From positions 62,001 through 126,000 of the IMG/VR virus record IMGVR_UViG_3300032401_001514: a stretch of DNA of 64,000 nt. One strand, 5' to 3'. The notes beneath the pieces were generated by a model, which worked only from the letters and a program-made list of their open reading frames with translations, did not search any database and had not been told where the DNA came from. The translations under genes and the position numbers were made by a program. The DNA comes from a virus. Shown here in pieces: positions 1 through 64,000 of the stretch (position 1 is its first letter; every line of letters starts with the position of its first letter).

Positions 1-872
1 TCGCCTTGTAGAGAATCAACCTCTGCTGGACGAAGATATTTTGAATCAAACTCAATGTATTTATTTGGATCAAGATCTAATTTTGCGAACGCCAGATCAA
101 CAAAGTCTCTAACGGAATATTGAGTCCCGGTTGAAACAACATAATCATCTGATTTTTCGGCGGTTGCGATCAAATATACTGCATTAGCCGTATCTTTTGC
201 GTGACCCCAGTCTCGTCTTGCGTCTAAATTACCAAGGTAAAGTTTATGCTGTAGACCCAGCTTTATTCTGGTAGCAGCGCGAGTGATTTTTCTGGTAACA
301 AATGTTTCCCCTCTTTTTGGACTTTCGTAATTAAACATAATGATATTTGAAGCAAATAAATTATATGATTCTCTATAGTTAACAGTTGCATAATAACCTG
401 CAACCTTAGCGACTCCATATGGGCTTCTTGGTCTAAATTTTGTTTCTTCGTTTTGCGGAGGAAGAGTTGAGCCAAACATTTCTGATGACGAACATTGAAC
501 AAATCTTGTATTTGGGCTGTATTTACGAATAGCTTCAAGGCATCTGATTACACCAGTTCCTGTGATATCCATTGTGTATTCGGGTATATCGAATGAAACA
601 CGGACATGAGATTGCGCCCCAGCATTAATAAAGATATCTGGTTTTATACTTGAAACAAAATTAATAATAGATGTAGCGTCAGATAAATCACCATATACTA
701 ATTCTAATTTGTTATCTATATGAGGATCTATATAGAGATGATCTATTCGTTCTGTGTTTAAAGTAGAGCTGCGCCTTTTAAGACCATATATTTTATAGTT
801 TTTTTCTAGAAATAACTCGGCTAAATAAGAACCTAGTTGGCCATTTATACCTGTGATACAAACTGTTTTCAT
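1..872 (-). CDS. gmd: GDP-mannose 4,6-dehydratase (3' end beyond window)
   Basis: Converts GDP-D-mannose to GDP-4-keto-6-deoxy-D-mannose, the branch point for fucose, colitose, perosamine and rhamnose. I translated 290 codons from the ATG at 872-870. The frame is open to the window edge, so about 50-80 C-terminal residues of a usual 340-370 are missing. Visible features are the Rossmann motif GINGQLG (8-14), the GMD-typical NTERIDHLY stretch (39-47), the catalytic SSSE (128-131), YGVAK (152-156) and [16 protein letters not shown], which is diagnostic of GMD rather than other extended SDRs. The start overlaps the upstream stop by 4 bases (ATGA). It is the last gene of the glycan operon that can be seen. 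Family call is secure; the sugar finally made depends on the DegT and SDR enzymes upstream. Confidence 0.95.
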
Positions 873-1123
873 GTTTTTCCGTACATTTTAGTTGAGCCTT
901 GTTTATATAGCTTTTGTAATTCACCTGTTTTTATAAGATGATTAATTTTCTCATCAATTTCTTGAATCAAATCATTTCTTTGTTGATTAGCTATATTTGT
1001 TATTTGGGTTGCTTTCGCCATCTCTTCATTAGATACGTCTTCTTTTCTTTTAATATCTTCTGCCATCCATATGCGTAAGTTCACCACGGTAAGCTTATCT
1101 ATTAAATTACCTATTGTTTCCAT
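869..1123 (-). CDS. small conserved protein of sugar clusters, function unknown
   Basis: An 84-residue soluble protein, predicted helical and rich in charged residues, starting [19 protein letters not shown]. The [13 protein letters not shown] segment resembles the start of DUF4254-type proteins found in capsule and phage sugar clusters; this is recalled by eye, not searched. It overlaps the SDR gene upstream by 13 bases and gmd downstream by 4 bases, so it is translated as part of the operon. No catalytic motif, signal peptide or membrane segment is seen. A role in nucleotide-sugar or acceptor handling is only suggested by the neighbours. Confidence 0.75.
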
Positions 1124-1908
1124 ATGTTTCCATTTTCTTTTATATCACCAATGGTATCAGATAATAAATTATCATAAGAATATTTCCATTCTACATCAGC
1201 CATAATTAATTTTTGTTTATCTTGCGCTTTATTGCTTTTTTCATTTACAAAATAATTAAAATCTAATTCATTTAATTTATAAAGATCTTTAATAAAATCT
1301 CCAACATGAAATAATCTACCAGCACCAACAACGCAATCATTATTTTTTTCTATACTCTTTGTAACTAAAAATTTAGTATGTATCATGTCTCGATAAAAAT
1401 CTAAATTTCCTACATTTATTTTTGTTTTATTAATAATTGAATTAAAAATTTTACCAAACAAAAAACATTCATTTCTATATACAGAATTAAAATAAAAAGG
1501 ATGTATAAGAACAACCTTATAATATGTATCATCTATCAATCTTCGTTCTTTTATTTTATTTAAAAGCAATAATTTTGATATGGCATATTCATTATTTATG
1601 TTAAAATAAGGATTGGAATTTAAAGATATATGCCCAGATAATTTGTTCCAAAGTTCACAGCTAGTATAGCATACTATTTTATTTGAATTTTTTAATAATG
1701 CCTCAATAATATTTAGCGTATAAATATAATTAGGCGTAATATAATCTATATTTGTTTCATAAATTCTTTGTTCAGCAAAGGTAATATAAACTGATTCCCA
1801 TATGTTATTTTTTAAATAATCAAAATCAATATTTCTTGAGGATATTTTCGTGAATCCTTCATTTGGAAAATATTTTGAAAGCTGAGAATTACCTATTACC
1901 AAATGCAT
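1111..1908 (-). CDS. divergent NAD-dependent epimerase/dehydratase-like protein (extended SDR)
   Basis: A 265-residue protein with the outline of an extended short-chain dehydrogenase. It has a short N-terminal strand with a degraded nucleotide motif (GNSQLSKYF, 6-14, lacking the usual GxxGxxG), a TSC segment at 82-84 where the catalytic Ser/Thr would be, and YAISK at 108-112 giving the YxxxK pair. The retained catalytic pair argues for an active fold; the weak glycine motif leaves cofactor binding open. It overlaps the methyltransferase gene upstream by 20 bases and the 84-residue gene downstream by 13 bases. The substrate is probably a GDP- or UDP-sugar, inferred from context. It could also be a reductase acting on the 4-keto sugar made by gmd. 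Confidence 0.7.
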   Translation of the reverse strand: MHLVIGNSQLSKYFPNEGFTKISSRNIDFDYLKNNIWESVYITFAEQRIYETNIDYITPNYIYTLNIIEALLKNSNKIVCYTSCELWNKLSGHISLNSNPYFNINNEYAISKLLLLNKIKERRLIDDTYYKVVLIHPFYFNSVYRNECFLFGKIFNSIINKTKINVGNLDFYRDMIHTKFLVTKSIEKNNDCVVGAGRLFHVGDFIKDLYKLNELDFNYFVNEKSNKAQDKQKLIMADVEWKYSYDNLLSDTIGDIKENGNIWKQ

Positions 1909-3127
1909 ATGAGCTATCTATAACCTCGAATTTAGGACATGGAACAATAAATTTCCCACCATTAGCCAAGTACTCTTTTTCTCTATCGCAAAATTCGTTA
2001 ATGAAATGCCATGGAAGAACTAATAAATAATCAGGTTTTGCTTTGTGCATATCTTCTTCTGAGTAAATTATGATGTTAGTACCCAAAGTTTTTAAACCAA
2101 ATTTATAAGGATTTCTTTCAGCTATACCATCTATTAAAGTATTATCTAATCCAAAATATTGTAATAATGTATTTCCTTTGGTAGATGCTCCATAAGCCCA
2201 TATTGTTTTTCCATTGCTTCTTTCTTGTTTTATAAAAGAAACAGTTTGTTCTTTTAATTGATTGATCTTATTATAAAAATCTAACCAAGTGTTTACCTCA
2301 TCTAATTTCAATGTTTTTTCATATTCTAATAATGATTTGATTCTAAAATTAGAAACGTCTCTATGAGATTGTGTGGCAAATTTTTTTAAATTAGCCACAT
2401 CTTTCATTATATAAATTCTAAAAGAACCGCCATTAATATCATTCAATTGACAATCAACGATTTTAAAATTATTTTTTTCTAATATAGATTTTAAATTGAA
2501 TAATGAGTAATAAAAAATATGTTCATGGCATATATTATCGAAAGCTAATTGTTCTAACATTAGCGGCGTATAACTCAATTGCATCACCCATAAACCATTA
2601 TCATCTAATATTTCATTGATATCTTTTATAAACTGTTCTGGATATTCAAGATCGTAAAACATTGCTATTGAAGTAATAATTTTAGCTTTTAAATTTCCAT
2701 ATTTGGTTAATTTAAATGTGGTGGCTTTAAAAAAATCTTGAATAATCAAATTCGCATGTTTTTCGGATTCAACCTTGTAAGTGTCGTCAGCTGGATCGAT
2801 GCCTATTCTAATCAAATTGGTAGGCACAAAACTAAGCAGCGTGCCATCGTTTGCAGCTATGTCTATCCATAAATCATCTTGTTGTAATTTATATACAGAA
2901 GTTATTGAATTAACAATTTGATTCAATTCATTTTTCATTGTTGTATTAATACCACTGCGGTACCAATATTTACCATACATTGAATCAAACGGAGCAATTT
3001 TATTTAATCGAATATTTCCATCATCAGTTAAGAATAAATTCATTTCTATTTTATCGCTTCGGGGTACATCTTCGTCCTTGATAAAATCAGAAACGTATAG
3101 TTCTCCCAAAGTAAATAGCTCTTTCAT
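1889..3127 (-). CDS. sugar C-methyltransferase-like SAM-dependent methyltransferase
   Basis: A 412-residue protein matching the layout of deoxysugar C-methyltransferases (TylC3/NovU type). A SAM-binding core starts around IDIAANDGT (88-96) with GIDPA (109-113). The family-typical HEH followed by FYYS lies at 201-208. The C-terminal domain contains WAYGASTKGNTLL (310-322), typical of the Methyltransf_14 region. The usual N-terminal zinc domain with paired cysteines is missing: the protein begins at the LGELYVSDFI segment that normally follows it. Such enzymes add a methyl group to a carbon next to a keto group of a nucleotide-linked sugar, which fits a 4-keto sugar from gmd. Family call good; substrate inferred. 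Confidence 0.82.
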   Translation of the reverse strand: MKELFTLGELYVSDFIKDEDVPRSDKIEMNLFLTDDGNIRLNKIAPFDSMYGKYWYRSGINTTMKNELNQIVNSITSVYKLQQDDLWIDIAANDGTLLSFVPTNLIRIGIDPADDTYKVESEKHANLIIQDFFKATTFKLTKYGNLKAKIITSIAMFYDLEYPEQFIKDINEILDDNGLWVMQLSYTPLMLEQLAFDNICHEHIFYYSLFNLKSILEKNNFKIVDCQLNDINGGSFRIYIMKDVANLKKFATQSHRDVSNFRIKSLLEYEKTLKLDEVNTWLDFYNKINQLKEQTVSFIKQERSNGKTIWAYGASTKGNTLLQYFGLDNTLIDGIAERNPYKFGLKTLGTNIIIYSEEDMHKAKPDYLLVLPWHFINEFCDREKEYLANGGKFIVPCPKFEVIDSSYAFGNR

Positions 3128-3140
3128 TATTAACCTAAGC

Positions 3141-4037
3141 TTAGAATTTGTCTAATGTTTCTTGGACAGCGCGCTCAAATCCACGATTCATTTGTTCTAA
3201 TGACATATTATCACAAACGAAGCTATTAACGGAACCATTAGCAATAACCGAACTTACTATGGTTTGGCCACAAAGCTCAACTCTTGGCACTGGTTTATTG
3301 TTCCAACAGCTAACGGCCACGGTAATGCCACTAGACACTCCAATAAACAAATCACAATAATTATGAATTAAAGCTGTTTGTCTTACTGTAAAATCAGAAC
3401 AAGAAACAACGCCTGAATCATCAATATATTTTACATAATCTATTTTGCTAGCAAAAATAAAATTACATTTTCCAAATTTATTTCGACATAATTGCATTAT
3501 ATTTTTGGTTACATCTTCGCTTAATTGAAAATTACCAGCTGATCTTAGTTGCGATTCGAACATAACAGTTTTTGTATGCGGTAAACTGGAACAAAAATCT
3601 TTTGCTTTATTTCGTTCTTCATCAGAAAATCCTAAGTATGGATGCCACTCCCAAGATGGATCTGCACCGTAAACCATTCTTGGTATGTTTGAATAATTTA
3701 CATTATCGAATATTTTATTAGGCAGCATGGCCCAAGGAGCTGGAAAATATCCATTATGCAAATCTTTCATAGACTCAAAAGCGTCCCTTTTGTCTAAACA
3801 AAGCTGTCCATTTGCATTCATTATTTCTCTAAAATCTACACGCGGCCAATCTCTTACCTCAGTAATAGCATCATTAAATTTCAACATATCTAAGTAAGTG
3901 TGTTTATCAGCAGAATGATTACAATACCATATAATCTCTTTACCAGGCCATAATATATCTTTATATTTCAAAACACAAGTACACAACCCAATATCTCCAT
4001 GTTGTCCATGAACGAAAATTCCAATTTTATCTGCCAT
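3141..4037 (-). CDS. GT9/heptosyltransferase-like GT-B protein (putative glycosyltransferase)
   Basis: A 298-residue protein. Its N-terminus (IGIFVHGQHGDIGLCTCVLKY, about 5-25) resembles the GDxL-type opening of ADP-heptose transferases. The C-terminal half has alternating strands and helices with a GVSSGIT turn, like the donor-binding loop of GT9 enzymes. No DxD motif is needed in this fold. It lies between the methyltransferase and another putative glycosyltransferase, 9 bases from its upstream neighbour, in one operon. Acceptor and donor cannot be read from the sequence. The family call is by fold pattern only and a search could move it. Confidence 0.55.
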   Translation of the reverse strand: MADKIGIFVHGQHGDIGLCTCVLKYKDILWPGKEIIWYCNHSADKHTYLDMLKFNDAITEVRDWPRVDFREIMNANGQLCLDKRDAFESMKDLHNGYFPAPWAMLPNKIFDNVNYSNIPRMVYGADPSWEWHPYLGFSDEERNKAKDFCSSLPHTKTVMFESQLRSAGNFQLSEDVTKNIMQLCRNKFGKCNFIFASKIDYVKYIDDSGVVSCSDFTVRQTALIHNYCDLFIGVSSGITVAVSCWNNKPVPRVELCGQTIVSSVIANGSVNSFVCDNMSLEQMNRGFERAVQETLDKF

Positions 4038-4046
4038 ATACTCTCC

Positions 4047-4847
4047 TTAAAATCCAGGGCAATCTAAAATAACATTTTTTTCTTGTGCATATTTTTTCAC
4101 AACTTCTAAAGCGCGCGGCGGAATATGCTCAGTAATTCCACCAATTAAAACATCATGATGCTTCTTACAATGAGCGCAGAAAAATGTATTCAATTTATTT
4201 GCTTCACGAAATGATAGGCCGGGCACTGGTTCATCATTTTCCACGTATGATGGAATAGGAACTCCGCCATCATTAAAATAACCATTAACTATTTGTCCTT
4301 GGTTATTATATTGAGGGTGACCATAATGAACAATTAAATCATGTGTAATATTTGGGTAAATTTCGTTGGCTAAAAACCCTTGATCATAAGTGTTATCTTT
4401 GCTAAATTTTTCTACCATTTCATTCATTTTTGAAAGAATATAATTTCTAACACCCCACATGCCACCCATTATTTTTTGACTATGATAACAATGGTCTCTT
4501 ATAATATGAAAATTCTTTTTGCCATCAAGCCATTGGTCTACACAAACTTTCTCTCTTGATGATACCCAAGAATCAGCGTCTCTAGATATCATAACGACAC
4601 CATACTCAGAGGCGGGCAAGAATCTCCATAACATAGCTTCGCTGCCACGATGAGTTGGCATAACTACAATTTCTACATGTTCGAATGTTCTAAGAAGTTT
4701 TTCTATACACGACGGAATAGTGTCATCAATATAAAATCTAGCAATCCAATCAGGATAAATATAAGGGATTAATAAACAATTTATAATTGCGTTAATTGTG
4801 TCTTTTGGTCTATTATTGTAAAGTGAGTAACTTATTATTTTTTTCAT
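4047..4847 (-). CDS. GT-A type glycosyltransferase-like protein
   Basis: A 266-residue protein with a conserved block that I associate with phage and bacterial glycan clusters: MLWRFLPASEYGVVMISRDADS (about 72-93), where RDADS supplies a DxD-like metal site, followed by a REK..VDQWL segment, IIRDHCYHS and a GGMWG turn. This arrangement suggests a GT-A nucleotide-sugar transferase. A CxxC with two adjacent histidines near the C-terminus (FCAHCKKHH) may bind zinc. It is followed after 10 bases by the GT9-like gene and preceded by an FkbM-type methyltransferase gene. Donor and acceptor are unknown. Confidence 0.62.
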   Translation of the reverse strand: MKKIISYSLYNNRPKDTINAIINCLLIPYIYPDWIARFYIDDTIPSCIEKLLRTFEHVEIVVMPTHRGSEAMLWRFLPASEYGVVMISRDADSWVSSREKVCVDQWLDGKKNFHIIRDHCYHSQKIMGGMWGVRNYILSKMNEMVEKFSKDNTYDQGFLANEIYPNITHDLIVHYGHPQYNNQGQIVNGYFNDGGVPIPSYVENDEPVPGLSFREANKLNTFFCAHCKKHHDVLIGGITEHIPPRALEVVKKYAQEKNVILDCPGF

Positions 4848-4857
4848 TAATAACCTC

Positions 4858-5487
4858 TTATAATACGTATGTATCTGCCATTTTCTTTAATGTATCTACT
4901 ATGTTATCTGGATATAATTTATCTCCACACAGTCTGTGTAATTTGTCCATATTAAAAACAGAGGCATCAACCCACCAATCTTCAAACGGAAGATTTGGTC
5001 CCATACCACAACCTAGTGGCACAAGCACATCTGAACATAATAATGAGTAACTATGCCCGCTTAAAATAGCTCTTTCTTCATCTTTAAGTTTATTTCCAAA
5101 TCTATAAGCGTCATGTTCTATAGTAATAACGCTAAATCTATAGTCATTCAATGGTAATATTTTTAATACTTCTGCGCTATTTTCGTCTATATCTATAGAT
5201 AAATAATCTATTCTTGATGGATATTTTTCTTTATTTAATATGGTTTTATAATCAATTTTTGTAGCATCATCATTTATAAAATGACAAGTTCTACTTTTAT
5301 AACCCTCGTTATGATCTAAACTTTTTTCTACACAAATCCCATGCCATTTTAACTCATCTTCAAAATAATATGAATTACTTGTAGAAATTGCACTAAAACT
5401 TCCAATGTCTAAATAATAACCATTACGTTTAAAATTTAATACATTAGATACAAACTCATCTTGCCACGCCTGTGAATGATATACCAT
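4858..5487 (-). CDS. FkbM-family SAM-dependent methyltransferase
   Basis: A 209-residue protein. SQAWQDEFV near the N-terminus followed by NGYYLDIGSFSA (22-33) and SNSYYFEDELKWHGICVEK matches the FkbM family layout, where DIGS is the SAM-binding motif I and CVEK ends motif II. LSIDIDENSAEVL corresponds to the family's conserved LKIDVEGxE region, here with an unusual DEN. FkbM enzymes O-methylate sugars and other hydroxyls and are frequent in glycan clusters, where they can cap or decorate a chain. It has an independent start 30 bases after the upstream gene. Confidence 0.8.
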   Translation of the reverse strand: MVYHSQAWQDEFVSNVLNFKRNGYYLDIGSFSAISTSNSYYFEDELKWHGICVEKSLDHNEGYKSRTCHFINDDATKIDYKTILNKEKYPSRIDYLSIDIDENSAEVLKILPLNDYRFSVITIEHDAYRFGNKLKDEERAILSGHSYSLLCSDVLVPLGCGMGPNLPFEDWWVDASVFNMDKLHRLCGDKLYPDNIVDTLKKMADTYVL

Positions 5488-5517
5488 TTATTTTCCTTTG
5501 TTGTTTATACTAGTTAA

Positions 5518-6294
5518 TTAATAAAAATATTTCAAAAACAAATCCATTCTTTTTTTGTGTCCATCAGCAAATACTGGATTGGCAGCATTCCATTGCGAGC
5601 CTGCCATATAATGATAAAACCCTTCGGCTATCCAGCCAGCACTTAAACCATGTGTTCTGCAAATGTCTAAGTCAGCTTTAAAATACTCAGCGAAAGGCCC
5701 TTTGCCTTCTAATGTAGCAAGAAAATAAGAAGTTTGATGATTAGCCATAAATTTAACTGAATTAGGATTTTTTTCGATAAATGTTTTAGTTTTTCCTCCG
5801 GTGTCCAATCCCGTATCTAAACCAAAATCTAATTCACGAACATTGTTTAAAAGTTTCATATTAACAATTGTAAAAGCTGGATAAAAATAATTAACGCCCT
5901 TGCCATTTAAAATCCTAAACTCGGTAGTACTTGCGGCAATGTTGCCAGCTATGATATCCGATATTGATACATCACATATAGGAAACACATCCGAGTGAAC
6001 AAGAACTATAATCTCACAATTATTATTTACAGCATAATTATGTACGGCCCAATTTAATGCTGATGCATAACACTCAGAGGGATTTTGAACAGTATGGATA
6101 TTTTGAGGTATTCTTACGCAGTTAATATTATTATAAGAAGCTATTTCATTAATGTTCTTTTCCATTTTAGAATCAAATGCATCGTTTAATAATACAAAAT
6201 CAAAATCTTCTTTCATATATTTTTTGAACTGTCTATGCATGATATCAAGAGGAAATTTATCATTTACAGCGAAAGAAAGAATAGATATTTTCAT
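5518..6294 (-). CDS. putative GT-A glycosyltransferase
   Basis: A 258-residue protein that opens with a hydrophobic strand (MKISILSFAV) and has IIVLVHSDVFPI (about 94-105), which sits where a GT2-like enzyme carries its DxD motif; only one of the two acidic residues is present. The C-terminal part contains HGLSAGWIAEGFYHYMAGS, reminiscent of acceptor-side segments in GT-A enzymes. The gene overlaps the reductase gene upstream by 4 bases. No signal or membrane segment. Assignment rests on fold pattern and on its position between nucleotide-sugar genes. Confidence 0.55.
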   Translation of the reverse strand: MKISILSFAVNDKFPLDIMHRQFKKYMKEDFDFVLLNDAFDSKMEKNINEIASYNNINCVRIPQNIHTVQNPSECYASALNWAVHNYAVNNNCEIIVLVHSDVFPICDVSISDIIAGNIAASTTEFRILNGKGVNYFYPAFTIVNMKLLNNVRELDFGLDTGLDTGGKTKTFIEKNPNSVKFMANHQTSYFLATLEGKGPFAEYFKADLDICRTHGLSAGWIAEGFYHYMAGSQWNAANPVFADGHKKRMDLFLKYFY

Positions 6295-7187
6295 AAATGC
6301 TCCATGTGATTAATAGTATCTATTAAACCAGATTCTATTTTTGTAAAAGAAAGGGTTGGCATTATGCCTTTCAAATAATAATTGCTTACGGTTTTTTTAA
6401 AGTTTCCATCTTGTTTGCTTGTGTCAAATTTAATTTCATTTTTAAATTGTGTTATTTTGCCAATGCATCTTGCTAAATCAGAGATGGTAATTTCCTCATC
6501 ACTACAACATATGATTGGTTTATCACCAGAATAATTCATAACTAAATGTTTAATTATTTTAGCTAAATCCATAGAATAAATAAATTGTCTCAAAGGCTTT
6601 CCTGTGCCATTAATTACGACATCTGTATTTGTTTTATTAGCTTCTTTGAATTTAGAAACCAAACTCGGTATCAATCTGCCAGATTTTATATTATCGTTCG
6701 CCCCATAAATATTACAAGGTATAATGCCAAAATATTTTCTATTATATTGCGCATTGTAATTTTGGCATTGTAACGCAAGCATTCTTTTTGAATAAGCATA
6801 TCCAGCAAAAGCTCCGGTTAAATTGCTTTCAAAAATCATAGATTCGTCCATTGGAAATTTTGAAGGCATCTCTGGAAACATATTTACCGACAAACAAAAC
6901 ATTCCATTTTGTATTCCGGCTAAATTTGAGGCCTCTAATACGTTTTCATTTATTCTAACATTATTCGAAAACGAAGACACTTTGTCAATATTATAAAAAC
7001 CAGGAACATATGAAGCCAAATGAATAATATAATCTGGACCTATAGTCCTCACCAAATCAATCGTTCGTTCTCTATTAGTTAGATCGCAGTCCTTTCTTTC
7101 AATAAAAACCCAATTATCTTCTTCTGAACACAAAGACTTTAAAGAACTGCCTACGCATCCGTTGCTGCCTGTAACAAGAATTTTCAT
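6291..7187 (-). CDS. GDP-L-fucose synthase / ColC-like SDR reductase
   Basis: A 298-residue extended SDR whose overall line-up follows GDP-fucose synthase: GSNGCVGSS (7-15), S100, YAYSK (130-134, the YxxxK pair), IPCNIYGANDN (156-166), then LIPSLVSKFKEA and GTGKPLRQFIYSMDLAK, all typical of that family. It would act on the 4-keto sugar made by gmd, or on the 3-deoxy product of the adjacent ColD-like enzyme. By eye the two acid/base residues that epimerise C3 and C5 in the E. coli enzyme (Cys109, His179) align with Asn102 and Arg171 here, so epimerisation may be changed or lost. It overlaps the dehydratase upstream by 4 bases. Possible products are GDP-fucose, GDP-colitose or an unepimerised 4-reduced sugar. 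Confidence 0.8.
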   Translation of the reverse strand: MKILVTGSNGCVGSSLKSLCSEEDNWVFIERKDCDLTNRERTIDLVRTIGPDYIIHLASYVPGFYNIDKVSSFSNNVRINENVLEASNLAGIQNGMFCLSVNMFPEMPSKFPMDESMIFESNLTGAFAGYAYSKRMLALQCQNYNAQYNRKYFGIIPCNIYGANDNIKSGRLIPSLVSKFKEANKTNTDVVINGTGKPLRQFIYSMDLAKIIKHLVMNYSGDKPIICCSDEEITISDLARCIGKITQFKNEIKFDTSKQDGNFKKTVSNYYLKGIMPTLSFTKIESGLIDTINHMEHL

Positions 7188-8368
7188 GGTTTATAACTCA
7201 ATAGTATATCGATTAATTCTTCAACTAAAAAGTCTGGCATCAAGTTACTTGATAGTCCAATAAACAAACCGTGAAAATGACATTGCTCAGCTCCTGGAAA
7301 ATTTAACGGATTTAAACTTGGATAAAGATCCTTAATAACTGGCTGTCTTATAATATTACCAGTAATAATTGGTCTATTTTCAACTCCGTTATTTGTTAGA
7401 TAAGATAAATAATTTGGTAAAGATACGCTTTTATCTAAAAACAAAACAATGCCAAACCATATAGCATCGGTGTCCTCGCTTGATTCAGCAAAAGAAAGAA
7501 AAGTATTTCTTGGGTCAGTCTCTATTCTATATTTAATATAATTGTAATTTATCTTTCTATTATTGTTTTTTTCTTGAAGTTTGTTTAGCTGACTAATGCC
7601 CATTGAGGCTTGTATTTCCATCGGTCTTACATTATATCCTAAATTAACAAATGTAAATCTAGGATCTAAATCAGGGTATTGTTTTTGTATCTCTTCTTTA
7701 TTTGTTAGGTTTCTTGACCACCCATGAGCACGAAGGCACTTCATTAACTCATAACTCTCATCATTATTACATACCACCATGCCTCCCTCCATAGTAGTTA
7801 AATGATGAGAATAATAAAATGAATACGTTCCAATATCTCCAAATGTTCCGAGATATTTAGTTTTGTACTTTGAGCCTAGAGATTCACAAGTATCTTCTAT
7901 TAAAAGTAAATTATAGCGATTAACAATATTCATTAACTTTTCCATGTTAGTAGAGTTTCCTAGAACATGAACAAGCATAATAGCTTTTGTTTTATTCGTA
8001 ATTTTATTTTCAAGATCTTCTAAATTTATATTCAATGTTTTTGAATCTACATCTACAAATATAGGTGTGAGATTTGATTGAATAATTGGGAATACACTAG
8101 TAGACCAGCATAAAGCCGGAACCAAAACTTCATCGCCAGGCATTAATCTATTAGCACATTTGTAATTAGAAAGAGTAGATAGTGCTATTAAATTAGCTGA
8201 TGATCCAGAATTTACCATCAGCGCATGTTTTGCTCCAATATATTCTGCAAATATTTTTTCGAATTCATTTACTTGCTCACCCATAGTAAAATTTTCAGTA
8301 AGCAAAGTCTTAACCATCTCTATAATATCATTAGAGTCATGAACATTTTGGCCTAATGGAAATTTCAT
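7184..8368 (-). CDS. ColD-like GDP-4-keto-6-deoxy-D-mannose 3-dehydratase (DegT/DnrJ fold)
   Basis: A 394-residue PLP-fold enzyme of the DegT/DnrJ/EryC1/StrS family. NSGSSANL (53-60) binds phosphate, and the LLIEDTCESLG segment carries the Asp that holds the PLP ring. The position where aminotransferases have the Schiff-base lysine reads SFYYSHHLTTMEGG: His188 replaces Lys. This is the hallmark of 3-dehydratases such as E. coli ColD, which also uses His188, and of the CDP-sugar enzyme E1. Length fits ColD (about 390) rather than E1 (about 430). Together with gmd it predicts GDP-4-keto-3,6-dideoxymannose, the colitose precursor. Overlaps both neighbours by 4 bases. An ordinary sugar aminotransferase is unlikely without the lysine. 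Confidence 0.85.
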   Translation of the reverse strand: MKFPLGQNVHDSNDIIEMVKTLLTENFTMGEQVNEFEKIFAEYIGAKHALMVNSGSSANLIALSTLSNYKCANRLMPGDEVLVPALCWSTSVFPIIQSNLTPIFVDVDSKTLNINLEDLENKITNKTKAIMLVHVLGNSTNMEKLMNIVNRYNLLLIEDTCESLGSKYKTKYLGTFGDIGTYSFYYSHHLTTMEGGMVVCNNDESYELMKCLRAHGWSRNLTNKEEIQKQYPDLDPRFTFVNLGYNVRPMEIQASMGISQLNKLQEKNNNRKINYNYIKYRIETDPRNTFLSFAESSEDTDAIWFGIVLFLDKSVSLPNYLSYLTNNGVENRPIITGNIIRQPVIKDLYPSLNPLNFPGAEQCHFHGLFIGLSSNLMPDFLVEELIDILLSYKP

Positions 8369-9432
8369 AATTGGCTCTCAATGCTAGTAAGAATCTGTTT
8401 CCAACTTATATAAATTGATTCTTTTCTTAACACATTATAGTTGGCCATATTATTGCTAATTTCTTTTAAATTTACTGTGTTTAATAGGTGTTGCAAATGA
8501 GACTGGGAATCAAAATATTGAACATGTTTCATGTTTTCTGTATCATAAAAATCACAAGTATCTATCCACATATCTAAAATTTTTGGATTACGTAGACTGT
8601 TCGGATTATCTAAATCATCAGGCTCTTTAACTTTTTCAATTTTATAAAAAGTCAAGTCAGAAAACATTTTATTTTGACAGATAAGTTCTTTGGCATATTG
8701 TTTTGAAGGCATAAACAGCGGAACATTTGCTGTATATTGTTCGAATATAGACATACTGCCATTATGATAAGGCAGATGAATTATACCTTTGTAACTATAA
8801 AGATCTTTCCAATCGTATCTCCAAGAAGCATTTCTAACTGTGCCCAGCCCAACACATAAATTACCGGGCACTGTTATATCTGAGCGATCATGTATAACAT
8901 ATTTATTTTTTGTTCCTGTGTATTTGGCATTTGTGTACTCGCATAAATTTGGAATATGCATTCCTAAAATGCCATTCAAATAATGCGAATAATACTGATC
9001 TCCTTTGTTATTACAAACATAATATAGTTTACCTTCATTATGCTTTAGTTTTAAAAAATCATTTAATCTGTCTCTAATTGCTGGAGTAAAAGTATTTGGA
9101 TGGTCATATCTTACACAATTAACTATTATGATTGGCTTATTCCACCTTTCATAAAGCATAGCAAATTCTACTGGATAACACGCAATAAACCCGTCATATT
9201 TGCTAAGCTCGTCTTTATTCTGTTCATAAAACATATCACAGACTTCTTGGGTACAAACCCCTGAACAAGTTAACTGTGTGCCATTGCTAAGCATAATTTG
9301 GGACTTTGGTTTGTTCATAACCCAATGATGGCCAGATAAAGACCAATCATCAACTTCATGTCCTAAATTTTTGAAAATGTGAGCTATGTCAGAGATGACC
9401 GATACATGCTGATCTATATTGAAAAACTTCAT
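8365..9432 (-). CDS. putative GT-B glycosyltransferase
   Basis: A 355-residue protein, not clearly recognised. The middle has an SDITVPGNLCVGLG segment followed by IIHLPYHNGSMSIFEQYTAN and VPLFMPSKQYAK. That order, a hydrophobic strand then an S/E-containing loop and a P-x-F-x-P strand, is like the donor-binding C-terminal half of GT-B enzymes, and similar text occurs in phage sugar clusters. The N-terminal half, with CxxxVCTQEVC, has a Rossmann-like pattern. It overlaps the ColD-like gene by 4 bases and the methyltransferase gene by 4 bases. Function is inferred from pattern and context only. Confidence 0.5.
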   Translation of the reverse strand: MKFFNIDQHVSVISDIAHIFKNLGHEVDDWSLSGHHWVMNKPKSQIMLSNGTQLTCSGVCTQEVCDMFYEQNKDELSKYDGFIACYPVEFAMLYERWNKPIIIVNCVRYDHPNTFTPAIRDRLNDFLKLKHNEGKLYYVCNNKGDQYYSHYLNGILGMHIPNLCEYTNAKYTGTKNKYVIHDRSDITVPGNLCVGLGTVRNASWRYDWKDLYSYKGIIHLPYHNGSMSIFEQYTANVPLFMPSKQYAKELICQNKMFSDLTFYKIEKVKEPDDLDNPNSLRNPKILDMWIDTCDFYDTENMKHVQYFDSQSHLQHLLNTVNLKEISNNMANYNVLRKESIYISWKQILTSIESQL

Positions 9433-10088
9433 AACGCTTCTTTTAATGTAATATGTAGTACGCTTTCTTTATCAGTAAAATCATGCCACGTTATTTTTTC
9501 TACCTTTGGGTTTGATAGAATAAATTTTTCTATTTTATCAATAGCATATACATTATGATATAAATCTTCTTCTTCCCAATAGTTAATCTGATCTTCGCCA
9601 GCAGCCGTCCATGGCTTTTGTTTTAATGATTCTGGTAGTTCGTCATCATATAATGGAATAGAGCCAGGCTTTAAAAACCAAACTATAATTACTTCTTTTT
9701 TGCCGATTCTAATAAATTCATTTATTGCATTTTCATAATATGACAAATGCTCAACAACTTCCCTACAAAATACACACTCATATGCATTGTCCCCAATTGG
9801 CAAAGTGCAATCTAAATCAGCTTCAACCATATGAATGCCCTGTGAGGCATTAAAATCTATAAAGTATTTACAGCTGTCAGCCCCAGTATACTTTATATCA
9901 TAATTGTCATTATACTTATATCCATAATATTCTGTTGCGAAACCGCATCCGCAATCTAAAATGCTTTTATAGTTCTTTTTTATAACATGGTTTCTGCAAT
10001 AAACTTTATTTGGGTTATTAAAATCTTTAACCCACCCAAAAAAAGTTTCAAGATTATTTTTTACATTTTTATTCCACCAAGTTGTCAT
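9429..10088 (-). CDS. class I SAM-dependent methyltransferase
   Basis: A 219-residue protein. ILDCGCGFATEYYG (43-56) is motif I of class I methyltransferases, GADSC is the position-II acidic loop, and FCREVVEHLSYYENAINEF matches the motif IV region of the Methyltransf_11/25 group with a VVEHL signature. The acceptor cannot be deduced. Its place between a putative glycosyltransferase and the GT11 gene, with 4-base overlaps on both sides, suggests methylation of a sugar in the same glycan. Confidence 0.8.
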   Translation of the reverse strand: MTTWWNKNVKNNLETFFGWVKDFNNPNKVYCRNHVIKKNYKSILDCGCGFATEYYGYKYNDNYDIKYTGADSCKYFIDFNASQGIHMVEADLDCTLPIGDNAYECVFCREVVEHLSYYENAINEFIRIGKKEVIIVWFLKPGSIPLYDDELPESLKQKPWTAAGEDQINYWEEEDLYHNVYAIDKIEKFILSNPKVEKITWHDFTDKESVLHITLKEAL

Positions 10089-10816
10089 ATTTTATTCCAC
10101 GTAATAGGAGTTAAATTTTTTGTATTATGTTGTAATTTTGGCCCAAACCAATTTTTTGGCGCAATTATTTTTTTATTAGTGTTTTTGTTTAAATACGCCG
10201 CCCACCACGAATAACTACTATTAGCTATAATATTATTTTCGCACGACGACATTAAAGACATATCAATATGCGGCTCATTGCCTTCTATAAAAACAAATTT
10301 ATCGCCCTTGAATTTTTCTTTGCACCAATTTATATCATCAGAAAACACAAAATAACAATCAGATTTGATAATATTCATTGCTTCTTCATAATAACTTGTA
10401 TTTGCTAAATCTGTATAATAAGAATTGCCAAGTTTAGTATAATCACCTCTTCTTATATGCATAGAGGTAACGCCTGTATTTTCAGGAAAACATTGTTTAT
10501 ATTCAAACAATGTTTTTATTTCTTTTTCATATTCTTTAAAATATAATTCTGATTGATAATACCCAGATAAATTCAAATTTGGTTGATATGGAATTGTAGC
10601 ATAATGAAAAAATGGCTCGACATATGTTTTAGAATATTGTATGGTTTCTTTTGTGAATTTGTCATCGGGGATATTAAAATGCTCTCTGTCTTTCCAATTA
10701 TCAGGAAAAATATAATCATCATTATTTTTTAAAGCCGTAGCAATTGTCGCTGCCGCCTGAAAAAGACAATTTCCAGTCCTGCCACAATTTCCAAAATCTA
10801 AATATGTAACAACCAT
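10085..10816 (-). CDS. GT11 alpha-1,2-fucosyltransferase (or colitosyltransferase)
   Basis: A 243-residue enzyme with all GT11 landmarks: a GxGNxLFQ-type N-terminus (GRTGNCLFQAAA, 12-23), the GDP-binding HIRRGDY motif (120-126), FVFSDDINWCKEKF, and the C-terminal SYSWWAAYLN block. GT11 enzymes transfer L-fucose from GDP-fucose to the 2-position of galactose, producing the H-antigen disaccharide. The E. coli O55 member WbgN naturally uses GDP-colitose, which matters because a ColD-like enzyme is encoded nearby. Length is near the bacterial norm of 270-300. Start and the upstream stop share one base (TAATG), so translation is coupled to the GT2-GT6 gene. Confidence 0.9.
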   Translation of the reverse strand: MVVTYLDFGNCGRTGNCLFQAAATIATALKNNDDYIFPDNWKDREHFNIPDDKFTKETIQYSKTYVEPFFHYATIPYQPNLNLSGYYQSELYFKEYEKEIKTLFEYKQCFPENTGVTSMHIRRGDYTKLGNSYYTDLANTSYYEEAMNIIKSDCYFVFSDDINWCKEKFKGDKFVFIEGNEPHIDMSLMSSCENNIIANSSYSWWAAYLNKNTNKKIIAPKNWFGPKLQHNTKNLTPITWNKI

Positions 10817-13602
10817 TATGTTCTTATTTTTTCATGATGTTTTTCTAATAACAATATTATTGGATCGAAATTATCGCTTTTCCATAAATGTTTGAATTTT
10901 TCAATGTTTTGCGGGTAATGATAGCTTGGGCTTAATGATAAAGGAGCGTGATCTAAGAAATATCTATTTATAGCCGTTTCGTCATGCCATAATGGAATTA
11001 TACCGTTTTTAACATCTTGTTCTATTTTAGATGCGCACCACTCGGAAAGCTCTAAATATTTATCCTTTCTGCCACCGCTAAACCCGCCTCCATAATAATA
11101 AGTATATTTATCAGACGGTGTATATAAACAAGAGCTTGTATTTGTTTCAAATGTGCCGCCGCCATGATAATAACCACAATGTCTTACACCAACTAAATCA
11201 CCAAGAGTCTCACCAGAAACTCTATTTATAAACAGGCAGTCAGCATCAATATAGTACAAATAATCCATGTCATTAAATATTTCTTTATTTTCGCTGAAAT
11301 ATTTAAACCTATTCATACTAGCAAAAGGAAATGGAACATGCTCTATATGAACTTGTTTAACACTTCTTGTTGTTAATATATCTTGAGTTTCGTCAGAAAA
11401 TACAAAATATGACACCTCTGAGTCGGCATTATTGAAAAAATATCTATCGGCTGACGAAATCAACGGGGCAATAAAAGATTGATATTTTGATGTGCCTATA
11501 ATTATCAATCCAATTTTATGTTTAATTTCTTGTTTTTTATTTTCAACTGAGGTTTTGTTATATTTAGTTTTTCTTCTTATTAAACCATCCAAGCTAGCTT
11601 GTAACTGTTTATTAACTTTATGATCGTTTATTGGATTTTGAAGATTATAAGTATATAAAGCTTCGCTTATAAATTTCGAATGAATTCCAGACATTTCTAA
11701 CATTGGATACATAATGGCCAGATCCCATGTCATAGCGAAAAACTTTCCATCATTATTAATTAAGTCATTTTTATTTATCTTTTTAAATAACCAGGCATAG
11801 AAAGTTCTCAAATGTGAAGAACACCATGTAAAAGATCTATATGTATTTGATTGTGTAATTTTATCAGGAATTTGTTGTGATACGCCGAGCGCTCCATCTG
11901 GATAATTTTGATATTGCCCATAAGTTAACCATATGTCTTTGTTTTTATAAACATTATTTAAATAATTCAAGACATTTTCGTTTGATAACCAATCATCTCC
12001 ATCCAATGTTAAAATTATTTCATCATCAGCGCAACTATGTATTGCATTATACAAATTTTCTAAAGCGCCAAGACGATTTATATTTTTAACAATAATTGTT
12101 TTTATATTGCCTTTATATTTGTCTATAATTTCACGGGCTTTAATAAACGTTTTATCAGATGAACAATCGTCAATATATATAATTCTATAGTTTACGTAAT
12201 TTTGTTGTATTGCAGAACGTAAATTATTTTCCACCCATTGCTCATTATTATAACTAGGAATAACAATAACAAACTTTTTATCTTTACCAACAGATAAATT
12301 AATATTATCACTTAACGGCACGTTACTTAATGTATTTAATATAATCGGATTCTGTATTATATTATCTGTATTATAATTAAAATTAACTGGTTGATAAAAA
12401 AGTGCTGCATTTATTTTTGCTGTCGGTACTGCTGCTACCGCCGTTGCTGATGCGTTTTTTATACCATTTATTAATTTAATACGCTCAACAAATAATTCGC
12501 CAACTGAATTTGACCCTCTACTTATTTTTATTTTATAACTAGCTGCTGGACTTCCTGATTTAAGTTTAAAAAATAATTCAGATTTTTTTTGATGTGCTAA
12601 CAATGTTATAACACTTTTTATATTATTATCATCATCAATAATACTAACTTCTAATTTCCCATTCCCGTTTATTTTATTAGCAGTGATAACAACTACATAT
12701 TCAAAATCAGGCTGTATAGTTGTAATTGGTATGCAAAAAGAAGAGCCTCTTGGCATAATGATACCATTTGCCACATTAGATAATGATCCAACAACAGACC
12801 CGAAGGCGTTTATGTTTAAACCGCTTTGTGATGAATCGTACATAATAGATGATACAAATATATTGTTTGTTATTACTTGTGAAAATGTCTTATTTTTAAT
12901 TAATTCATTTGGCGACTTGTTAGAATTAATATCATAATTTGTTGTAATCGTTGGCGGAGACTCCATATTACGATACATTGGCTCAGAATGTATTTTATCT
13001 AAACTCGACAATTTAATATCAAGTATTTCACATGGTATCATAAATTTTATAAATCCGTCTTTATTAACAATTACATTAGGAGGCTGGGTAATTATAGATT
13101 CAATATTAGATGATTTTAAACTGCCTCCCTCTGATGCGAATAATTTGTTTTTTACTATCCTTACATTTTTACAAGGCTCACATTGTGCTATAATATTTCG
13201 CCAACTCATTGATTTAACCACTTCTTCATCTTGCATTATTTCTATATCCTCATTAGTTTCAATAATTATTCCAGATATTAATATCTTTCCAAATGTTCCA
13301 GGCTGTCGCATAATTTTAATTTTATCATATGATGTTGGAACTTGTATTGTTTCTTCATGCATTGAAGAAAACTTTGTATTAATATGAGATGATTCAGTTG
13401 CTATTATTATAGTGCCATTGCCAGATAAACGCCGTCCTTTAAAAGTAATACATTTTGCTATATTATTAAAATCCGAAAAATCAAAACTAACACTACCTGA
13501 TGGTTCTATTTCAATGGATCCATCAGATATATATCTACAAGAGCGTATAGAAGATACGTATTGTTTTAAATCATTGGCTGCTATTTCATATTTTTTATTC
13601 AT
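10816..13602 (-). CDS. three-part protein: unknown beta-rich N-terminus, GT2 and ABO-family GT6 glycosyltransferases
   Basis: A 928-residue protein. Residues 1 to about 430 are beta-strand-like with no recognised motif. A GT2 domain (about 435-680) begins KFVIVIPSYNN and carries DGDDW at 534-538 as its metal site. A GT6 domain (about 694-928) has IIIGTSKYQSF, the IDADCLF motif with D786 and D788 as DxD, YYYGGGFSGG at the donor-specificity loop, and WHDE at 872-875 followed by INRYFLDHAPLSLSPSY. GT6 includes the human A and B blood-group transferases, which add GalNAc or Gal to a fucosylated H acceptor. Most bacterial GT6 enzymes have NxN, so DxD is notable. The GT11 gene follows directly. A Gly triplet at the specificity loop is compatible with a bulky N-acetylated donor (inference). 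Confidence 0.88.
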   Translation of the reverse strand: MNKKYEIAANDLKQYVSSIRSCRYISDGSIEIEPSGSVSFDFSDFNNIAKCITFKGRRLSGNGTIIIATESSHINTKFSSMHEETIQVPTSYDKIKIMRQPGTFGKILISGIIIETNEDIEIMQDEEVVKSMSWRNIIAQCEPCKNVRIVKNKLFASEGGSLKSSNIESIITQPPNVIVNKDGFIKFMIPCEILDIKLSSLDKIHSEPMYRNMESPPTITTNYDINSNKSPNELIKNKTFSQVITNNIFVSSIMYDSSQSGLNINAFGSVVGSLSNVANGIIMPRGSSFCIPITTIQPDFEYVVVITANKINGNGKLEVSIIDDDNNIKSVITLLAHQKKSELFFKLKSGSPAASYKIKISRGSNSVGELFVERIKLINGIKNASATAVAAVPTAKINAALFYQPVNFNYNTDNIIQNPIILNTLSNVPLSDNINLSVGKDKKFVIVIPSYNNEQWVENNLRSAIQQNYVNYRIIYIDDCSSDKTFIKAREIIDKYKGNIKTIIVKNINRLGALENLYNAIHSCADDEIILTLDGDDWLSNENVLNYLNNVYKNKDIWLTYGQYQNYPDGALGVSQQIPDKITQSNTYRSFTWCSSHLRTFYAWLFKKINKNDLINNDGKFFAMTWDLAIMYPMLEMSGIHSKFISEALYTYNLQNPINDHKVNKQLQASLDGLIRRKTKYNKTSVENKKQEIKHKIGLIIIGTSKYQSFIAPLISSADRYFFNNADSEVSYFVFSDETQDILTTRSVKQVHIEHVPFPFASMNRFKYFSENKEIFNDMDYLYYIDADCLFINRVSGETLGDLVGVRHCGYYHGGGTFETNTSSCLYTPSDKYTYYYGGGFSGGRKDKYLELSEWCASKIEQDVKNGIIPLWHDETAINRYFLDHAPLSLSPSYHYPQNIEKFKHLWKSDNFDPIILLLEKHHEKIRT

Positions 13603-14348
13603 TCATCTTTGTATGGAATATATATTGATTTCTGTTTAGTCATGTAAAGCCTTGAATTTTCATAAAATTTTGGCAAATTTTCCTTATGATGCTTATTTTT
13701 AAACTCTCTGTACTCCCCTATATCATTTTCGCCTTCGCCAATATGCTTTCCCATCTCTTTTATGTATCCTAGTTGATGCCCTAATACCCTGGCGCGCATG
13801 CCAAAATCTGCGTCCTCATGTGCGTAGGTTTTATATTCAGTATTAAAGAACCCCAGCATCTTATGTAAACTCTTTGGGAAAACCATGCAGGCTGTCCCTA
13901 GATTGCCCTGTGGCTTTCTTTGGAATTCCTTGCCGCCCTCGGACACCAACCCATACGCAGAGCCCTCCATATTGACTCCTATCATCGCGTATTTGGGATT
14001 TGCTTTAAGAATAGCTATACATTCGTCAAGCCATCCATCCGGCACCAGAATATCATTATCAATCGTTGCGTACCAAGAAGTATCTAAATTATCAGCCAAT
14101 AATAATGCCTGGTTCCTACCAATAGCTATTCCTTTATTTTCATTATTATATTGGCATACAATTTTGCCACCATCATATTTATTAACTAATTCGGATAAAT
14201 ATTGTTTGGTATCATCGGTAGAACCATTATCAACAATAGCCAGGTTATAAGGTTGTTTTGTATTTATTAATATGTTATTTATTGTTTGTTTGGTAAGCTC
14301 TAATCTGTTATATGTTACCATCATTAATGTAGCAATATCTTCTTTCAT
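13599..14348 (-). CDS. GT2 family glycosyltransferase
   Basis: A 249-residue GT-A enzyme. MVTYNRLELTK at the N-terminus, IVDNGSTDDTKQYL, IGRNQALLLADN, the ATIDNDI metal site (DxD) and a C-terminal YAHEDADFGMRARVLG block are the classic order for inverting GT2 enzymes. There are no membrane segments, so it is cytoplasmic and probably uses a nucleotide sugar rather than acting as a synthase. It overlaps the GT2-GT6 gene downstream and the gene upstream by 4 bases each. Donor and acceptor unknown. Confidence 0.88.
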   Translation of the reverse strand: MKEDIATLMMVTYNRLELTKQTINNILINTKQPYNLAIVDNGSTDDTKQYLSELVNKYDGGKIVCQYNNENKGIAIGRNQALLLADNLDTSWYATIDNDILVPDGWLDECIAILKANPKYAMIGVNMEGSAYGLVSEGGKEFQRKPQGNLGTACMVFPKSLHKMLGFFNTEYKTYAHEDADFGMRARVLGHQLGYIKEMGKHIGEGENDIGEYREFKNKHHKENLPKFYENSRLYMTKQKSIYIPYKDE

Positions 14349-15319
14349 TTAATCTCCGAAAAAACAGATAATGGAGTTAACATACCTGGCTTAGCAATAA
14401 ACATTGGCGGACCATTATCGTCTTTAAAAACAAACTTCTTATTTTTGGTTAAACTAAATTCACCCTCTTGTTTCAAAGCTATTATTTTTGCCTTAGATAT
14501 CAGGAGTGACATCAGCAATATATCAATCTCGTTTGCCATTATTGCTTTTGCGAATGGTAATACGTACAAAATATAATCAAGCCTCATTGGTAATAGATGC
14601 AGCTTCATTCCATAATATTGAGATTCATTTTGCGTGCATATCACAAGCTCAATTCCAGATTGGTGCAACATCGCGGCTAATGATTTGACTTGCTGTGATG
14701 TCCATTCTAGACAATTGTTTTTGTGATTTGACCATCCAGTATGGCTTGGTACAATAAAAACAAATGGCTTATTTAAAAAAAACTTATCACGTTTGGCCCA
14801 GTTTTCAAATTCAGATATTGTTATTTTATTCCTCATTTTTGGAACGTAATTTGTGTTCCATTCAACTAATGAGTTCTCGAAAATTTGTTTAATAACAGCT
14901 CGTTGATCATGATATCCAAATTTGTTATAACAAGTAAACACAGATATATAATTATTAAGATAATTAAAAAATACAAATTTGTTTTTATCCATAAATAACG
15001 GAGTTGTATATTCTTTTAAAGTTTGTTCATTAATATTTGCATTTAATATATTTGCTAAACCATTTGAGCGAACTATATAATTAAAACGATTATCACCTAT
15101 CCAATGAAGTTTTTTATTTGGACTTAGATTGTTTATTGTTTCCAAAATCGTTAAAGACATAAATGATTCGAATAAGCCTCCGAACCCAGCTACTACAACT
15201 TCTTTGTTATCTAAAGCTTTGTTCCATGATACACCGTCTATTTTTGGAATTATATATCTGCCATTTTTAACGTGCCATGGAACAGATGGAGCAAATGGAA
15301 AATACTTAATCGATGACAT
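14345..15319 (-). CDS. GT9-like GT-B protein (putative glycosyltransferase)
   Basis: A 324-residue protein. After a PRxxGV-like lead, VVVAGFGGLFESFMSLTILETINNL (about 40-65) looks like the GGLGD-type opening of heptosyltransferases, followed by a Rossmann-like NKKLHWIGDN. The second half has FVFIVPSHTGWSNHKNNCLEW (about 186-206), similar to the strand and loop preceding donor binding in GT9, then IELVICTQNE. It overlaps a GT2 gene upstream by 14 bases and one downstream by 4. The fold call is by eye; no catalytic residue is identified. Confidence 0.5.
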   Translation of the reverse strand: MSSIKYFPFAPSVPWHVKNGRYIIPKIDGVSWNKALDNKEVVVAGFGGLFESFMSLTILETINNLSPNKKLHWIGDNRFNYIVRSNGLANILNANINEQTLKEYTTPLFMDKNKFVFFNYLNNYISVFTCYNKFGYHDQRAVIKQIFENSLVEWNTNYVPKMRNKITISEFENWAKRDKFFLNKPFVFIVPSHTGWSNHKNNCLEWTSQQVKSLAAMLHQSGIELVICTQNESQYYGMKLHLLPMRLDYILYVLPFAKAIMANEIDILLMSLLISKAKIIALKQEGEFSLTKNKKFVFKDDNGPPMFIAKPGMLTPLSVFSEIK

Positions 15320-16133
15320 TGTATTTTGGATTTTTAATATATGAATCGTGATCTATTTGATATAGAGGGCTTCCGTTTTTCCACCAACGCTTTTTAAAAC
15401 AACCAACGTTATGACTCATAAACATTTTATTAACAGGATTTAGTTTTAATGTAGCGCTTTCTTCATGAGTTATTTTTGTTTCGCCAGCGTAAACAATTTT
15501 CTCATCCTTACCTATACGTAAACACAGATCGATATCTTCAAAAGCCCAGTTTAAATCTTCGCACATGCCGCCAGCTCGTTTAAAACTAGAAACCTTCATT
15601 AAACATACAGCGGCAGTTACGGCCTGAAAATATCTGTCTGCATAAGAAGCTGCATCCGCTTCTTCATGACGCCTATAGTGCCATGGCATTTTACCATACT
15701 GATTGCTAAAAATTACTCCGGCATGTTGTAATTTATTATCATTATCCATAAGTTTAGCACCAACAACAGCTGCATTAGTTTTCTTCATTAAATTCCACAT
15801 TTTTAATAAAGATACTTCTTCGTTAAATATCACATCATTATTCAAAAGTAAAATTAAATCATCATCATTTGGATCAGCTTGTTTAAATAAATAATTAACA
15901 CATGTGGCAAAATTATCTCTATTATGACCTGCTTCATACAGATTTAATTCGGATTGTTCCCACAAAGGTGTTGATAATATTGCTTTAGTATTATCTTTTG
16001 ACCCATTATCTCTTACGTGCCATATAAAATCCATATCATTTTTAAGTTGGATAAAATTTTGTTTCAATCCATATTGTAACTTTTGTAATTTTTGCTCACC
16101 ATTCCAAGTTAATGTTAATGCATGTAATTTCAT
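15306..16133 (-). CDS. GT2 family glycosyltransferase (rhamnosyltransferase-like)
   Basis: A 275-residue GT-A enzyme. LTLTWNGEQKLQKL at the start, VRDNGSKDNTKAIL, LLLNNDVIF (the DxD-equivalent NND of rhamnosyltransferase-like GT2), AAVVGAKLMDNDNKLQHAGV, and FEDIDLCLR followed by a conserved THEES support the family. The hand-off from NND to FEDIDL is typical of enzymes extending O-antigen-like chains. It overlaps the small membrane protein gene upstream by 4 bases. Donor unknown. Confidence 0.87.
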   Translation of the reverse strand: MKLHALTLTWNGEQKLQKLQYGLKQNFIQLKNDMDFIWHVRDNGSKDNTKAILSTPLWEQSELNLYEAGHNRDNFATCVNYLFKQADPNDDDLILLLNNDVIFNEEVSLLKMWNLMKKTNAAVVGAKLMDNDNKLQHAGVIFSNQYGKMPWHYRRHEEADAASYADRYFQAVTAAVCLMKVSSFKRAGGMCEDLNWAFEDIDLCLRIGKDEKIVYAGETKITHEESATLKLNPVNKMFMSHNVGCFKKRWWKNGSPLYQIDHDSYIKNPKYNVID

Positions 16134-16327
16134 AATAGTTCCAGTAAATTTCTAACAACAAGGAATATAGCTATTGCACACCCAATTATTCCAGAACCAA
16201 ACATAATATGCAGTCCGTCATAAGTGCTAATGCTTGGACCTAATGATATCAAAAATCCTATTAATATCCCGTATAACGGATATAGAAAATAGGAAACAGA
16301 TTTTAAGAAGATGTCTTTGAAAGCCAT
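16130..16327 (-). CDS. small two-span membrane protein
   Basis: A 65-residue protein with two hydrophobic segments, YFLYPLYGILIGFLISLG (about 13-30) and MFGSGIIGCAIAIFLVV (about 42-58), joined by a short polar loop. It lies inside the glycan operon, overlapping a GT2 gene on each side by 25 and 4 bases. No family is recognised. It could anchor the glycosyltransferases to the inner membrane or be a flippase-like accessory; both are guesses from context. Confidence 0.6.
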   Translation of the reverse strand: MAFKDIFLKSVSYFLYPLYGILIGFLISLGPSISTYDGLHIMFGSGIIGCAIAIFLVVRNLLELL

Positions 16328-17037
16328 TTGTTTACAAAAATAGTTCGTGCATTTAAATATAGCTCGGATATATTTAATTTTTTACTGGTCATCTTGCCAA
16401 AATGAATTACCGGAACTGGAACAATTTGCGTTGGTATACCGGCGTCCCTGGCCCTGAATCCCAAATCCGTATCTTCAAAATAACAAAAAAATTCTTCGCT
16501 AAATATTTCATTATCAGAAATGTCTAGTTTCTTCCAAGTCTCTTTAGAAGCAGTAATACACCAACCAGACATATAAGAATTGCCATCTAAATTTGTATTT
16601 GCTTCTTTAACAAAATTTAAATTATTATCTAACTGTCCCATGGTCGGCCCAACAATAGCGCCGTAACCATTAATAATATCATTTTTAGCTGCTGCAATTA
16701 ATGGCTGTGTCCATGTTTTATAGTTGTCCTGCACTCTGACATCATTGTTTAAAAACATTGCATACTGGCCTTTTGATGCCTTAAAACCCTTATTGCAAGC
16801 TTTACCGAATCCTTCGTTGATTTCGTTTCTAATATAACGAAATCCACCAGGCAATATTGGTCCGCCAGAACCATCAAAAAACATTGTGGTTAACATCATT
16901 TCAGTATCATCAGTGCTGCCATTATCAACAATAATCACTTCGTGATCATCAGGTAATTCTGACAAATCTTTTAATGTAGCTTTGGTGAGGTTCCAGTTGT
17001 TAAAAACCGGTATTATAATACTTAATTTAATGGTCAT
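16303..17037 (-). CDS. GT2 family glycosyltransferase
   Basis: A 244-residue GT-A enzyme. IIPVFNNWNLTKATL, VIIVDNGSTDDTEMML, a GFGKACNKGFKASKG segment, MFLNNDVRVQDN (metal-binding NND) and FFCYFEDTDLGFRARDAG occur in the order expected for GT2 chain-extending enzymes. There is no membrane segment. Its C-terminus overlaps the small membrane protein gene by 25 bases and its start overlaps the zinc-finger gene upstream by 4 bases. Closely similar in layout to the two other GT2 genes here, so local duplication is possible. Confidence 0.88.
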   Translation of the reverse strand: MTIKLSIIIPVFNNWNLTKATLKDLSELPDDHEVIIVDNGSTDDTEMMLTTMFFDGSGGPILPGGFRYIRNEINEGFGKACNKGFKASKGQYAMFLNNDVRVQDNYKTWTQPLIAAAKNDIINGYGAIVGPTMGQLDNNLNFVKEANTNLDGNSYMSGWCITASKETWKKLDISDNEIFSEEFFCYFEDTDLGFRARDAGIPTQIVPVPVIHFGKMTSKKLNISELYLNARTIFVNKWLSKTSS

Positions 17038-17519
17038 TTTTGCTCTTTATTTTTAATAATCCATTCTTTCCAGCATTTATCGTTAGCATCTTTACAGAAG
17101 CCACTGATGTCATCCGCTATGTGTTTCTTACAATTCTTACATTTTGCAAACGAGGCGATCTCATTTAACTTTTCCATAATGAGTTTATCTTCTTCTTCAA
17201 GAATTGAAGCAGCCCCTGAGCTAGCTGCCGTTTCTTCATACATGGCATGCCGCTTAGACATTTTAATTCGTCTTGCGGCTCTTAACAACAATAAGCAACA
17301 AATTAAATCAAGCTCTTCCTCATGAGTTGGATAACCAGATGCTATTTTTGTAATGTTTAGATCAGCAAACATTGCAATTCTTTCCTCAATAGAAAGATAA
17401 GAATATGTATTACATTCGTCTAATTCATCAATTTTCTTTTGTATATATTTATTTAATCTATCACATTCGCTAGCAGCCTCAGCAAGAATGCCAATCTGTA
17501 CATTTATATCTTCTTTCAT
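17034..17519 (-). CDS. protein of unknown function with C-terminal zinc-ribbon-like cysteines
   Basis: A 161-residue protein, mostly helical and charged in its first two thirds. The C-terminus has four cysteines in the order CKNC then FCKDANDKC, consistent with a small zinc ribbon. No enzyme motif is visible. It sits between a GT2 gene and another unknown gene, with 4-base overlaps on both sides, so it is probably co-translated with the glycan enzymes. It may be an unrelated phage gene caught in the operon. Confidence 0.6.
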   Translation of the reverse strand: MKEDINVQIGILAEAASECDRLNKYIQKKIDELDECNTYSYLSIEERIAMFADLNITKIASGYPTHEEELDLICCLLLLRAARRIKMSKRHAMYEETAASSGAASILEEEDKLIMEKLNEIASFAKCKNCKKHIADDISGFCKDANDKCWKEWIIKNKEQK

Positions 17520-17926
17520 TTGTGTCCTTTTAATCTTTGATGTAAATCTTCCTCATACTCATGCACGCGCCAACCAAACTTATTAATTCTAGCCTGAGCC
17601 TCTTCCATATCAATCGGTCTTAGTCCATCAGCATCTCCAATTGATATAAAGTATGGTTTAAATGATTTTGTAAAAGAATCAAATTCGCCGCATGCTTTCC
17701 ATGCTGGCTTCCAATTTCTTAAACGAAAATAATCATCCGTGTATTGTTTAATTGATCCTAATATATTTTCTTTTATTAAAGGCGTGTATGGTTGATTCAC
17801 GAATTCTTTGCTTATTCTAATTATTCCGTCAATAAATGTTTCGTTTTCTGGATTAATACCTTTATCAATAGTATTAAATATGCTATCATAAAAATAAGGA
17901 GTTTGATATATTATTTTATTACTCAT
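17516..17926 (-). CDS. protein of unknown function
   Basis: A 136-residue protein from the ATG at 17926-17924, which overlaps the GT4 stop in an ATGA. A GTG two codons earlier at 17932 is the alternative start. The sequence is soluble with several aromatic residues (YFYDSIF, FRLRNWKPAW) and no motif I recognise. A short DADGLRPIDMEEAQARINKFGW stretch suggests a mixed alpha/beta end. Its function cannot be stated; only membership of the glycan operon is supported. Confidence 0.55.
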   Translation of the reverse strand: MSNKIIYQTPYFYDSIFNTIDKGINPENETFIDGIIRISKEFVNQPYTPLIKENILGSIKQYTDDYFRLRNWKPAWKACGEFDSFTKSFKPYFISIGDADGLRPIDMEEAQARINKFGWRVHEYEEDLHQRLKGHK

Positions 17927-19011
17927 TGACACAATCCTATTATTTGATCAACAATCTTATCCCATGTTAAACGCGCTAGTTGCTCTTGCATATTGGGACG
18001 GAACTTATTCATTAAATCATCATAGTTGCCTACTGCAAGCTTTAATTTACTAGCAGCATCCTCAATGCTTGGTTCGAACGTCTTGGCATAAGGAGATGGA
18101 ACCCAATATTGCATTTTCTTTGGCGCTCTAACCTCTTTGCCTTCTATAAGCAACGAATTGTTTTCGTTCATATATTCAAGCTGTCCTCCCCAATTAGGAG
18201 CTATTACCAAGTTGTTTGTAGCCATACCCTCTAATCCAGGCAACCAAAAGCACTCTGCGTGAGTAGCTGAGAACACGATATCGCAGGCATTATACAAAGG
18301 AACCATGCTATCTAAGAACTTTGTAATAATTTCTACCTCAGCATGATCAGGATATTTCTTACAAAATGTATTATAAATATCCCAAAAATCAACAACAAAA
18401 GAACGCAGATTATTTGTGGTTTTATTTATGCTTATTTTAACTACCAAACAAACATCATCTTTTTTTGTAAAAGCTTTTCCGAATGATTCTAATAAACCAT
18501 CTATATTTTTTCTAACATGAGGTTGAGCAATATTGGCAAGTATCTTATATTTCTTTTTTGTATTAAGCTTATATATTTCTTTTGATGAATATTCTTCTGT
18601 ATTAATTCCGTGTGGCACAACAACCATATGTTCTTTCGGAACGCCGTTACTACTATATATAGATTCCATAAATTTAGAGCTTGGCAATAATTTATCGGTT
18701 GCTTTATAATATTTAGCAAACCCTGGCGGCAAAACAGTTGTTTCGTAATTCCAAATACCAAATCTATTTTTTGTTCCATGAGATAAATAACCTGCAAAAT
18801 TTCTCATAGCCGTATAACTAATTTGCATATCGTAATTATTATCTAATTTTTCATTTATATATGGCTTTAAATCTAATGGAAATAAATCGTAACCATTTGT
18901 AGATTTTAAATGAACTTCGTGATTTTTCTTAATTAAAGCTCTAGCTATATTTTGTCCAACAATTGACCAAGAATGATTCTGAGATAAAAATTGTTCCATA
19001 CATACTTTCAT
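17923..19011 (-). CDS. GT4 family glycosyltransferase
   Basis: A 362-residue GT-B enzyme. The N-terminal acceptor domain has SWSIVGQNIARALIKKNHEV. The linker VVVPHGINTEEY and KYKILANIAQPHVRKNIDGLLESF are typical of the start of the GT4 donor domain. HAECFWLPGLEG holds the EX7E motif (E253 and E261) that binds the nucleotide sugar. The ending LTWDKIVDQI also fits GT4. It is the first gene of the glycan operon, 39 bases after the 982-residue fibre gene, which ties the glycan genes to the tail operon. Confidence 0.9.
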   Translation of the reverse strand: MKVCMEQFLSQNHSWSIVGQNIARALIKKNHEVHLKSTNGYDLFPLDLKPYINEKLDNNYDMQISYTAMRNFAGYLSHGTKNRFGIWNYETTVLPPGFAKYYKATDKLLPSSKFMESIYSSNGVPKEHMVVVPHGINTEEYSSKEIYKLNTKKKYKILANIAQPHVRKNIDGLLESFGKAFTKKDDVCLVVKISINKTTNNLRSFVVDFWDIYNTFCKKYPDHAEVEIITKFLDSMVPLYNACDIVFSATHAECFWLPGLEGMATNNLVIAPNWGGQLEYMNENNSLLIEGKEVRAPKKMQYWVPSPYAKTFEPSIEDAASKLKLAVGNYDDLMNKFRPNMQEQLARLTWDKIVDQIIGLCQ

Positions 19012-19050
19012 AAAATGAATAGTATTAAAATAATTTTTGCTCGAAATATT

Positions 19051-21999
19051 TTATGCAGATATAAGGCCAGAAATACTAGTCGATGGCACAACCAGAATTG
19101 AATTGTTCCATCCGGCCTTTTTCAAATATACTGTAATCTGTATCTTAGATACTAATGTCAAATATATAGGATCAACGCTCAAATCTTTAACGGTCAAGCT
19201 AAGGATGCCGTTGTTTTGGTCCATGTATATGCCGATGATGTCATCAACAATAATTCCATAACCATCTGTGTCATAGCCGTCCAAATTTGGAACGAATGAT
19301 TGCAACGCCACTCCAAAACGAATCTTATTCAAAAACAAATCTTCAGCTTGTACTGTTGTGCAATCTGCATATTTACATGCGGGATATCCAGCACTTGTAA
19401 ATCCGTTCCCTTGATCCGCTACCAATTTATGGAATACATCTATGCTTGATTCTTCAAAAGGCATCTGAGGAAGCTCAAGTATTATATGCTGAATTTCTAT
19501 GTCAGTCTTATACATATCCCCGTTAGGCCTGATTATATGTCCTGAACCAATGATTAAATTATCTGGCACAAAGAAGTCATTTCTACCAGGATCACACGTT
19601 GGACTAATAGTACCCCTATCTTCGCATTCAAAAGTTAATGGTATAGAACAAGATGCTGGTTTTATCTCGTTTCTATAAGTAAATGTTTGCGGAACTATTC
19701 TGGCATGTGAATCAACTCCTAATTGATAGTCTTGCCAGAATGGCTGAGGTTGAATTTCAAATGTAACTCCTGGGAATGGAACGATATTAAATGTTCCAGG
19801 GTCAGCGCCATCTATACTCGGAACCACAATATATCCGTCATATATTATTTCAGTCGTGCTTAATGATGACGTGGGAACTACATTGTCAGATTGATAACCA
19901 TCTAATCTAATATATCCATCGCCACAATCATAATAACCATCATAACGACCAATGCTTTGCTGCACTTGCAAACAAAGATGATTAAATGAATATCCAACAG
20001 TAAAAGAATTAATTGATCTATCTACGAAGCTTTGAATCAAATTAACGTCATCAGCAGAAACATATCCGTCACCATCAACATCCGCTCTTAATAATTCTAA
20101 AGTGCTAATATAGCCATCTACAATTTTTTGTTGTGTAGACGATAAAGCTAATCCCTCTCCAATAAGTTCTGCCGCTCTGGTTACATCCAAGTTATTAATT
20201 TCGCCGTCTCCATTAACATCTCCGTAACCATCTGTACAAAGTGTTGCTCTAAAAATTCTATAATTATATGCTCTGCAATCTACGCTTGGAAATAATTTGC
20301 TACCAATTAAATTCAGTGACAAAAGATCTGCATCAGGATTTACTATACAGTAAGTATCTCCTTTAGCTAAACCTGGAAGGCTTTGAGTCTTAATTAATAA
20401 TGTATTGTTCTTCGGGTTTGAATCAACAACGCAACCTATAACTAGCGGCTCCGAAATTTGCTGCAAATCTTCTAATGAAGCCTCAGTAACGAAACTAAAT
20501 GAAGGAATCGTTTGTTGACGCGAAAATACATTATTGCCAGTTCTCTCATCTTGTACTGTTAAACTTTCTTGGAAAGTGGCCTGTAGCACACCTATATTGT
20601 TGACATTCTCGCCAGTTGTAGAAAATGAGAAGTATCTTTCTTGATTATCAATGGTAGCGCCAGTTGCTGGGTCTACTGTTGTTTTGGCGAAAGATATACC
20701 GTTTCCAGCATCATAACCTTGGCCATCAGCTATTTTGGAGGCGTCTGTCCAAATTTGGAACCACATATCATCTTCTGGAACATCGGTCCAAATGCCAGTG
20801 AATATTGTTAATCTAGAATCTGGTGTCCAGTCATTTCCTGTCTCAGCAAAAATAGAGCCGACACTTGCGTCACCAGAACGTCTAAATGTAACGGTGTAAT
20901 AATGATCAGGATTTATTCCGCCTGGTTTTGATATCGAAGTATTATTAAATACAAAATCAACCGGCTGAGCCACGTCATTAAGAACATAGCCAAGGTTTGA
21001 TAATTCAGTAATGCTAACACTAAATTCTACTAACGGGTTTGGCTCAGGCTCAAATTCAATAGTTAGATCGGGGATGATATCAGTTGGGCAATCTACCGTG
21101 GTTTGCAACTTATGAATGCTAATAATTAAATTGCCTGACCAATCAAATCGATGCTCAATAGATGCCGCATCATCTCGTCCGACGCCTAACAACAATGTTA
21201 TTTTTTGAATATTATTTGTGGTTGTTTTAAACTTTTGTCCATAACGTGTGACTACATCGCCGGCCTCAATAGAGCGAACTTGTTTTCCAGTTATATTTAT
21301 ATTTAATGCATCAACGCTATATTCCGGCCCTATTGCATCTTGTAACGTAGCGTATAATTCTGAAATGCCAGGTTGTGAAGGAATTACAATTCCACTAGTT
21401 TTGAAATCCCTAAAGAAAATATCAGGCATCACATCCTGAGATGTCATAATTACATCGCGTGATAACTGAAAAGAAGCTACTTCGCTAATGTATACTTCGC
21501 CGCCTTGATTTCTGGAACAATTATTATTGCCTTTAAAATCATTAAATAATACAGTTAACAATCTTTTATAATGATTGGCAGTTACTTGCTTTTCATTTTT
21601 ATGAAACGTCAGACGATCCATAATTAAGGTGCCATCAAATGACAATCCAATAATAAGAATTTTTACTTGTAATCTACCAAAAACACTAGAGCCTGTTAGC
21701 TCAACTTCTAATTGGTTGCCAAGATTGGTATCACTTGGTTGTGCATGAAAATCTAATCCAGTTCCATCAAAATTATTAGCTGCCAATAACGCCGCTTGTT
21801 CCGCTGTTAATTCGGTGGTATCAAAAAGTACACGTTGTTCTGGGGATTCTAAAAGAACGCCAGAGCCAAAATGATTTTGAATAATGGACGCATCTATTTG
21901 ATTGTTATTGGTTTGCTCAGTGTCTAGATCGGCTTTATCTACACGTTGAGCATCACTCCATTTGTTTTCTATTACTGATACTTGGTTTCGTATGGTCAT
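19051..21999 (-). CDS. large virion fibre/adhesin-type protein with dockerin-like module
   Basis: A 982-residue protein, beta-rich and low in lysine clusters, directly downstream of the 2234-residue fibre. Residues 594-605 (DVNGDGEINNLD) and 640-651 (DVDGDGYVSADD) form two calcium-binding DxDxDG loops of the dockerin kind, each followed by a helix, 46 residues apart. The flanks contain cysteine pairs, and Asp-Gly-Tyr occurs nine times. The N-terminus (TIRNQVSVIENKWSDAQRVDKADLDTEQ) looks like an attachment region. Dockerins bind cohesins in cellulosomes; in a phage the pair could just be a calcium-stabilised spacer or clip. A receptor-binding or decoration role is inferred from position. Confidence 0.7.
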   Translation of the reverse strand: MTIRNQVSVIENKWSDAQRVDKADLDTEQTNNNQIDASIIQNHFGSGVLLESPEQRVLFDTTELTAEQAALLAANNFDGTGLDFHAQPSDTNLGNQLEVELTGSSVFGRLQVKILIIGLSFDGTLIMDRLTFHKNEKQVTANHYKRLLTVLFNDFKGNNNCSRNQGGEVYISEVASFQLSRDVIMTSQDVMPDIFFRDFKTSGIVIPSQPGISELYATLQDAIGPEYSVDALNINITGKQVRSIEAGDVVTRYGQKFKTTTNNIQKITLLLGVGRDDAASIEHRFDWSGNLIISIHKLQTTVDCPTDIIPDLTIEFEPEPNPLVEFSVSITELSNLGYVLNDVAQPVDFVFNNTSISKPGGINPDHYYTVTFRRSGDASVGSIFAETGNDWTPDSRLTIFTGIWTDVPEDDMWFQIWTDASKIADGQGYDAGNGISFAKTTVDPATGATIDNQERYFSFSTTGENVNNIGVLQATFQESLTVQDERTGNNVFSRQQTIPSFSFVTEASLEDLQQISEPLVIGCVVDSNPKNNTLLIKTQSLPGLAKGDTYCIVNPDADLLSLNLIGSKLFPSVDCRAYNYRIFRATLCTDGYGDVNGDGEINNLDVTRAAELIGEGLALSSTQQKIVDGYISTLELLRADVDGDGYVSADDVNLIQSFVDRSINSFTVGYSFNHLCLQVQQSIGRYDGYYDCGDGYIRLDGYQSDNVVPTSSLSTTEIIYDGYIVVPSIDGADPGTFNIVPFPGVTFEIQPQPFWQDYQLGVDSHARIVPQTFTYRNEIKPASCSIPLTFECEDRGTISPTCDPGRNDFFVPDNLIIGSGHIIRPNGDMYKTDIEIQHIILELPQMPFEESSIDVFHKLVADQGNGFTSAGYPACKYADCTTVQAEDLFLNKIRFGVALQSFVPNLDGYDTDGYGIIVDDIIGIYMDQNNGILSLTVKDLSVDPIYLTLVSKIQITVYLKKAGWNNSILVVPSTSISGLISA
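20040..20220 (-). other. dockerin-like double calcium-loop module within the 982-residue protein
   Basis: This part encodes residues 594 to about 653. Both loops keep the Asp/Asn ligands at positions 1, 3, 5 and the Asp at position 12 (DVNGDGEINNLD and DVDGDGYVSADD). The second loop is followed by VNLIQSFVDRS, like the helix of a dockerin repeat. The linker is longer than in standard type I dockerins, so a plain EF-hand-like pair is the alternative. Confidence 0.65.
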
Positions 22000-22003
22000 G
22001 CTT

Positions 22004-25000
22004 TCACGGTATTAAATTAATTGTTACTTTAGATTGAGCAGGTTTAAGCGCGGATATAAGCTCTCTAAGCACTTGTTCTATTTTAGCGTTGCTTAAAACT
22101 ATGCCAAAAGAGTCTAAGATATTTAGAGTAAAGTTGAAAATGCCGAATTTATCATCTCTTAATATAGCGAAGTCTGTATTCTTTGTAACAAGCTGGTCAA
22201 AATCTAATAGAAATGTAGTAAACGCATCTGTAATAGCCGGCCTAGCTTGAGAAATATTCGAAGTATAATTAACATCTTTTGGTTGTCCAGCAATAATAAC
22301 TGGAGAAAGAGCTATATCACTTATTTTTAAATTATCGAATCTAGCCTGTGCTGGCTGCGCTCCCAGATAATCAGAGCCTATAAAAAATTGATTTATAGGA
22401 TCTGTAAAGTTCATATCAGCAACAATACGGCTTATGCCGCCAGAACGCCCCATTCCGAAAACAGCCCCGCTTCCAAATATTAAACCAGCACCAAACATAA
22501 CAGTGGCATTTTCTTCTCCATCTACGAACATTCTTAATTCGTCTTTATTATCAGATCTATTGAATTTATATGTTACACGAATTCGGTGCCACGTATCTCT
22601 TTGCCAGAATATAGATTGGCTAATTTTGTAATCAATATCTCCGATTCTTACGTCAAAATTTATAAAACCGTTTTTATCTTTAAATATAGTAATTCTGTTT
22701 CCAACAAGGCCTGACGTAATATAAATTATTTTTACAGGAGTTTGTTGATAAGGGAGAGCAATTCCTAATTTAATAGTTTGAAAGTCATCCTCAATTCTAC
22801 CACCAGCAAAGTAATTAACGCCAGAATTATCAACATCAGTTTGTAATCTAACGGCCAATACTGTTGAAATTCTTCCTGCTGTTTTAACACTGCCGCTGGT
22901 TATGCTAGTTACTTTTTCAACTGATGAAGAGGCTGCGTCAAAATAAACCCTTACATTTGGATCATTGAATGTATCAAATTTTGGACTAACCCAAAATTCA
23001 ATAGTGCCCTCAGAGGTAGTTGGAAGATATCCGTTGTTATCATATATTAATGGTTTATCCATAATAACAACGCTTTGATTAAAAGTTTCATTAACACTAT
23101 CACTTGATTGAATAAATTCTTTAGTTGAGCTAATATAATAATCTGAGTCATTATTAAATGGAAATTCATCAAGGTGCAATAACATTAAAGTTTTACTGTT
23201 TTTATCAAATGGTCTTAAAGATGTGAAATCACTTGTGATAGAATCTTGCCCTTCCGGTAAAATCTCACCAACGCGCACATCCGTTAACATATTTGATAGA
23301 ATCCTAACCTCGTCTATAATAGCTTTAGCTTGTTCTCCACCATTAAAATTAGAACCTACATACGCTGTTAAATCATTTGTTGGAGCAAAAGGAATTTCTA
23401 GATGAGCAGAATAATCCAACTCATACACTCCTTGCTTTAATGGATAATCAGTATCTACGGATCCTGCCAATTCAAATGTAAAGAATCCATTTTGGAACCC
23501 ACTTCGTCCCAAACTGATATCAAATATATCATAAATGCCATCAGTAAACGCTGAGCCGGGAGCTGGAGATATTGTAAGCGTGTGTTCATCCGGTCTGGAA
23601 ACTATATTATATGTTCCAACAACAAGTGCCGGAGATGATATTGCTAATTTATTCCCTATGTCAGAATCTAAAAATAGCCTCTGTGAATCTGTTATAACAG
23701 CGCTGCCATCACCCTGCAATGTTATACCGTGTGCAGTCTTAAAACTGAATCTAACAATAGGGAAATTGTTGTTACCATCAGGCTCGGTAATAGAATAAGC
23801 TTCTTTAATTTCTATAGATGCTGAATTTTTTACTGGATTAAAAACTTCCATTACTGCTGTTGCGGAAGTAATAGTCTTAAATTTCTCAACACCAATTATT
23901 GCCCCAGACGCAGTGAATGTAAAGATTTCAAATACAGCCCCGCTAAAGGTTGTTCCAAATACCGTCACAGTAGCAGGCGTAGAGAAGTTTATATTACCAC
24001 CAGTCATATAAACAGAAAGTCTGCGGCCCTCTGTAGAATTTGATGTTTGTGTAGGAGCGAGTCCAGCCGCTGTATATGTATTGCCAAAAATTACTGCATT
24101 ACCAGGGCCAATTACAACAGAAGGCAACAATATAGCGGTTATCTTTGCTTCATCCAAATTGATTGGTGGAGGCAATTGAGATCTAAGGATGCTTGTTGTA
24201 TCACCCCATACAAATTGTCTGCTTCTGGCCCTTCTATGATTTAGCCCAAGTGTTCTAATAACAATCTGATCGCCAGCTATTGCGTTGCCCAATAATGTTA
24301 AAACGTCTTGATTATAAAGATTTTTCCCAATTGAATACGAAGGAATATCTGCTCGCAACCCTGGTATTTCTGTTTCGACTAAACCGCTAATAATAGATAC
24401 AGCAATATTTGAAGATAAATTTATTTCACTTGAAACTACTACTGAATATGGATTTACAGAGAATCTTACGTTAGACAATGTGGCAGGCATTGGTAAATTC
24501 AAAGTTAATGCATAACCATTAACAGCTGTTATATTATATGACCCAAATCCTATTTCAATAATATCTATCGTATCTCCTGGTAAAATACCGGAGGTCTGAA
24601 AATTAACGCTATCAGAAAATACTATTGAAGAACCATTTGTTACATTTAAATCTTTGTTTGTTATTGTTGTTAACGGCACAGTTCCAGCAACAATTTCAGC
24701 GCTAATAGTTCTAAATCTATCCGTAGATGTAGCTATAGGTCTGCCGCCATACCTTAATAAATTCGGAACCTCAAAACCGTCAATAAATAAATGCATTTCA
24801 TCTCTGCGCTCAACAGAACTTAATCTCCAAGAAGCCGCAATATGATGTTTTTGTCCAGACTTCCAGTCAGAAATATCAGAGCTTATCTTAAAAGAACTTA
24901 TTGGATTTTCAGGAATTGTCGGATTCCCTTTGCTAAATGTCTGGAAATTTAAATATCCTTTTCCGTCTTTGAATATAGAGAACCTATTTGTAGTATTAGT

Positions 25001-28000
25001 TTTAGCAAAATCAAAAATATAATGTTTATCATCAGACATAAATATAATGCCATCAAATGAGAATCCAGGCACATATCCATCCGTATATCCATCATATCCA
25101 TCAGCGTAACCATCAGCGTCATTAGAATTTAAATTAAAAGTAAATTGAATTTTGTTATTTAAAGTTCTTAATACATCGTCTGGTTCGCCAAGATTTTGTT
25201 TAAAACCAACATCATAGAATTCGCCAGAAGTTAGTATCTCGCCTCTATATGCATATCCGTCTACTATTGGAACATCTTTTGCTAAAATTTCCCAATGTTT
25301 TGTATCTGTGTTATAAAAAATGAACACACCAGTTTTTGTAAAAATAGCTGATGGCAATCCTAATGGACTTAATTCATCGTTACGATTAATTGAGAAAGAA
25401 TTATTGCTGTCATAAATTGGATTAAAACTTGACGCACCAATAAAAACGCTGCTTGCTGGTAATACATATCCATCCTTTGTTAAGGATATGGTTAATGTAG
25501 AGTCATTATCTAAACCGTCCCATTCAGGAATGACCCATGCTTCCCAAGTGCCTTCTTCAAGTTTAAAATTGCTTGAAATCGGGAACGTAATAGTTTCGTC
25601 TGGATTTGCAATCAACGCTCCGTTATCGAATTTACCAGGCAACAAAGCAATATCACCAGTCCAATCAACGGCATTTTGAAATAGATGACTGATGCCTAAA
25701 GACCATATATCAAAAACAGATTCTATAATTTCCGGGTCAACATGCGTGATACGTGATACCAACTCTGTAATAGCCGGAATTGTTGGACCTTTTGTGAATG
25801 ATTGAAGTGCCGCCTGTAAAGCATCACGATAATTCTCTCGTGGTAATGATGTATCAAACGTATTTAAAATTGGCAGATCAACTAATGTTCCAAAGTTTTT
25901 TAACAATGAATCTCTAACTGCTCCAATAGTATATGTAACGAAATACTCTTCCCCTTCGTTCAATGCTCCGCTTTCTCTAAAATCTAATACGTTATCACCA
26001 TGTTCATAACTAACCAATATTTCATCAGCCAAATATGTATAATTAACGAAATAATCTCCTCTGTTGTAGTCAACAACTGGAGTGGCCGCCCCATTCAATT
26101 TCATACGATAAATAACCAATACCGAGTCCCCTGGAACCGGAGATCCAAGACCAGATAGATTAATTGTGTATCCAGAAAATGTTCCAGAAGAATCCCATAG
26201 TTCGACATTATCAGTAGTACGAATAACATTGGTAACATCAGAAAGTTCAGCCCCAGTAGAAATAAACGATACAACAATTGATGGACCAGTAATAACTGTA
26301 TTTAATTCTTTCTTTTCAACTCCAGTAGAATCCAATGTAATAACGTTGCCAGAAGATGTTGAACCTTCCGCAAAATCGGTTATATCAGCGTGGTTATTTA
26401 AATCAAATGCATCGAATATATGACGAACACGTTTGATATCATTCGTAACAGTAATTTGACCATTATCAACTATGTATGGCAAAGAAACGTCATCATTTAA
26501 AAAACGCTCATCAGAAATATCAAATTTATTTGGCGTGATAATCCCTTCTCCAAACGAAGAGAAATCCATGATCTTGCTAGAGCCGGCTACAGCATTAATA
26601 CTATAAAACAATTCTGACACACTAATGACGTGTGGATTTTCAGGACTAATTGTTGGCTTGGCATAATTTACAGTTCCTACATTTAAAACTTGAGATGAAG
26701 TTACGCCAACATAAATTAACCCATTTCTATAATCTATTTGATATTGTCCAACGAGCAACCTGTCCGTATTGGTGGCTACATCAAAAATTTGAGCATCATA
26801 ATATAATTCTTTTTCAAATATATCAATTCTGCTAAAAGACACACTTGAGTTGAAACTTGATCCTATTGCATCATCTGTGGTTGATATAATTTTATTATTA
26901 ACAAGCGGTAAACGATATATTCTGGTACTAAGAATATTAATAAATTCTAAATCAACTAATAATGTTTCGTTAGATACTTCTGTAAATTTTATAGACTCTT
27001 GTAATTTATCAATAATTCTCGGAGATGTATTGGCTGTAAAATATACGGTATTATCAGAGAATCTATTTAAGGCATATACCTCACCACTTGTTTCATTAAA
27101 TATTCTAAATACATTGGTGATTGGAGAGTTTTTAACTAGAAATGAGGCTGTGCTTGTTAATCTATTTTCTATACGCTCGTCTAATTCTTCTTGATGAATT
27201 TGTGATTTAAAATCAACTCCAGGTACCAATGTCTGTTCAAAATCAAATGACACTTTAACAGATTGGCTAATCAATTCTCTTAATGGATTAGCAACTAAAT
27301 CAGAGCCGGTTGATGTAGAATTATGTATTGGATCAGTATCTAAATCGAATGTATAATCAATCCTGTTACTAAATGATTTTCTATAATTATATGTAGCTCC
27401 AGGAGGAAATACACCAGAACCATCATTTGTAGTTGCTCCATAAACATATACTTCGCCTTTAGAATAATCAACAGAATAATCCCCAGTAACCCTTGGAAGC
27501 CCTTCTAACCTAAATGGTATCTCATGTTTAAAGGCTGGATGAACGCTAGAGAATGGTGGATTAGCTTGAGGGTCTAAAAATTCAATACCATCAGACGTAG
27601 GGATTTGATCAGAGTCTGTCACAACTGGTGCGTGTTTTAATATAAATCGGTTTAATATTGGAGGAACAGCCTCTCGGGTTGCCTCCAACACCTGTGACAC
27701 TAATACAGAATTTGGATCAATAATTCTGCCTAAAGACTTGTATTCATAATCAACAACTAATGTATCTCCAGACTGAGGTACAGGTAAATCGGGATTATCT
27801 AAAACCGCCGAATTTAAATTAAATTGATTGTCTTGCAACGTAAATAATGCTGATGCAACATTTGTATCATAATTAGGATTTTTAATTTGATACCCAAGAG
27901 TAGAAAGGTCATATTCGAAACTGCCACCAGATTCAAAATATAAAATTGCTTTATTAAGTTTTGTTACCGGTCCATGTTTAACAGTTAATATTAAATTATC

Positions 28001-28708
28001 AAATGTGCCAGCAATAGTTCCAGCAAACAATTTCTCTTTAATTACATCTGTTCTTAACAAAGTAATAGGGTCTTTAGGAAAGCTGGTATAACTAAAACTT
28101 GTACTTAAATTAGTAGCAGTTCTATTTCTTCCAACGCGATCTACTTGATACGCGCCCTCTTCATTTAATCTATCATACGGTCCCAAACCTCTAGTTTTTT
28201 TCTCATCCTGTATTAAAATTTCTAAATAATTATCACTTAATGATTGACCAATATCATGTAAAGCTTTGCCGATATATTTAGATTGTAAATTAACAATATC
28301 TCTAGCAATGGTATTATTATCAAGACTTAATATGCTTTGTTTATCTAAATAACTTAATAAAATATCTCTTGTTATATCTGCTGGATCTTCCGGCCCCAAT
28401 AATAAAGAAACGTTTGTATTGCCGTCTTCAAGAAGAAATGATTGACCATTTTGTGATTTAAATCTGCTGGTTTGTGAAGATTTGAAAGTAACAAAATATG
28501 CAGCGTTCGGCGTCATTGGTCGAACGATAACATTCATAATATCATTTGATATTGTTACTTTTAAAACTTCAGCATCAGGAACGCCAGGAACGTTTGATAC
28601 AACGGTGACATTCGTTGCATTTAACAACGAATCTAATGTGCCAGTAAATTGAGCACGAATAAGCTGGCTATCCGATGCTTTTATTCTGACCAATCTTAAG
28701 TTAGCCAT
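22004..28708 (-). CDS. giant tail/baseplate-associated fibre protein with two LamG-like domains
   Basis: A 2234-residue protein placed between the J-like wedge gene and the second fibre gene. The first 1000 residues consist of repeated beta modules with phrases such as RDILLSYLDKQS and VDYEYKSLG. One LamG/concanavalin-like domain starts near residue 1040 (EEGTWEAWVIPEWDG) with HHIAASWRL near 1290, and its last strands (AIIDEVRILSNML) appear only near 1800, so it seems to carry an insertion. A second LamG-like domain spans about 1895-2130 (EGTIEFWVSPKF, WHRIRVTYKF, ARFDNLKISDIAL). LamG domains bind carbohydrate or protein ligands, so a role in host attachment is likely. Asp-Gly-Tyr occurs six times, four clustered. 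A wedge-to-fibre connector (gp7/gp10-like) is also possible. Confidence 0.78.
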   Translation of the reverse strand: MANLRLVRIKASDSQLIRAQFTGTLDSLLNATNVTVVSNVPGVPDAEVLKVTISNDIMNVIVRPMTPNAAYFVTFKSSQTSRFKSQNGQSFLLEDGNTNVSLLLGPEDPADITRDILLSYLDKQSILSLDNNTIARDIVNLQSKYIGKALHDIGQSLSDNYLEILIQDEKKTRGLGPYDRLNEEGAYQVDRVGRNRTATNLSTSFSYTSFPKDPITLLRTDVIKEKLFAGTIAGTFDNLILTVKHGPVTKLNKAILYFESGGSFEYDLSTLGYQIKNPNYDTNVASALFTLQDNQFNLNSAVLDNPDLPVPQSGDTLVVDYEYKSLGRIIDPNSVLVSQVLEATREAVPPILNRFILKHAPVVTDSDQIPTSDGIEFLDPQANPPFSSVHPAFKHEIPFRLEGLPRVTGDYSVDYSKGEVYVYGATTNDGSGVFPPGATYNYRKSFSNRIDYTFDLDTDPIHNSTSTGSDLVANPLRELISQSVKVSFDFEQTLVPGVDFKSQIHQEELDERIENRLTSTASFLVKNSPITNVFRIFNETSGEVYALNRFSDNTVYFTANTSPRIIDKLQESIKFTEVSNETLLVDLEFINILSTRIYRLPLVNNKIISTTDDAIGSSFNSSVSFSRIDIFEKELYYDAQIFDVATNTDRLLVGQYQIDYRNGLIYVGVTSSQVLNVGTVNYAKPTISPENPHVISVSELFYSINAVAGSSKIMDFSSFGEGIITPNKFDISDERFLNDDVSLPYIVDNGQITVTNDIKRVRHIFDAFDLNNHADITDFAEGSTSSGNVITLDSTGVEKKELNTVITGPSIVVSFISTGAELSDVTNVIRTTDNVELWDSSGTFSGYTINLSGLGSPVPGDSVLVIYRMKLNGAATPVVDYNRGDYFVNYTYLADEILVSYEHGDNVLDFRESGALNEGEEYFVTYTIGAVRDSLLKNFGTLVDLPILNTFDTSLPRENYRDALQAALQSFTKGPTIPAITELVSRITHVDPEIIESVFDIWSLGISHLFQNAVDWTGDIALLPGKFDNGALIANPDETITFPISSNFKLEEGTWEAWVIPEWDGLDNDSTLTISLTKDGYVLPASSVFIGASSFNPIYDSNNSFSINRNDELSPLGLPSAIFTKTGVFIFYNTDTKHWEILAKDVPIVDGYAYRGEILTSGEFYDVGFKQNLGEPDDVLRTLNNKIQFTFNLNSNDADGYADGYDGYTDGYVPGFSFDGIIFMSDDKHYIFDFAKTNTTNRFSIFKDGKGYLNFQTFSKGNPTIPENPISSFKISSDISDWKSGQKHHIAASWRLSSVERRDEMHLFIDGFEVPNLLRYGGRPIATSTDRFRTISAEIVAGTVPLTTITNKDLNVTNGSSIVFSDSVNFQTSGILPGDTIDIIEIGFGSYNITAVNGYALTLNLPMPATLSNVRFSVNPYSVVVSSEINLSSNIAVSIISGLVETEIPGLRADIPSYSIGKNLYNQDVLTLLGNAIAGDQIVIRTLGLNHRRARSRQFVWGDTTSILRSQLPPPINLDEAKITAILLPSVVIGPGNAVIFGNTYTAAGLAPTQTSNSTEGRRLSVYMTGGNINFSTPATVTVFGTTFSGAVFEIFTFTASGAIIGVEKFKTITSATAVMEVFNPVKNSASIEIKEAYSITEPDGNNNFPIVRFSFKTAHGITLQGDGSAVITDSQRLFLDSDIGNKLAISSPALVVGTYNIVSRPDEHTLTISPAPGSAFTDGIYDIFDISLGRSGFQNGFFTFELAGSVDTDYPLKQGVYELDYSAHLEIPFAPTNDLTAYVGSNFNGGEQAKAIIDEVRILSNMLTDVRVGEILPEGQDSITSDFTSLRPFDKNSKTLMLLHLDEFPFNNDSDYYISSTKEFIQSSDSVNETFNQSVVIMDKPLIYDNNGYLPTTSEGTIEFWVSPKFDTFNDPNVRVYFDAASSSVEKVTSITSGSVKTAGRISTVLAVRLQTDVDNSGVNYFAGGRIEDDFQTIKLGIALPYQQTPVKIIYITSGLVGNRITIFKDKNGFINFDVRIGDIDYKISQSIFWQRDTWHRIRVTYKFNRSDNKDELRMFVDGEENATVMFGAGLIFGSGAVFGMGRSGGISRIVADMNFTDPINQFFIGSDYLGAQPAQARFDNLKISDIALSPVIIAGQPKDVNYTSNISQARPAITDAFTTFLLDFDQLVTKNTDFAILRDDKFGIFNFTLNILDSFGIVLSNAKIEQVLRELISALKPAQSKVTINLIP
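25073..25114 (-). repeat. clustered Asp-Gly-Tyr codons in the 2234-residue protein
   Basis: Four Asp-Gly-Tyr units lie within fourteen residues, encoded by near-copies of the plus-strand word ATATCCATC with one GTAACCATC variant. Codon choice differs between copies, which argues against a very recent DNA duplication. The cluster lies in a loop of the first LamG-like region, before GFSFDGIIFM. Confidence 0.7.
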
Positions 28709-28710
28709 TA

Positions 28711-31700
28711 TTAACGCTCTTCAATGTTTATAGTTACTACATTTGCTGTAATAAATTCGTTATCCTTGGCAGTAATACTTAATACAGAACCTGCCGTATT
28801 AGCATAATTAAAATATAGTATTATAGCTCTATCCACTCCGTTAACTGTATATGCAACATTTATTAAATCCGAAGAATCAATTGTAGTTCCTAAATTCTTA
28901 GCATTTAAAGCTGTTGTAACTGCGTCCTGTACATTTTGTTTAACTGTTGTTGTGTTGTTAATGAATTCTGTTGTAACAACAATATTCATAGTAACATCAA
29001 TCGGAATTGAAGTTGCTGCTTTAACCAAAACGTCAGCTGTTATAGGCCTTGAATTTTCAATATTTAATGTTGAATCAGATATTAATTTATTAAAATTATA
29101 TCTAATTATAATGCGCTCATTTGGTTTAGGCGCTAGATAATTATATGTCGTAGTATACCTAGCTCCAGTAATCGGTTGATTAGTATTTGTAATTGATAAT
29201 GTGGCGCTGGATGAAGATCCGGATGTAAACCCGCTAGATATGGATACAGTGTCAACAATTGCGAATATTTTATTTGTAAATAATGTTCCTCCACGACTGA
29301 AATAAACACTTTCGTTATCACTGTCAAATATAATATGAAAAGTCACTCTTATCTTTTGACCAACGGTAGGCAAATTGGCTTCATTGTCAGCGGTGCTTGG
29401 CAATATAACTTCAGTATATGTTAATGAAGAATCTGCTATTGATTCGTCTTTAACAAATGTATTCTCTCTAAGATGATAGCCTTTTATATCATACGTATGA
29501 TCAACGCTCAATACATCATTGTTAGATGTAGTAGTTACTCTTTCCATATTTATTATTCTGGCCAATTTCACATTACTTGGAACAGACTGATTGGAATTAA
29601 GTCCCAAAAATATTCGTATTGCTGAAGACAAATTTAATTTTAATCCTGAATTTGTCACTGAAAATACAATGTCAGAAGCGCGGCTGATTGTTATTCCGGA
29701 TATTGTTATGATGCCTGGTGAAATTGAGCCAGCAATACTTAATGCAAGCCTGCTGGGAGCTTGTCGTAAATTTTGAATTACTACGCCTGGAGATGAAAAT
29801 ATATGAGAAGTTGGTTGATTTCCAACACCTGTTGCATTGCTAGTATTAAATACATTGCCGGAACGAACTGCTGGTAAATTAGCAAGTGTCGTAGAAGGCA
29901 ATATAGCACTTACGTTTGCTATGTAATTTACTTCTACAATTGAACCAGCAGTAGCAATTGTTGATGGAACTATATTTATTATATTTTGATTAAAATTACC
30001 TTGGTAACCATCGGCGTTAAAAACATCAACGGCATTATATACTACACTTGTTGTGTCACCAAAAACTGCTACAGTGTCAGTTGGCAAGAATATTGTAAGC
30101 CCGCTAAATGAACCATCAAATTTGCTTGTATCATATAATTCTGCGCCATCAGATGTTCTAATTACACTTACAACGTTTGTGACCGGCTGTGTCACAATTA
30201 CAGACAATCTATTTTGGGTTAATGTTACTGAGCTATTATTTGTTGCAAAAACATTAACATCTACTACTGTGCTTATTGGATGTGTAACAGTAACTAATAA
30301 CGTTGATCCAGAGGCTATTAAAGTGGCAGTCTCTCTTCTTACATTATTGGAGAACCCCCAATCAACGCTATCTTTTACAGATCTGATATTCCTTCCATTC
30401 ATTCTATTATCAAAATCAAAGTCCGCATTATATTGGAAAACCCATGTGTAATCCACTTGTAAAATATCAGTGGCTGCTGGCAATGAATTTCCACTTATTA
30501 TTATTCTTCCGGTTGTATTTACTGTTCCACTGCCATCAGGGTTTTGACTTGTTACGACATATCGCTCGCCAGTCGTTGAATTAAAAACTCTAGTTACATT
30601 CTGTACAGGAGTGTGCGCCAATTGAATTGATGTGCGATCACTGCGGCTTATTTTGCTGTTTTCATTAACTACATTTATATTTTGAGTAACATTTGATATT
30701 TTCAAAACATCTGGGTAACTTAATGCATCTTGACCATTAAAAGTTAATTTAGTATTGTTTTCTTGAAGATCAGAAATTTGATTAGAAATAAAATGTAATT
30801 TATCAAAGCCCCATGGCGAGCCTGCAAACTCTCCAGTATCTCTTATTAATTGGTAATTACCGCTTTCTCTTCCTAATGAATCAACTGTTCTTTCAATAAA
30901 ATTTGAACCGCTAATAGAGCCGCTAATTTTAACAAGGTTATTGACTGGCTGTTCTGGCAAAATATCAGTTTTAAGATCATCTATACGTTTGCGTGTTACT
31001 GTTTTTCCGGCATCAGCATCAATTTGGCCCAATACAAAATCATTAAGATAGTTCGTAGGGTCGCCAGTATTGCTTAAATCTCTATAAATAAAGCTATCTA
31101 CTGTTTCTAATAATCTGGTGCCGAAAATATAAATATCTACTTTGCCACCAGTTCCTTCGGAAATAATTATTTCGTTACCATTTTCATCAGTAATAACCTG
31201 AGTGCCATCACGAGTCATTAAAATATCGCCAGGTTCAATTACAATGGCATCTAAAACAGCAGGATCTATGTTTACAGCATTTCTGTAACCCAAAGATGTA
31301 CCAGTATTAGCTCCGCTGAATATTCCTAAAATACGACCTCTAAAAGAGGCGTCATCTTCAGATTGACCTCCTCCTCCGAACGGCTGTACGTTTGTAATAT
31401 TCGAGACTCCTTGAATTTGTGTTCCGGATAATGAATATTTTGAGATGTTACCTTGCACTCCAGCCGCAGATGATTCTACCAATACTGATACTGCATATTG
31501 ATCTGAAATACCGACAAAATCTAAATCGGACCTATTTTGAGCAGCGATAGCTCTATACGAGTTAGCAAATACTGGATTAACCACGGTACCTGTTGAAACA
31601 ACGAATGAGGCTCCATTTCTAGCCGTCACTATACTTCCTTGATTAATTGGGATATCAGCCTCTAAAGAGGCAAATGTCAATAATGCTGGACCGCTGGATT

Positions 31701-31950
31701 TTGTTCCACGTTGTCTGATTGCCCCGAAGTTAGAACCCAATCTATCTAAATCAATACCAATGGCTAATCGCAAAGATTGTTTGCTAGAAACGCGCGCAAG
31801 CTCTTCATAAAGACGGCTTAATTGAATTGATGGACCATCAATAACCAAATCTCTTGAAACTGTTCCAGGCTTAGTATCTAGATTCGGTTGAGCCGTTCTT
31901 AAATACTCAAGAAGGCTTAATACTATCTCGTTATGAGTGCGAATACGCAT
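28711..31950 (-). CDS. baseplate J-like wedge protein (gp6/gpJ-like)
   Basis: A 1079-residue protein. Its first 250 residues match baseplate J family text: a helical start ending in LARVSSKQSLRLAIGIDLDRLGSNFGA, a GSIVTARNGASFVVSTG strand pair, VESSAAGVQGNISKYSL, VSNITNVQPFGGGGQSEDDASFRGRI. These are the hallmark residues of wedge proteins that form the baseplate ring around the hub. The remaining 800 residues are beta-rich repeats without a clear family, which is long compared with T4 gp6 (660) and P2 gpJ (300). The gp25-like gene lies immediately upstream, the usual order in contractile tails. Confidence 0.88.
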   Translation of the reverse strand: MRIRTHNEIVLSLLEYLRTAQPNLDTKPGTVSRDLVIDGPSIQLSRLYEELARVSSKQSLRLAIGIDLDRLGSNFGAIRQRGTKSSGPALLTFASLEADIPINQGSIVTARNGASFVVSTGTVVNPVFANSYRAIAAQNRSDLDFVGISDQYAVSVLVESSAAGVQGNISKYSLSGTQIQGVSNITNVQPFGGGGQSEDDASFRGRILGIFSGANTGTSLGYRNAVNIDPAVLDAIVIEPGDILMTRDGTQVITDENGNEIIISEGTGGKVDIYIFGTRLLETVDSFIYRDLSNTGDPTNYLNDFVLGQIDADAGKTVTRKRIDDLKTDILPEQPVNNLVKISGSISGSNFIERTVDSLGRESGNYQLIRDTGEFAGSPWGFDKLHFISNQISDLQENNTKLTFNGQDALSYPDVLKISNVTQNINVVNENSKISRSDRTSIQLAHTPVQNVTRVFNSTTGERYVVTSQNPDGSGTVNTTGRIIISGNSLPAATDILQVDYTWVFQYNADFDFDNRMNGRNIRSVKDSVDWGFSNNVRRETATLIASGSTLLVTVTHPISTVVDVNVFATNNSSVTLTQNRLSVIVTQPVTNVVSVIRTSDGAELYDTSKFDGSFSGLTIFLPTDTVAVFGDTTSVVYNAVDVFNADGYQGNFNQNIINIVPSTIATAGSIVEVNYIANVSAILPSTTLANLPAVRSGNVFNTSNATGVGNQPTSHIFSSPGVVIQNLRQAPSRLALSIAGSISPGIITISGITISRASDIVFSVTNSGLKLNLSSAIRIFLGLNSNQSVPSNVKLARIINMERVTTTSNNDVLSVDHTYDIKGYHLRENTFVKDESIADSSLTYTEVILPSTADNEANLPTVGQKIRVTFHIIFDSDNESVYFSRGGTLFTNKIFAIVDTVSISSGFTSGSSSSATLSITNTNQPITGARYTTTYNYLAPKPNERIIIRYNFNKLISDSTLNIENSRPITADVLVKAATSIPIDVTMNIVVTTEFINNTTTVKQNVQDAVTTALNAKNLGTTIDSSDLINVAYTVNGVDRAIILYFNYANTAGSVLSITAKDNEFITANVVTINIEER

Positions 31951-31960
31951 TTATTTATAC

Positions 31961-32392
31961 CTATAAATTATTTACCGAAAATGAAGTTCTTACAGTTGAT
32001 AAGCCTTTTGTTAATACTGCCACAAAAACAGAAAACATTGTTGGATCTACCGGGTTTCTATTTACATCAACGCTTCTGATTGCTGCCAACAATTCATTTG
32101 GAGTAACTTTTTGAACTGCTGTTTGGGCCTTTTGAAGATTTTGCATTGTTTCTAACGCGCTATTTATTTGACTACTAGCTATTTTTATTAAAAATTCCTC
32201 TTCAAATACATTACCAACCAACGTGTTAGAAATTAATGATCCGTACCAAGTATGAAAAGGATTGCCGCCAAGTGGTGTTAATAAAATTTTAAGAACATCT
32301 TGAATTAATTTATCGGTATCTTCCACGCGATCAAAATCTGCATCGGAGCCTATTGCTAAATCGCCTTGTGATATTCTTAAATCAAATGACAT
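31961..32392 (-). CDS. gp25-like baseplate wedge protein
   Basis: A 143-residue protein from the ATG at 32392, one base after the upstream stop. An in-frame start at 32419 would add nine residues but overlap the previous gene. SQGDLAIGSDADFDRVEDTDKLIQDVLKILLTPLGGNPFHTWYGSLI follows the GPW/gp25 pattern, in which the EDxDKLxQD and LLTPxGxxP..YGS elements are conserved. This small protein with a lysozyme-like fold joins sheath to baseplate in all contractile systems. It lies between the 562-residue wedge-region gene and the J-like gene, the standard context. Confidence 0.88.
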   Translation of the reverse strand: MSFDLRISQGDLAIGSDADFDRVEDTDKLIQDVLKILLTPLGGNPFHTWYGSLISNTLVGNVFEEEFLIKIASSQINSALETMQNLQKAQTAVQKVTPNELLAAIRSVDVNRNPVDPTMFSVFVAVLTKGLSTVRTSFSVNNL

Positions 32393-32393
32393 G

Positions 32394-34082
32394 TTATCCC
32401 TGAGTTCCGTCGCCACCATCTGCTTGTGTAGGAGAATTCCTTTTTTGTGTCATAATCTTATCAGCAAATGATAGGATATTAAACAATTTATCTTGAAATT
32501 TTTGCAAAACCAATATGCCGTTTAATTTTTCACCGTTATTTCTACTTTCTACATCGGTGGTTCTAAGATCTGTATTAAAATCATATAAACGATTAAACGC
32601 TGAATCATCCAAAAAACCTATCAAAGTCTTTATATCTATGGCCCATAATGCAGTGTATATAGCCAAAACATCAATTAAACCAAGGCCACTAATTTCCCCT
32701 GTAATTTTTTCTATATCAGCTAAAATCTCTAACATTTTACTAGAATGAGAATCTCTGTCATTTTCTAATCTTTGTATTTCGGTATTATAATCTCTTTCAG
32801 CCGATGCTATTACAGGCACGGCAAATAATGAGCTTATGTCTGTATTGCCTCCGCCAATTGTTTGCGCAGTAACTTTATTTTTATATAATTGTAATTGTTG
32901 TTGTAATTTTAATCTAGCTATTTTTGTATTTAATAAAGAATTTTTCTGAACTGAATTTTCTTGACTTGAAAATGTTCTTATATACGCAGCTGTTTTTCCT
33001 GTTCCTAAAAATTCAGGACCTTCTATACTTGGTACCGGTTCCAAATCATATTCAGAATAAATCTTATTAAATTCTACAATATCTTCATCAAGTTTTTCAA
33101 CAACAGCTTTTATAGTTTTTACTAATGTTGTTAACATTACGGTTTGTGTAGTAGTAAATCCCTGAATGGTTTGTAAAACAACATTGTCATTAACATCATT
33201 TTGACCTACTAATGCTGATACGGTATCACGAATGGTTGTTGCTGACTCTGATTTAGTTGACGGATTTTTGTTAGATAATATATGTTGTGCTTCTTTTAAA
33301 AATTCGGAATCAATAGTAGTATCTGCCAATCTAATACGACAAATAAATTCAATAGCCGGTCGTTTTAATAATTTATCTTTTGATAAACTTGCGTCTTCCA
33401 TAGTTGGTAAAAATGGAACAGCAATCATATATTCGGCAGGATATATCGTATCATTAATCATCGGATCAACTATAAATGGTTTCAAAATATGATTGCCTTC
33501 AGAAAACTTATTAGCAATAGGGTTATTAAATGCTGTTTTTCTATCAGATATTTCGAAATTTTGAGGATCTATATCTAAAGGACCAAGGTTGAGATCCATT
33601 ACCATAAAAGGTTTAATAAATCTTAACGCTAATGCATAAACAGAAGAAGGAAAGTCTTGGTTAGCAAATACTAAACGCCGTTCCTCAACGATAGCTTCTC
33701 GTAACATCAATGCGGTTTGTAGTGGTGACAAAATTATATTGCTTTTTATATATATTTGCATTGTGCTTTCATTGTCTGGGTCAAATCCAGAATTGAAAAA
33801 ATTTCCAGTTTCATCCATAATTGGAAATCCTAACGTTCTTAAAAAAGCACTTATTCTGCTTTCTATTGCTCTATTTGTGTTTATATCAATTCCTGCAAAA
33901 TTATATTTTTTCTTTGAACCATCATTGCGAGTAACTTCAGTAGCAGCAATTGATGCTGGTTTAGACCTGCTACGAACAGCATCAATCGGTGTTAAATACT
34001 TACTAGCAAGATTGTTAATATCGGCATTAATACCATTGATATCATCAATATTGCTTTCAATAACAGTTTTTAATTTAACCAT
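32394..34082 (-). CDS. baseplate-region structural protein, unknown family
   Basis: A 562-residue protein with mixed composition. A central part (about 300-450) is helix-rich with coiled-coil potential (KTIKAVVEKLDEDIVEFNKIYSEYD, ENDRDSHSSKMLEILADIEKITGEI), followed by a short hydrophobic helix (GLGLIDVLAIYTALWAIDIKTLIGFL) and a Gly-rich tail. I do not recognise a family. Its place between the 702-residue membrane-like protein and the gp25-like gene suggests a baseplate component or assembly factor. Confidence 0.7.
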   Translation of the reverse strand: MVKLKTVIESNIDDINGINADINNLASKYLTPIDAVRSRSKPASIAATEVTRNDGSKKKYNFAGIDINTNRAIESRISAFLRTLGFPIMDETGNFFNSGFDPDNESTMQIYIKSNIILSPLQTALMLREAIVEERRLVFANQDFPSSVYALALRFIKPFMVMDLNLGPLDIDPQNFEISDRKTAFNNPIANKFSEGNHILKPFIVDPMINDTIYPAEYMIAVPFLPTMEDASLSKDKLLKRPAIEFICRIRLADTTIDSEFLKEAQHILSNKNPSTKSESATTIRDTVSALVGQNDVNDNVVLQTIQGFTTTQTVMLTTLVKTIKAVVEKLDEDIVEFNKIYSEYDLEPVPSIEGPEFLGTGKTAAYIRTFSSQENSVQKNSLLNTKIARLKLQQQLQLYKNKVTAQTIGGGNTDISSLFAVPVIASAERDYNTEIQRLENDRDSHSSKMLEILADIEKITGEISGLGLIDVLAIYTALWAIDIKTLIGFLDDSAFNRLYDFNTDLRTTDVESRNNGEKLNGILVLQKFQDKLFNILSFADKIMTQKRNSPTQADGGDGTQG

Positions 34083-34090
34083 AATTAACT

Positions 34091-36199
34091 TTAATCTCTT
34101 GAAGCGTCAGAAGAATCACGACGCGGCATAGCTTCCTGTGTAGAATCAGCTCCAACACCAGTGCCAATAAATGTAAATGGAATTTTAACTTCTTCAATTA
34201 CAGAAGGAGTTGTATCACTACTTAGATTTAATACAGTGTTAAATGTATTATTATTAAAAGATACAGTTAAATATCCATCACCAGGAGCGCTGCTTGTAAT
34301 ATCTGCATTAAAAACAGTATAACCATCATATACAAAATTAGTAATATCACCCAATGTAACACTGCCTTGTATCTGGGCCGCCACTACATCAGAAACAACA
34401 TTTGGTAAATTAGTACAAATGTTTGTTCCGCCAGCATCTTTCAACATTACTGTAGCTTTTATTTTTCTGGTAATGAATTGAATGCTTGGATCAATTGTTG
34501 CCGTACTTGTAAACACACTGGCGCCGCTCTGAATTAATTTGGCAACATATGTTTGGGCGTCTTGTTGATATTTGCTTAAGCAACTTGTGATTGCTAGTTG
34601 TGCTAATGCTACGTTTTGAGCAGACACATTAGTTCTAAGTTGAGCCATTGCTTTAGCTGCGCAATCTTGAGCAACAGTTATATTTGGAGTTGGGCCGACC
34701 TGAGTAATAACAGAATCAATTATGCCAGCTCGCGTATTTACTATTAATCTTTCAATAGCTAATGATGGTATACAGCCTAATGTTATTAATCCAAAATTCA
34801 TTAATATTGGATGATTAATATTCAAATCAAATTGTATATCTGATTTATAATAACCGTCATTAGAAATAGATGATGCTATAATAACAGGATCTGAATGAAT
34901 AAACGTTTCTAATGTTGCCTGAACACCATTTACTAAATATGCTGTGGCTCCATCAGCTTCGTATACTTTTCCGCCAGATATTGGTAAAGTTCCGGTGTCA
35001 TTAAATGATGTATTAATTTGATTATCATAATCATAAATACCAACAAACGGTCTATTAACAATCATATTTTTGATTATAAATGTTCTGGCTCCACCTGTAT
35101 CTAAAGGCTGAAATACTTTCGGGTCAAAATTATTAATTGTAATTGTTAGTGAATAAGGAATTTTAGATACATTCGCTGTACTCTCATAAAATTGTCCATC
35201 TGGAAAAAATGTGTTTTCAGTCGGTGGGTTCACTCCATTATCAATAACAACATCAATAATTTCTTTAAATTTATATTGTTGATTACTAGCTTGATTTACA
35301 AACTGCCATTTTTCTTCTCTGGTTGGATTGAGCGATGAACTTGGAAAACCTGGGAAGCCACTAGTATCTGGTAATATAGCTTTGAAATAAACTAACTCTC
35401 CGCTCACACCAATCAAACTTTCATTGTTAGAAATGAAAGCTGGACAGACAGCAGAGTCACAACAGCCTACATCGTCACCAGAACTACTACCAGTGTCACC
35501 ACATATAGTTCTTCCTCCAATTCCAGCAAGAGCTTCAAACACAGATAATATTGCTGCTACCGCTACTAAGACAGCTAACAAATTATCAATTAAACACAAT
35601 AACTGAGCAATTTTTTGTGCAGCCGCAATCGTAGCATCTTCATTTTGTAAATTAAGTCCTTCGCCAACAACAAGTAAATTTTTAATTATTTCTTTAAAAA
35701 ACGCAATTAAACGATTAATAATATATTCTATAAGAGCCAAAATTAATAAAAACAACGCTATCAACATTGCTAATAAAGCTAACCAAGGAAATAGATTTAA
35801 AAAGTCCGGCAAGCAACGTTTAAACAACCTTGTCATTGCCCTTACTAATCTAAAAGGATTTGGCAGAGTGCATAATACTTCTATAATGCAAAGTATTATA
35901 TTTAAAGCTGCTTGAAAAAATTTATATAAACCAATAAATGGCGCTATTTGACTTAGCACGCTAGAAATAGCTTTAAGAATACTGTTTGTTAAATCATCTA
36001 GATTTGGTGTAAAATCAATAGATGGAAATAACGCAGTAAATTTATTTAATAAATCTAATATGTTTTCTGGGAATCCTGTTGGAAAGGTAAAATCCGGCAA
36101 CGGAACTGACAGAGGGCTAAAAGGGATCCCGAATCCAGGGATTGGAATACCTGGAATAAACGCTGGGTTTAGGCTGTTGTCATTTGGTGAACATGGCAC
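34091..36199 (-). CDS. baseplate-region protein with long hydrophobic segments
   Basis: A 702-residue protein. The N-terminus is Pro/Gly-rich (FIPGIPIPGFGIPFSPL). Residues about 80-230 contain several hydrophobic stretches long enough to span a membrane (WLALLAMLIALFLLILALIEYII and LLAVLVAVAAILSVFEALAG), and cysteine pairs follow (GCCDSAVC). The C-terminal 450 residues are beta-rich and carry three Asp-Gly-Tyr units. No family is recognised. Placed between spike and wedge genes it is probably a virion protein; the hydrophobic part could insert into the host membrane on ejection or pack inside the baseplate. Confidence 0.72.
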   Translation of the reverse strand: MPCSPNDNSLNPAFIPGIPIPGFGIPFSPLSVPLPDFTFPTGFPENILDLLNKFTALFPSIDFTPNLDDLTNSILKAISSVLSQIAPFIGLYKFFQAALNIILCIIEVLCTLPNPFRLVRAMTRLFKRCLPDFLNLFPWLALLAMLIALFLLILALIEYIINRLIAFFKEIIKNLLVVGEGLNLQNEDATIAAAQKIAQLLCLIDNLLAVLVAVAAILSVFEALAGIGGRTICGDTGSSSGDDVGCCDSAVCPAFISNNESLIGVSGELVYFKAILPDTSGFPGFPSSSLNPTREEKWQFVNQASNQQYKFKEIIDVVIDNGVNPPTENTFFPDGQFYESTANVSKIPYSLTITINNFDPKVFQPLDTGGARTFIIKNMIVNRPFVGIYDYDNQINTSFNDTGTLPISGGKVYEADGATAYLVNGVQATLETFIHSDPVIIASSISNDGYYKSDIQFDLNINHPILMNFGLITLGCIPSLAIERLIVNTRAGIIDSVITQVGPTPNITVAQDCAAKAMAQLRTNVSAQNVALAQLAITSCLSKYQQDAQTYVAKLIQSGASVFTSTATIDPSIQFITRKIKATVMLKDAGGTNICTNLPNVVSDVVAAQIQGSVTLGDITNFVYDGYTVFNADITSSAPGDGYLTVSFNNNTFNTVLNLSSDTTPSVIEEVKIPFTFIGTGVGADSTQEAMPRRDSSDASRD

Positions 36200-36281
36200 G
36201 ATTTATTTATCTCTTTTTAGTAAGTTTGCTTTTGAATAAATTTTGGTTTCAATACTCATCTCATCACACTATATATCCTAA

Positions 36282-38390
36282 TTAAATTTCTTTACCATTC
36301 CTTAAGAAACGACGTTGATTGTCAGATGTAGAAAACATTATGGCTTCTTCACAATCAAAATGTATTGCTCCGTTTGCTCTAAAAACCATATCTTGAGCTG
36401 ATACAATTTCAACACGGCCATAACTAGCAATCTTTAATCCATCACCATCTATTCTAATTACAAATAATTGACCGCCGTTGCTGCCTTGTGATGAACCCTG
36501 AACAACACGCATATCAAATACTCCCTGTCTATAAGCATCATTTTGATTAGCGAATCGGCTATCTGTTCCATTTCCTATTGTAGAACCGCCTATTTGAATA
36601 AGTATATCTCCGTCGTAATTTCCAACATAACTTCTTCCTCGTAAATCCCTGCCTATATTAGAAACTATGCCTCCTGCATAATCTAGCCATAAAGATTGAC
36701 GGTCTATTGTATTAGCTCCTATATTTACCGATAAAAATCCGTCAAGGTTAATGGAACCGCTTCGACCTCCAGCATTGGCATTATCTCCAGAATTCATTAT
36801 GATATCAGTAACTATAGTGTCTATTGGCGGGAGAGCATTTAAACTAGATCTGCTCGTCGGAGAAGACCCACTAGAACCAGGATTAATAAGAGTTCCTGTA
36901 TCTCTGTTTTGAAACTGAAGACAAGTATTCAATATATTATGAAAAGCCGTTCCATATTTAATTGGAGCATCCTCTCTTAATCTATCAAAAGGAACAGAGC
37001 CTTGGCCCGCCGGATCTGTAAGAAAAATAGAGGCGTCATTTGAAAAATCATCATGAAAAATATCTTGTTTACTTATTTCGCCATCAACTTCTATTCTGCC
37101 AAATAAATTAGGATCTGCAATATCGCCTTGCGCAAATAAAATACTGGAACCAGTTTCATATCTTGTTAATAATGGAACGTTACCAGTTTCGCTGGATGAA
37201 GGGATATTAATTTTAAATTGCCCCTCTTTGTCAATGTCAATAAAAAACCTACTTCTATCTCTGCCGTAATCAGGAGCGTGACCAGTTATATTTGAAACAG
37301 CAAGAACGTCGGGTGGCACAAAGATATCATCATTACCAGATCTTTTTCTGGCATTGATTTCAAAATGATATGCTATTGCTTTTCTATGAAGCGCCCGAAT
37401 TCTTCTGAAAGCATCAACGTTCCCTTCTTTATTTCTATTAAAAGAAAAGTCATCTTCTTTTCCAATCGGAATAACACTTCTATTAAGATCAAGAATGTTT
37501 CCTAATGAATCAACAGCTGTTCCTTTAATAATCTCCATTAAATGATTGGGATAATTTAAATTAAGATTAAAAACGTCAGAACGACTATCGGTTCTCATTA
37601 CCCCAATTTGTTTTTGAGGCGTTTTGTTATCGCTATATAATGTTGATTCTTGAATATCATTCGTAAAATTATGTCCATTACTATTTGCAAATTCATATAC
37701 AATCTCATGATCTTCAACTAAAGGCAAATTACGAACCTGCGAACTTGTAGTTACAAAGGCCGGTTTAATTGAACTGTCCATGCTGACATCAAACATTGTG
37801 TCGCTATATTCGTGAGAAGTTAATATAGAAGATGTAGTGTCTCTCAATTCATTTTGTGATAAATCCCTCTCTATTCTGCCTTTAATCACACGATGAGCTT
37901 CTGTGAAAGACATTTCTGTACCATATTTATGACTAACAATATCACGAATAGGATCAAATTGAGAATTCTTACTTGTAGATCCGATATTGGTTCCATCAAT
38001 AGGGTCTACATATAATCTGTTTCTAACTCCTTTTGTAGCAGCCGTTTGAAGCAAAATACGGCCAGCAGAAAATTCGGACATTATATTTCTGCTGGAACCG
38101 CTAGTTCCTCCAGCATTTAAATTTCTAAATATATTATCAGAGCGTATATAAGATAAAATAAACCATTCGCCTCCATGACCACGTTGTATAATTACTGGGG
38201 CTCCTGTTGGTGGAAATCCTGCTATAATCTCACCATTAGGACCTGACCAAGATAACGGCACATGAGCGTCATATTCTAATTTGTTTTCACCAATGCGTCT
38301 TTCATCAACGGCAACACGCACTGAGCCATTGCCATTATAAAAACGGATGGTTGCGCGGCGAATTTGTGGGACGTTAAATACTTCTACCAT
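36282..38390 (-). CDS. baseplate central spike protein (gp5/VgrG-like)
   Basis: A 702-residue protein. The N-terminus (ATIRFYNGNGSVRVAVDERRIG ... HVPLSWSGPNG ... APVIIQRGHGGEWFILSYI, about 13-82) reads as an OB-fold of the kind found at the top of phage spikes. The C-terminus has short repeats such as GDGLKIASYGRVEIVSAQDMVFRANGAIHF (about 655-684), typical of the trimeric beta-helix of gp5 and gpV. The middle is long, with no lysozyme motif seen. It is 4 bases downstream of the hub gene, the expected partner. A membrane-piercing role is inferred from this family pattern. Confidence 0.72.
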   Translation of the reverse strand: MVEVFNVPQIRRATIRFYNGNGSVRVAVDERRIGENKLEYDAHVPLSWSGPNGEIIAGFPPTGAPVIIQRGHGGEWFILSYIRSDNIFRNLNAGGTSGSSRNIMSEFSAGRILLQTAATKGVRNRLYVDPIDGTNIGSTSKNSQFDPIRDIVSHKYGTEMSFTEAHRVIKGRIERDLSQNELRDTTSSILTSHEYSDTMFDVSMDSSIKPAFVTTSSQVRNLPLVEDHEIVYEFANSNGHNFTNDIQESTLYSDNKTPQKQIGVMRTDSRSDVFNLNLNYPNHLMEIIKGTAVDSLGNILDLNRSVIPIGKEDDFSFNRNKEGNVDAFRRIRALHRKAIAYHFEINARKRSGNDDIFVPPDVLAVSNITGHAPDYGRDRSRFFIDIDKEGQFKINIPSSSETGNVPLLTRYETGSSILFAQGDIADPNLFGRIEVDGEISKQDIFHDDFSNDASIFLTDPAGQGSVPFDRLREDAPIKYGTAFHNILNTCLQFQNRDTGTLINPGSSGSSPTSRSSLNALPPIDTIVTDIIMNSGDNANAGGRSGSINLDGFLSVNIGANTIDRQSLWLDYAGGIVSNIGRDLRGRSYVGNYDGDILIQIGGSTIGNGTDSRFANQNDAYRQGVFDMRVVQGSSQGSNGGQLFVIRIDGDGLKIASYGRVEIVSAQDMVFRANGAIHFDCEEAIMFSTSDNQRRFLRNGKEI

Positions 38391-38394
38391 TTGA

Positions 38395-41300
38395 TTACTT
38401 GAAATTATTTTTTACAATATCAACTGACTGTTGTGCAGCTTGATCTGTAATTGCAGTCTGGTTTTTGTTTGTAGAATTTGTTTTTGGTGTTTGTTTAAAT
38501 GTAATCCAAATATCAATTATATTTTGGAATAATACTTCATCTTCCAGAGATACATCTTTATTATTAATTTTCGCTCCTTGACTAAAATCAACGTCGTTTG
38601 AAACTAAATATCTTACAGCTCCCCACGCTTTGGATGAAGCTGATTCTGTATTTTTTGGATATGGATCAATAATTCTGGACTCAATATTAAGGCTTTGTCT
38701 TATTTCATCAGGTAAATTGTTATCTGGTAATAAATTATTAATATCTTGACTTGAACGAATAGTCGGTGTTTTTAACCAATTTATTATAGCGCCTTTTATT
38801 TTCTCTAATATAGGACTTTCGGCAAATCCCAAATCGTTATTTCTATAAGAACGAAGCTCTATTGTTGGATTTTTATTAGAATTTGGAGCAGTTATATTTC
38901 CCAAAGCAACAACCATATCGGCCAAACTTTTAATATTACGAGAAGCAAATCTGCCTCTTAATAAAGCTGTTAAAGGGTCATTGTCTGTTATAGATTGCAT
39001 TACACTGCTGTCAATAGCTACTACAGTAAGTGAAATGTCACCACTAGCGTTTCCATGACGATTATGTTTTATCAGATTAGCCTGATTGCTTTTTGAATAT
39101 AATCCCTTTCCTATAATATCTAAAATTGTTGGAATATATTCTCCAGGATTATGACCATATGTTAATTTCATACTTGTTGTAAAGCCACTATAATTAAAAG
39201 AATGAGTTACTGACTCTACATAAAATAACAAATCTTTACTTTCAATATAAACCACCTCTCCTGGTTGCATATATTCATTGCCAACAATAGTTAAGTCGGC
39301 ATGAAAAATACCTTTTCTAGCTAAGTTTAATAAATAAACAGCGAATGGGGCACATTGAGCTTGTGCGTCTGATAAAAATGGAGCCATTTGCGTCGGCGCT
39401 TTTCTAAATCCATACATACGCCACATGTCATAATCAACAGCAAATGCAGCGGTTACAGCATTTCCTCCTCCTCCAAAATCACTTACGGCCAAGCTGGCTG
39501 GTGGTGGAGTATATCCTTCTCCAAACAATCCACTAACTTCTATAGCAGTAAATGCTGGCGGACTTTCAGTAATGCTCATATTTGTAATTTGATTTTCTTT
39601 AATAATATACCTGCCACCAGAGCCTGGGCCAAGATCATCATTGTCTTCATATTCAATCATATGCTCTATGATTGCAGGTATAGTTCTTTTGCTATCAAGA
39701 TTTGGAAATAATTGTTTTCTAGGAAGGCCGGTATCATATTCTATAACAATATCATCTTCTAAATTTTTAATTGAAGCAGACATTTGTTTTAATAAATTTT
39801 GACGCGAACTAACCAATAAAGACAAATTATTAATAATTTGTAATACATCAGATTGTAATGGGCCAGAAACTGGATTTACATTTAAAATTGGATTTGGCGG
39901 AGTTACTTGAGTGGCCTCTTGTAATCTATTTGTTATTTGCTGGACTCTTATACTGGCATTACTGTTTGATATACTTTCAAATATTTGATTATTATTTAAT
40001 ATAGCAATTCTAGAATCAGTATCAAAGAAAGATGTCGCATTTAACTGACCTGTAATTTGCGAATTAAAAGAACTAAGAGACTTTTGCTTTAATTCAAAAT
40101 TTTCTGGATTTACTTGAGATATTAAATTTCGAATATCTTTGATACCAAGTTTTCCATTTTCATTTGTGACAAACCCGAAATTAGAAGCAACAACAGTATC
40201 CATATTTGTAGGCTTACTTAATAAAGATTCTATGCTAAGATCAGTAGTTTTGCCTAACGCAGCTGCCTGCAATCTTATATTATCTTCAGTTATTTCTATT
40301 TGTTGTTTTAACCCCTCAACTTGATCAACAAATAATGATTCTAATAATTTAGGAAATACTCTTATTCCTGTTTTAGATCTATCACGTAACATTCTTTCAA
40401 ATACAGAACTTGGAACTTTATTGTAAGCTGGAGGCCTGGCTTGTATATGTCCCTGCGAATCTGAAAAAACTTCTAATCCTAATATGCTTTTTACCTTATC
40501 AATGCTACTGGCAATAGACGAGTATTCATTCTTAAATAATTGCTGTAAATTATTTAACCCTTTTTCGAATGACTGTATATCATAATTTTTATCATATTGA
40601 TCATCAACTATGAAAAGATTTTGATCATCATTAGATTTGACTTTCCAAAATCTTCGTTGAGTTAATGTATGTAATTTTTTTCTAAAATCAATACGTTGCT
40701 GTTGTAATTGTTCTTGAGTAACGTTGGTGCTATCGCCCGAAACAGTTGGGTCAAAAGATACGTCGTTTCCAAAAATACGAATCCCTCCAGCATCACCAAG
40801 GTTGGAATTTGCTATTTTTTGCCTTAATGCATTCTGTTGCTCTGCTATTTGAGGATCCAATTCGGCAATTTTCATTCGTACTTGTTGAGCGTTATTGCTA
40901 GATAAATCAGCTCCACCAGTAGATTTATTTGCCAATGATGATGGTATCGATTGTCCTTGCGCATTTATATTAAAAAGTTGTGGGTTTTTTGCGAATACTT
41001 GTCCCTCTGGCGTTTGCACCAATGTGTCAAAAAGCCTTGTTCGTTGCTCTATTAATTCGTTAATCTTTTGATTAGATTGTGAAATATCAAATTGCCCACT
41101 AGCCAAAAAGGCATATGCTCCCTCAGAAACAACTAGTTTTTTAAATGGAATGAAATTTCCCCATACTGAGTTTTGCTCAGTTAGCTCTGACAACAATCCT
41201 TGATAAAATGATTTTGATCCTTGGCCATTAGTTAAATCATCTCTGTTAATAGAACCTGACTCAACAGCTGCTTTCATAAATGTATTATAATTATAAGGCT

Positions 41301-43431
41301 GTGATGTTACTAATAATGATAATACGTTCATTACATCTTGGCCAGCAAATGGATCTTTCGTTAATTTTGGTGAAGAATCTTCTTCTAATGATGAGGTCGG
41401 ATGTGGCTCTCCAAAAACGACTTGAGAGCCAATGCCAGTCTTCCAACGATATACGAATCCATCAGGATCATTTTTAATTTCTCTAAAATCAAATGGAGAA
41501 TTAGCTACGGAAAACTCTCCGTCTTTAGCCATATATAAAGCCGGAGAAACTTGAATGCCTCTAAATCTGCCGTTTTTGAATTTCACGTTTGGTGAATTTA
41601 GCATTCTTTGATTTTCAGGTAATAACTGAGACTCTTTACCTATCATAATGCCAGATGACGCATCAAAATCTGTTTTAAACGGAGTAAGCGGATCATAAAT
41701 CACACTATTAAATACGTCAGGTGATGGGTTTAAATTAATTTGGCTAAGCTCAAAATAATGAGAATTATCAGCGATTGATACACTAACTGTATACTTTCCA
41801 CTAGATGCATCATACTTACTTGTCGTTTCTTTTACTGGGCCAACAAAAGTACTTACTCCTGCCGCTTGTTTTGTAAAATCATTTCGCAATAATATCCAAA
41901 GCCACATTGGAAAATCAGAACCAACAATTGCGTTTTTCTCTACTTCCACAGCCGAATCTTTTGCGCCGCCCCCAAAAAAACTTTTCATGTCATTAAAAGA
42001 AGTTTGCATTTTATTAATTACACTGCTAATTCCTTTTATAATATCTCCACCAGTAAAACTTGGCTCAAATAACCCAGTAACTTTATTGTCAACTATTGTT
42101 TTTGATTGCATAAATACATAAACTATATCCATTGGCTGAATAATAGTTTTGTTGGCATAATGCAAACGCATTTTTTCACGAGCATAATGTATATCTATTC
42201 CTAATTCTGTACCCAAATCATTGAAATTTTTAATTGCAGATTTAGTGGAATCACGCAAACTAAGTAATTGAAATGTGTTTCTAATTATATCTTTTAATAA
42301 TTCTTCTTCACTTTTGCTGCTTTCTAAACGTTCAGCAACAGCAATATTTGCCCTTGTTCTGCTTAATCCATTAGGACCTTCATAAACGCTTGCATCTAAT
42401 TCTACCGACGCCCCAATTCCAAGAAGCCCGGCATCATGATTAAAAATGATATCTTTACCCTCTTCATCAATAATCGCGCGAACACGCTTAAATAAAAGAG
42501 TTGACGAATTTACTAAGAATGTAATAGCAGATACATTCCTTGCCGCTCTCAATTGATTAAGTTGTTGCTTAAACTCATTCGTAATTTTATCCAATTCTGA
42601 CTCGGTAACTGTGAAAAAACTATTTTGTTTAAAGAAATTTGCAGCATCACTAATTGCTTTATTAATATCTTCATTAGTAATAGTCATTAAATTATAAGGA
42701 TCTTCAATTTCCAAACTTGCGCTTCCACCTTTGAAATTTACACTAGTTGTTGTATTTACACTCGCAACAGTGGTTAATTCAAATACGCCAGTTCCTTCAC
42801 CAGTATCACTTGCAAAAGCCGTAGTTCTATCAACTATCCACGATGTAAATTCATTTGGTTCTGAAAGCAATGTAAGCTTTCTAATCGTGTCTAATGTAGC
42901 CCTGGTTTTAGGATCTATGATATCCACACCCAAAGCATCTAGCGAATCTACTCCTGCTAAAATTGCAGGAACCATATATTCGTCTAATGCGCCTTTGTTT
43001 TTAATAACCCTCTCTATTTTACTTAATTTTTCATAAGTTGAAATAGCATTGCATTTATTTTGAAATAATTTTTTAGACGCCCTGAAAAATAACTTATCTC
43101 CAGTATCCATTAAATCAAATCTATAATTATCAATCAAAGAAGAAAATATTCTTTTTTTAATAGCTATTGTTATATTTGGTTCTTGAAGAAGAATCTCATA
43201 AAAATTAGGTTTAACGTTTCTAATATAACCGGATTCAACATACGAACGTTGAGCAGATTGATCAACACGCTTTGCAAAATCACCCAATGCTCCAAAATTA
43301 ATCACACGATCTGGATCATCCGGATCTATCGTATCTAATGATCTAATAGTATTTTCTGATGAAAGCGTTTGTTCATTTAAAGAGGCTAGAAATTCTCCGC
43401 CAACTTTTCCTATATTTGATAAAAAACTCAT
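38395..43431 (-). CDS. large baseplate hub protein (gp27/gpD-like)
   Basis: A 1678-residue protein, far larger than T4 gp27 (391). Two segments carry hub features: KMRLHYANKTIIQPMDIVYVFMQSK (around 425-450), and near 1375-1440 ARKGIFHADLTIVGNEYMQPGEVVYIE followed by FYVESVTHSFNYSGFTTSMKLTYG, which is the strand pattern of gpD/gp27-type rings that hold the spike. Helical coiled-coil-like blocks occur between them (residues about 780-1000, rich in Gln). It precedes the spike gene and follows the 323-residue tail protein, as in other myophages. Long insertions may replace separate hub proteins of smaller phages. Confidence 0.75.
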   Translation of the reverse strand: MSFLSNIGKVGGEFLASLNEQTLSSENTIRSLDTIDPDDPDRVINFGALGDFAKRVDQSAQRSYVESGYIRNVKPNFYEILLQEPNITIAIKKRIFSSLIDNYRFDLMDTGDKLFFRASKKLFQNKCNAISTYEKLSKIERVIKNKGALDEYMVPAILAGVDSLDALGVDIIDPKTRATLDTIRKLTLLSEPNEFTSWIVDRTTAFASDTGEGTGVFELTTVASVNTTTSVNFKGGSASLEIEDPYNLMTITNEDINKAISDAANFFKQNSFFTVTESELDKITNEFKQQLNQLRAARNVSAITFLVNSSTLLFKRVRAIIDEEGKDIIFNHDAGLLGIGASVELDASVYEGPNGLSRTRANIAVAERLESSKSEEELLKDIIRNTFQLLSLRDSTKSAIKNFNDLGTELGIDIHYAREKMRLHYANKTIIQPMDIVYVFMQSKTIVDNKVTGLFEPSFTGGDIIKGISSVINKMQTSFNDMKSFFGGGAKDSAVEVEKNAIVGSDFPMWLWILLRNDFTKQAAGVSTFVGPVKETTSKYDASSGKYTVSVSIADNSHYFELSQINLNPSPDVFNSVIYDPLTPFKTDFDASSGIMIGKESQLLPENQRMLNSPNVKFKNGRFRGIQVSPALYMAKDGEFSVANSPFDFREIKNDPDGFVYRWKTGIGSQVVFGEPHPTSSLEEDSSPKLTKDPFAGQDVMNVLSLLVTSQPYNYNTFMKAAVESGSINRDDLTNGQGSKSFYQGLLSELTEQNSVWGNFIPFKKLVVSEGAYAFLASGQFDISQSNQKINELIEQRTRLFDTLVQTPEGQVFAKNPQLFNINAQGQSIPSSLANKSTGGADLSSNNAQQVRMKIAELDPQIAEQQNALRQKIANSNLGDAGGIRIFGNDVSFDPTVSGDSTNVTQEQLQQQRIDFRKKLHTLTQRRFWKVKSNDDQNLFIVDDQYDKNYDIQSFEKGLNNLQQLFKNEYSSIASSIDKVKSILGLEVFSDSQGHIQARPPAYNKVPSSVFERMLRDRSKTGIRVFPKLLESLFVDQVEGLKQQIEITEDNIRLQAAALGKTTDLSIESLLSKPTNMDTVVASNFGFVTNENGKLGIKDIRNLISQVNPENFELKQKSLSSFNSQITGQLNATSFFDTDSRIAILNNNQIFESISNSNASIRVQQITNRLQEATQVTPPNPILNVNPVSGPLQSDVLQIINNLSLLVSSRQNLLKQMSASIKNLEDDIVIEYDTGLPRKQLFPNLDSKRTIPAIIEHMIEYEDNDDLGPGSGGRYIIKENQITNMSITESPPAFTAIEVSGLFGEGYTPPPASLAVSDFGGGGNAVTAAFAVDYDMWRMYGFRKAPTQMAPFLSDAQAQCAPFAVYLLNLARKGIFHADLTIVGNEYMQPGEVVYIESKDLLFYVESVTHSFNYSGFTTSMKLTYGHNPGEYIPTILDIIGKGLYSKSNQANLIKHNRHGNASGDISLTVVAIDSSVMQSITDNDPLTALLRGRFASRNIKSLADMVVALGNITAPNSNKNPTIELRSYRNNDLGFAESPILEKIKGAIINWLKTPTIRSSQDINNLLPDNNLPDEIRQSLNIESRIIDPYPKNTESASSKAWGAVRYLVSNDVDFSQGAKINNKDVSLEDEVLFQNIIDIWITFKQTPKTNSTNKNQTAITDQAAQQSVDIVKNNFK

Positions 43432-43444
43432 ATCTTCTTACTCT

Positions 43445-44416
43445 TTAAAATATTCCAAAAGCATCTATAATATCTGGTGTTTTAGTTTTACCGGCGGCTC
43501 CGTTCCCAAGGCTAGGATATGTTGAGTCAAGACTTGGCTGATCAACCCTGTTACGTGGCGCTGTAATAACCGGGCTTGTATTTCCTGCAAAACTATAAGG
43601 CGCTCCAACTCTGGGATCGCTGTTGCTTGGACCTGATGTCGCGCTTTTATGCCATGCAAGGAAGTTATTACGAAATCCGCGTTTTTGTGTAACTGTAAAT
43701 GTCATAGAATAATCAAATAATCCAAGTTTGTCTGCACTTTCAGTAACACTAAAATTCTCGAAAAACCCTCTCCATACTTCTCCTGACCAATAAAGCTCCA
43801 CTGTGAAAGCTATAGAAGCAAGAGTTGGTTTGGCTCTAGATACATTTGATATACCACCGTCTTTTGCATTTGTTAATATTTTTCCTACTTGACCAAATAA
43901 TGAACTGCCAAACCCAGTTAAACTATCTTCTTCCGCCCTGTCACGATCCGCTTGTAAAAATAAAGCGAATGGATCAATCATTAATTGTTCGTTCCTATAT
44001 ACATCATTTAAAACATTTATTCCTTCAATCCCAGATGTTCCTGTTGTTCCGCTAATACTTAATGAAGTTAATTCTTCTCCCCAATATTGTAATACATATC
44101 CGCCTTTTGTACGAACTTTAGATATCTGTTTCTTATAATCAACCTTAAAGTTTTGAGGATTAACATACATTTGTATTATAGGCTGTTCAGGAACTAACCA
44201 TCGCATCATATGACGCGCTTCGGAAGCCGGCCTATTATTTGGAACTCTGCTTTGCCTTGTTCCGAAGCCGCTTGTACTAGGCGCCACGTTCGACTCAAAA
44301 CCTCCAGAATTTATACCTCCCGTTAATTTATTAATGCTATTTGTAGCCGTTCCTGATAGACCAGCGCGACCTAATGCATCAAATTGATCATTTGTAAGTA
44401 TTGGTGGTATTGGCAT
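43445..44416 (-). CDS. tail/baseplate structural protein between tape measure and hub
   Basis: A 323-residue protein. The central part (IIQMYVNPQNFKVDYKKQISK, about 79-99, then GGYVLQYWGEELTSLSISG) resembles small proteins that sit between the tape measure and hub in many myophages and contact the tube end, and RGFFENFSVTESADKLGLFDYSMTFTVTQKR supports a beta-sandwich. The C-terminus is Pro/Gly/Ser-rich and probably disordered. A role as tube initiator or LysM-less gp53/XkdP-like protein is inferred from order. No catalytic motif. Confidence 0.7.
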   Translation of the reverse strand: MPIPPILTNDQFDALGRAGLSGTATNSINKLTGGINSGGFESNVAPSTSGFGTRQSRVPNNRPASEARHMMRWLVPEQPIIQMYVNPQNFKVDYKKQISKVRTKGGYVLQYWGEELTSLSISGTTGTSGIEGINVLNDVYRNEQLMIDPFALFLQADRDRAEEDSLTGFGSSLFGQVGKILTNAKDGGISNVSRAKPTLASIAFTVELYWSGEVWRGFFENFSVTESADKLGLFDYSMTFTVTQKRGFRNNFLAWHKSATSGPSNSDPRVGAPYSFAGNTSPVITAPRNRVDQPSLDSTYPSLGNGAAGKTKTPDIIDAFGIF

Positions 44417-44444
44417 AATTATTCCTTAATTATTAACAGAGTCA

Positions 44445-46598
44445 TTAAGAGAGTGCAGGGAGGCCACTTGCTCTACTTTCAATATTCACATGTCCTTTTT
44501 TAACAACAGCTGTAGCTACATTGTGTATATGTTTATTACCAGCTAACAAATCAGTTAAATTAATATTAATATAATAATCTTGAGCAGTAGATTTAATAGC
44601 TTGATTTTTGTCAGCCTCAGCTGTTGCACCAGCTGCTTGTGCCGAACGTAATAACTTTCCTACTCCAGCCTGTGGCGGAGCGGTAGCCGAAGTTCGTTCT
44701 ATTAAATCTCTAGGACCTCTATCTGGTTCCATAGGAATTTGATATTGTGTTGGCAAAACAATTTCTTTGGCTCTTTTTGCAACCTCTGCTACATTTAGAA
44801 ATTCTGTTTTTAAAGCACCAGAGGGTTTTTGACCAGCCGTAGTTGTTCCACCAACGCCAGCCTCTCCACGTTTTCTAATAGCTTCAGCCTCAACTACTCT
44901 TGTTGTATCAAAAGCAGCAGTTTTCTTTCCTTCTGTCATTAATTGATTAATAATCTTTGGCCCACTAATTGTAGTATATTCTCTCGCTGTTTTTGCAGAA
45001 GCGTTTGTCATTATTATACCAATACGTTCGACCCAATTTGCTATACCTGTGATTATTGGAGTTTGCTTATCTTGAACAGCTTCGCCGGCTTTCATTGCTT
45101 TTTGAGTTGTTTCTTCCGGTGTTGTTATTGCTTCTTTTCCAAAACCGGTTTTCATAGAATCTAATAATTTATAAGCTTCCGCATTGCTTTTGGCTAGTTG
45201 CCCAAATGGGCCTTGCCTTAAAAACGCCACTTCTTTTGTTAATTGTGCTGCGGCACCAGAACTTTTGCTTCCTTCCTCAAGACCAATAATTGGACCACCA
45301 CCAAATTGTTTCTTCAAAGCACCCTGCACCATATCAAAAACTTGATCTGATTTGCCTTGTTGTTTTAATAATTCAATTTGATATCCTCCCTGAAGTCCTC
45401 CAGGGCCGCCAGATTGACTAGAAATAAAAGCTTCTTGAGCAACATCTAACTCTGCAATTCCTTTGACCATACCACCAACTATTTCAGCAATACCTTCTGG
45501 TCCAACTCCAGATTTACTTAATGCCGGTCCCATCCTCTCCATAATAGTTAATGCAGCTTGAGAATTATCACCAAAAAATTTAAAAGCGGAACTAGTGTTA
45601 TTTATAAACCCTCTCATTATATCAAGTGGAATTCCAAGGCCTGATACAGACGCTTGCATTCTAGAAATTATTTTTAATGAATCCTCTCCACTAGTATTAA
45701 ATAATCTCATTTGATTATTCATGACTCCAAACACAGTGTCTAAATCACGAACACTGCCTCTATTTATTTTTAAAGCCGCAGTTAAAACATCCGTTGAATT
45801 ACCAGCTCCATCAATATTTTTAATAGTTTCAGTCATAATGCCAGGGATTTTTTGAAGCTGTAATCCAAATTTTTGCACTTCATTCGAACTCATACCAACC
45901 GCTGTACCAGTTGATTCCATACGTTTTCCCCAATTATCCATCATTAAATCAATACCACTCAAATCACTACCAAAACTGGTAAACATGTCTCCTAAATTAC
46001 CAGCTTGTGCTTGTAATGTTATTAATGCATTTTCTGCATTTCTTGATACTTCAAATTGTCCAGCAACTGCTTGAAAACCCTTAAGCGCTTCATTAACGTC
46101 ACCACGCAATGCTTTTGGAAGTAAATTAACTGCTTGTGTAGCTTTTTCAAAATCACTAGATACACTTCCTAATACGTCACCAGATACTTGACTAAGACTT
46201 TTTAATGATTCTGGAATAGGAAAAGCCGCTCTAAATTTCTCACTTTGTTGCAAAGCCATAATTGTAAAACCAGCTATATCTTCCCCACTTTCTCTGAACA
46301 TTTCTTTTACTTTTTGTGAGCTAATGCCTAATGCATCTTCTACTGCTTTAATAGCATCTTTGCTACCATTTGAAATTTTTTGAAACAAATTAGAGGCTAC
46401 ATTACCAAATGCTGAATATTGTCCAAGAGTGCTGGTTGCAGCCGTGCTCATTTTATGCCATATCTCTATTGTTTTAGCCATTGCTTCAGTTACATGGCCA
46501 TGTCCTTCCGATATTGCTTTTAAAAGAGCTGGAGTATCACTAAGCCCTTCTGCCATGGCTTTTAATTCTTCAACTTGAAAATCTTTTATATCAGCCAT
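44445..46598 (-). CDS. tail tape measure-like protein
   Basis: A 717-residue, almost entirely helical protein, rich in Ala, Gly, Lys, Ser and Met and poor in cysteine, with hydrophobic-heptad stretches such as AFGNVASNLFQKISNGSKDAIKAV and PLDIMRGFINNTSSAFKFFG. This composition and its position right after the frameshifted chaperone pair define a tape measure protein. At the usual 1.5 angstrom per residue it would set a tail of about 110 nm, if it is unprocessed. The start ATG is preceded by a weak AGG. No lytic domain is seen. Confidence 0.85.
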   Translation of the reverse strand: MADIKDFQVEELKAMAEGLSDTPALLKAISEGHGHVTEAMAKTIEIWHKMSTAATSTLGQYSAFGNVASNLFQKISNGSKDAIKAVEDALGISSQKVKEMFRESGEDIAGFTIMALQQSEKFRAAFPIPESLKSLSQVSGDVLGSVSSDFEKATQAVNLLPKALRGDVNEALKGFQAVAGQFEVSRNAENALITLQAQAGNLGDMFTSFGSDLSGIDLMMDNWGKRMESTGTAVGMSSNEVQKFGLQLQKIPGIMTETIKNIDGAGNSTDVLTAALKINRGSVRDLDTVFGVMNNQMRLFNTSGEDSLKIISRMQASVSGLGIPLDIMRGFINNTSSAFKFFGDNSQAALTIMERMGPALSKSGVGPEGIAEIVGGMVKGIAELDVAQEAFISSQSGGPGGLQGGYQIELLKQQGKSDQVFDMVQGALKKQFGGGPIIGLEEGSKSSGAAAQLTKEVAFLRQGPFGQLAKSNAEAYKLLDSMKTGFGKEAITTPEETTQKAMKAGEAVQDKQTPIITGIANWVERIGIIMTNASAKTAREYTTISGPKIINQLMTEGKKTAAFDTTRVVEAEAIRKRGEAGVGGTTTAGQKPSGALKTEFLNVAEVAKRAKEIVLPTQYQIPMEPDRGPRDLIERTSATAPPQAGVGKLLRSAQAAGATAEADKNQAIKSTAQDYYININLTDLLAGNKHIHNVATAVVKKGHVNIESRASGLPALS

Positions 46599-46604
46599 TT
46601 ATAC

Positions 46605-46949
46605 CTATTTGCTATCTTTGTTTATCACTTTTCTAATTTGTCTTCTACGTCTTCTGTGCCCTGACTGCATCTCTTTGTCTAACTTATCTTCATCTAATAC
46701 CATTTGTGTTGACTTTTCATATTCTTCGTCCGTTGAAATAATACTTGGATTTTCTGCTTGCATCATTTGCTTAGCTGCATCTGGATTGTGAAATGAACCG
46801 CCCAAAATTGTATAATCTTTCATAAACTTGTGTTTATCTTCTAAATCTGCAATCCAACTTTCATACAACCAAAGTCGAATTATAGGATCCATTTCTTCAA
46901 AAAATAAATCATCAGGGAGCCTTCCGAACGTATTAACTAAATGCGACAA
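46605..46949 (-). CDS. tail assembly chaperone, second frame (reached by -1 frameshift)
   Basis: A 114-residue open frame without a convincing start: the only usable initiation codon is TTG at 46949. It continues, in the -1 frame, from the slippery site at the end of the 224-residue gene, with no stop in between, giving nine extra residues before this frame and a fused product of 347 residues. The text FGRLPDDLFFEEMDPIIRLWLYESWIADL and the basic C-terminus (HRRRRRQIRK) look like the T half of a G/GT chaperone pair, which binds the tape measure during tail assembly. It ends 7 bases before the tape measure gene. Independent translation from TTG is the alternative. Confidence 0.85.
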   Translation of the reverse strand: MSHLVNTFGRLPDDLFFEEMDPIIRLWLYESWIADLEDKHKFMKDYTILGGSFHNPDAAKQMMQAENPSIISTDEEYEKSTQMVLDEDKLDKEMQSGHRRRRRQIRKVINKDSK

Positions 46950-46972
46950 AAACTTGTGATCTGGCTCCCTTG

Positions 46973-47647
46973 TTATTTTTTTATTTCTTCAACCACCTCC
47001 TGAATTCCCTCAGGTGAATTAATATTAAATTTGGACTTGTTTTCAGCAACAAGTTTATTATATGAGTCATATAAATACGAAACTACAGCCTCATCTAAAT
47101 TTTGTACAAAATCAATTTTATCATCTAATTCAGAGGATCCTAATACCATTTCAATAGACTGAGAATCAATAGCAAAAATAGATCTTGATAATGTTTGAGC
47201 CCTCATTTCATAAGCTTGCTCTATAGCCAACTCTGATAATGCTACCGCTTTTATCGCATCTTTCCATTCATAATTTTTCAATGTTCTAAGAGAAAATATT
47301 ATGCCTTCAACATCAACATCTTTTACCCCTCTTCCAAGTCCTAATAATATTTCTGTTCTTTTCTTTGCTCCAGATTCCATTCTTTCATCAACCCTGGAGC
47401 GATGAGCTTCCTCTGCTAAAACTCTAGCATCTGCCGCAACACGTTCCTCACGCGCTTGGGCTTGGGCATAAGCTCTGCGTCTATCTGCCACTGATGATTC
47501 CTGTACATACTGTCCTTCCGGAGATACAGGGTCTGTTGGATCGTCTACACTAATCATTGGTCGTTTCTGGCCGGACGATGATATATTAACTCGGCCTAAC
47601 GGACTCTCAATACTTCCACGAGAACTTCGGCCTTTTTGCTCTTCCAT
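46973..47647 (-). CDS. tail assembly chaperone (G-like), frameshift donor
   Basis: A 224-residue protein: a charged, low-complexity N-terminal 90 residues (many Arg, Glu, Ala), then a helical domain with LRTLKNYEWKDAIKAVALSELAIEQAYEMRAQTLSRSIFAID and SSELDDKIDFVQNLDEAVVSYLYDSYNKLV, which suits G-type chaperones. It ends EEIKK-stop exactly at an A AAA AAA slippery heptamer, preceded 12 bases earlier by AGGAGGT. A good ribosome-binding site (AGGAG, 6 bases before the ATG) starts it. The gene lies between the tube and tape measure genes, where the lambda G/T pair lies. Confidence 0.88.
   Translation of the reverse strand: MEEQKGRSSRGSIESPLGRVNISSSGQKRPMISVDDPTDPVSPEGQYVQESSVADRRRAYAQAQAREERVAADARVLAEEAHRSRVDERMESGAKKRTEILLGLGRGVKDVDVEGIIFSLRTLKNYEWKDAIKAVALSELAIEQAYEMRAQTLSRSIFAIDSQSIEMVLGSSELDDKIDFVQNLDEAVVSYLYDSYNKLVAENKSKFNINSPEGIQEVVEEIKK
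46976..47001 (-). other. programmed -1 ribosomal frameshift signal
   Basis: On the minus strand AGGAGGT (47001-46995), a perfect anti-Shine-Dalgarno complement inside the coding sequence, is followed by a 12-base spacer and the heptamer A AAA AAA (46982-46976) read as AAA AAA in frame, then immediately TAA. A -1 slip leads straight into the 114-residue frame. This layout copies the dnaX and phage G/GT signals, where an internal Shine-Dalgarno 10-14 bases upstream promotes slippage. No clear downstream hairpin is seen. Confidence 0.85.
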
Positions 47648-47751
47648 CTTACTCTCCTATTTGTTAAACTTATGCCATGCACTTCTGCTTTAATTGGCAG
47701 TAGCGCAATTACCTCCTATATATATAACGCCGAATTATTGCTGAATATTAA

Positions 47752-48369
47752 TTAAAGAGTGCCGTTTACAACAGCGTTAATTAGACCCGCGCCATCAAGA
47801 GCGCCACGATAAGTGCCAAAATCGGCCGAAGCTTCAAATGGATTAATTATATTTGGCGCACTATTTCCAGCATGACTAATTCCAACTACGTTCTGCTGAT
47901 TACCAAGATGGCTATCAATTGATTCTGCTTGCCAATTCATGTTTTCTACAATAACAAAATCTTCTGCGCTATAAGTAACCTCTATTCTTTCAATCCAAAC
48001 ATTTCGTATAGTAGTGATAATTTTGCTGTCATCATCGCTGCCTTGGAAATTATCTTGAATTACAATTTCAAATGGAACACGTTGTGCCGCAACATGCACG
48101 AAACCTCTGTCAAAAGCTTCGGCAATGCGCGTTCTATTAAATCGTGTACGTGAGCAGCTGCCAGAAACATCAGTTGATTTGTTAGGCGCACTATCGATAT
48201 GGCCATCTGAGCCTATTTCATTTATCATTGATATGCCGCGAGATTCTGTAATTGCTAATGTCTTTACGGCAGCAATAGCGCGATTATTTACCAAAAGTAT
48301 AATATTGGTAGATAAATGTGTTCCGGTTCTGTTCTGATATAAAGGCGTAGATTGGTCCCTAAGTGGCAT
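47752..48369 (-). CDS. tail tube protein (gp19-like)
   Basis: A 205-residue protein after the sheath gene, starting 14 bases downstream of it with an AGGA site. The text (LLVNNRAIAAVKTLAITESRGISMINEIGSDGHIDSAP, then RFNRTRIAEAFDRGFVHV and VWIERIEVTYSAEDFVIVENMNWQAE) has the alternating strand pattern of the two-sheet tube fold shared by gp19, Hcp and gpFII. Length is near T4 gp19 (163). The sheath-tube-chaperone-tape order strongly supports the call. Confidence 0.87.
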   Translation of the reverse strand: MPLRDQSTPLYQNRTGTHLSTNIILLVNNRAIAAVKTLAITESRGISMINEIGSDGHIDSAPNKSTDVSGSCSRTRFNRTRIAEAFDRGFVHVAAQRVPFEIVIQDNFQGSDDDSKIITTIRNVWIERIEVTYSAEDFVIVENMNWQAESIDSHLGNQQNVVGISHAGNSAPNIINPFEASADFGTYRGALDGAGLINAVVNGTL

Positions 48370-48383
48370 TTGTTTCCTTTAAG

Positions 48384-50843
48384 TTATAATAATCCAATAG
48401 AAACTTCAATGTAAATGTAGTTAACTGGATATACTGGTTGAACCGCTACGGAAATATTCCATTGTGTTGGATCAACTTGATCGCGAGCAATTTTTAAATC
48501 GGCAAATTGTGTTATTAATCCCTGACTAATTAATCCATTAAGAATACCTACTGCTCTTGAACTCAATGAACCTTGCAATGTGGATGACTCAGCTTGTCCA
48601 ATGAAAGCCTGGAAAGCCGCGCGCATTGTCTTTGCAATTCTGTCACGAATAAATACGATGCTTACTTCTTGTTCTTCAACGAAACCACTCTGGGTTGTAG
48701 TGCGACCATGAATAACTCTTCCGCCACCTATGGTTGGTTGCAATACACAAATACCCGCAACAGTCAAATTCTCAAGAATGATTGGCCTAAAAACCTTGTT
48801 TCTTAGAATTGTAAAGCCGCTCAATACTTTATTCGTCAATGGAATTGCTACGTTTGGCACACCAGATAGATATCCAGCAGCGGCAGCAGCAATAAAGAAT
48901 CCATCAATAATTGTTCTGTCAGCTCCAATCTGGACTACGATTTGATCCGGGTAAAAATATACAACGCGGAATGTATCTCCGAATGAATTTGGCACACCGT
49001 AATCAGCTAGATCCTCAGTATCACCAGCTAATATTTCTGAAGTGTCATCTCCTTGAATACCTTCAAGAACTCCAATATCTTCAACCGCAGCTGGCTCAGT
49101 TCCAATTACATTCTCAGGTAGCAATCCGTTGATGGCCCCAGTGAACAATACACGCTCACGACGATTCTTGATATTGCTCATCGTTTCGCAATGAATACGT
49201 GCGTTCTGCAAAATTTGACTAATTGTTTGAGACGGAAGAGGGACTACAATGTCAACCTCAATTTTTTCCAATTCTTCGAATGCCGTAACCCAACCAACAT
49301 CAAAGAAGTCAGCATCCTTAATATCTACTATTGTAGCCCTAACTTGAGCACCAGCTAGAATTGGAATGTCATCCGTAAATAGTATTTCAGCGGTTTGTGA
49401 CGCAGAATCTACTATCTCAAATCGAACCGAGCTTTCAGTAGAGAATACTCCAACGCCTCGTGAGATGCTTAATACACCATCAGTTACATCAGTTATTGTA
49501 AATGAACCATCATTTAATCCACCAGTAGAATCAAATATTCTTAAACTCCTGGTTAAACTTTCATCATCAAGTCCAAACGCTATTGATGTGCTACTGAACG
49601 TTGCTGTAGTCGCTGTTAGTGCAGTCAAGGTACCATCGTGACCTTCTTTCTGCACTGAGTCTTCCAAAACAACAGTGTATGAATATGTGTATCCAGCGCC
49701 GAATATAAAACTTGAAGTGCTGGCAGTAATGGTAGGATCATAAAAAGCTGTTTTATTAGGAATTACTTGGCTTTCAATTCCAGTGGCCGGATCTGTAATA
49801 AAGATATTAATATTACTATCCGTATCTGGAATGACTCCTACTGGCAACGGGAATGTGAAATCATCAACTGAACTTCCACCAGCAGCATCGCTCTCAAGAA
49901 TATAAGATACTCTGCGAGGAATGCCTGGAGCAGTTTGACATGTGAAAACACCAGGAGGACCATTAGAAAAAGCTAACTGAGCCCCAAGTGAAATTCTATT
50001 TGTTAAACTTGAAGATCCGTGTTTAGTTGTCAATAAACCAATATCGGTAAAAAACTCAATATCATTAATATCTGTCTCGGCAATATACGTTGCTGATAAA
50101 TTATCACCAGCTATTAATGCTCCGCCTTTAACTTTGATTGTGAATCTATCACCTTCTGTAAATGGCGTTGAGCCTTCTGTGATTCCAAAACTTAAAATTG
50201 TATTACTAACAACAACTCCATTTGATTGCCATGTAATTTGATTTCCATAGCCGTCTAAAATGTTGCCACTAATTGAGCCTTGAACAACGAATTTAGCATA
50301 ACCATCAATCGGCACTCCATAACCGTCTCTGCGAACGGAAGTGACTCTTGCTGTCCATGTCTCAGTTGGCGCGTTTACATCCACTAATTGTAAACTGGTG
50401 ACAGTTCCATCGCCAACGTTTAGTGAACTGACAGAGAAGTATGAGCCGCCTTGATCTACTAAATGAGCCTGTTGTAACTCGATAGCGCCGTTACTTATAT
50501 CAATTCTGGCATCGTATCTTGCATCAAAAGTAGCAGTGCCGGAATCATCCTCAAGTAACGCTAATGGAATACCGTTTTTGAAAACAGTAGTCCTGTTGCT
50601 GATTACCGGAGCATAACTAAGTCGAAAATGCCGACCGTCACGTCCTACAGTAGTCGTATAAGTTGGGTCTAATCCGTCATTGCCATCACCAGTAGCTCCA
50701 ACAATAAGGTCTTCGATACGGCTTCCTTCTCCCATGAGAACCGCAAGACGAACTCCTCCAGGAATGGATACACCTCTGGATAACGTAACAACGCGAGAAA
50801 AAACTCCTGGCAAAGCATTGGATGATCCGGGAAATGAGGGCAT
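48384..50843 (-). CDS. tail sheath protein
   Basis: An 819-residue protein. The C-terminal 170 residues carry the sheath signature: a GFFIAAAAAGYLSGVPNVAIPLTNKVLSGF region (near 648-678), then an RVIHGRTT strand, VSIVFIRDRIAKTMRAAFQAFIGQ and a final beta strand. The N-terminus LPGVFSRVVTLSRGVSIPGG fits the linker that hooks neighbouring subunits. Compared with T4 gp18 (659) it carries extra beta-rich domains in the middle (about 60-500), likely exposed on the sheath surface and holding three Asp-Gly-Tyr units. An AGAGGA site lies 7 bases before the ATG, and a 119-base gap separates it from the upstream gene. Confidence 0.93.
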   Translation of the reverse strand: MPSFPGSSNALPGVFSRVVTLSRGVSIPGGVRLAVLMGEGSRIEDLIVGATGDGNDGLDPTYTTTVGRDGRHFRLSYAPVISNRTTVFKNGIPLALLEDDSGTATFDARYDARIDISNGAIELQQAHLVDQGGSYFSVSSLNVGDGTVTSLQLVDVNAPTETWTARVTSVRRDGYGVPIDGYAKFVVQGSISGNILDGYGNQITWQSNGVVVSNTILSFGITEGSTPFTEGDRFTIKVKGGALIAGDNLSATYIAETDINDIEFFTDIGLLTTKHGSSSLTNRISLGAQLAFSNGPPGVFTCQTAPGIPRRVSYILESDAAGGSSVDDFTFPLPVGVIPDTDSNINIFITDPATGIESQVIPNKTAFYDPTITASTSSFIFGAGYTYSYTVVLEDSVQKEGHDGTLTALTATTATFSSTSIAFGLDDESLTRSLRIFDSTGGLNDGSFTITDVTDGVLSISRGVGVFSTESSVRFEIVDSASQTAEILFTDDIPILAGAQVRATIVDIKDADFFDVGWVTAFEELEKIEVDIVVPLPSQTISQILQNARIHCETMSNIKNRRERVLFTGAINGLLPENVIGTEPAAVEDIGVLEGIQGDDTSEILAGDTEDLADYGVPNSFGDTFRVVYFYPDQIVVQIGADRTIIDGFFIAAAAAGYLSGVPNVAIPLTNKVLSGFTILRNKVFRPIILENLTVAGICVLQPTIGGGRVIHGRTTTQSGFVEEQEVSIVFIRDRIAKTMRAAFQAFIGQAESSTLQGSLSSRAVGILNGLISQGLITQFADLKIARDQVDPTQWNISVAVQPVYPVNYIYIEVSIGLL

Positions 50844-50962
50844 GTTAAAATCCTCTTGTCAAAATTAAAGTCATGTTAATAAAATGTTGAATTATTACCT
50901 AAAGTCCGCTTAATTCTGCCAACTATATCTTATCAATTTTGTTAGCCGCTATAATTAATCAA

Positions 50963-51757
50963 TTAAAGCCCTTGTAATGCGTCTAAAAGCTCCAATGACG
51001 TAACAATACTTAAATTTGGAGCAATAGTTGGTGGAGCAGTTTGTAAATTACCAATGTCCACACAAATATTAATAATATCAAGTATATTATCCACCGGAAT
51101 CTCTCTGCTCCATTCAGTTCTAATGTCCAAATTTATGGTCTGTTTGAACAATTTATCGTTTCTATCTTCACCTTCAGATGGTGATCCAACACTAACATTC
51201 GGCTTTATTGATACACCGGCTTTATACATTTCATCCCAGCGTATATCTACAAATAATAATTGAACCAATTCTACCAAATCGTCTCTATCACGAAGACCAC
51301 GAGTTAATACATCAATAGTAATCGATCCTTCCCATGCGCCAGATAATAACAAATGAGAAGGTGTACTGAATACCTTTTCGTTACCATATCCATCAACGAA
51401 CTTTGTGACAGTATTTATTACAACACCTTTGTTTCTACTCATAGAAATTGGCACATAACGAAAAGCTCCACCACGAACAACAAGCGCGGGATAATAAATT
51501 CCATCATAACGAAAAGCTTCACCTATCCATAACCTTGTTGTTGCATCATCATTTAATCCGGCATTCGGATCCAAATCAGTATGATCAGTAGTTTTCGCAA
51601 ATCCCCACTCATCTCTTACATAATGATAATAACTATCATCTGCAAAAAACTCCTTTAGTGTAGCAATTACCATATCTTTAGAATATCGCAACATACTATT
51701 CTGGACTATATTGTGAATAGCATATAAATCAGTAGTTTGATTAAATCCTACGGCCAT
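50963..51757 (-). CDS. tail completion/neck protein (tail terminator-like)
   Basis: A 264-residue protein upstream of the sheath gene. SITIDVLTRGLRDRDDLVELVQLLFVDIRWDEMYKAGVSIKPNVSVG (about 145-191) has the long helix plus strand-turn-strand pattern of tail terminator/completion proteins (gp15-like), and TINLDIRTEWSREIPVDNILDIINI follows. This class caps the tail end and joins it to the head. The call rests on position and on the strand and helix pattern; the family name should be tested. A downstream gap of about 120 bases may hold a promoter. Confidence 0.6.
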   Translation of the reverse strand: MAVGFNQTTDLYAIHNIVQNSMLRYSKDMVIATLKEFFADDSYYHYVRDEWGFAKTTDHTDLDPNAGLNDDATTRLWIGEAFRYDGIYYPALVVRGGAFRYVPISMSRNKGVVINTVTKFVDGYGNEKVFSTPSHLLLSGAWEGSITIDVLTRGLRDRDDLVELVQLLFVDIRWDEMYKAGVSIKPNVSVGSPSEGEDRNDKLFKQTINLDIRTEWSREIPVDNILDIINICVDIGNLQTAPPTIAPNLSIVTSLELLDALQGL

Positions 51758-51777
51758 ATGTATTTGCTGAAATATTA

Positions 51778-52701
51778 CTATCTAACTCTATGAGCCCCAT
51801 CTAATATGTTTTGTTTAGCCGATAGTGGTCTAAGATTTTTTAATGCCCAACATTCAATAAATTCAGAGTCTTTCATGCTTGAATAATTGAATTTTGATAC
51901 AGATTTTATATGATCAATGTTCCACGCCCAAGTTAATACATCATTATCGTCCCATGTTTTTGAGTTATATTTACCCCAATTACTCCAATTCATCCATGGT
52001 TCAAACTGACATTCTATGTGTTGTTTTAAATCTTTCATTGAATAGCCGATATATTTTAGCATTGATTTACCACGTTTTGGATTGCCGCTATTTTTTAAAA
52101 TAATCCTTATATATTGGCTAATATTTTTATGCAATTTATATGACGGATCTTTAGCTAATCTATCTTTTCTATATTTCCTCAGAACCTCTTTTCTGTGCTT
52201 TCTGAAGCTTTCATCATATTGCAATCTTATTTTATTTCGTTGCCACGCCTTTTTTGCTCGCGCTTTTCGCATTTCTGGGTGTGTGACCATATAATCATGA
52301 CCATAATTATTTTCACATTCTCTGCATGGTCCGTACCAATATTTTCTTTCTAATTCATTAATAATTTTTATGTTTTGTATTCTATAAAACTCTTCATTCA
52401 ATAATTTGTCAATTTTGCATTTACTACATTTTTTATGTGTTCTATTAACTATAGATAATAGTTTTTCATATTTTATATACCCTCTTTCATTTTTAGTTCT
52501 TTCCATTTTCTTGATATGACGATTCTTTTGATAGTTCTTAATTTTATTTGTGTTCTTAAGATAGTATTGTTTCTTAGACTCTATTACGCATGCGTTACAT
52601 TGTGTTCTGAATTTTTTAGAATCATTTCTGAAGTAAAAGTTGTCGATGTTCAAAATCTTTAATTCATCACATTTTATGCATTTTTGTATTTCCACGCTCA
52701 T
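51778..52701 (-). CDS. freestanding HNH homing endonuclease-like protein
   Basis: A 307-residue protein with three pairs of CxxC zinc-finger-like units (C8/C11, C35/C38, a CSKC near 92 with a CREC near 126), a long Arg/Lys-rich helical linker and a C-terminal HNH domain: IDHIKSVSKFNYSSMKDSEFIECWALKNLRPLSAKQN gives the His and two Asn of the motif. Similar fusions of treble-clef-type fingers to HNH nucleases are common in large phages, where they spread as selfish genes. It interrupts the tail cassette between two structural regions. No Shine-Dalgarno is seen before its ATG, only TATAAT. Confidence 0.9.
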   Translation of the reverse strand: MSVEIQKCIKCDELKILNIDNFYFRNDSKKFRTQCNACVIESKKQYYLKNTNKIKNYQKNRHIKKMERTKNERGYIKYEKLLSIVNRTHKKCSKCKIDKLLNEEFYRIQNIKIINELERKYWYGPCRECENNYGHDYMVTHPEMRKARAKKAWQRNKIRLQYDESFRKHRKEVLRKYRKDRLAKDPSYKLHKNISQYIRIILKNSGNPKRGKSMLKYIGYSMKDLKQHIECQFEPWMNWSNWGKYNSKTWDDNDVLTWAWNIDHIKSVSKFNYSSMKDSEFIECWALKNLRPLSAKQNILDGAHRVR

Positions 52702-52813
52702 ATTATAACGCCGACTTAACGATAGTTTCTGAAGAGAATTTGCCTATGATGAAATTTTCGCATGTAGCATAAACCTGCGGATATCGGCGCTAAAATATCT
52801 TACTTGAGAGGGG

Positions 52814-52841
52814 TTGACTTTAAGGTTTGAGGCATTACAAT
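52814..52841 (+). promoter_or_regulatory. sigma70-like promoter for the lipoprotein gene
   Basis: TTGACT (52814-52819), a 16-base spacer and TACAAT (52836-52841) match bacterial -35 and -10 boxes closely. A transcript starting near 52848 would place the AGGAGA ribosome site (52851-52856) in the leader, right before the start codon. It is the clearest host-type promoter in the window and drives a gene against the direction of all its neighbours. Confidence 0.75.
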
Positions 52842-52860
52842 GTAAATAGAAGGAGACTGT

Positions 52861-53532
52861 GTGACCATGAAAAACTCATTGCTATCAATACTCACTCTTG
52901 TTACCGTAAGTTGTGGCGGGGCAGATTCAACCCAACTTGGCAATTCATTTAACGATGGAAGCGGAGGCGAGGCTGATTCCGGCCAAGCTGCTGGGGGCTC
53001 AACTACTGTTGGTACTGGGGGCTCTACCGGAGGCTCCGTTTCTATCGGAGGCTCCGTTTCTACCGGAGGCTCTGTTTCTACCGGAGGTACAAACGTTGGA
53101 GGAATTGGAACGGGAGGCTCAACAAACGTTGAAACTGGAGGGACTACCGGAAATGGAGGTAGCGGGCCTTGTGTTCCCAAGACATGTGTTACGCTAAGTG
53201 TTGAGAAGGGCTGGCCTGTCTGCGGGGTGATTTCTGATGGATGCTCAAATTACATTGATTGCAGTGGCTGTTCCGATCCTATGGAAACATGCGGCGGAGC
53301 AATGCCTGTAGAAAACCCGCCTCGTTCAGCAAAATTTGAAGATGGCATGGGCGTTTCGAATAAATGTGGAGGTGGTTGCATAAATCTATTTCAACAAGGA
53401 ACTTGCATTAGAACATTAATAGTTTGCACCAACTCAGTAGTTCCTGTTAATACCACTTGCCAAAATATAGATTCACTTCAGAGCCATTCTGGATTCGAAA
53501 AGTTTTCTGGATTCGGCTGGTGCTGCTTTTGA
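52861..53532 (+). CDS. Gly-rich, Cys-rich secreted lipoprotein (moron-like)
   Basis: A 223-residue protein with a signal peptide (MKNSLLSILTLVTVSCGG) whose cysteine at residue 20 could be a lipidation site, although the residue three before it is Thr rather than Leu. A linker of TGGSVS-type repeats follows (residues about 45-95), then a cysteine-rich domain with about 14 cysteines, including CVPKTC and DGCSNYIDCSGC. Similar linker plus CxPxxC designs are frequent in Myxococcota surface lipoproteins. Start is GTG at 52861, or ATG at 52867. It has its own promoter and opposite orientation, so it may be expressed from the prophage or early in infection to alter the cell surface. Its stop lies against the fibre gene's stop with no gap. 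Confidence 0.78.
   Translation: MTMKNSLLSILTLVTVSCGGADSTQLGNSFNDGSGGEADSGQAAGGSTTVGTGGSTGGSVSIGGSVSTGGSVSTGGTNVGGIGTGGSTNVETGGTTGNGGSGPCVPKTCVTLSVEKGWPVCGVISDGCSNYIDCSGCSDPMETCGGAMPVENPPRSAKFEDGMGVSNKCGGGCINLFQQGTCIRTLIVCTNSVVPVNTTCQNIDSLQSHSGFEKFSGFGWCCF
53026..53079 (+). repeat. three tandem 18-base repeats encoding TGGSVS
   Basis: Units start at 53026, 53044 and 53062. They differ at only two positions (ATC for ACC in the second, TCT for TCC in the third). They encode a flexible Gly-Ser linker in the lipoprotein and are likely to vary in number by slippage. Confidence 0.85.
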
Positions 53533-56500
53533 TTACCAACGATATGTAATTTTAGCGCCACCATGTGAAGCCAAAGCGGTATTAACGGCAGTGAGCACTT
53601 GAGCCCCGCTCGTTGAATGAATGTTGCCTATTAAAATATATCGCATATTTAATCCGGTTCCTGTTCGGAATCCTAGTCCACTAGTATTTGCTGTCGTAAG
53701 GACTGGATTATTTGGTGTGTAAGCTCCACTAAAATCAATAACTGGAGTTCCTAATACTGCTCCATTTCCATAACCTGGGCCAACAACAATACTTATTAAA
53801 CTTGATGAACTGGTAATCGCTGAACAAAACGCCGTCAATTCGGATGAAATAACTTCTACGCCAGATGGTAATATTTCCTCTAAAGATACGTCCCAAACAT
53901 ATTCTCTATTAGCCGCACCAGCATCAGTGGTATTATAATAAATAATAAATGACTCTGTATAACCAATGGTATTTAAAATTATCAGGCCTGTATAATGAAT
54001 AACCAAAGCGCCTATATCACCAGCCAAAAACCCATTCGTTAATTCACCAACTGAAAAAATACCATTTGATGGATTAAGAATAATCGTTCCAGTTTGATTC
54101 TTGTTACGCTCAATTATTACTCCATGTGCCCCACTAAAAATAACACTTGTATTATTAACGTCATCCGTAGTAAAATTATCAAGCGCATTATCAACAATTA
54201 AACCAGTACTATTAGAAGCGTTCGGACTAACAATATAATAAAATACTTTATTGCTTCCTCTTTCAAGTCTGTTATCAGTAATTATTGTACGAAGACCATG
54301 AGCGTATATTATAATACTTTCGCCAACCGCATCTTTTATACCTTTGAAAGTATTAGATTTTACAATTGAAGACATTTCTGTTCGGCAACACATTGTATAA
54401 GAATATTTAACAGATGCAAATATTCCAAAATCAGTAGTATTATTTATTATTCTGCATTCCGTATTACCTACATCTGCTGTGGCTCCTGGTTGAACAGATA
54501 TAGCATAATTAAATGCTACCGTATAAAGATTCGCTCCAAAAATAATTAAATAATTTTCGTCATAAGCTCTTATTTTATTTCCATCAATAAGTAATGTTCC
54601 AGCTGACAATATACCGTAGTTAGTTGTTACGCTTGTGCAATGTATCCAATTGCATGAATTATTTTTAATAATAACATTCCCCATATTATGAGAAATTGTT
54701 CCAAGCGCTGTTCCGTTAGCATATTGATAATTACCCAAGCTATTTAAATTAGCAATGTACTTACAACTGTTATTTTCTATTGTTATAGATTGAGATCCGT
54801 ATCCATCATCAATTGCACTTATTATTTGCCCTATATTGCCACATGTATTATTTCTTATAAAAGTATTAGATGCTGTAATGCCTGGTGAAATAATATTATT
54901 TGAAATAGGAACTGTGGTTATAACAATATTTTGATCTGAATCACAAATATTATTTTCTATAAAACAGTTAGACAATTTTGCTGGATCTAAAGAAGCTCCA
55001 GTATTAGAATGTATTATAGCTATAGCTGATTTTTTTCCATTTCCGCTATCCTGGAATAAATTCTCGCAAATATAAATGTTGTCTATTTCGTCGCCTTTTG
55101 TTGTATTAAAAATAACAAATGGCGCACGAACTGCCAAAGTACTAATAAAAGTACATTTTTCAATTCTTACATTTGATATGACTCCACTTGCATATAAACA
55201 TCCAGCTCCGCCTGCAACATTGGCATTAACATAATCTACAACTACCGTGTTATCCACAGGACGTAATGGAGGAGTAATATAAGTGACTCCAGTTGGTAAA
55301 TATGCGAATTCTATATTTTTAAAGGATATGTTAGATCCTAAAATAATTCCTATTTTAGTAGTGACAACAAAACCGGCCTGCCCAACTCCTTCAAACACAA
55401 CAGGATAAACAAAATCTGAAAAATCAAAAGTGGAATCTATTACTTGTCCGCCTTTTATTTTAACAATATTATCAAAAGCTCCATATTGTTGTATCCATGT
55501 TTTTAAAGCAGCAAGTGTATGGAAGTGTCCAGATATATTCACTTCTGGTGCGCCTAATGATGTTTTCCTATTCGGCGCAGGAACCCAAGTAAATGGAATA
55601 TTTAAAGTTTCGTCTGTTACGAAACGTCTAGCGTCTTTCACTGCACCAATTGTAATTGACGCTATTATTACTTGTACAGTAGCAATAAGAGTTAAATCTT
55701 TTCTTGTATTGATTAATTCAAAAAATGTTACCGAAGGTACATAATATTTATTTCCGCTTATATTATCTTGCGCAAAAAATTGAACGCCAGAAATTATTAT
55801 AGGAACAAAATGACCAGACTTATCAACACATATTGCCCAAACAACTATATCAGGTTTTGAATGGGATGTATTAAATATTACCGGTATAGTAACGCCTCCA
55901 GGGTTAACCACAACCGTTGCTCCGTCTACTAACGCAACACCGCCATTGAAAAACAATACTCTTGTATCCGTTGCGCTTTTAACCCTGAACCCAAGGTCAC
56001 GAATAACTCCATTGCCATGTAAATGCCTGTCTCCAGATTGAATAAAATCTTTTGCTGACTGAGTAAACTCAAGCTCGCTAATACTTCCTTGCTGACGACG
56101 ATCTTTGACATATTCAATATTATCAGTTCCAGTTTGTGGCGACCAATTAACTTCACATGTTGCTAATTTTAATACTTCGTCATCCAAAGATAATGTCGGG
56201 AATATTTCTATATCAATAGCTCTTTGTGAACCATTAGACATAACCGCATTGCCTTCGATTGGAGATCCGGCAGGGGAAGTTTCTTCGTCTCTAAATATTA
56301 ATTCAATATAATCAGCACCACTATCATCATAAAATCTAACAGGAACATTCTTTTTTCCAGTAACTAATATTCCTGGAAAATCTACTACTGGGTTAATAGC
56401 ATTTGGGTTTCCAATATATCCATCAAATTCACCAGTATCAACTGCGTAATTTACAATCGCCAATCTGATATATTTTCGCAATGTAACAGTGTTTACAAAA

Positions 56501-58872
56501 CCTCGCAACTTTGGTGATACATCTAGAATGTGCCACTTATTAGTTGCTAATAATGAAGAGCTTTCTCCTTGTAATGGCATGCGCGCTCTTTCATGACTAA
56601 ATGTTTTGCCTTTATCCGTTACATAAATTTCATGCAATCTATGATAATCAGTAGCAGTTGCTGTCGGATCTTTTACGTTAGTTAAATTGATTCCTACTGA
56701 GTCTTCAGAGAAATAAAGATTGACTGATATTTCTGGGCTAGTAGAAAAACTTGTTGGAAGCCCTGTTGCATGAATACCATTAATTACTATTATTAATGTG
56801 TTTCCTAATCCCGGATCACAAGACTCAAACGTAACTTCCTTAATAATAAAACGCCCATAATCAACATCATTATATTTCGGATCAGTAAATGGCAAAGCGT
56901 TCTGAACTACAATGGTTTTGCCAGGCTTTAATCCCGCTGGTTGAAGTTCAAGATTTACACGATATGTAACCTCAACTGTGGTAACTCCAATTGGCGTTCT
57001 GTTGATAAGGGTAGCTGGCCAATAACCATCTCTGTTTTGATCCAACGTGGCCAAATACGTTGGAGCAAATCCTTCTTTGCGAAGGCCGTTAACAACATAA
57101 CTTCTATTTTTAAGAGGAACAATTACTTTTGTTGGTAATTGAGCAGCGGTTGCATCAATATATGTTATTTGATATATCGGGCTGGCCAAATCAGCACGAT
57201 TAAAACCAAGTCCTAAGGCATCAAGATTCGACGTTATTGCATTACCAACAACGTTGTTAACGAATATTCCTGTGACTAAAGTACCACTGCTATTATTTCC
57301 ATTAACTATTGAGAATGAAGCTCCGCTAATTGCGTCAGCTAACATTATGCCAAAGTTGCCAGAAATATGTTCAAATGCAATAAATCTATAGTTATACCCA
57401 ATTGTTCTTAAACTATCATTGGTAGCTTTAACAATTCTTTCAAGGGTATATTGACCAACGGTTGCTCCAACATTTCCTGTTACGTCAATACCAGGCAATG
57501 AAATAATCCTGTCTTGTGGATTGCCAGTTGGGTATAATTGTAAATATAAAAGATAATGTGTAGCATCTAGTTGATTAGGATCGAAGCCATTTCCTAAAGC
57601 TACTGCTCCGCTAGGATGGCCAACAATAACGCTTCCTAATAGCCCAGAGAATAAAGATTGAGGGATAGCATTGGCAGCTGCAACAGCCATAATACCATAT
57701 GTGTTGGTGTCAAATAATGGACGATCAATACGAACATATCCATCCATATATCCATCGGTACTATCTGTATCAACAAGATTGGTATTAGCTATTCTTAATA
57801 TCCATTCGCTACCAGGAGTATATTTTATTGATTCTACTATTGATGATGCCTCCAAACCGTTTCTATAATTTATTCTTGCGATATCACCAACGCGAACTTG
57901 ATTAAATTGTGAATCGAATATAAAATTAGAATTGTCTGGATGGAATGAAATTATTTCATCACCGTTATTGGTATCATCAACTGGGGCCGTACCAGGCGGT
58001 TTATGAGCCACATGTAAAGCTGCTGAAGTTGAAGGCACAACTGTCTGACCATATCCGTCTGGGTTAACGAAGGATTGCGATCTTGAGTCCTGAGGAATTC
58101 CATTCGAATGCATTGTGGCACGATGAATGCCCATAACAGCTTTTTCAACGGCATCCAAAGCTTCTAACGCTTCCTGAACATCATTAATAGCAGTGGATAT
58201 TTCTGTAAAGTTAGTTCCATCTACAGATATTGCCGAAGCTGGATGAGCCCCAGGACTATTAACCTGCGTGATATTCTGGTGGTAAACAAGTTCTGTGCTT
58301 ATTTGATCTAATGCTTCTGCTACGGTTGTGGCAGTACGAGGAACATTGTCTTTATCAAATAGCCCGCCCCATACATAACTTAAATCACGTATATCATTTG
58401 GAACTGCATTTAAATCAATATGACTGCCTACGTGACGCAAATTACTATCTGGGCCACCACCAATATGGCTGTTTAGTTTTGTTTCTGTAGCATTAGTGAA
58501 AGCTACCAAGCTAGTTAATAATAACTGATTTGCTATAATTAATGTATGTAAGTCAGATGTGGAATAATCTAAAGAAAGCTTATATTCTTTTATTCCTGCG
58601 CCATCGGCAACTTGATTATCAACAATTGGTAATGTAGCCAAGCCTACGCTAGTTAATGCTGAAGCTTTTATTGTACCATTTGTATTGAATGACACAGAGA
58701 GAAATTGAGCTAAAGAATCAAGTGTTCCTGCTGGATTGACGCCTAATTCGGCCTCAATGTTGAAAACCGCATCTCTTAAACTATTTATAGCTTCGCCGCC
58801 TAGTTCAGTAATATTGTCATTAATTCGCGGCAACTCATTGTCACTATCTATATCAAAGGGATAAACGCTCAT
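53533..58872 (-). CDS. large tail fibre/spike with right-handed beta-helix region
   Basis: A 1779-residue protein. The N-terminal part starts PFDIDSDNELPRINDNITELGGEAINSLRDAVFNIEAELG, a helical trimerisation or attachment segment used by many fibres. Residues about 1160-1590 contain repeated strands with ladders of Asn (FIENNICDSDQNIVI, FIRNNTCGNIGQII, IIKNNSCNWIHC), typical of a right-handed parallel beta-helix as in tailspikes. The middle is beta-rich and contains a HLHGNGV motif, where the chain may be pinned. The end (GGAKITYRW) is a short beta piece. Receptor binding or polysaccharide cleavage is expected of this fold, but no active-site residues are certain. Asp-Gly-Tyr occurs six times. 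Confidence 0.8.
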   Translation of the reverse strand: MSVYPFDIDSDNELPRINDNITELGGEAINSLRDAVFNIEAELGVNPAGTLDSLAQFLSVSFNTNGTIKASALTSVGLATLPIVDNQVADGAGIKEYKLSLDYSTSDLHTLIIANQLLLTSLVAFTNATETKLNSHIGGGPDSNLRHVGSHIDLNAVPNDIRDLSYVWGGLFDKDNVPRTATTVAEALDQISTELVYHQNITQVNSPGAHPASAISVDGTNFTEISTAINDVQEALEALDAVEKAVMGIHRATMHSNGIPQDSRSQSFVNPDGYGQTVVPSTSAALHVAHKPPGTAPVDDTNNGDEIISFHPDNSNFIFDSQFNQVRVGDIARINYRNGLEASSIVESIKYTPGSEWILRIANTNLVDTDSTDGYMDGYVRIDRPLFDTNTYGIMAVAAANAIPQSLFSGLLGSVIVGHPSGAVALGNGFDPNQLDATHYLLYLQLYPTGNPQDRIISLPGIDVTGNVGATVGQYTLERIVKATNDSLRTIGYNYRFIAFEHISGNFGIMLADAISGASFSIVNGNNSSGTLVTGIFVNNVVGNAITSNLDALGLGFNRADLASPIYQITYIDATAAQLPTKVIVPLKNRSYVVNGLRKEGFAPTYLATLDQNRDGYWPATLINRTPIGVTTVEVTYRVNLELQPAGLKPGKTIVVQNALPFTDPKYNDVDYGRFIIKEVTFESCDPGLGNTLIIVINGIHATGLPTSFSTSPEISVNLYFSEDSVGINLTNVKDPTATATDYHRLHEIYVTDKGKTFSHERARMPLQGESSSLLATNKWHILDVSPKLRGFVNTVTLRKYIRLAIVNYAVDTGEFDGYIGNPNAINPVVDFPGILVTGKKNVPVRFYDDSGADYIELIFRDEETSPAGSPIEGNAVMSNGSQRAIDIEIFPTLSLDDEVLKLATCEVNWSPQTGTDNIEYVKDRRQQGSISELEFTQSAKDFIQSGDRHLHGNGVIRDLGFRVKSATDTRVLFFNGGVALVDGATVVVNPGGVTIPVIFNTSHSKPDIVVWAICVDKSGHFVPIIISGVQFFAQDNISGNKYYVPSVTFFELINTRKDLTLIATVQVIIASITIGAVKDARRFVTDETLNIPFTWVPAPNRKTSLGAPEVNISGHFHTLAALKTWIQQYGAFDNIVKIKGGQVIDSTFDFSDFVYPVVFEGVGQAGFVVTTKIGIILGSNISFKNIEFAYLPTGVTYITPPLRPVDNTVVVDYVNANVAGGAGCLYASGVISNVRIEKCTFISTLAVRAPFVIFNTTKGDEIDNIYICENLFQDSGNGKKSAIAIIHSNTGASLDPAKLSNCFIENNICDSDQNIVITTVPISNNIISPGITASNTFIRNNTCGNIGQIISAIDDGYGSQSITIENNSCKYIANLNSLGNYQYANGTALGTISHNMGNVIIKNNSCNWIHCTSVTTNYGILSAGTLLIDGNKIRAYDENYLIIFGANLYTVAFNYAISVQPGATADVGNTECRIINNTTDFGIFASVKYSYTMCCRTEMSSIVKSNTFKGIKDAVGESIIIYAHGLRTIITDNRLERGSNKVFYYIVSPNASNSTGLIVDNALDNFTTDDVNNTSVIFSGAHGVIIERNKNQTGTIILNPSNGIFSVGELTNGFLAGDIGALVIHYTGLIILNTIGYTESFIIYYNTTDAGAANREYVWDVSLEEILPSGVEVISSELTAFCSAITSSSSLISIVVGPGYGNGAVLGTPVIDFSGAYTPNNPVLTTANTSGLGFRTGTGLNMRYILIGNIHSTSGAQVLTAVNTALASHGGAKITYRW

Positions 58873-58925
58873 TATATCGCTCTCTTATTAAGCTATTCAG
58901 TTAGTAATCATATTAATGGAATTTT

Positions 58926-59288
58926 TTATTTGTCGGTTAATATATCTTTATCATTATCCACTATGCCAGCCGCTTCTTCTTTCTTTTTAATATACCCGTT
59001 TATAATTTTATATACATGAGCTGATAATAAACCGAGGGTCATACCAAAACACACTCTTGGCCAAAATGTTTGAAAATCTGTAGGCCACGTATAATTTTTC
59101 ATCAAAGCAGCCATGATTCCGCCTGAGCCGATTGGACCCAAAGGCAATAAAATTTCTTTATAAACACGACTTTTTGCCATTTTCTTGAAATATAAAGAAA
59201 TCACTTTGTTCTGAATGAAAACTAATACGACAACAACGAAGCAAAAAACTGCGTTTGATAAATTTAAAATTTGGTCCAAGATGTCCAT
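58926..59288 (-). CDS. small membrane protein, possible holin
   Basis: A 120-residue protein with an N-terminal membrane segment (AVFCFVVVVLVFIQNKVISLYF, about 13-34), a weaker one (KEILLPLGPIGSGGIMAALM, about 44-63) and a third (FWPRVCFGMTLGLLSAHVYKII, about 75-96), ending in a charged tail. AGGAG sits four bases before the ATG. Small three-span proteins in the late region are often holins, but no lysin gene is visible next to it, so this is a possibility only. It lies at the edge of the strand-switching patch. Confidence 0.55.
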   Translation of the reverse strand: MDILDQILNLSNAVFCFVVVVLVFIQNKVISLYFKKMAKSRVYKEILLPLGPIGSGGIMAALMKNYTWPTDFQTFWPRVCFGMTLGLLSAHVYKIINGYIKKKEEAAGIVDNDKDILTDK

Positions 59289-59368
59289 GATGCTCCTAAA
59301 AATAGTTAGCGCTATTTAAATGTAGAATTATGCGGGAGATTATACTATGAATATAGCAGAATAGTAAT

Positions 59369-60421
59369 ATGGCTCATCAGCTTAAAAGCTTAATTAACGA
59401 TATTGCTCTATGTTCTGAGCACTTTGTTAAAACAGCCGGTATTCACCAAGGCCCTCCTGAATTATACAAAGATATTGCTCAGCTTATTACAAAAGTTTAT
59501 GCCAATCATGTTCTTGGACTAATAAACGAAAATTCCATACGTTCAACTTCACAAGATTTAATTGAGCTTAAAAAAGAAGTTAGTAAATACGCAGATAAGC
59601 CAAAAGCTTACAGAAGCAAGATGTCTACAGAAATACCAATAAATCTTGATAATTGGAGTCCTTATGAACAACTTTCAAAGAAACGCAAGCTATATGGCTG
59701 GAAAACCTTAAAAATAATAATTGATTTTCAAGGCCATTCTTTAAGATCTGGTTTAGCTAGGGCCGGAGAAATAGAAGTTGATATGACTCTTGTGCCACAA
59801 ACAGCAAAAGGATTTCATCAATCTTTGGACAAATTAAAATTAATAGCTAGACATGAAGTAGCTCATATCGGCCAATATATAATAAACAATATGTTAGGAA
59901 AACGTGAAGGCGGCCAACCTTCTCAAAAAATTCGCACAGATGATGAGAAGTTTAAAAACCTTGATAGGTCACAAAGAGCAAGATTAAAGAATGTTGAGTT
60001 TTATACTTATCTTGGTGACGCCGTAGATGAATTTAAATCAAAAAGCAAAAATTTATCTCCAGAACAACGCAATGATTTGGCCAAGTATTTAGTAGCTCTT
60101 AAAGCATTTAGTCCAATAAAAACTACAACAGATGCTCAAATATACTTTCAAACACTCAGAAAATATGCGCCAGATAAATGGAAGAAAGCCGTCAAAGAAT
60201 TCTTTAAAGCCATTGAGCCAGAGCTAAAAGAATATCAGGAAAAACGTAAAGGCGAAATCCCAGGCGAACGCACTGAGCCAATCTGGTCTATCGGTAAAAT
60301 GATGAAATCCGTTCAGGATTATAATAAGCTTCTTTCAAAAGATCCTAACTCAAAGGAAGCTAAAGATCTTCTAAAGGCTCTTGAATATCAGGAATCTCTT
60401 CGACAACGGCTGGTTCGATAG
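59369..60421 (+). CDS. HExxH metallopeptidase-like protein, plus strand
   Basis: A 350-residue protein. A central HEVAH motif (162-166) after LKLIAR fits the zinc-binding helix of metallopeptidases; H162, E163 and H166 are in place. A third ligand is not obvious, but an Asp-rich region (TYLGDAVDEF, about 212-221) follows. The N-terminal half is helical and the C-terminus long, charged and helical. It is on the plus strand against its neighbours, and its end overlaps the Nudix gene by 62 bases in opposite orientation. A TATACT at 59341-59346 might be a -10 box but lacks a good -35. No known family beyond the motif. Confidence 0.7.
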   Translation: MAHQLKSLINDIALCSEHFVKTAGIHQGPPELYKDIAQLITKVYANHVLGLINENSIRSTSQDLIELKKEVSKYADKPKAYRSKMSTEIPINLDNWSPYEQLSKKRKLYGWKTLKIIIDFQGHSLRSGLARAGEIEVDMTLVPQTAKGFHQSLDKLKLIARHEVAHIGQYIINNMLGKREGGQPSQKIRTDDEKFKNLDRSQRARLKNVEFYTYLGDAVDEFKSKSKNLSPEQRNDLAKYLVALKAFSPIKTTTDAQIYFQTLRKYAPDKWKKAVKEFFKAIEPELKEYQEKRKGEIPGERTEPIWSIGKMMKSVQDYNKLLSKDPNSKEAKDLLKALEYQESLRQRLVR

Positions 60422-60926
60422 GCTGTTCTTTGCTTAATTGATTCAAACTATATTTCAATCCAAAATGCAAATTGCCGGGCATACTATCTGCCGTAAACCA
60501 TTTTGCTTCATCATTTTCCCAGTTCAATTTAATTGATGGCGTCCAATGTAATTTCTCTTTCAAAGTTATATTGAATACATACGTTTTATAAGTAAATGAG
60601 CCGTCTGTAAACATTGTGGTATTTACTAACTTATCAGTCCATGGTAAAGATCCAAGTTCTTCTTCAGCCTCCCTTTGCGCTGATTCTAAAAATACTTTAT
60701 TTGGAGGATCCTTTTCTCCGTGGACATTAGCATGAAATCCTTCTCCAACTGCCCCTCCCGCAATGCCCCATGTCCCAGGCTGTTCAACAGATCTAGAACG
60801 CTTCAAAAGTAACATTGTATTATCTTCTGCACAAACAAAAAGAATACCAGATGCTTTTTTGCCCCAATACTGAGTTGCAGCAGACAAAAATAACTCTGCA
60901 CACTTGATTAAAATATCTACAATCAT
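60360..60926 (-). CDS. Nudix hydrolase
   Basis: A 188-residue protein from the ATG at 60926 (residue 36 of the longer frame, whose start at 61031 would run into the plus-strand gene opposite). WGKKASGILFVCAEDNTMLLLKRS, GTWGIAGGAVGEG and REAEEELG (85-92) form the Nudix fold; the Arg and Glu metal ligands of the Nudix box are present. A loop of about six extra residues separates the Gly-Gly start from the RE part. Nudix enzymes hydrolyse nucleoside-diphosphate compounds such as ADP-ribose, dinucleotides or nucleotide sugars; the substrate is unknown, but a nucleotide-sugar link to the glycan cluster is possible. Confidence 0.85.
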   Translation of the reverse strand: MIVDILIKCAELFLSAATQYWGKKASGILFVCAEDNTMLLLKRSRSVEQPGTWGIAGGAVGEGFHANVHGEKDPPNKVFLESAQREAEEELGSLPWTDKLVNTTMFTDGSFTYKTYVFNITLKEKLHWTPSIKLNWENDEAKWFTADSMPGNLHFGLKYSLNQLSKEQPIEPAVVEEIPDIQEPLEDL

Positions 60927-60969
60927 ATTTTTAATATCGAAAAAGTAGCTGATATATGCTAGGTCAGTT

Positions 60970-61185
60970 ATGAGCAGAAAATTTCTTACAATTGAAAATA
61001 TGCACGAAATTGCAAAAATCAAAAATGGCAAATGTTTATCAACTGAATATACAAATTATGATACTAAACTTCAATTCGAATGTAAAAATAAACATGTTTG
61101 GGAGGCCTCATTCGATTCATTAAAAAGCGGACGGTGGTGCCCAAAATGTAGAGACGTTTATATTAATGCAGGGTTGATGTTGTGA
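60970..61185 (+). CDS. zinc-finger fragment of a homing-endonuclease type protein
   Basis: A 71-residue frame on the plus strand. NMHEIAKIKNGKCLSTEYTNYDTKLQFECKNKHVWEASFDSLKSGRWCPKC reads like the DNA-binding zinc module (CLS, C-x4-HxW, WCPKC) repeated in large phage HNH/GIY-YIG endonucleases, where a nuclease domain usually follows. Here it ends after 71 residues, so it may be a degraded remnant, or a small regulator. It faces the start region of the Nudix gene and its 3' end overlaps the 543-residue gene by 28 bases. Confidence 0.6.
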   Translation: MSRKFLTIENMHEIAKIKNGKCLSTEYTNYDTKLQFECKNKHVWEASFDSLKSGRWCPKCRDVYINAGLML

Positions 61186-62789
61186 GAATGCCCTAAAACA
61201 GTCTGTATTACCCCATTTACAATAGGATGATTGTGGGCGCCCTGTCCAACTGGTGGATTAACACTGGTGGTTTGATTTATTTGAACTAACGAAAGAATGT
61301 TTTCGTTAACAACTAAATTATGTGTATGTGGGGCTATTCCTCCAGGACCAGGCACAAACCCAATGTCAGTAGTAATAACACGAGGTATTGTTGAAGTATC
61401 ACGAATCGCACGCCATTGACAAATAGGATCTAATTTACGAATACGTTGTGCTGTAAATTTTTGTCCGCCAGAATCGCTGAACATTAATTTGTTACGAGTG
61501 ACTCCTAGAATTTCGTATCTAAACTCTTCTGTTCCGTCAAGATTAAATCTGATGATGAAGTCGCGATTCTTCACAGCGGGTATAACTAATGTCCAACAAT
61601 CCGGTATCAACTCGGATTCCAACCCAACATCCTGCATTTTCAGATCTTCTTTGGTTGGGCCGAATCTAACCATAATCCTACCATCACTTCTACGAGGATT
61701 AAAATATTGATCATAACCGGTAACAAAACCTGTGCCAAAGCATACTGGGCAACGCGGCTCAGGATGCTCTCTATTAATTTCATAGCAGCTACAAACAACA
61801 CCTTTCCAAAGTCTACGAACCAAAACGACAGGTTCACCAGTAAGGTCAAGTAACATCTCTTCTCGTCTATCGCTTTGTTGTGCCAGGCTCATATTTCTAA
61901 TTTGATTTCCGACGCCTTCATAACCATCGGCACAGAAGTTCTCTCCGCCAATATATGAATCCAAACACATCCCATTGAATAAATCAGCAGGATTTGTTCT
62001 GTGCCATCCTACATAATCATACGCCGGAAAATCCACTCTGTCTGCGTCACTAGCTTCTAAATTAGTGGTTAATAAATCTTGTAATCTTTCTTTATATCCA
62101 TCAGCATTTGTTCTAGCAAAATTAGGATCATTAAATGTGCTCTGTTCCTGATTAACAAAATTGTTTCCATCCTCGAACCCAATAAAGAAATGAGCCAATG
62201 GATTATCATAATATTTTATTCCGTCATATCCATCAACCGTATGTAATCGAGGCACAGTTCCTAAAAACCCTCTTTCTCCAACAATTAAATTATTGGCAGG
62301 AATGTCTTTAGAAATATACCTAATTAATTCGCTTCCAATAACTACAACTCCGTATGCTGGAAATATATTAATATCATCTATTGGAACTAACATATCTGAG
62401 TCAGTAATATCACTAAGAAGCATGCTTTCTGGATAAATTTTTAAACCAGTATTATAACCATCACCATCTTGAAGCAGATTTGGATTAAACCATAATAAAT
62501 CATATTCCATTGCTCTTACGGCGAAATAGAACATATCACCAGGAGTAAAATCTTGTATATAAGCAGATCTTCCAGTTATATTTAATGAAACAAACTTTGG
62601 GCCTTCTGCAAATATAGACTCTCTTCTTGTGGAGAAATAAATATTGTAAGCTATTTGTAAATTGTTATTATCAGGAAATGCTTGTTCCCAAAATATAGAC
62701 ATAGTATAACCGTCACCCAATGAATTGACGGTATTAAGCCCTCGTTTCACTGAAGGTAAATATTGTGGAATATACTGTACACAAACCAT
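61158..62789 (-). CDS. virion structural protein: FnIII-like N-terminus, zinc ribbon, three C-terminal HxH motifs
   Basis: A 543-residue protein. Residues about 25-110 follow a fibronectin type III-like strand pattern (MSIFWEQAF, AYNIYFST, MFYFAVRAM). In the middle, VVCSCYEINREHPEPRCPVCFGTGFVTGYD looks like a four-Cys zinc ribbon of the GTGF type seen in phage neck or structural proteins. The last 57 residues contain HTH (488-490), HNH (519-521) and HSH (534-536), reminiscent of the metal-binding HxH of T4 gp12-type fibre tips. Asp-Gly-Tyr occurs five times. Start and previous stop share a base (TAATG). Position between small zinc proteins and fibre genes suits a neck or whisker protein. Confidence 0.68.
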   Translation of the reverse strand: MVCVQYIPQYLPSVKRGLNTVNSLGDGYTMSIFWEQAFPDNNNLQIAYNIYFSTRRESIFAEGPKFVSLNITGRSAYIQDFTPGDMFYFAVRAMEYDLLWFNPNLLQDGDGYNTGLKIYPESMLLSDITDSDMLVPIDDINIFPAYGVVVIGSELIRYISKDIPANNLIVGERGFLGTVPRLHTVDGYDGIKYYDNPLAHFFIGFEDGNNFVNQEQSTFNDPNFARTNADGYKERLQDLLTTNLEASDADRVDFPAYDYVGWHRTNPADLFNGMCLDSYIGGENFCADGYEGVGNQIRNMSLAQQSDRREEMLLDLTGEPVVLVRRLWKGVVCSCYEINREHPEPRCPVCFGTGFVTGYDQYFNPRRSDGRIMVRFGPTKEDLKMQDVGLESELIPDCWTLVIPAVKNRDFIIRFNLDGTEEFRYEILGVTRNKLMFSDSGGQKFTAQRIRKLDPICQWRAIRDTSTIPRVITTDIGFVPGPGGIAPHTHNLVVNENILSLVQINQTTSVNPPVGQGAHNHPIVNGVIQTVLGHSHNINPALI

Positions 62790-63313
62790 TAAAGCCTACG
62801 CATTGCTAAATGTAAAAGGTCTTTCCTTTTCTTCATTCGTTCTTTTGGATCTTCTACTTCATGATGATCTAAAACCTTATCAATATATTTCTCTGCCGAC
62901 TCATCCCCTCTTGTTTGAGAAAGATATTCAGTTTGATTTTGAAACCCTTCTTGTTCAAATTTATTGTCTAAATACTGTCCATCAGATGCTCCCTTCGTAG
63001 GTTTTGTGCCCGTAGTTTGTTGAAGGAAATGAACAAGTTCATGAACAAAATAATGATCGTTTTTATCAAGATCACCATCTTCTAACAATTTATAATTTAA
63101 AAAAATTGATCCATGATCAGTATTGGCTGAAACATCGATATTAGCAAAAGCAATTGGAACCAAATCTAATTCATCAATATCAACGCCATATTCTTCAAAC
63201 ATATCCGTGACAACCTCATTATCGCGTATCTTATTCTTTAGTTTATTAATCATTTCAAGCAATTTAGATTTTGGTATCTTATCAATTTCTTCTGAAGATA
63301 ATTTTTTTGACAT
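62789..63313 (-). CDS. HExxH protein, DUF4157-like
   Basis: A 174-residue protein. NDHYFVHELVHFLQQTTG (85-102) has the HExxH zinc motif (H91, E92, H95) followed by QQ, which is the pattern of DUF4157 proteins of contractile injection systems and bacterial toxins. The N-terminus is helical (KLLEMINKLKNKIRD) and the C-terminus carries a YLDNKFEQEGFQNQTEYLSQTRGDES stretch that could supply a third ligand. TAATG coupling links it to the 543-residue gene. It could be a virion-associated peptidase or a cargo protein. The domain name is by eye. Confidence 0.68.
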   Translation of the reverse strand: MSKKLSSEEIDKIPKSKLLEMINKLKNKIRDNEVVTDMFEEYGVDIDELDLVPIAFANIDVSANTDHGSIFLNYKLLEDGDLDKNDHYFVHELVHFLQQTTGTKPTKGASDGQYLDNKFEQEGFQNQTEYLSQTRGDESAEKYIDKVLDHHEVEDPKERMKKRKDLLHLAMRRL

Positions 63314-63352
63314 ATTAAACCTATTATAAATGTGTAAATATTCAATATATTT

Positions 63353-63577
63353 CTATTTCTTTACTATCCATTCTTTAAAAACTGAGCATCCACGGCATAT
63401 ATAATCAATTCTAGGAAGTTCATAATTGTTTATGGCCGAGCAAACTTTACATGTAAGATACCCAGTTTCTTCAGTTGGTTGCTTCTTTTCTTGTACGACT
63501 TCTTCGCTTTTATCATCAACATTATAAGCGTCATCGTTCTCAAATAATTCTAATTGAAACGGTACAAGCCACGGCAT
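63353..63577 (-). CDS. small zinc-ribbon protein
   Basis: A 74-residue protein. The first half is acidic and flexible (ENDDAYNVDDKSEEVVQEKKQPTEE), the second has two CxxC pairs (CKVC and CRGC) 17 residues apart, as in a zinc ribbon. No enzyme motif. Its function is unknown; it lies among late genes and may be a small regulatory or assembly protein. Confidence 0.65.
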   Translation of the reverse strand: MPWLVPFQLELFENDDAYNVDDKSEEVVQEKKQPTEETGYLTCKVCSAINNYELPRIDYICRGCSVFKEWIVKK

Positions 63578-63602
63578 AATATAATACAGTTTTATTAGCG
63601 CA

Positions 63603-63950
63603 TTACGGTTTTGGATTAGGACATGGAGCAGGATTTAATTTAAACAACTGATAATGATTACCACATCTTTTGCAATTACCAGCCATGGGCGCATAAGAAC
63701 CTCTTAGTGTAGATCCTACTCTTGCTTTTGTAGAAAATTCTCCATCGGCTGACCATTCATGAGTCTGACTATACTGTGATATTAATATGAGCTTATTGTG
63801 CTTTTCTAATTTTTGAAGCCGTTTATATTCAAACTGCTCAGTAATAGTCATTTTGTTATAATCTTTCTTTATTACCATTGGTGCCGCAGCTTCTTTCGGT
63901 TTGATTTCATCTTCCAAACCATCAATAGCTGAACCAGATAATATATTCAT
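63603..63950 (-). CDS. small cysteine-containing protein of unknown function
   Basis: A 115-residue protein. The N-terminal part is mixed, with a charged helix (ITEQFEYKRLQKLEKHN). Toward the end, NCKRCGNHYQLFKL and a C-terminal PCPNP give two cysteine groups, likely one half-formed zinc site. The start shares one base with the upstream stop (TAATG). No family recognised. Confidence 0.6.
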   Translation of the reverse strand: MNILSGSAIDGLEDEIKPKEAAAPMVIKKDYNKMTITEQFEYKRLQKLEKHNKLILISQYSQTHEWSADGEFSTKARVGSTLRGSYAPMAGNCKRCGNHYQLFKLNPAPCPNPKP

Positions 63951-64000
63951 TATAATCTTGACTGAATTAAATCTGCTATATGCCTAAAAGCGTCTAATTC
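63950..64000 (-). CDS. C-terminal end of an upstream gene (partial)
   Basis: Only the last 16 codons are inside the window: ELDAFRHIADLIQSRL and a TAA. It is the only open frame of the three on this strand here, and the TAATG overlap with the next ATG matches the linkage used by other genes in this operon. Too short to identify; the rest lies beyond the right edge. Confidence 0.45.
   Translation of the reverse strand, partial: ELDAFRHIADLIQSRL

What the first reader, a model, noticed from the sequence alone, without database searches (positions are those of the whole stretch)
7184..8368. His188 in place of the PLP lysine: ColD-type 3-dehydratase in a phage
The DegT-fold enzyme reads SFYYSHHLTT where aminotransferases have lysine. 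ColD uses His188 at this point and the numbering matches here. With gmd this predicts GDP-4-keto-3,6-dideoxymannose and suggests a colitose-type sugar rather than fucose.
Basis: partly seen in the sequence, partly recalled or inferred. Interest (0 to 1): 0.68.

Follow-up and report, generated by a model that had tools for sequence, protein, structure and literature searches.

The report
Phage deoxysugar enzyme pair, probably not colitose
A jumbo-type phage carries a sugar-deoxygenating enzyme built like the bacterial enzyme ColD, but the reductase next to it has lost the residue needed to make colitose, so the phage probably makes a different, mirror-series 3,6-dideoxy sugar, alongside fucose.

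Summary
In detail: window 7184-8368 (minus strand) encodes an intact 394-aa DegT-fold protein with S187-H188-H189. H188 falls on ColD His188, and true aminotransferases have Lys in that column. ColD is the nearest solved structure by sequence (E 7.5e-82) and by fold (TM 0.91), ahead of E1/RfbH and GDP-perosamine synthase. The E1-type Fe-S cysteines are absent. A complete gmd lies in the same cluster, partly outside the window. A ColD-type PMP 3-dehydratase is therefore well supported, though untested.

"Colitose rather than fucose" is not supported. An fcl homologue sits beside gmd. The reductase overlapping the dehydratase belongs to the GDP-fucose-synthase family but has Asn in place of the epimerase base Cys109, and of His179, in all three phages found to carry the cassette. 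E. coli ColC keeps Cys109. The protein also lies outside the characterised ColD clade (AU p = 0.018), in a mostly SAR11 clade whose partners usually lack Cys109.

Best reading: GDP-4-keto-6-deoxymannose is 3-deoxygenated, then reduced at C4 without C5 epimerisation, giving a GDP-3,6-dideoxy-D-hexose beside GDP-L-fucose. Deposited cyanophages (S-CAM7, ACG-2014f) already carry gmd-fcl-His188 enzyme-GT11 clusters, so such an enzyme in a phage is not new.

The parts
7184..8368 (-). DEH: ColD-type PMP-dependent NDP-4-keto-6-deoxysugar 3-dehydratase, 394 aa
   Evidence: PF01041 E 3.8e-83; ColD best PDB sequence hit; AF2 model pLDDT 95, best fold hits ColD, TM 0.91
7805..7807 (-). codon of His188, in place of the PLP lysine
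6291..7187 (-). RED: GDP-fucose-synthase-family SDR, 298 aa, overlaps DEH by 4 bases; Ser100/Tyr130/Lys134 kept, Asn102 (for Cys109) and Asn164 (for His179): predicted C4-reductase without epimerase
6882..6884 (-). codon of RED Asn102 (GMER Cys109 position)
   Evidence: position computed from the ORF start
6696..6698 (-). codon of RED Asn164 (GMER His179 position)
   Evidence: position computed from the ORF start
1..872 (-). [quoted passage not shown] runs off the window, complete at record 61874-62872
   Evidence: TIGR01472 425 bits against cut-off 415
1889..3127 (-). sugar C-methyltransferase (TylC3/TcaB9 type); same cassette, not in all phages that carry DEH-RED
   Evidence: PF08484; 4rv9 D-mycarose 3-C-methyltransferase E 7e-37
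1111..1908 (-). short SDR-like protein of the same cassette, function unclear
   Evidence: weak PF01370; conserved in G001
869..1123 (-). 84-aa DUF4254 protein of the cassette
   Evidence: PF14063; conserved in G001
5518..6294 (-). 258-aa protein, overlaps RED by 4 bases, conserved next to RED in three phages; candidate glycosyltransferase (inference)
8365..9432 (-). 355-aa protein, overlaps DEH by 4 bases, conserved next to DEH in three phages; function unknown
9429..10088 (-). methyltransferase of the operon, replaced by different genes at this place in G001 and G002
   Evidence: PF08241
10085..10816 (-). GT11 (alpha-1,2-fucosyltransferase family)
   Evidence: PF01531 E 1.5e-23
10816..13602 (-). 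GT2 + GT6 (blood-group transferase family) fusion
   Evidence: PF00535, PF03414
13599..14348 (-). GT2 glycosyltransferase, start of the conserved cassette
   Evidence: PF00535

Best explanation
DEH is a ColD-type, PMP-dependent 3-dehydratase. The Gmd encoded in the same cluster supplies GDP-4-keto-6-deoxy-D-mannose. PMP forms a Schiff base at C4; His188, which cannot hold PLP as an internal aldimine, takes the PMP proton so that the C3 hydroxyl leaves; the enamine hydrolyses to GDP-4-keto-3,6-dideoxy-D-mannose, and glutamate restores PMP. The translationally coupled RED then reduces C4 without epimerising C5, because its Cys109 base is gone, giving a GDP-3,6-dideoxy-D-hexose (D-arabino, i.e. 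tyvelose-like, or the C4 epimer). A separate Fcl takes the same Gmd product to GDP-L-fucose for the GT11. Both sugars are added to a surface glycan by the glycosyltransferases of the cassette. Shown: sequence, alignment, residues, gene linkage, conservation in three phages, predicted folds. Inferred: the catalytic activities, GDP specificity, hexose rather than heptose, C4 configuration, and the acceptor.
For: DEH: ColD first by phmmer (7.5e-82, E1 2e-67, perosamine synthase 1e-42) and by fold (TM 0.91). His in the K/H column, W88, D159, E162 kept. The Fe-S cysteine loop of E1-type phage homologues (L011, L012, L097) is absent, and no Fer2 or ferredoxin-reductase domain is found in the three phage records. 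gmd is in the cluster in all three phages. DEH and RED overlap by 4 bases and stay adjacent in three phages whose flanking genes, where examined, mostly differ. RED groups with human GMER at 100% SH-aLRT, away from ColC, keeps the S/Y/K reductase triad, and has N/N at the epimerase dyad in 3 of 3 phages. Precedent: MlghC (Y/R) and DdahC (T/H), GMER homologues without the Cys, are C4-reductases devoid of epimerase activity (PMC7949155). About 10 of 12 partners in the ColD clade keep Cys109, while 26 immediate-neighbour SDRs in DEH's own clade have His there. Fcl of G000 keeps C109/H179, and Fcl of G001 and G002 keep Cys109.
Against: No biochemistry. Substrate nucleotide rests on linkage to gmd; an RmlB-like 4,6-dehydratase is also in the record. 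Campylobacter ColD relatives act on GDP-heptoses (PMC10440746), so His188 does not fix the sugar. RED epimerase loss is inferred from two residues. Fcl could supply C5 epimerisation in trans. Three SAR11 members of DEH's clade (L059, L060, L082) do have Cys-containing ColC-like genes nearby.
Confidence: 0.6

Rival explanations
1. One reading: Gmd, DEH and RED (or Fcl acting on the DEH product) make GDP-L-colitose.
For: gmd present; ColD-like DEH; GT11 is a family that fits fucose or colitose transfer (family knowledge); ColC itself has a non-His residue at position 179, so only Cys109 argues against RED, and Fcl has that Cys.
Against: RED has Asn at Cys109 in three of three phages; DEH plus the ColD clade is rejected as one clade (p-AU 0.018); RED is not in the ColC clade.
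Confidence: 0.2
2. The DEH product is C-methylated by the cassette's TylC3-type methyltransferase before or after reduction, giving a branched 3,6-dideoxy sugar.
For: Methyltransferase in the same cassette in G000 and G001 at 72%; methyltransferase, DEH and gmd homologues lie together in SAR11 loci L037, L039, L053, L069, L072, L091.
Against: G002 has DEH-RED but no such methyltransferase, so the methyltransferase is not required and may act on another 4-keto sugar.
Confidence: 0.12
3. E1- or SpnQ-like use: the substrate is a CDP- or dTDP-4-keto-6-deoxyglucose made by the RmlB-like protein (record 59099-60079).
For: RmlB-like protein present (TIGR01181 E 6e-98, below cut-off); close homologue L071 has an RmlB-like gene about 8 kb away.
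Against: No Fe-S cysteines, no electron-transfer partner, gmd in all three phages.
Confidence: 0.07
4. DEH is an aminotransferase or a dead paralogue.
For: DegT fold; Pfam and PHROGs call it an aminotransferase.
Against: Lys absent at 188; for E1 a His-to-Lys change was needed for transamination (PMC8987622); strong purifying constraint.
Confidence: 0.03

Closest known systems
ColD (WbdK), GDP-4-keto-6-deoxy-D-mannose 3-dehydratase, E. coli (2GMS, 3B8X)
   Same: fold, His188, S187, W88/D159/E162, no Fe-S cluster, gmd linkage
   Different: 38% identity; lies in a separate, uncharacterised clade; partner reductase lacks the ColC cysteine
E1/RfbH (DdhC), CDP-4-keto-6-deoxyglucose 3-dehydrase
   Same: fold and catalytic His
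   Different: needs four Fe-S cysteines and E3; neither seen here
GDP-L-fucose synthase (GMER; human FX 4B8W, E. coli WcaG)
   Same: RED fold (TM 0.95), S/Y/K triad, tree position beside human GMER
   Different: RED has Asn at Cys109 and His179: predicted reductase only
Campylobacter C4-reductases MlghC and DdahC, and the HS:5/HS:11 GDP-3,6-dideoxy-heptose pathway
   Same: GMER-family reductases without the Cys; ColD relative followed by a C4-reductase
   Different: heptoses, with separate epimerases; RED is only about 22-25% identical in the fold match
Cyanophage clusters S-CAM7 and ACG-2014f (gmd, fcl, DegT with GHH, GT11)
   Same: same gene set in a phage; one copy is already annotated as a 3-dehydrase
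   Different: about 35% identity; their reductase keeps Cys109, so they are better candidates for a colitose-type sugar

Membership tests
ColD-type 3-dehydratase (by mechanism) | His in place of the PLP lysine | tested here: met
   H188 column
ColD-type 3-dehydratase (by mechanism) | no [2Fe-2S] cysteines, no electron-transfer partner | tested here: met
   (records may be fragments)
ColD-type 3-dehydratase (by mechanism) | glutamate-dependent C3 deoxygenation, no transamination | not testable with these tools
   needs an assay
ColD orthologue proper (colitose pathway) | groups with characterised ColD | tested here: not met
   separate clade; one-clade AU p 0.018
Colitose pathway | gmd in the cluster | tested here: met
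Colitose pathway | ColC: GMER-family reductase with Cys109 for C5 epimerisation | tested here: not met
   RED has Asn; not in the ColC clade. Fcl has the Cys but pairs with gmd
E1/RfbH | four Fe-S cysteines | tested here: not met
GDP-L-fucose synthase (RED) | Cys109 base | tested here: not met
GDP-L-fucose synthase (Fcl, record 60930-61877) | S107/C109/Y136/K140/H179 | tested here: met

The most novel reading that the evidence does not exclude
A glycan cassette exchanged between jumbo phages makes a GDP-linked 3,6-dideoxy-D-hexose (a GDP-tyvelose type or its C4 epimer, C-methylated in some phages) by pairing an uncharacterised ColD sister clade with a GDP-fucose synthase that lost its epimerase residues. 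Many SAR11 genomes run a parallel version with a different, His-for-Cys reductase.
Probability: 0.35. Interest if true: 0.6.

Novelty: new variant of a known kind. Interest (0 to 1): 0.42.

Why it matters
3,6-Dideoxyhexoses are strong surface-antigen determinants. I found no report of a phage-made one in the open-access papers searched, and GDP routes to the D series are, in what I read, known only for heptoses made in vitro. The case gives a two-residue, directly testable prediction that separates colitose from a D-series sugar, and points to a large uncharacterised dehydratase clade in SAR11. It also corrects a tempting over-reading: His188 identifies the chemistry, not the sugar.

Tried and rejected
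Rejected: aminotransferase (Lys absent); E1-type (no cysteines, no ferredoxin domains); colitose as the default product (RED Asn109); bacterial contamination (tail sheath and baseplate genes in the same record, and the cassette in two further large viral contigs). His179 was dropped as a criterion because ColC and many Fcl proteins lack it. NTP-transferase genes occur in G001 and G002 but not in G000, so GDP-mannose supply is unresolved.

Full report
Observation. The gene is on the minus strand, 8368 to 7184, 394 aa, intact. S187-H188-H189 are encoded at 7810-7802. ColD is the best solved-structure match (2gms, E 7.5e-82), then E1/RfbH (2e-67), then GDP-perosamine synthase (1e-42). In an alignment of about 110 homologues the column is His in all ColD-like and E1-like proteins and Lys in all aminotransferase-like ones; W88, D159 and E162 are kept. 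The AlphaFold model (pLDDT 95.2, pTM 0.93) matches ColD first (TM 0.91), E1 next, perosamine synthase after that. The Fe-S loop seen in the E1-type phage homologues L011, L012 and L097 (WWGRxCYC...) is replaced by LRAHGWSRN as in ColD. No Fer2 or NAD_binding_1 domain was found in this record or in two related phage records, all possibly fragments. According to the review PMC8987622, ColD uses the His as catalytic acid and base, hydrolyses the enamine and regenerates PMP with glutamate, while E1 and SpnQ use Fe-S electron transfer. By sequence this protein belongs to the ColD way of working.

Surroundings. The window is record 62001-126000 of a 129,628-base virus record. Tail sheath and baseplate families are found in it. 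gmd starts in the window (872 downwards) and is complete at record 61874-62872; it passes the NCBI equivalog cut-off. Next to it is an Fcl-like protein (record 60930-61877) with S107, C109, Y136, K140 and H179 all kept. Genes from 14348 down to 5518 overlap or abut by a few bases, including DEH with RED by 4 bases, which suggests one translationally coupled operon. It holds GT2, GT2-GT6, GT11, methyltransferases, DEH and RED.

The partner reductase. RED (6291-7187) is closest to human GDP-L-fucose synthase by sequence (2e-56), by fold (TM 0.95) and in a tree (100% SH-aLRT). It keeps Ser100, Tyr130 and Lys134, the reductase triad. Cys109 and His179, the epimerase base and acid of GDP-fucose synthase (PMC7949155), are Asn102 and Asn164. 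E. coli O111 ColC, fetched beside ColD, keeps the Cys and lacks the His, so Cys109 is the informative position. The same paper reports that MlghC and DdahC, GMER homologues with Tyr or Thr at that position, have no epimerase activity. RED is therefore predicted to be a C4-reductase only.

Conservation. RED found a 428,320-base viral contig (G001, L102), and the 355-aa neighbour found a 251,895-base one (G002, L106). G001 carries the cassette in the same order from GT2-GT6 to gmd and Fcl, with two genes inverted and one replaced, at 60-76% identity for most genes (GT11 47-48%, Fcl 40%), while most genes examined outside it have no homologue in our record. G002 carries GT2, GT2-GT6, GT11, the 355-aa gene, DEH (79%), RED (73%) and the 258-aa gene, with gmd and Fcl about 8 kb away, but no C-methyltransferase. 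All three REDs have Asn at both positions and all three DEHs have the HH motif. Amino-acid-changing differences are few (DEH pN 0.16 against pS 0.73; RED 0.17 against 0.69; synonymous sites are near saturation, so ratios are rough). The Asn substitutions are thus a stable trait, not decay.

Phylogeny. Among 80 genome loci and phage records, P0001 falls in a 54-member clade (SH-aLRT 98), mostly SAR11 with Planctomycetota and one Bdellovibrionaceae (L015, 52% identity), separate from a 12-member clade with E. coli ColD. Joining the phage enzymes with the ColD clade costs 27 log units, p-AU 0.018. In the ColD clade about 10 of 12 partner reductases keep Cys109. In the phage enzyme's clade, 26 immediate downstream SDRs read S-[ST]-x-H-V-[YF], His at that position, while three SAR11 loci have a Cys-containing ColC-like gene. 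Two different reductase types without the Cys therefore accompany this dehydratase clade, which argues that its usual product is not C5-epimerised. A His could still act as a base, so this is suggestive only.

What it most likely makes. Gmd gives GDP-4-keto-6-deoxymannose; DEH removes the C3 hydroxyl; RED reduces C4 without touching C5: a GDP-3,6-dideoxy-D-hexose, with C4 configuration unknown. Fcl makes GDP-L-fucose in parallel, fitting the GT11. The substrate could be a GDP-heptose, since dehydratases 62-67% identical to ColD act on heptoses in Campylobacter (PMC10440746). The cassette's C-methyltransferase, whose relatives also sit with DEH and gmd homologues in six SAR11 loci, might act on the same ketone, but G002 does without it.

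Known comparison. ColD-type enzymes in phages are not new: S-CAM7 has gmd, fcl, an annotated putative CDP-4-keto-6-deoxy-D-glucose-3-dehydrase and GT11 in a row, and ACG-2014f has the same order; both have a His at 188 without Fe-S cysteines and a Cys-containing reductase. Cyanophage LPS-type gene sets are discussed in PMC9602691. What differs here is the Cys-less partner, the separate clade, and a cassette kept across three large phages.

Verdict. Observation confirmed. Mechanism class supported at about 0.9, GDP substrate at about 0.75, non-colitose product at about 0.7; the combined best reading at 0.6.

Noticed in passing
window 10816-13602 and 10085-10816: GT2-GT6 fusion followed by GT11: a blood-group-like pair (GT6 is the ABO/alpha-Gal transferase family), also present in G001 and G002.
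   Followed up: partly
record G000:C1:57732-59135 (L004:17732-19135), outside the window: Tubulin/FtsZ-family protein with a weak PhuZ match; together with the related contigs it suggests a jumbo-type phage and that this record is a fragment.
   Followed up: partly
window 1-14348 against L102/L104 and L106: A glycan cassette of about 14 genes shared between phage contigs whose flanking genes mostly differ, with a two-gene inversion: looks like exchange between large phages.
   Followed up: partly
SAR11 loci such as L022, L024, L029, L077: gmd, His188 dehydratase and an SDR with an SSSHVY-type motif in a row: an uncharacterised deoxysugar pathway in SAR11.
   Followed up: partly
L037, L039, L053, L069, L072, L091: C-methyltransferase, His188 dehydratase and gmd lie together in SAR11.
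   Followed up: no
L011, L012, L097, L098:15484-16785: E1-type dehydratases with Fe-S cysteines (PAHH motif) in viral contigs and in cyanophage RN05-S.
   Followed up: no
window 869-1123: 84-aa DUF4254 protein, conserved in G001; a 128-aa protein that looks similar by eye precedes the C-methyltransferase in SAR11 locus L091.
   Followed up: no
window 52861-53532 (+) and record 9112-9549 (+): Gly/Ser-rich lipoprotein-like ORFs (VTVSCGG..., VLSCASE... then Gly-Gly repeats), on the strand opposite to the neighbouring genes in the first case.
   Followed up: no
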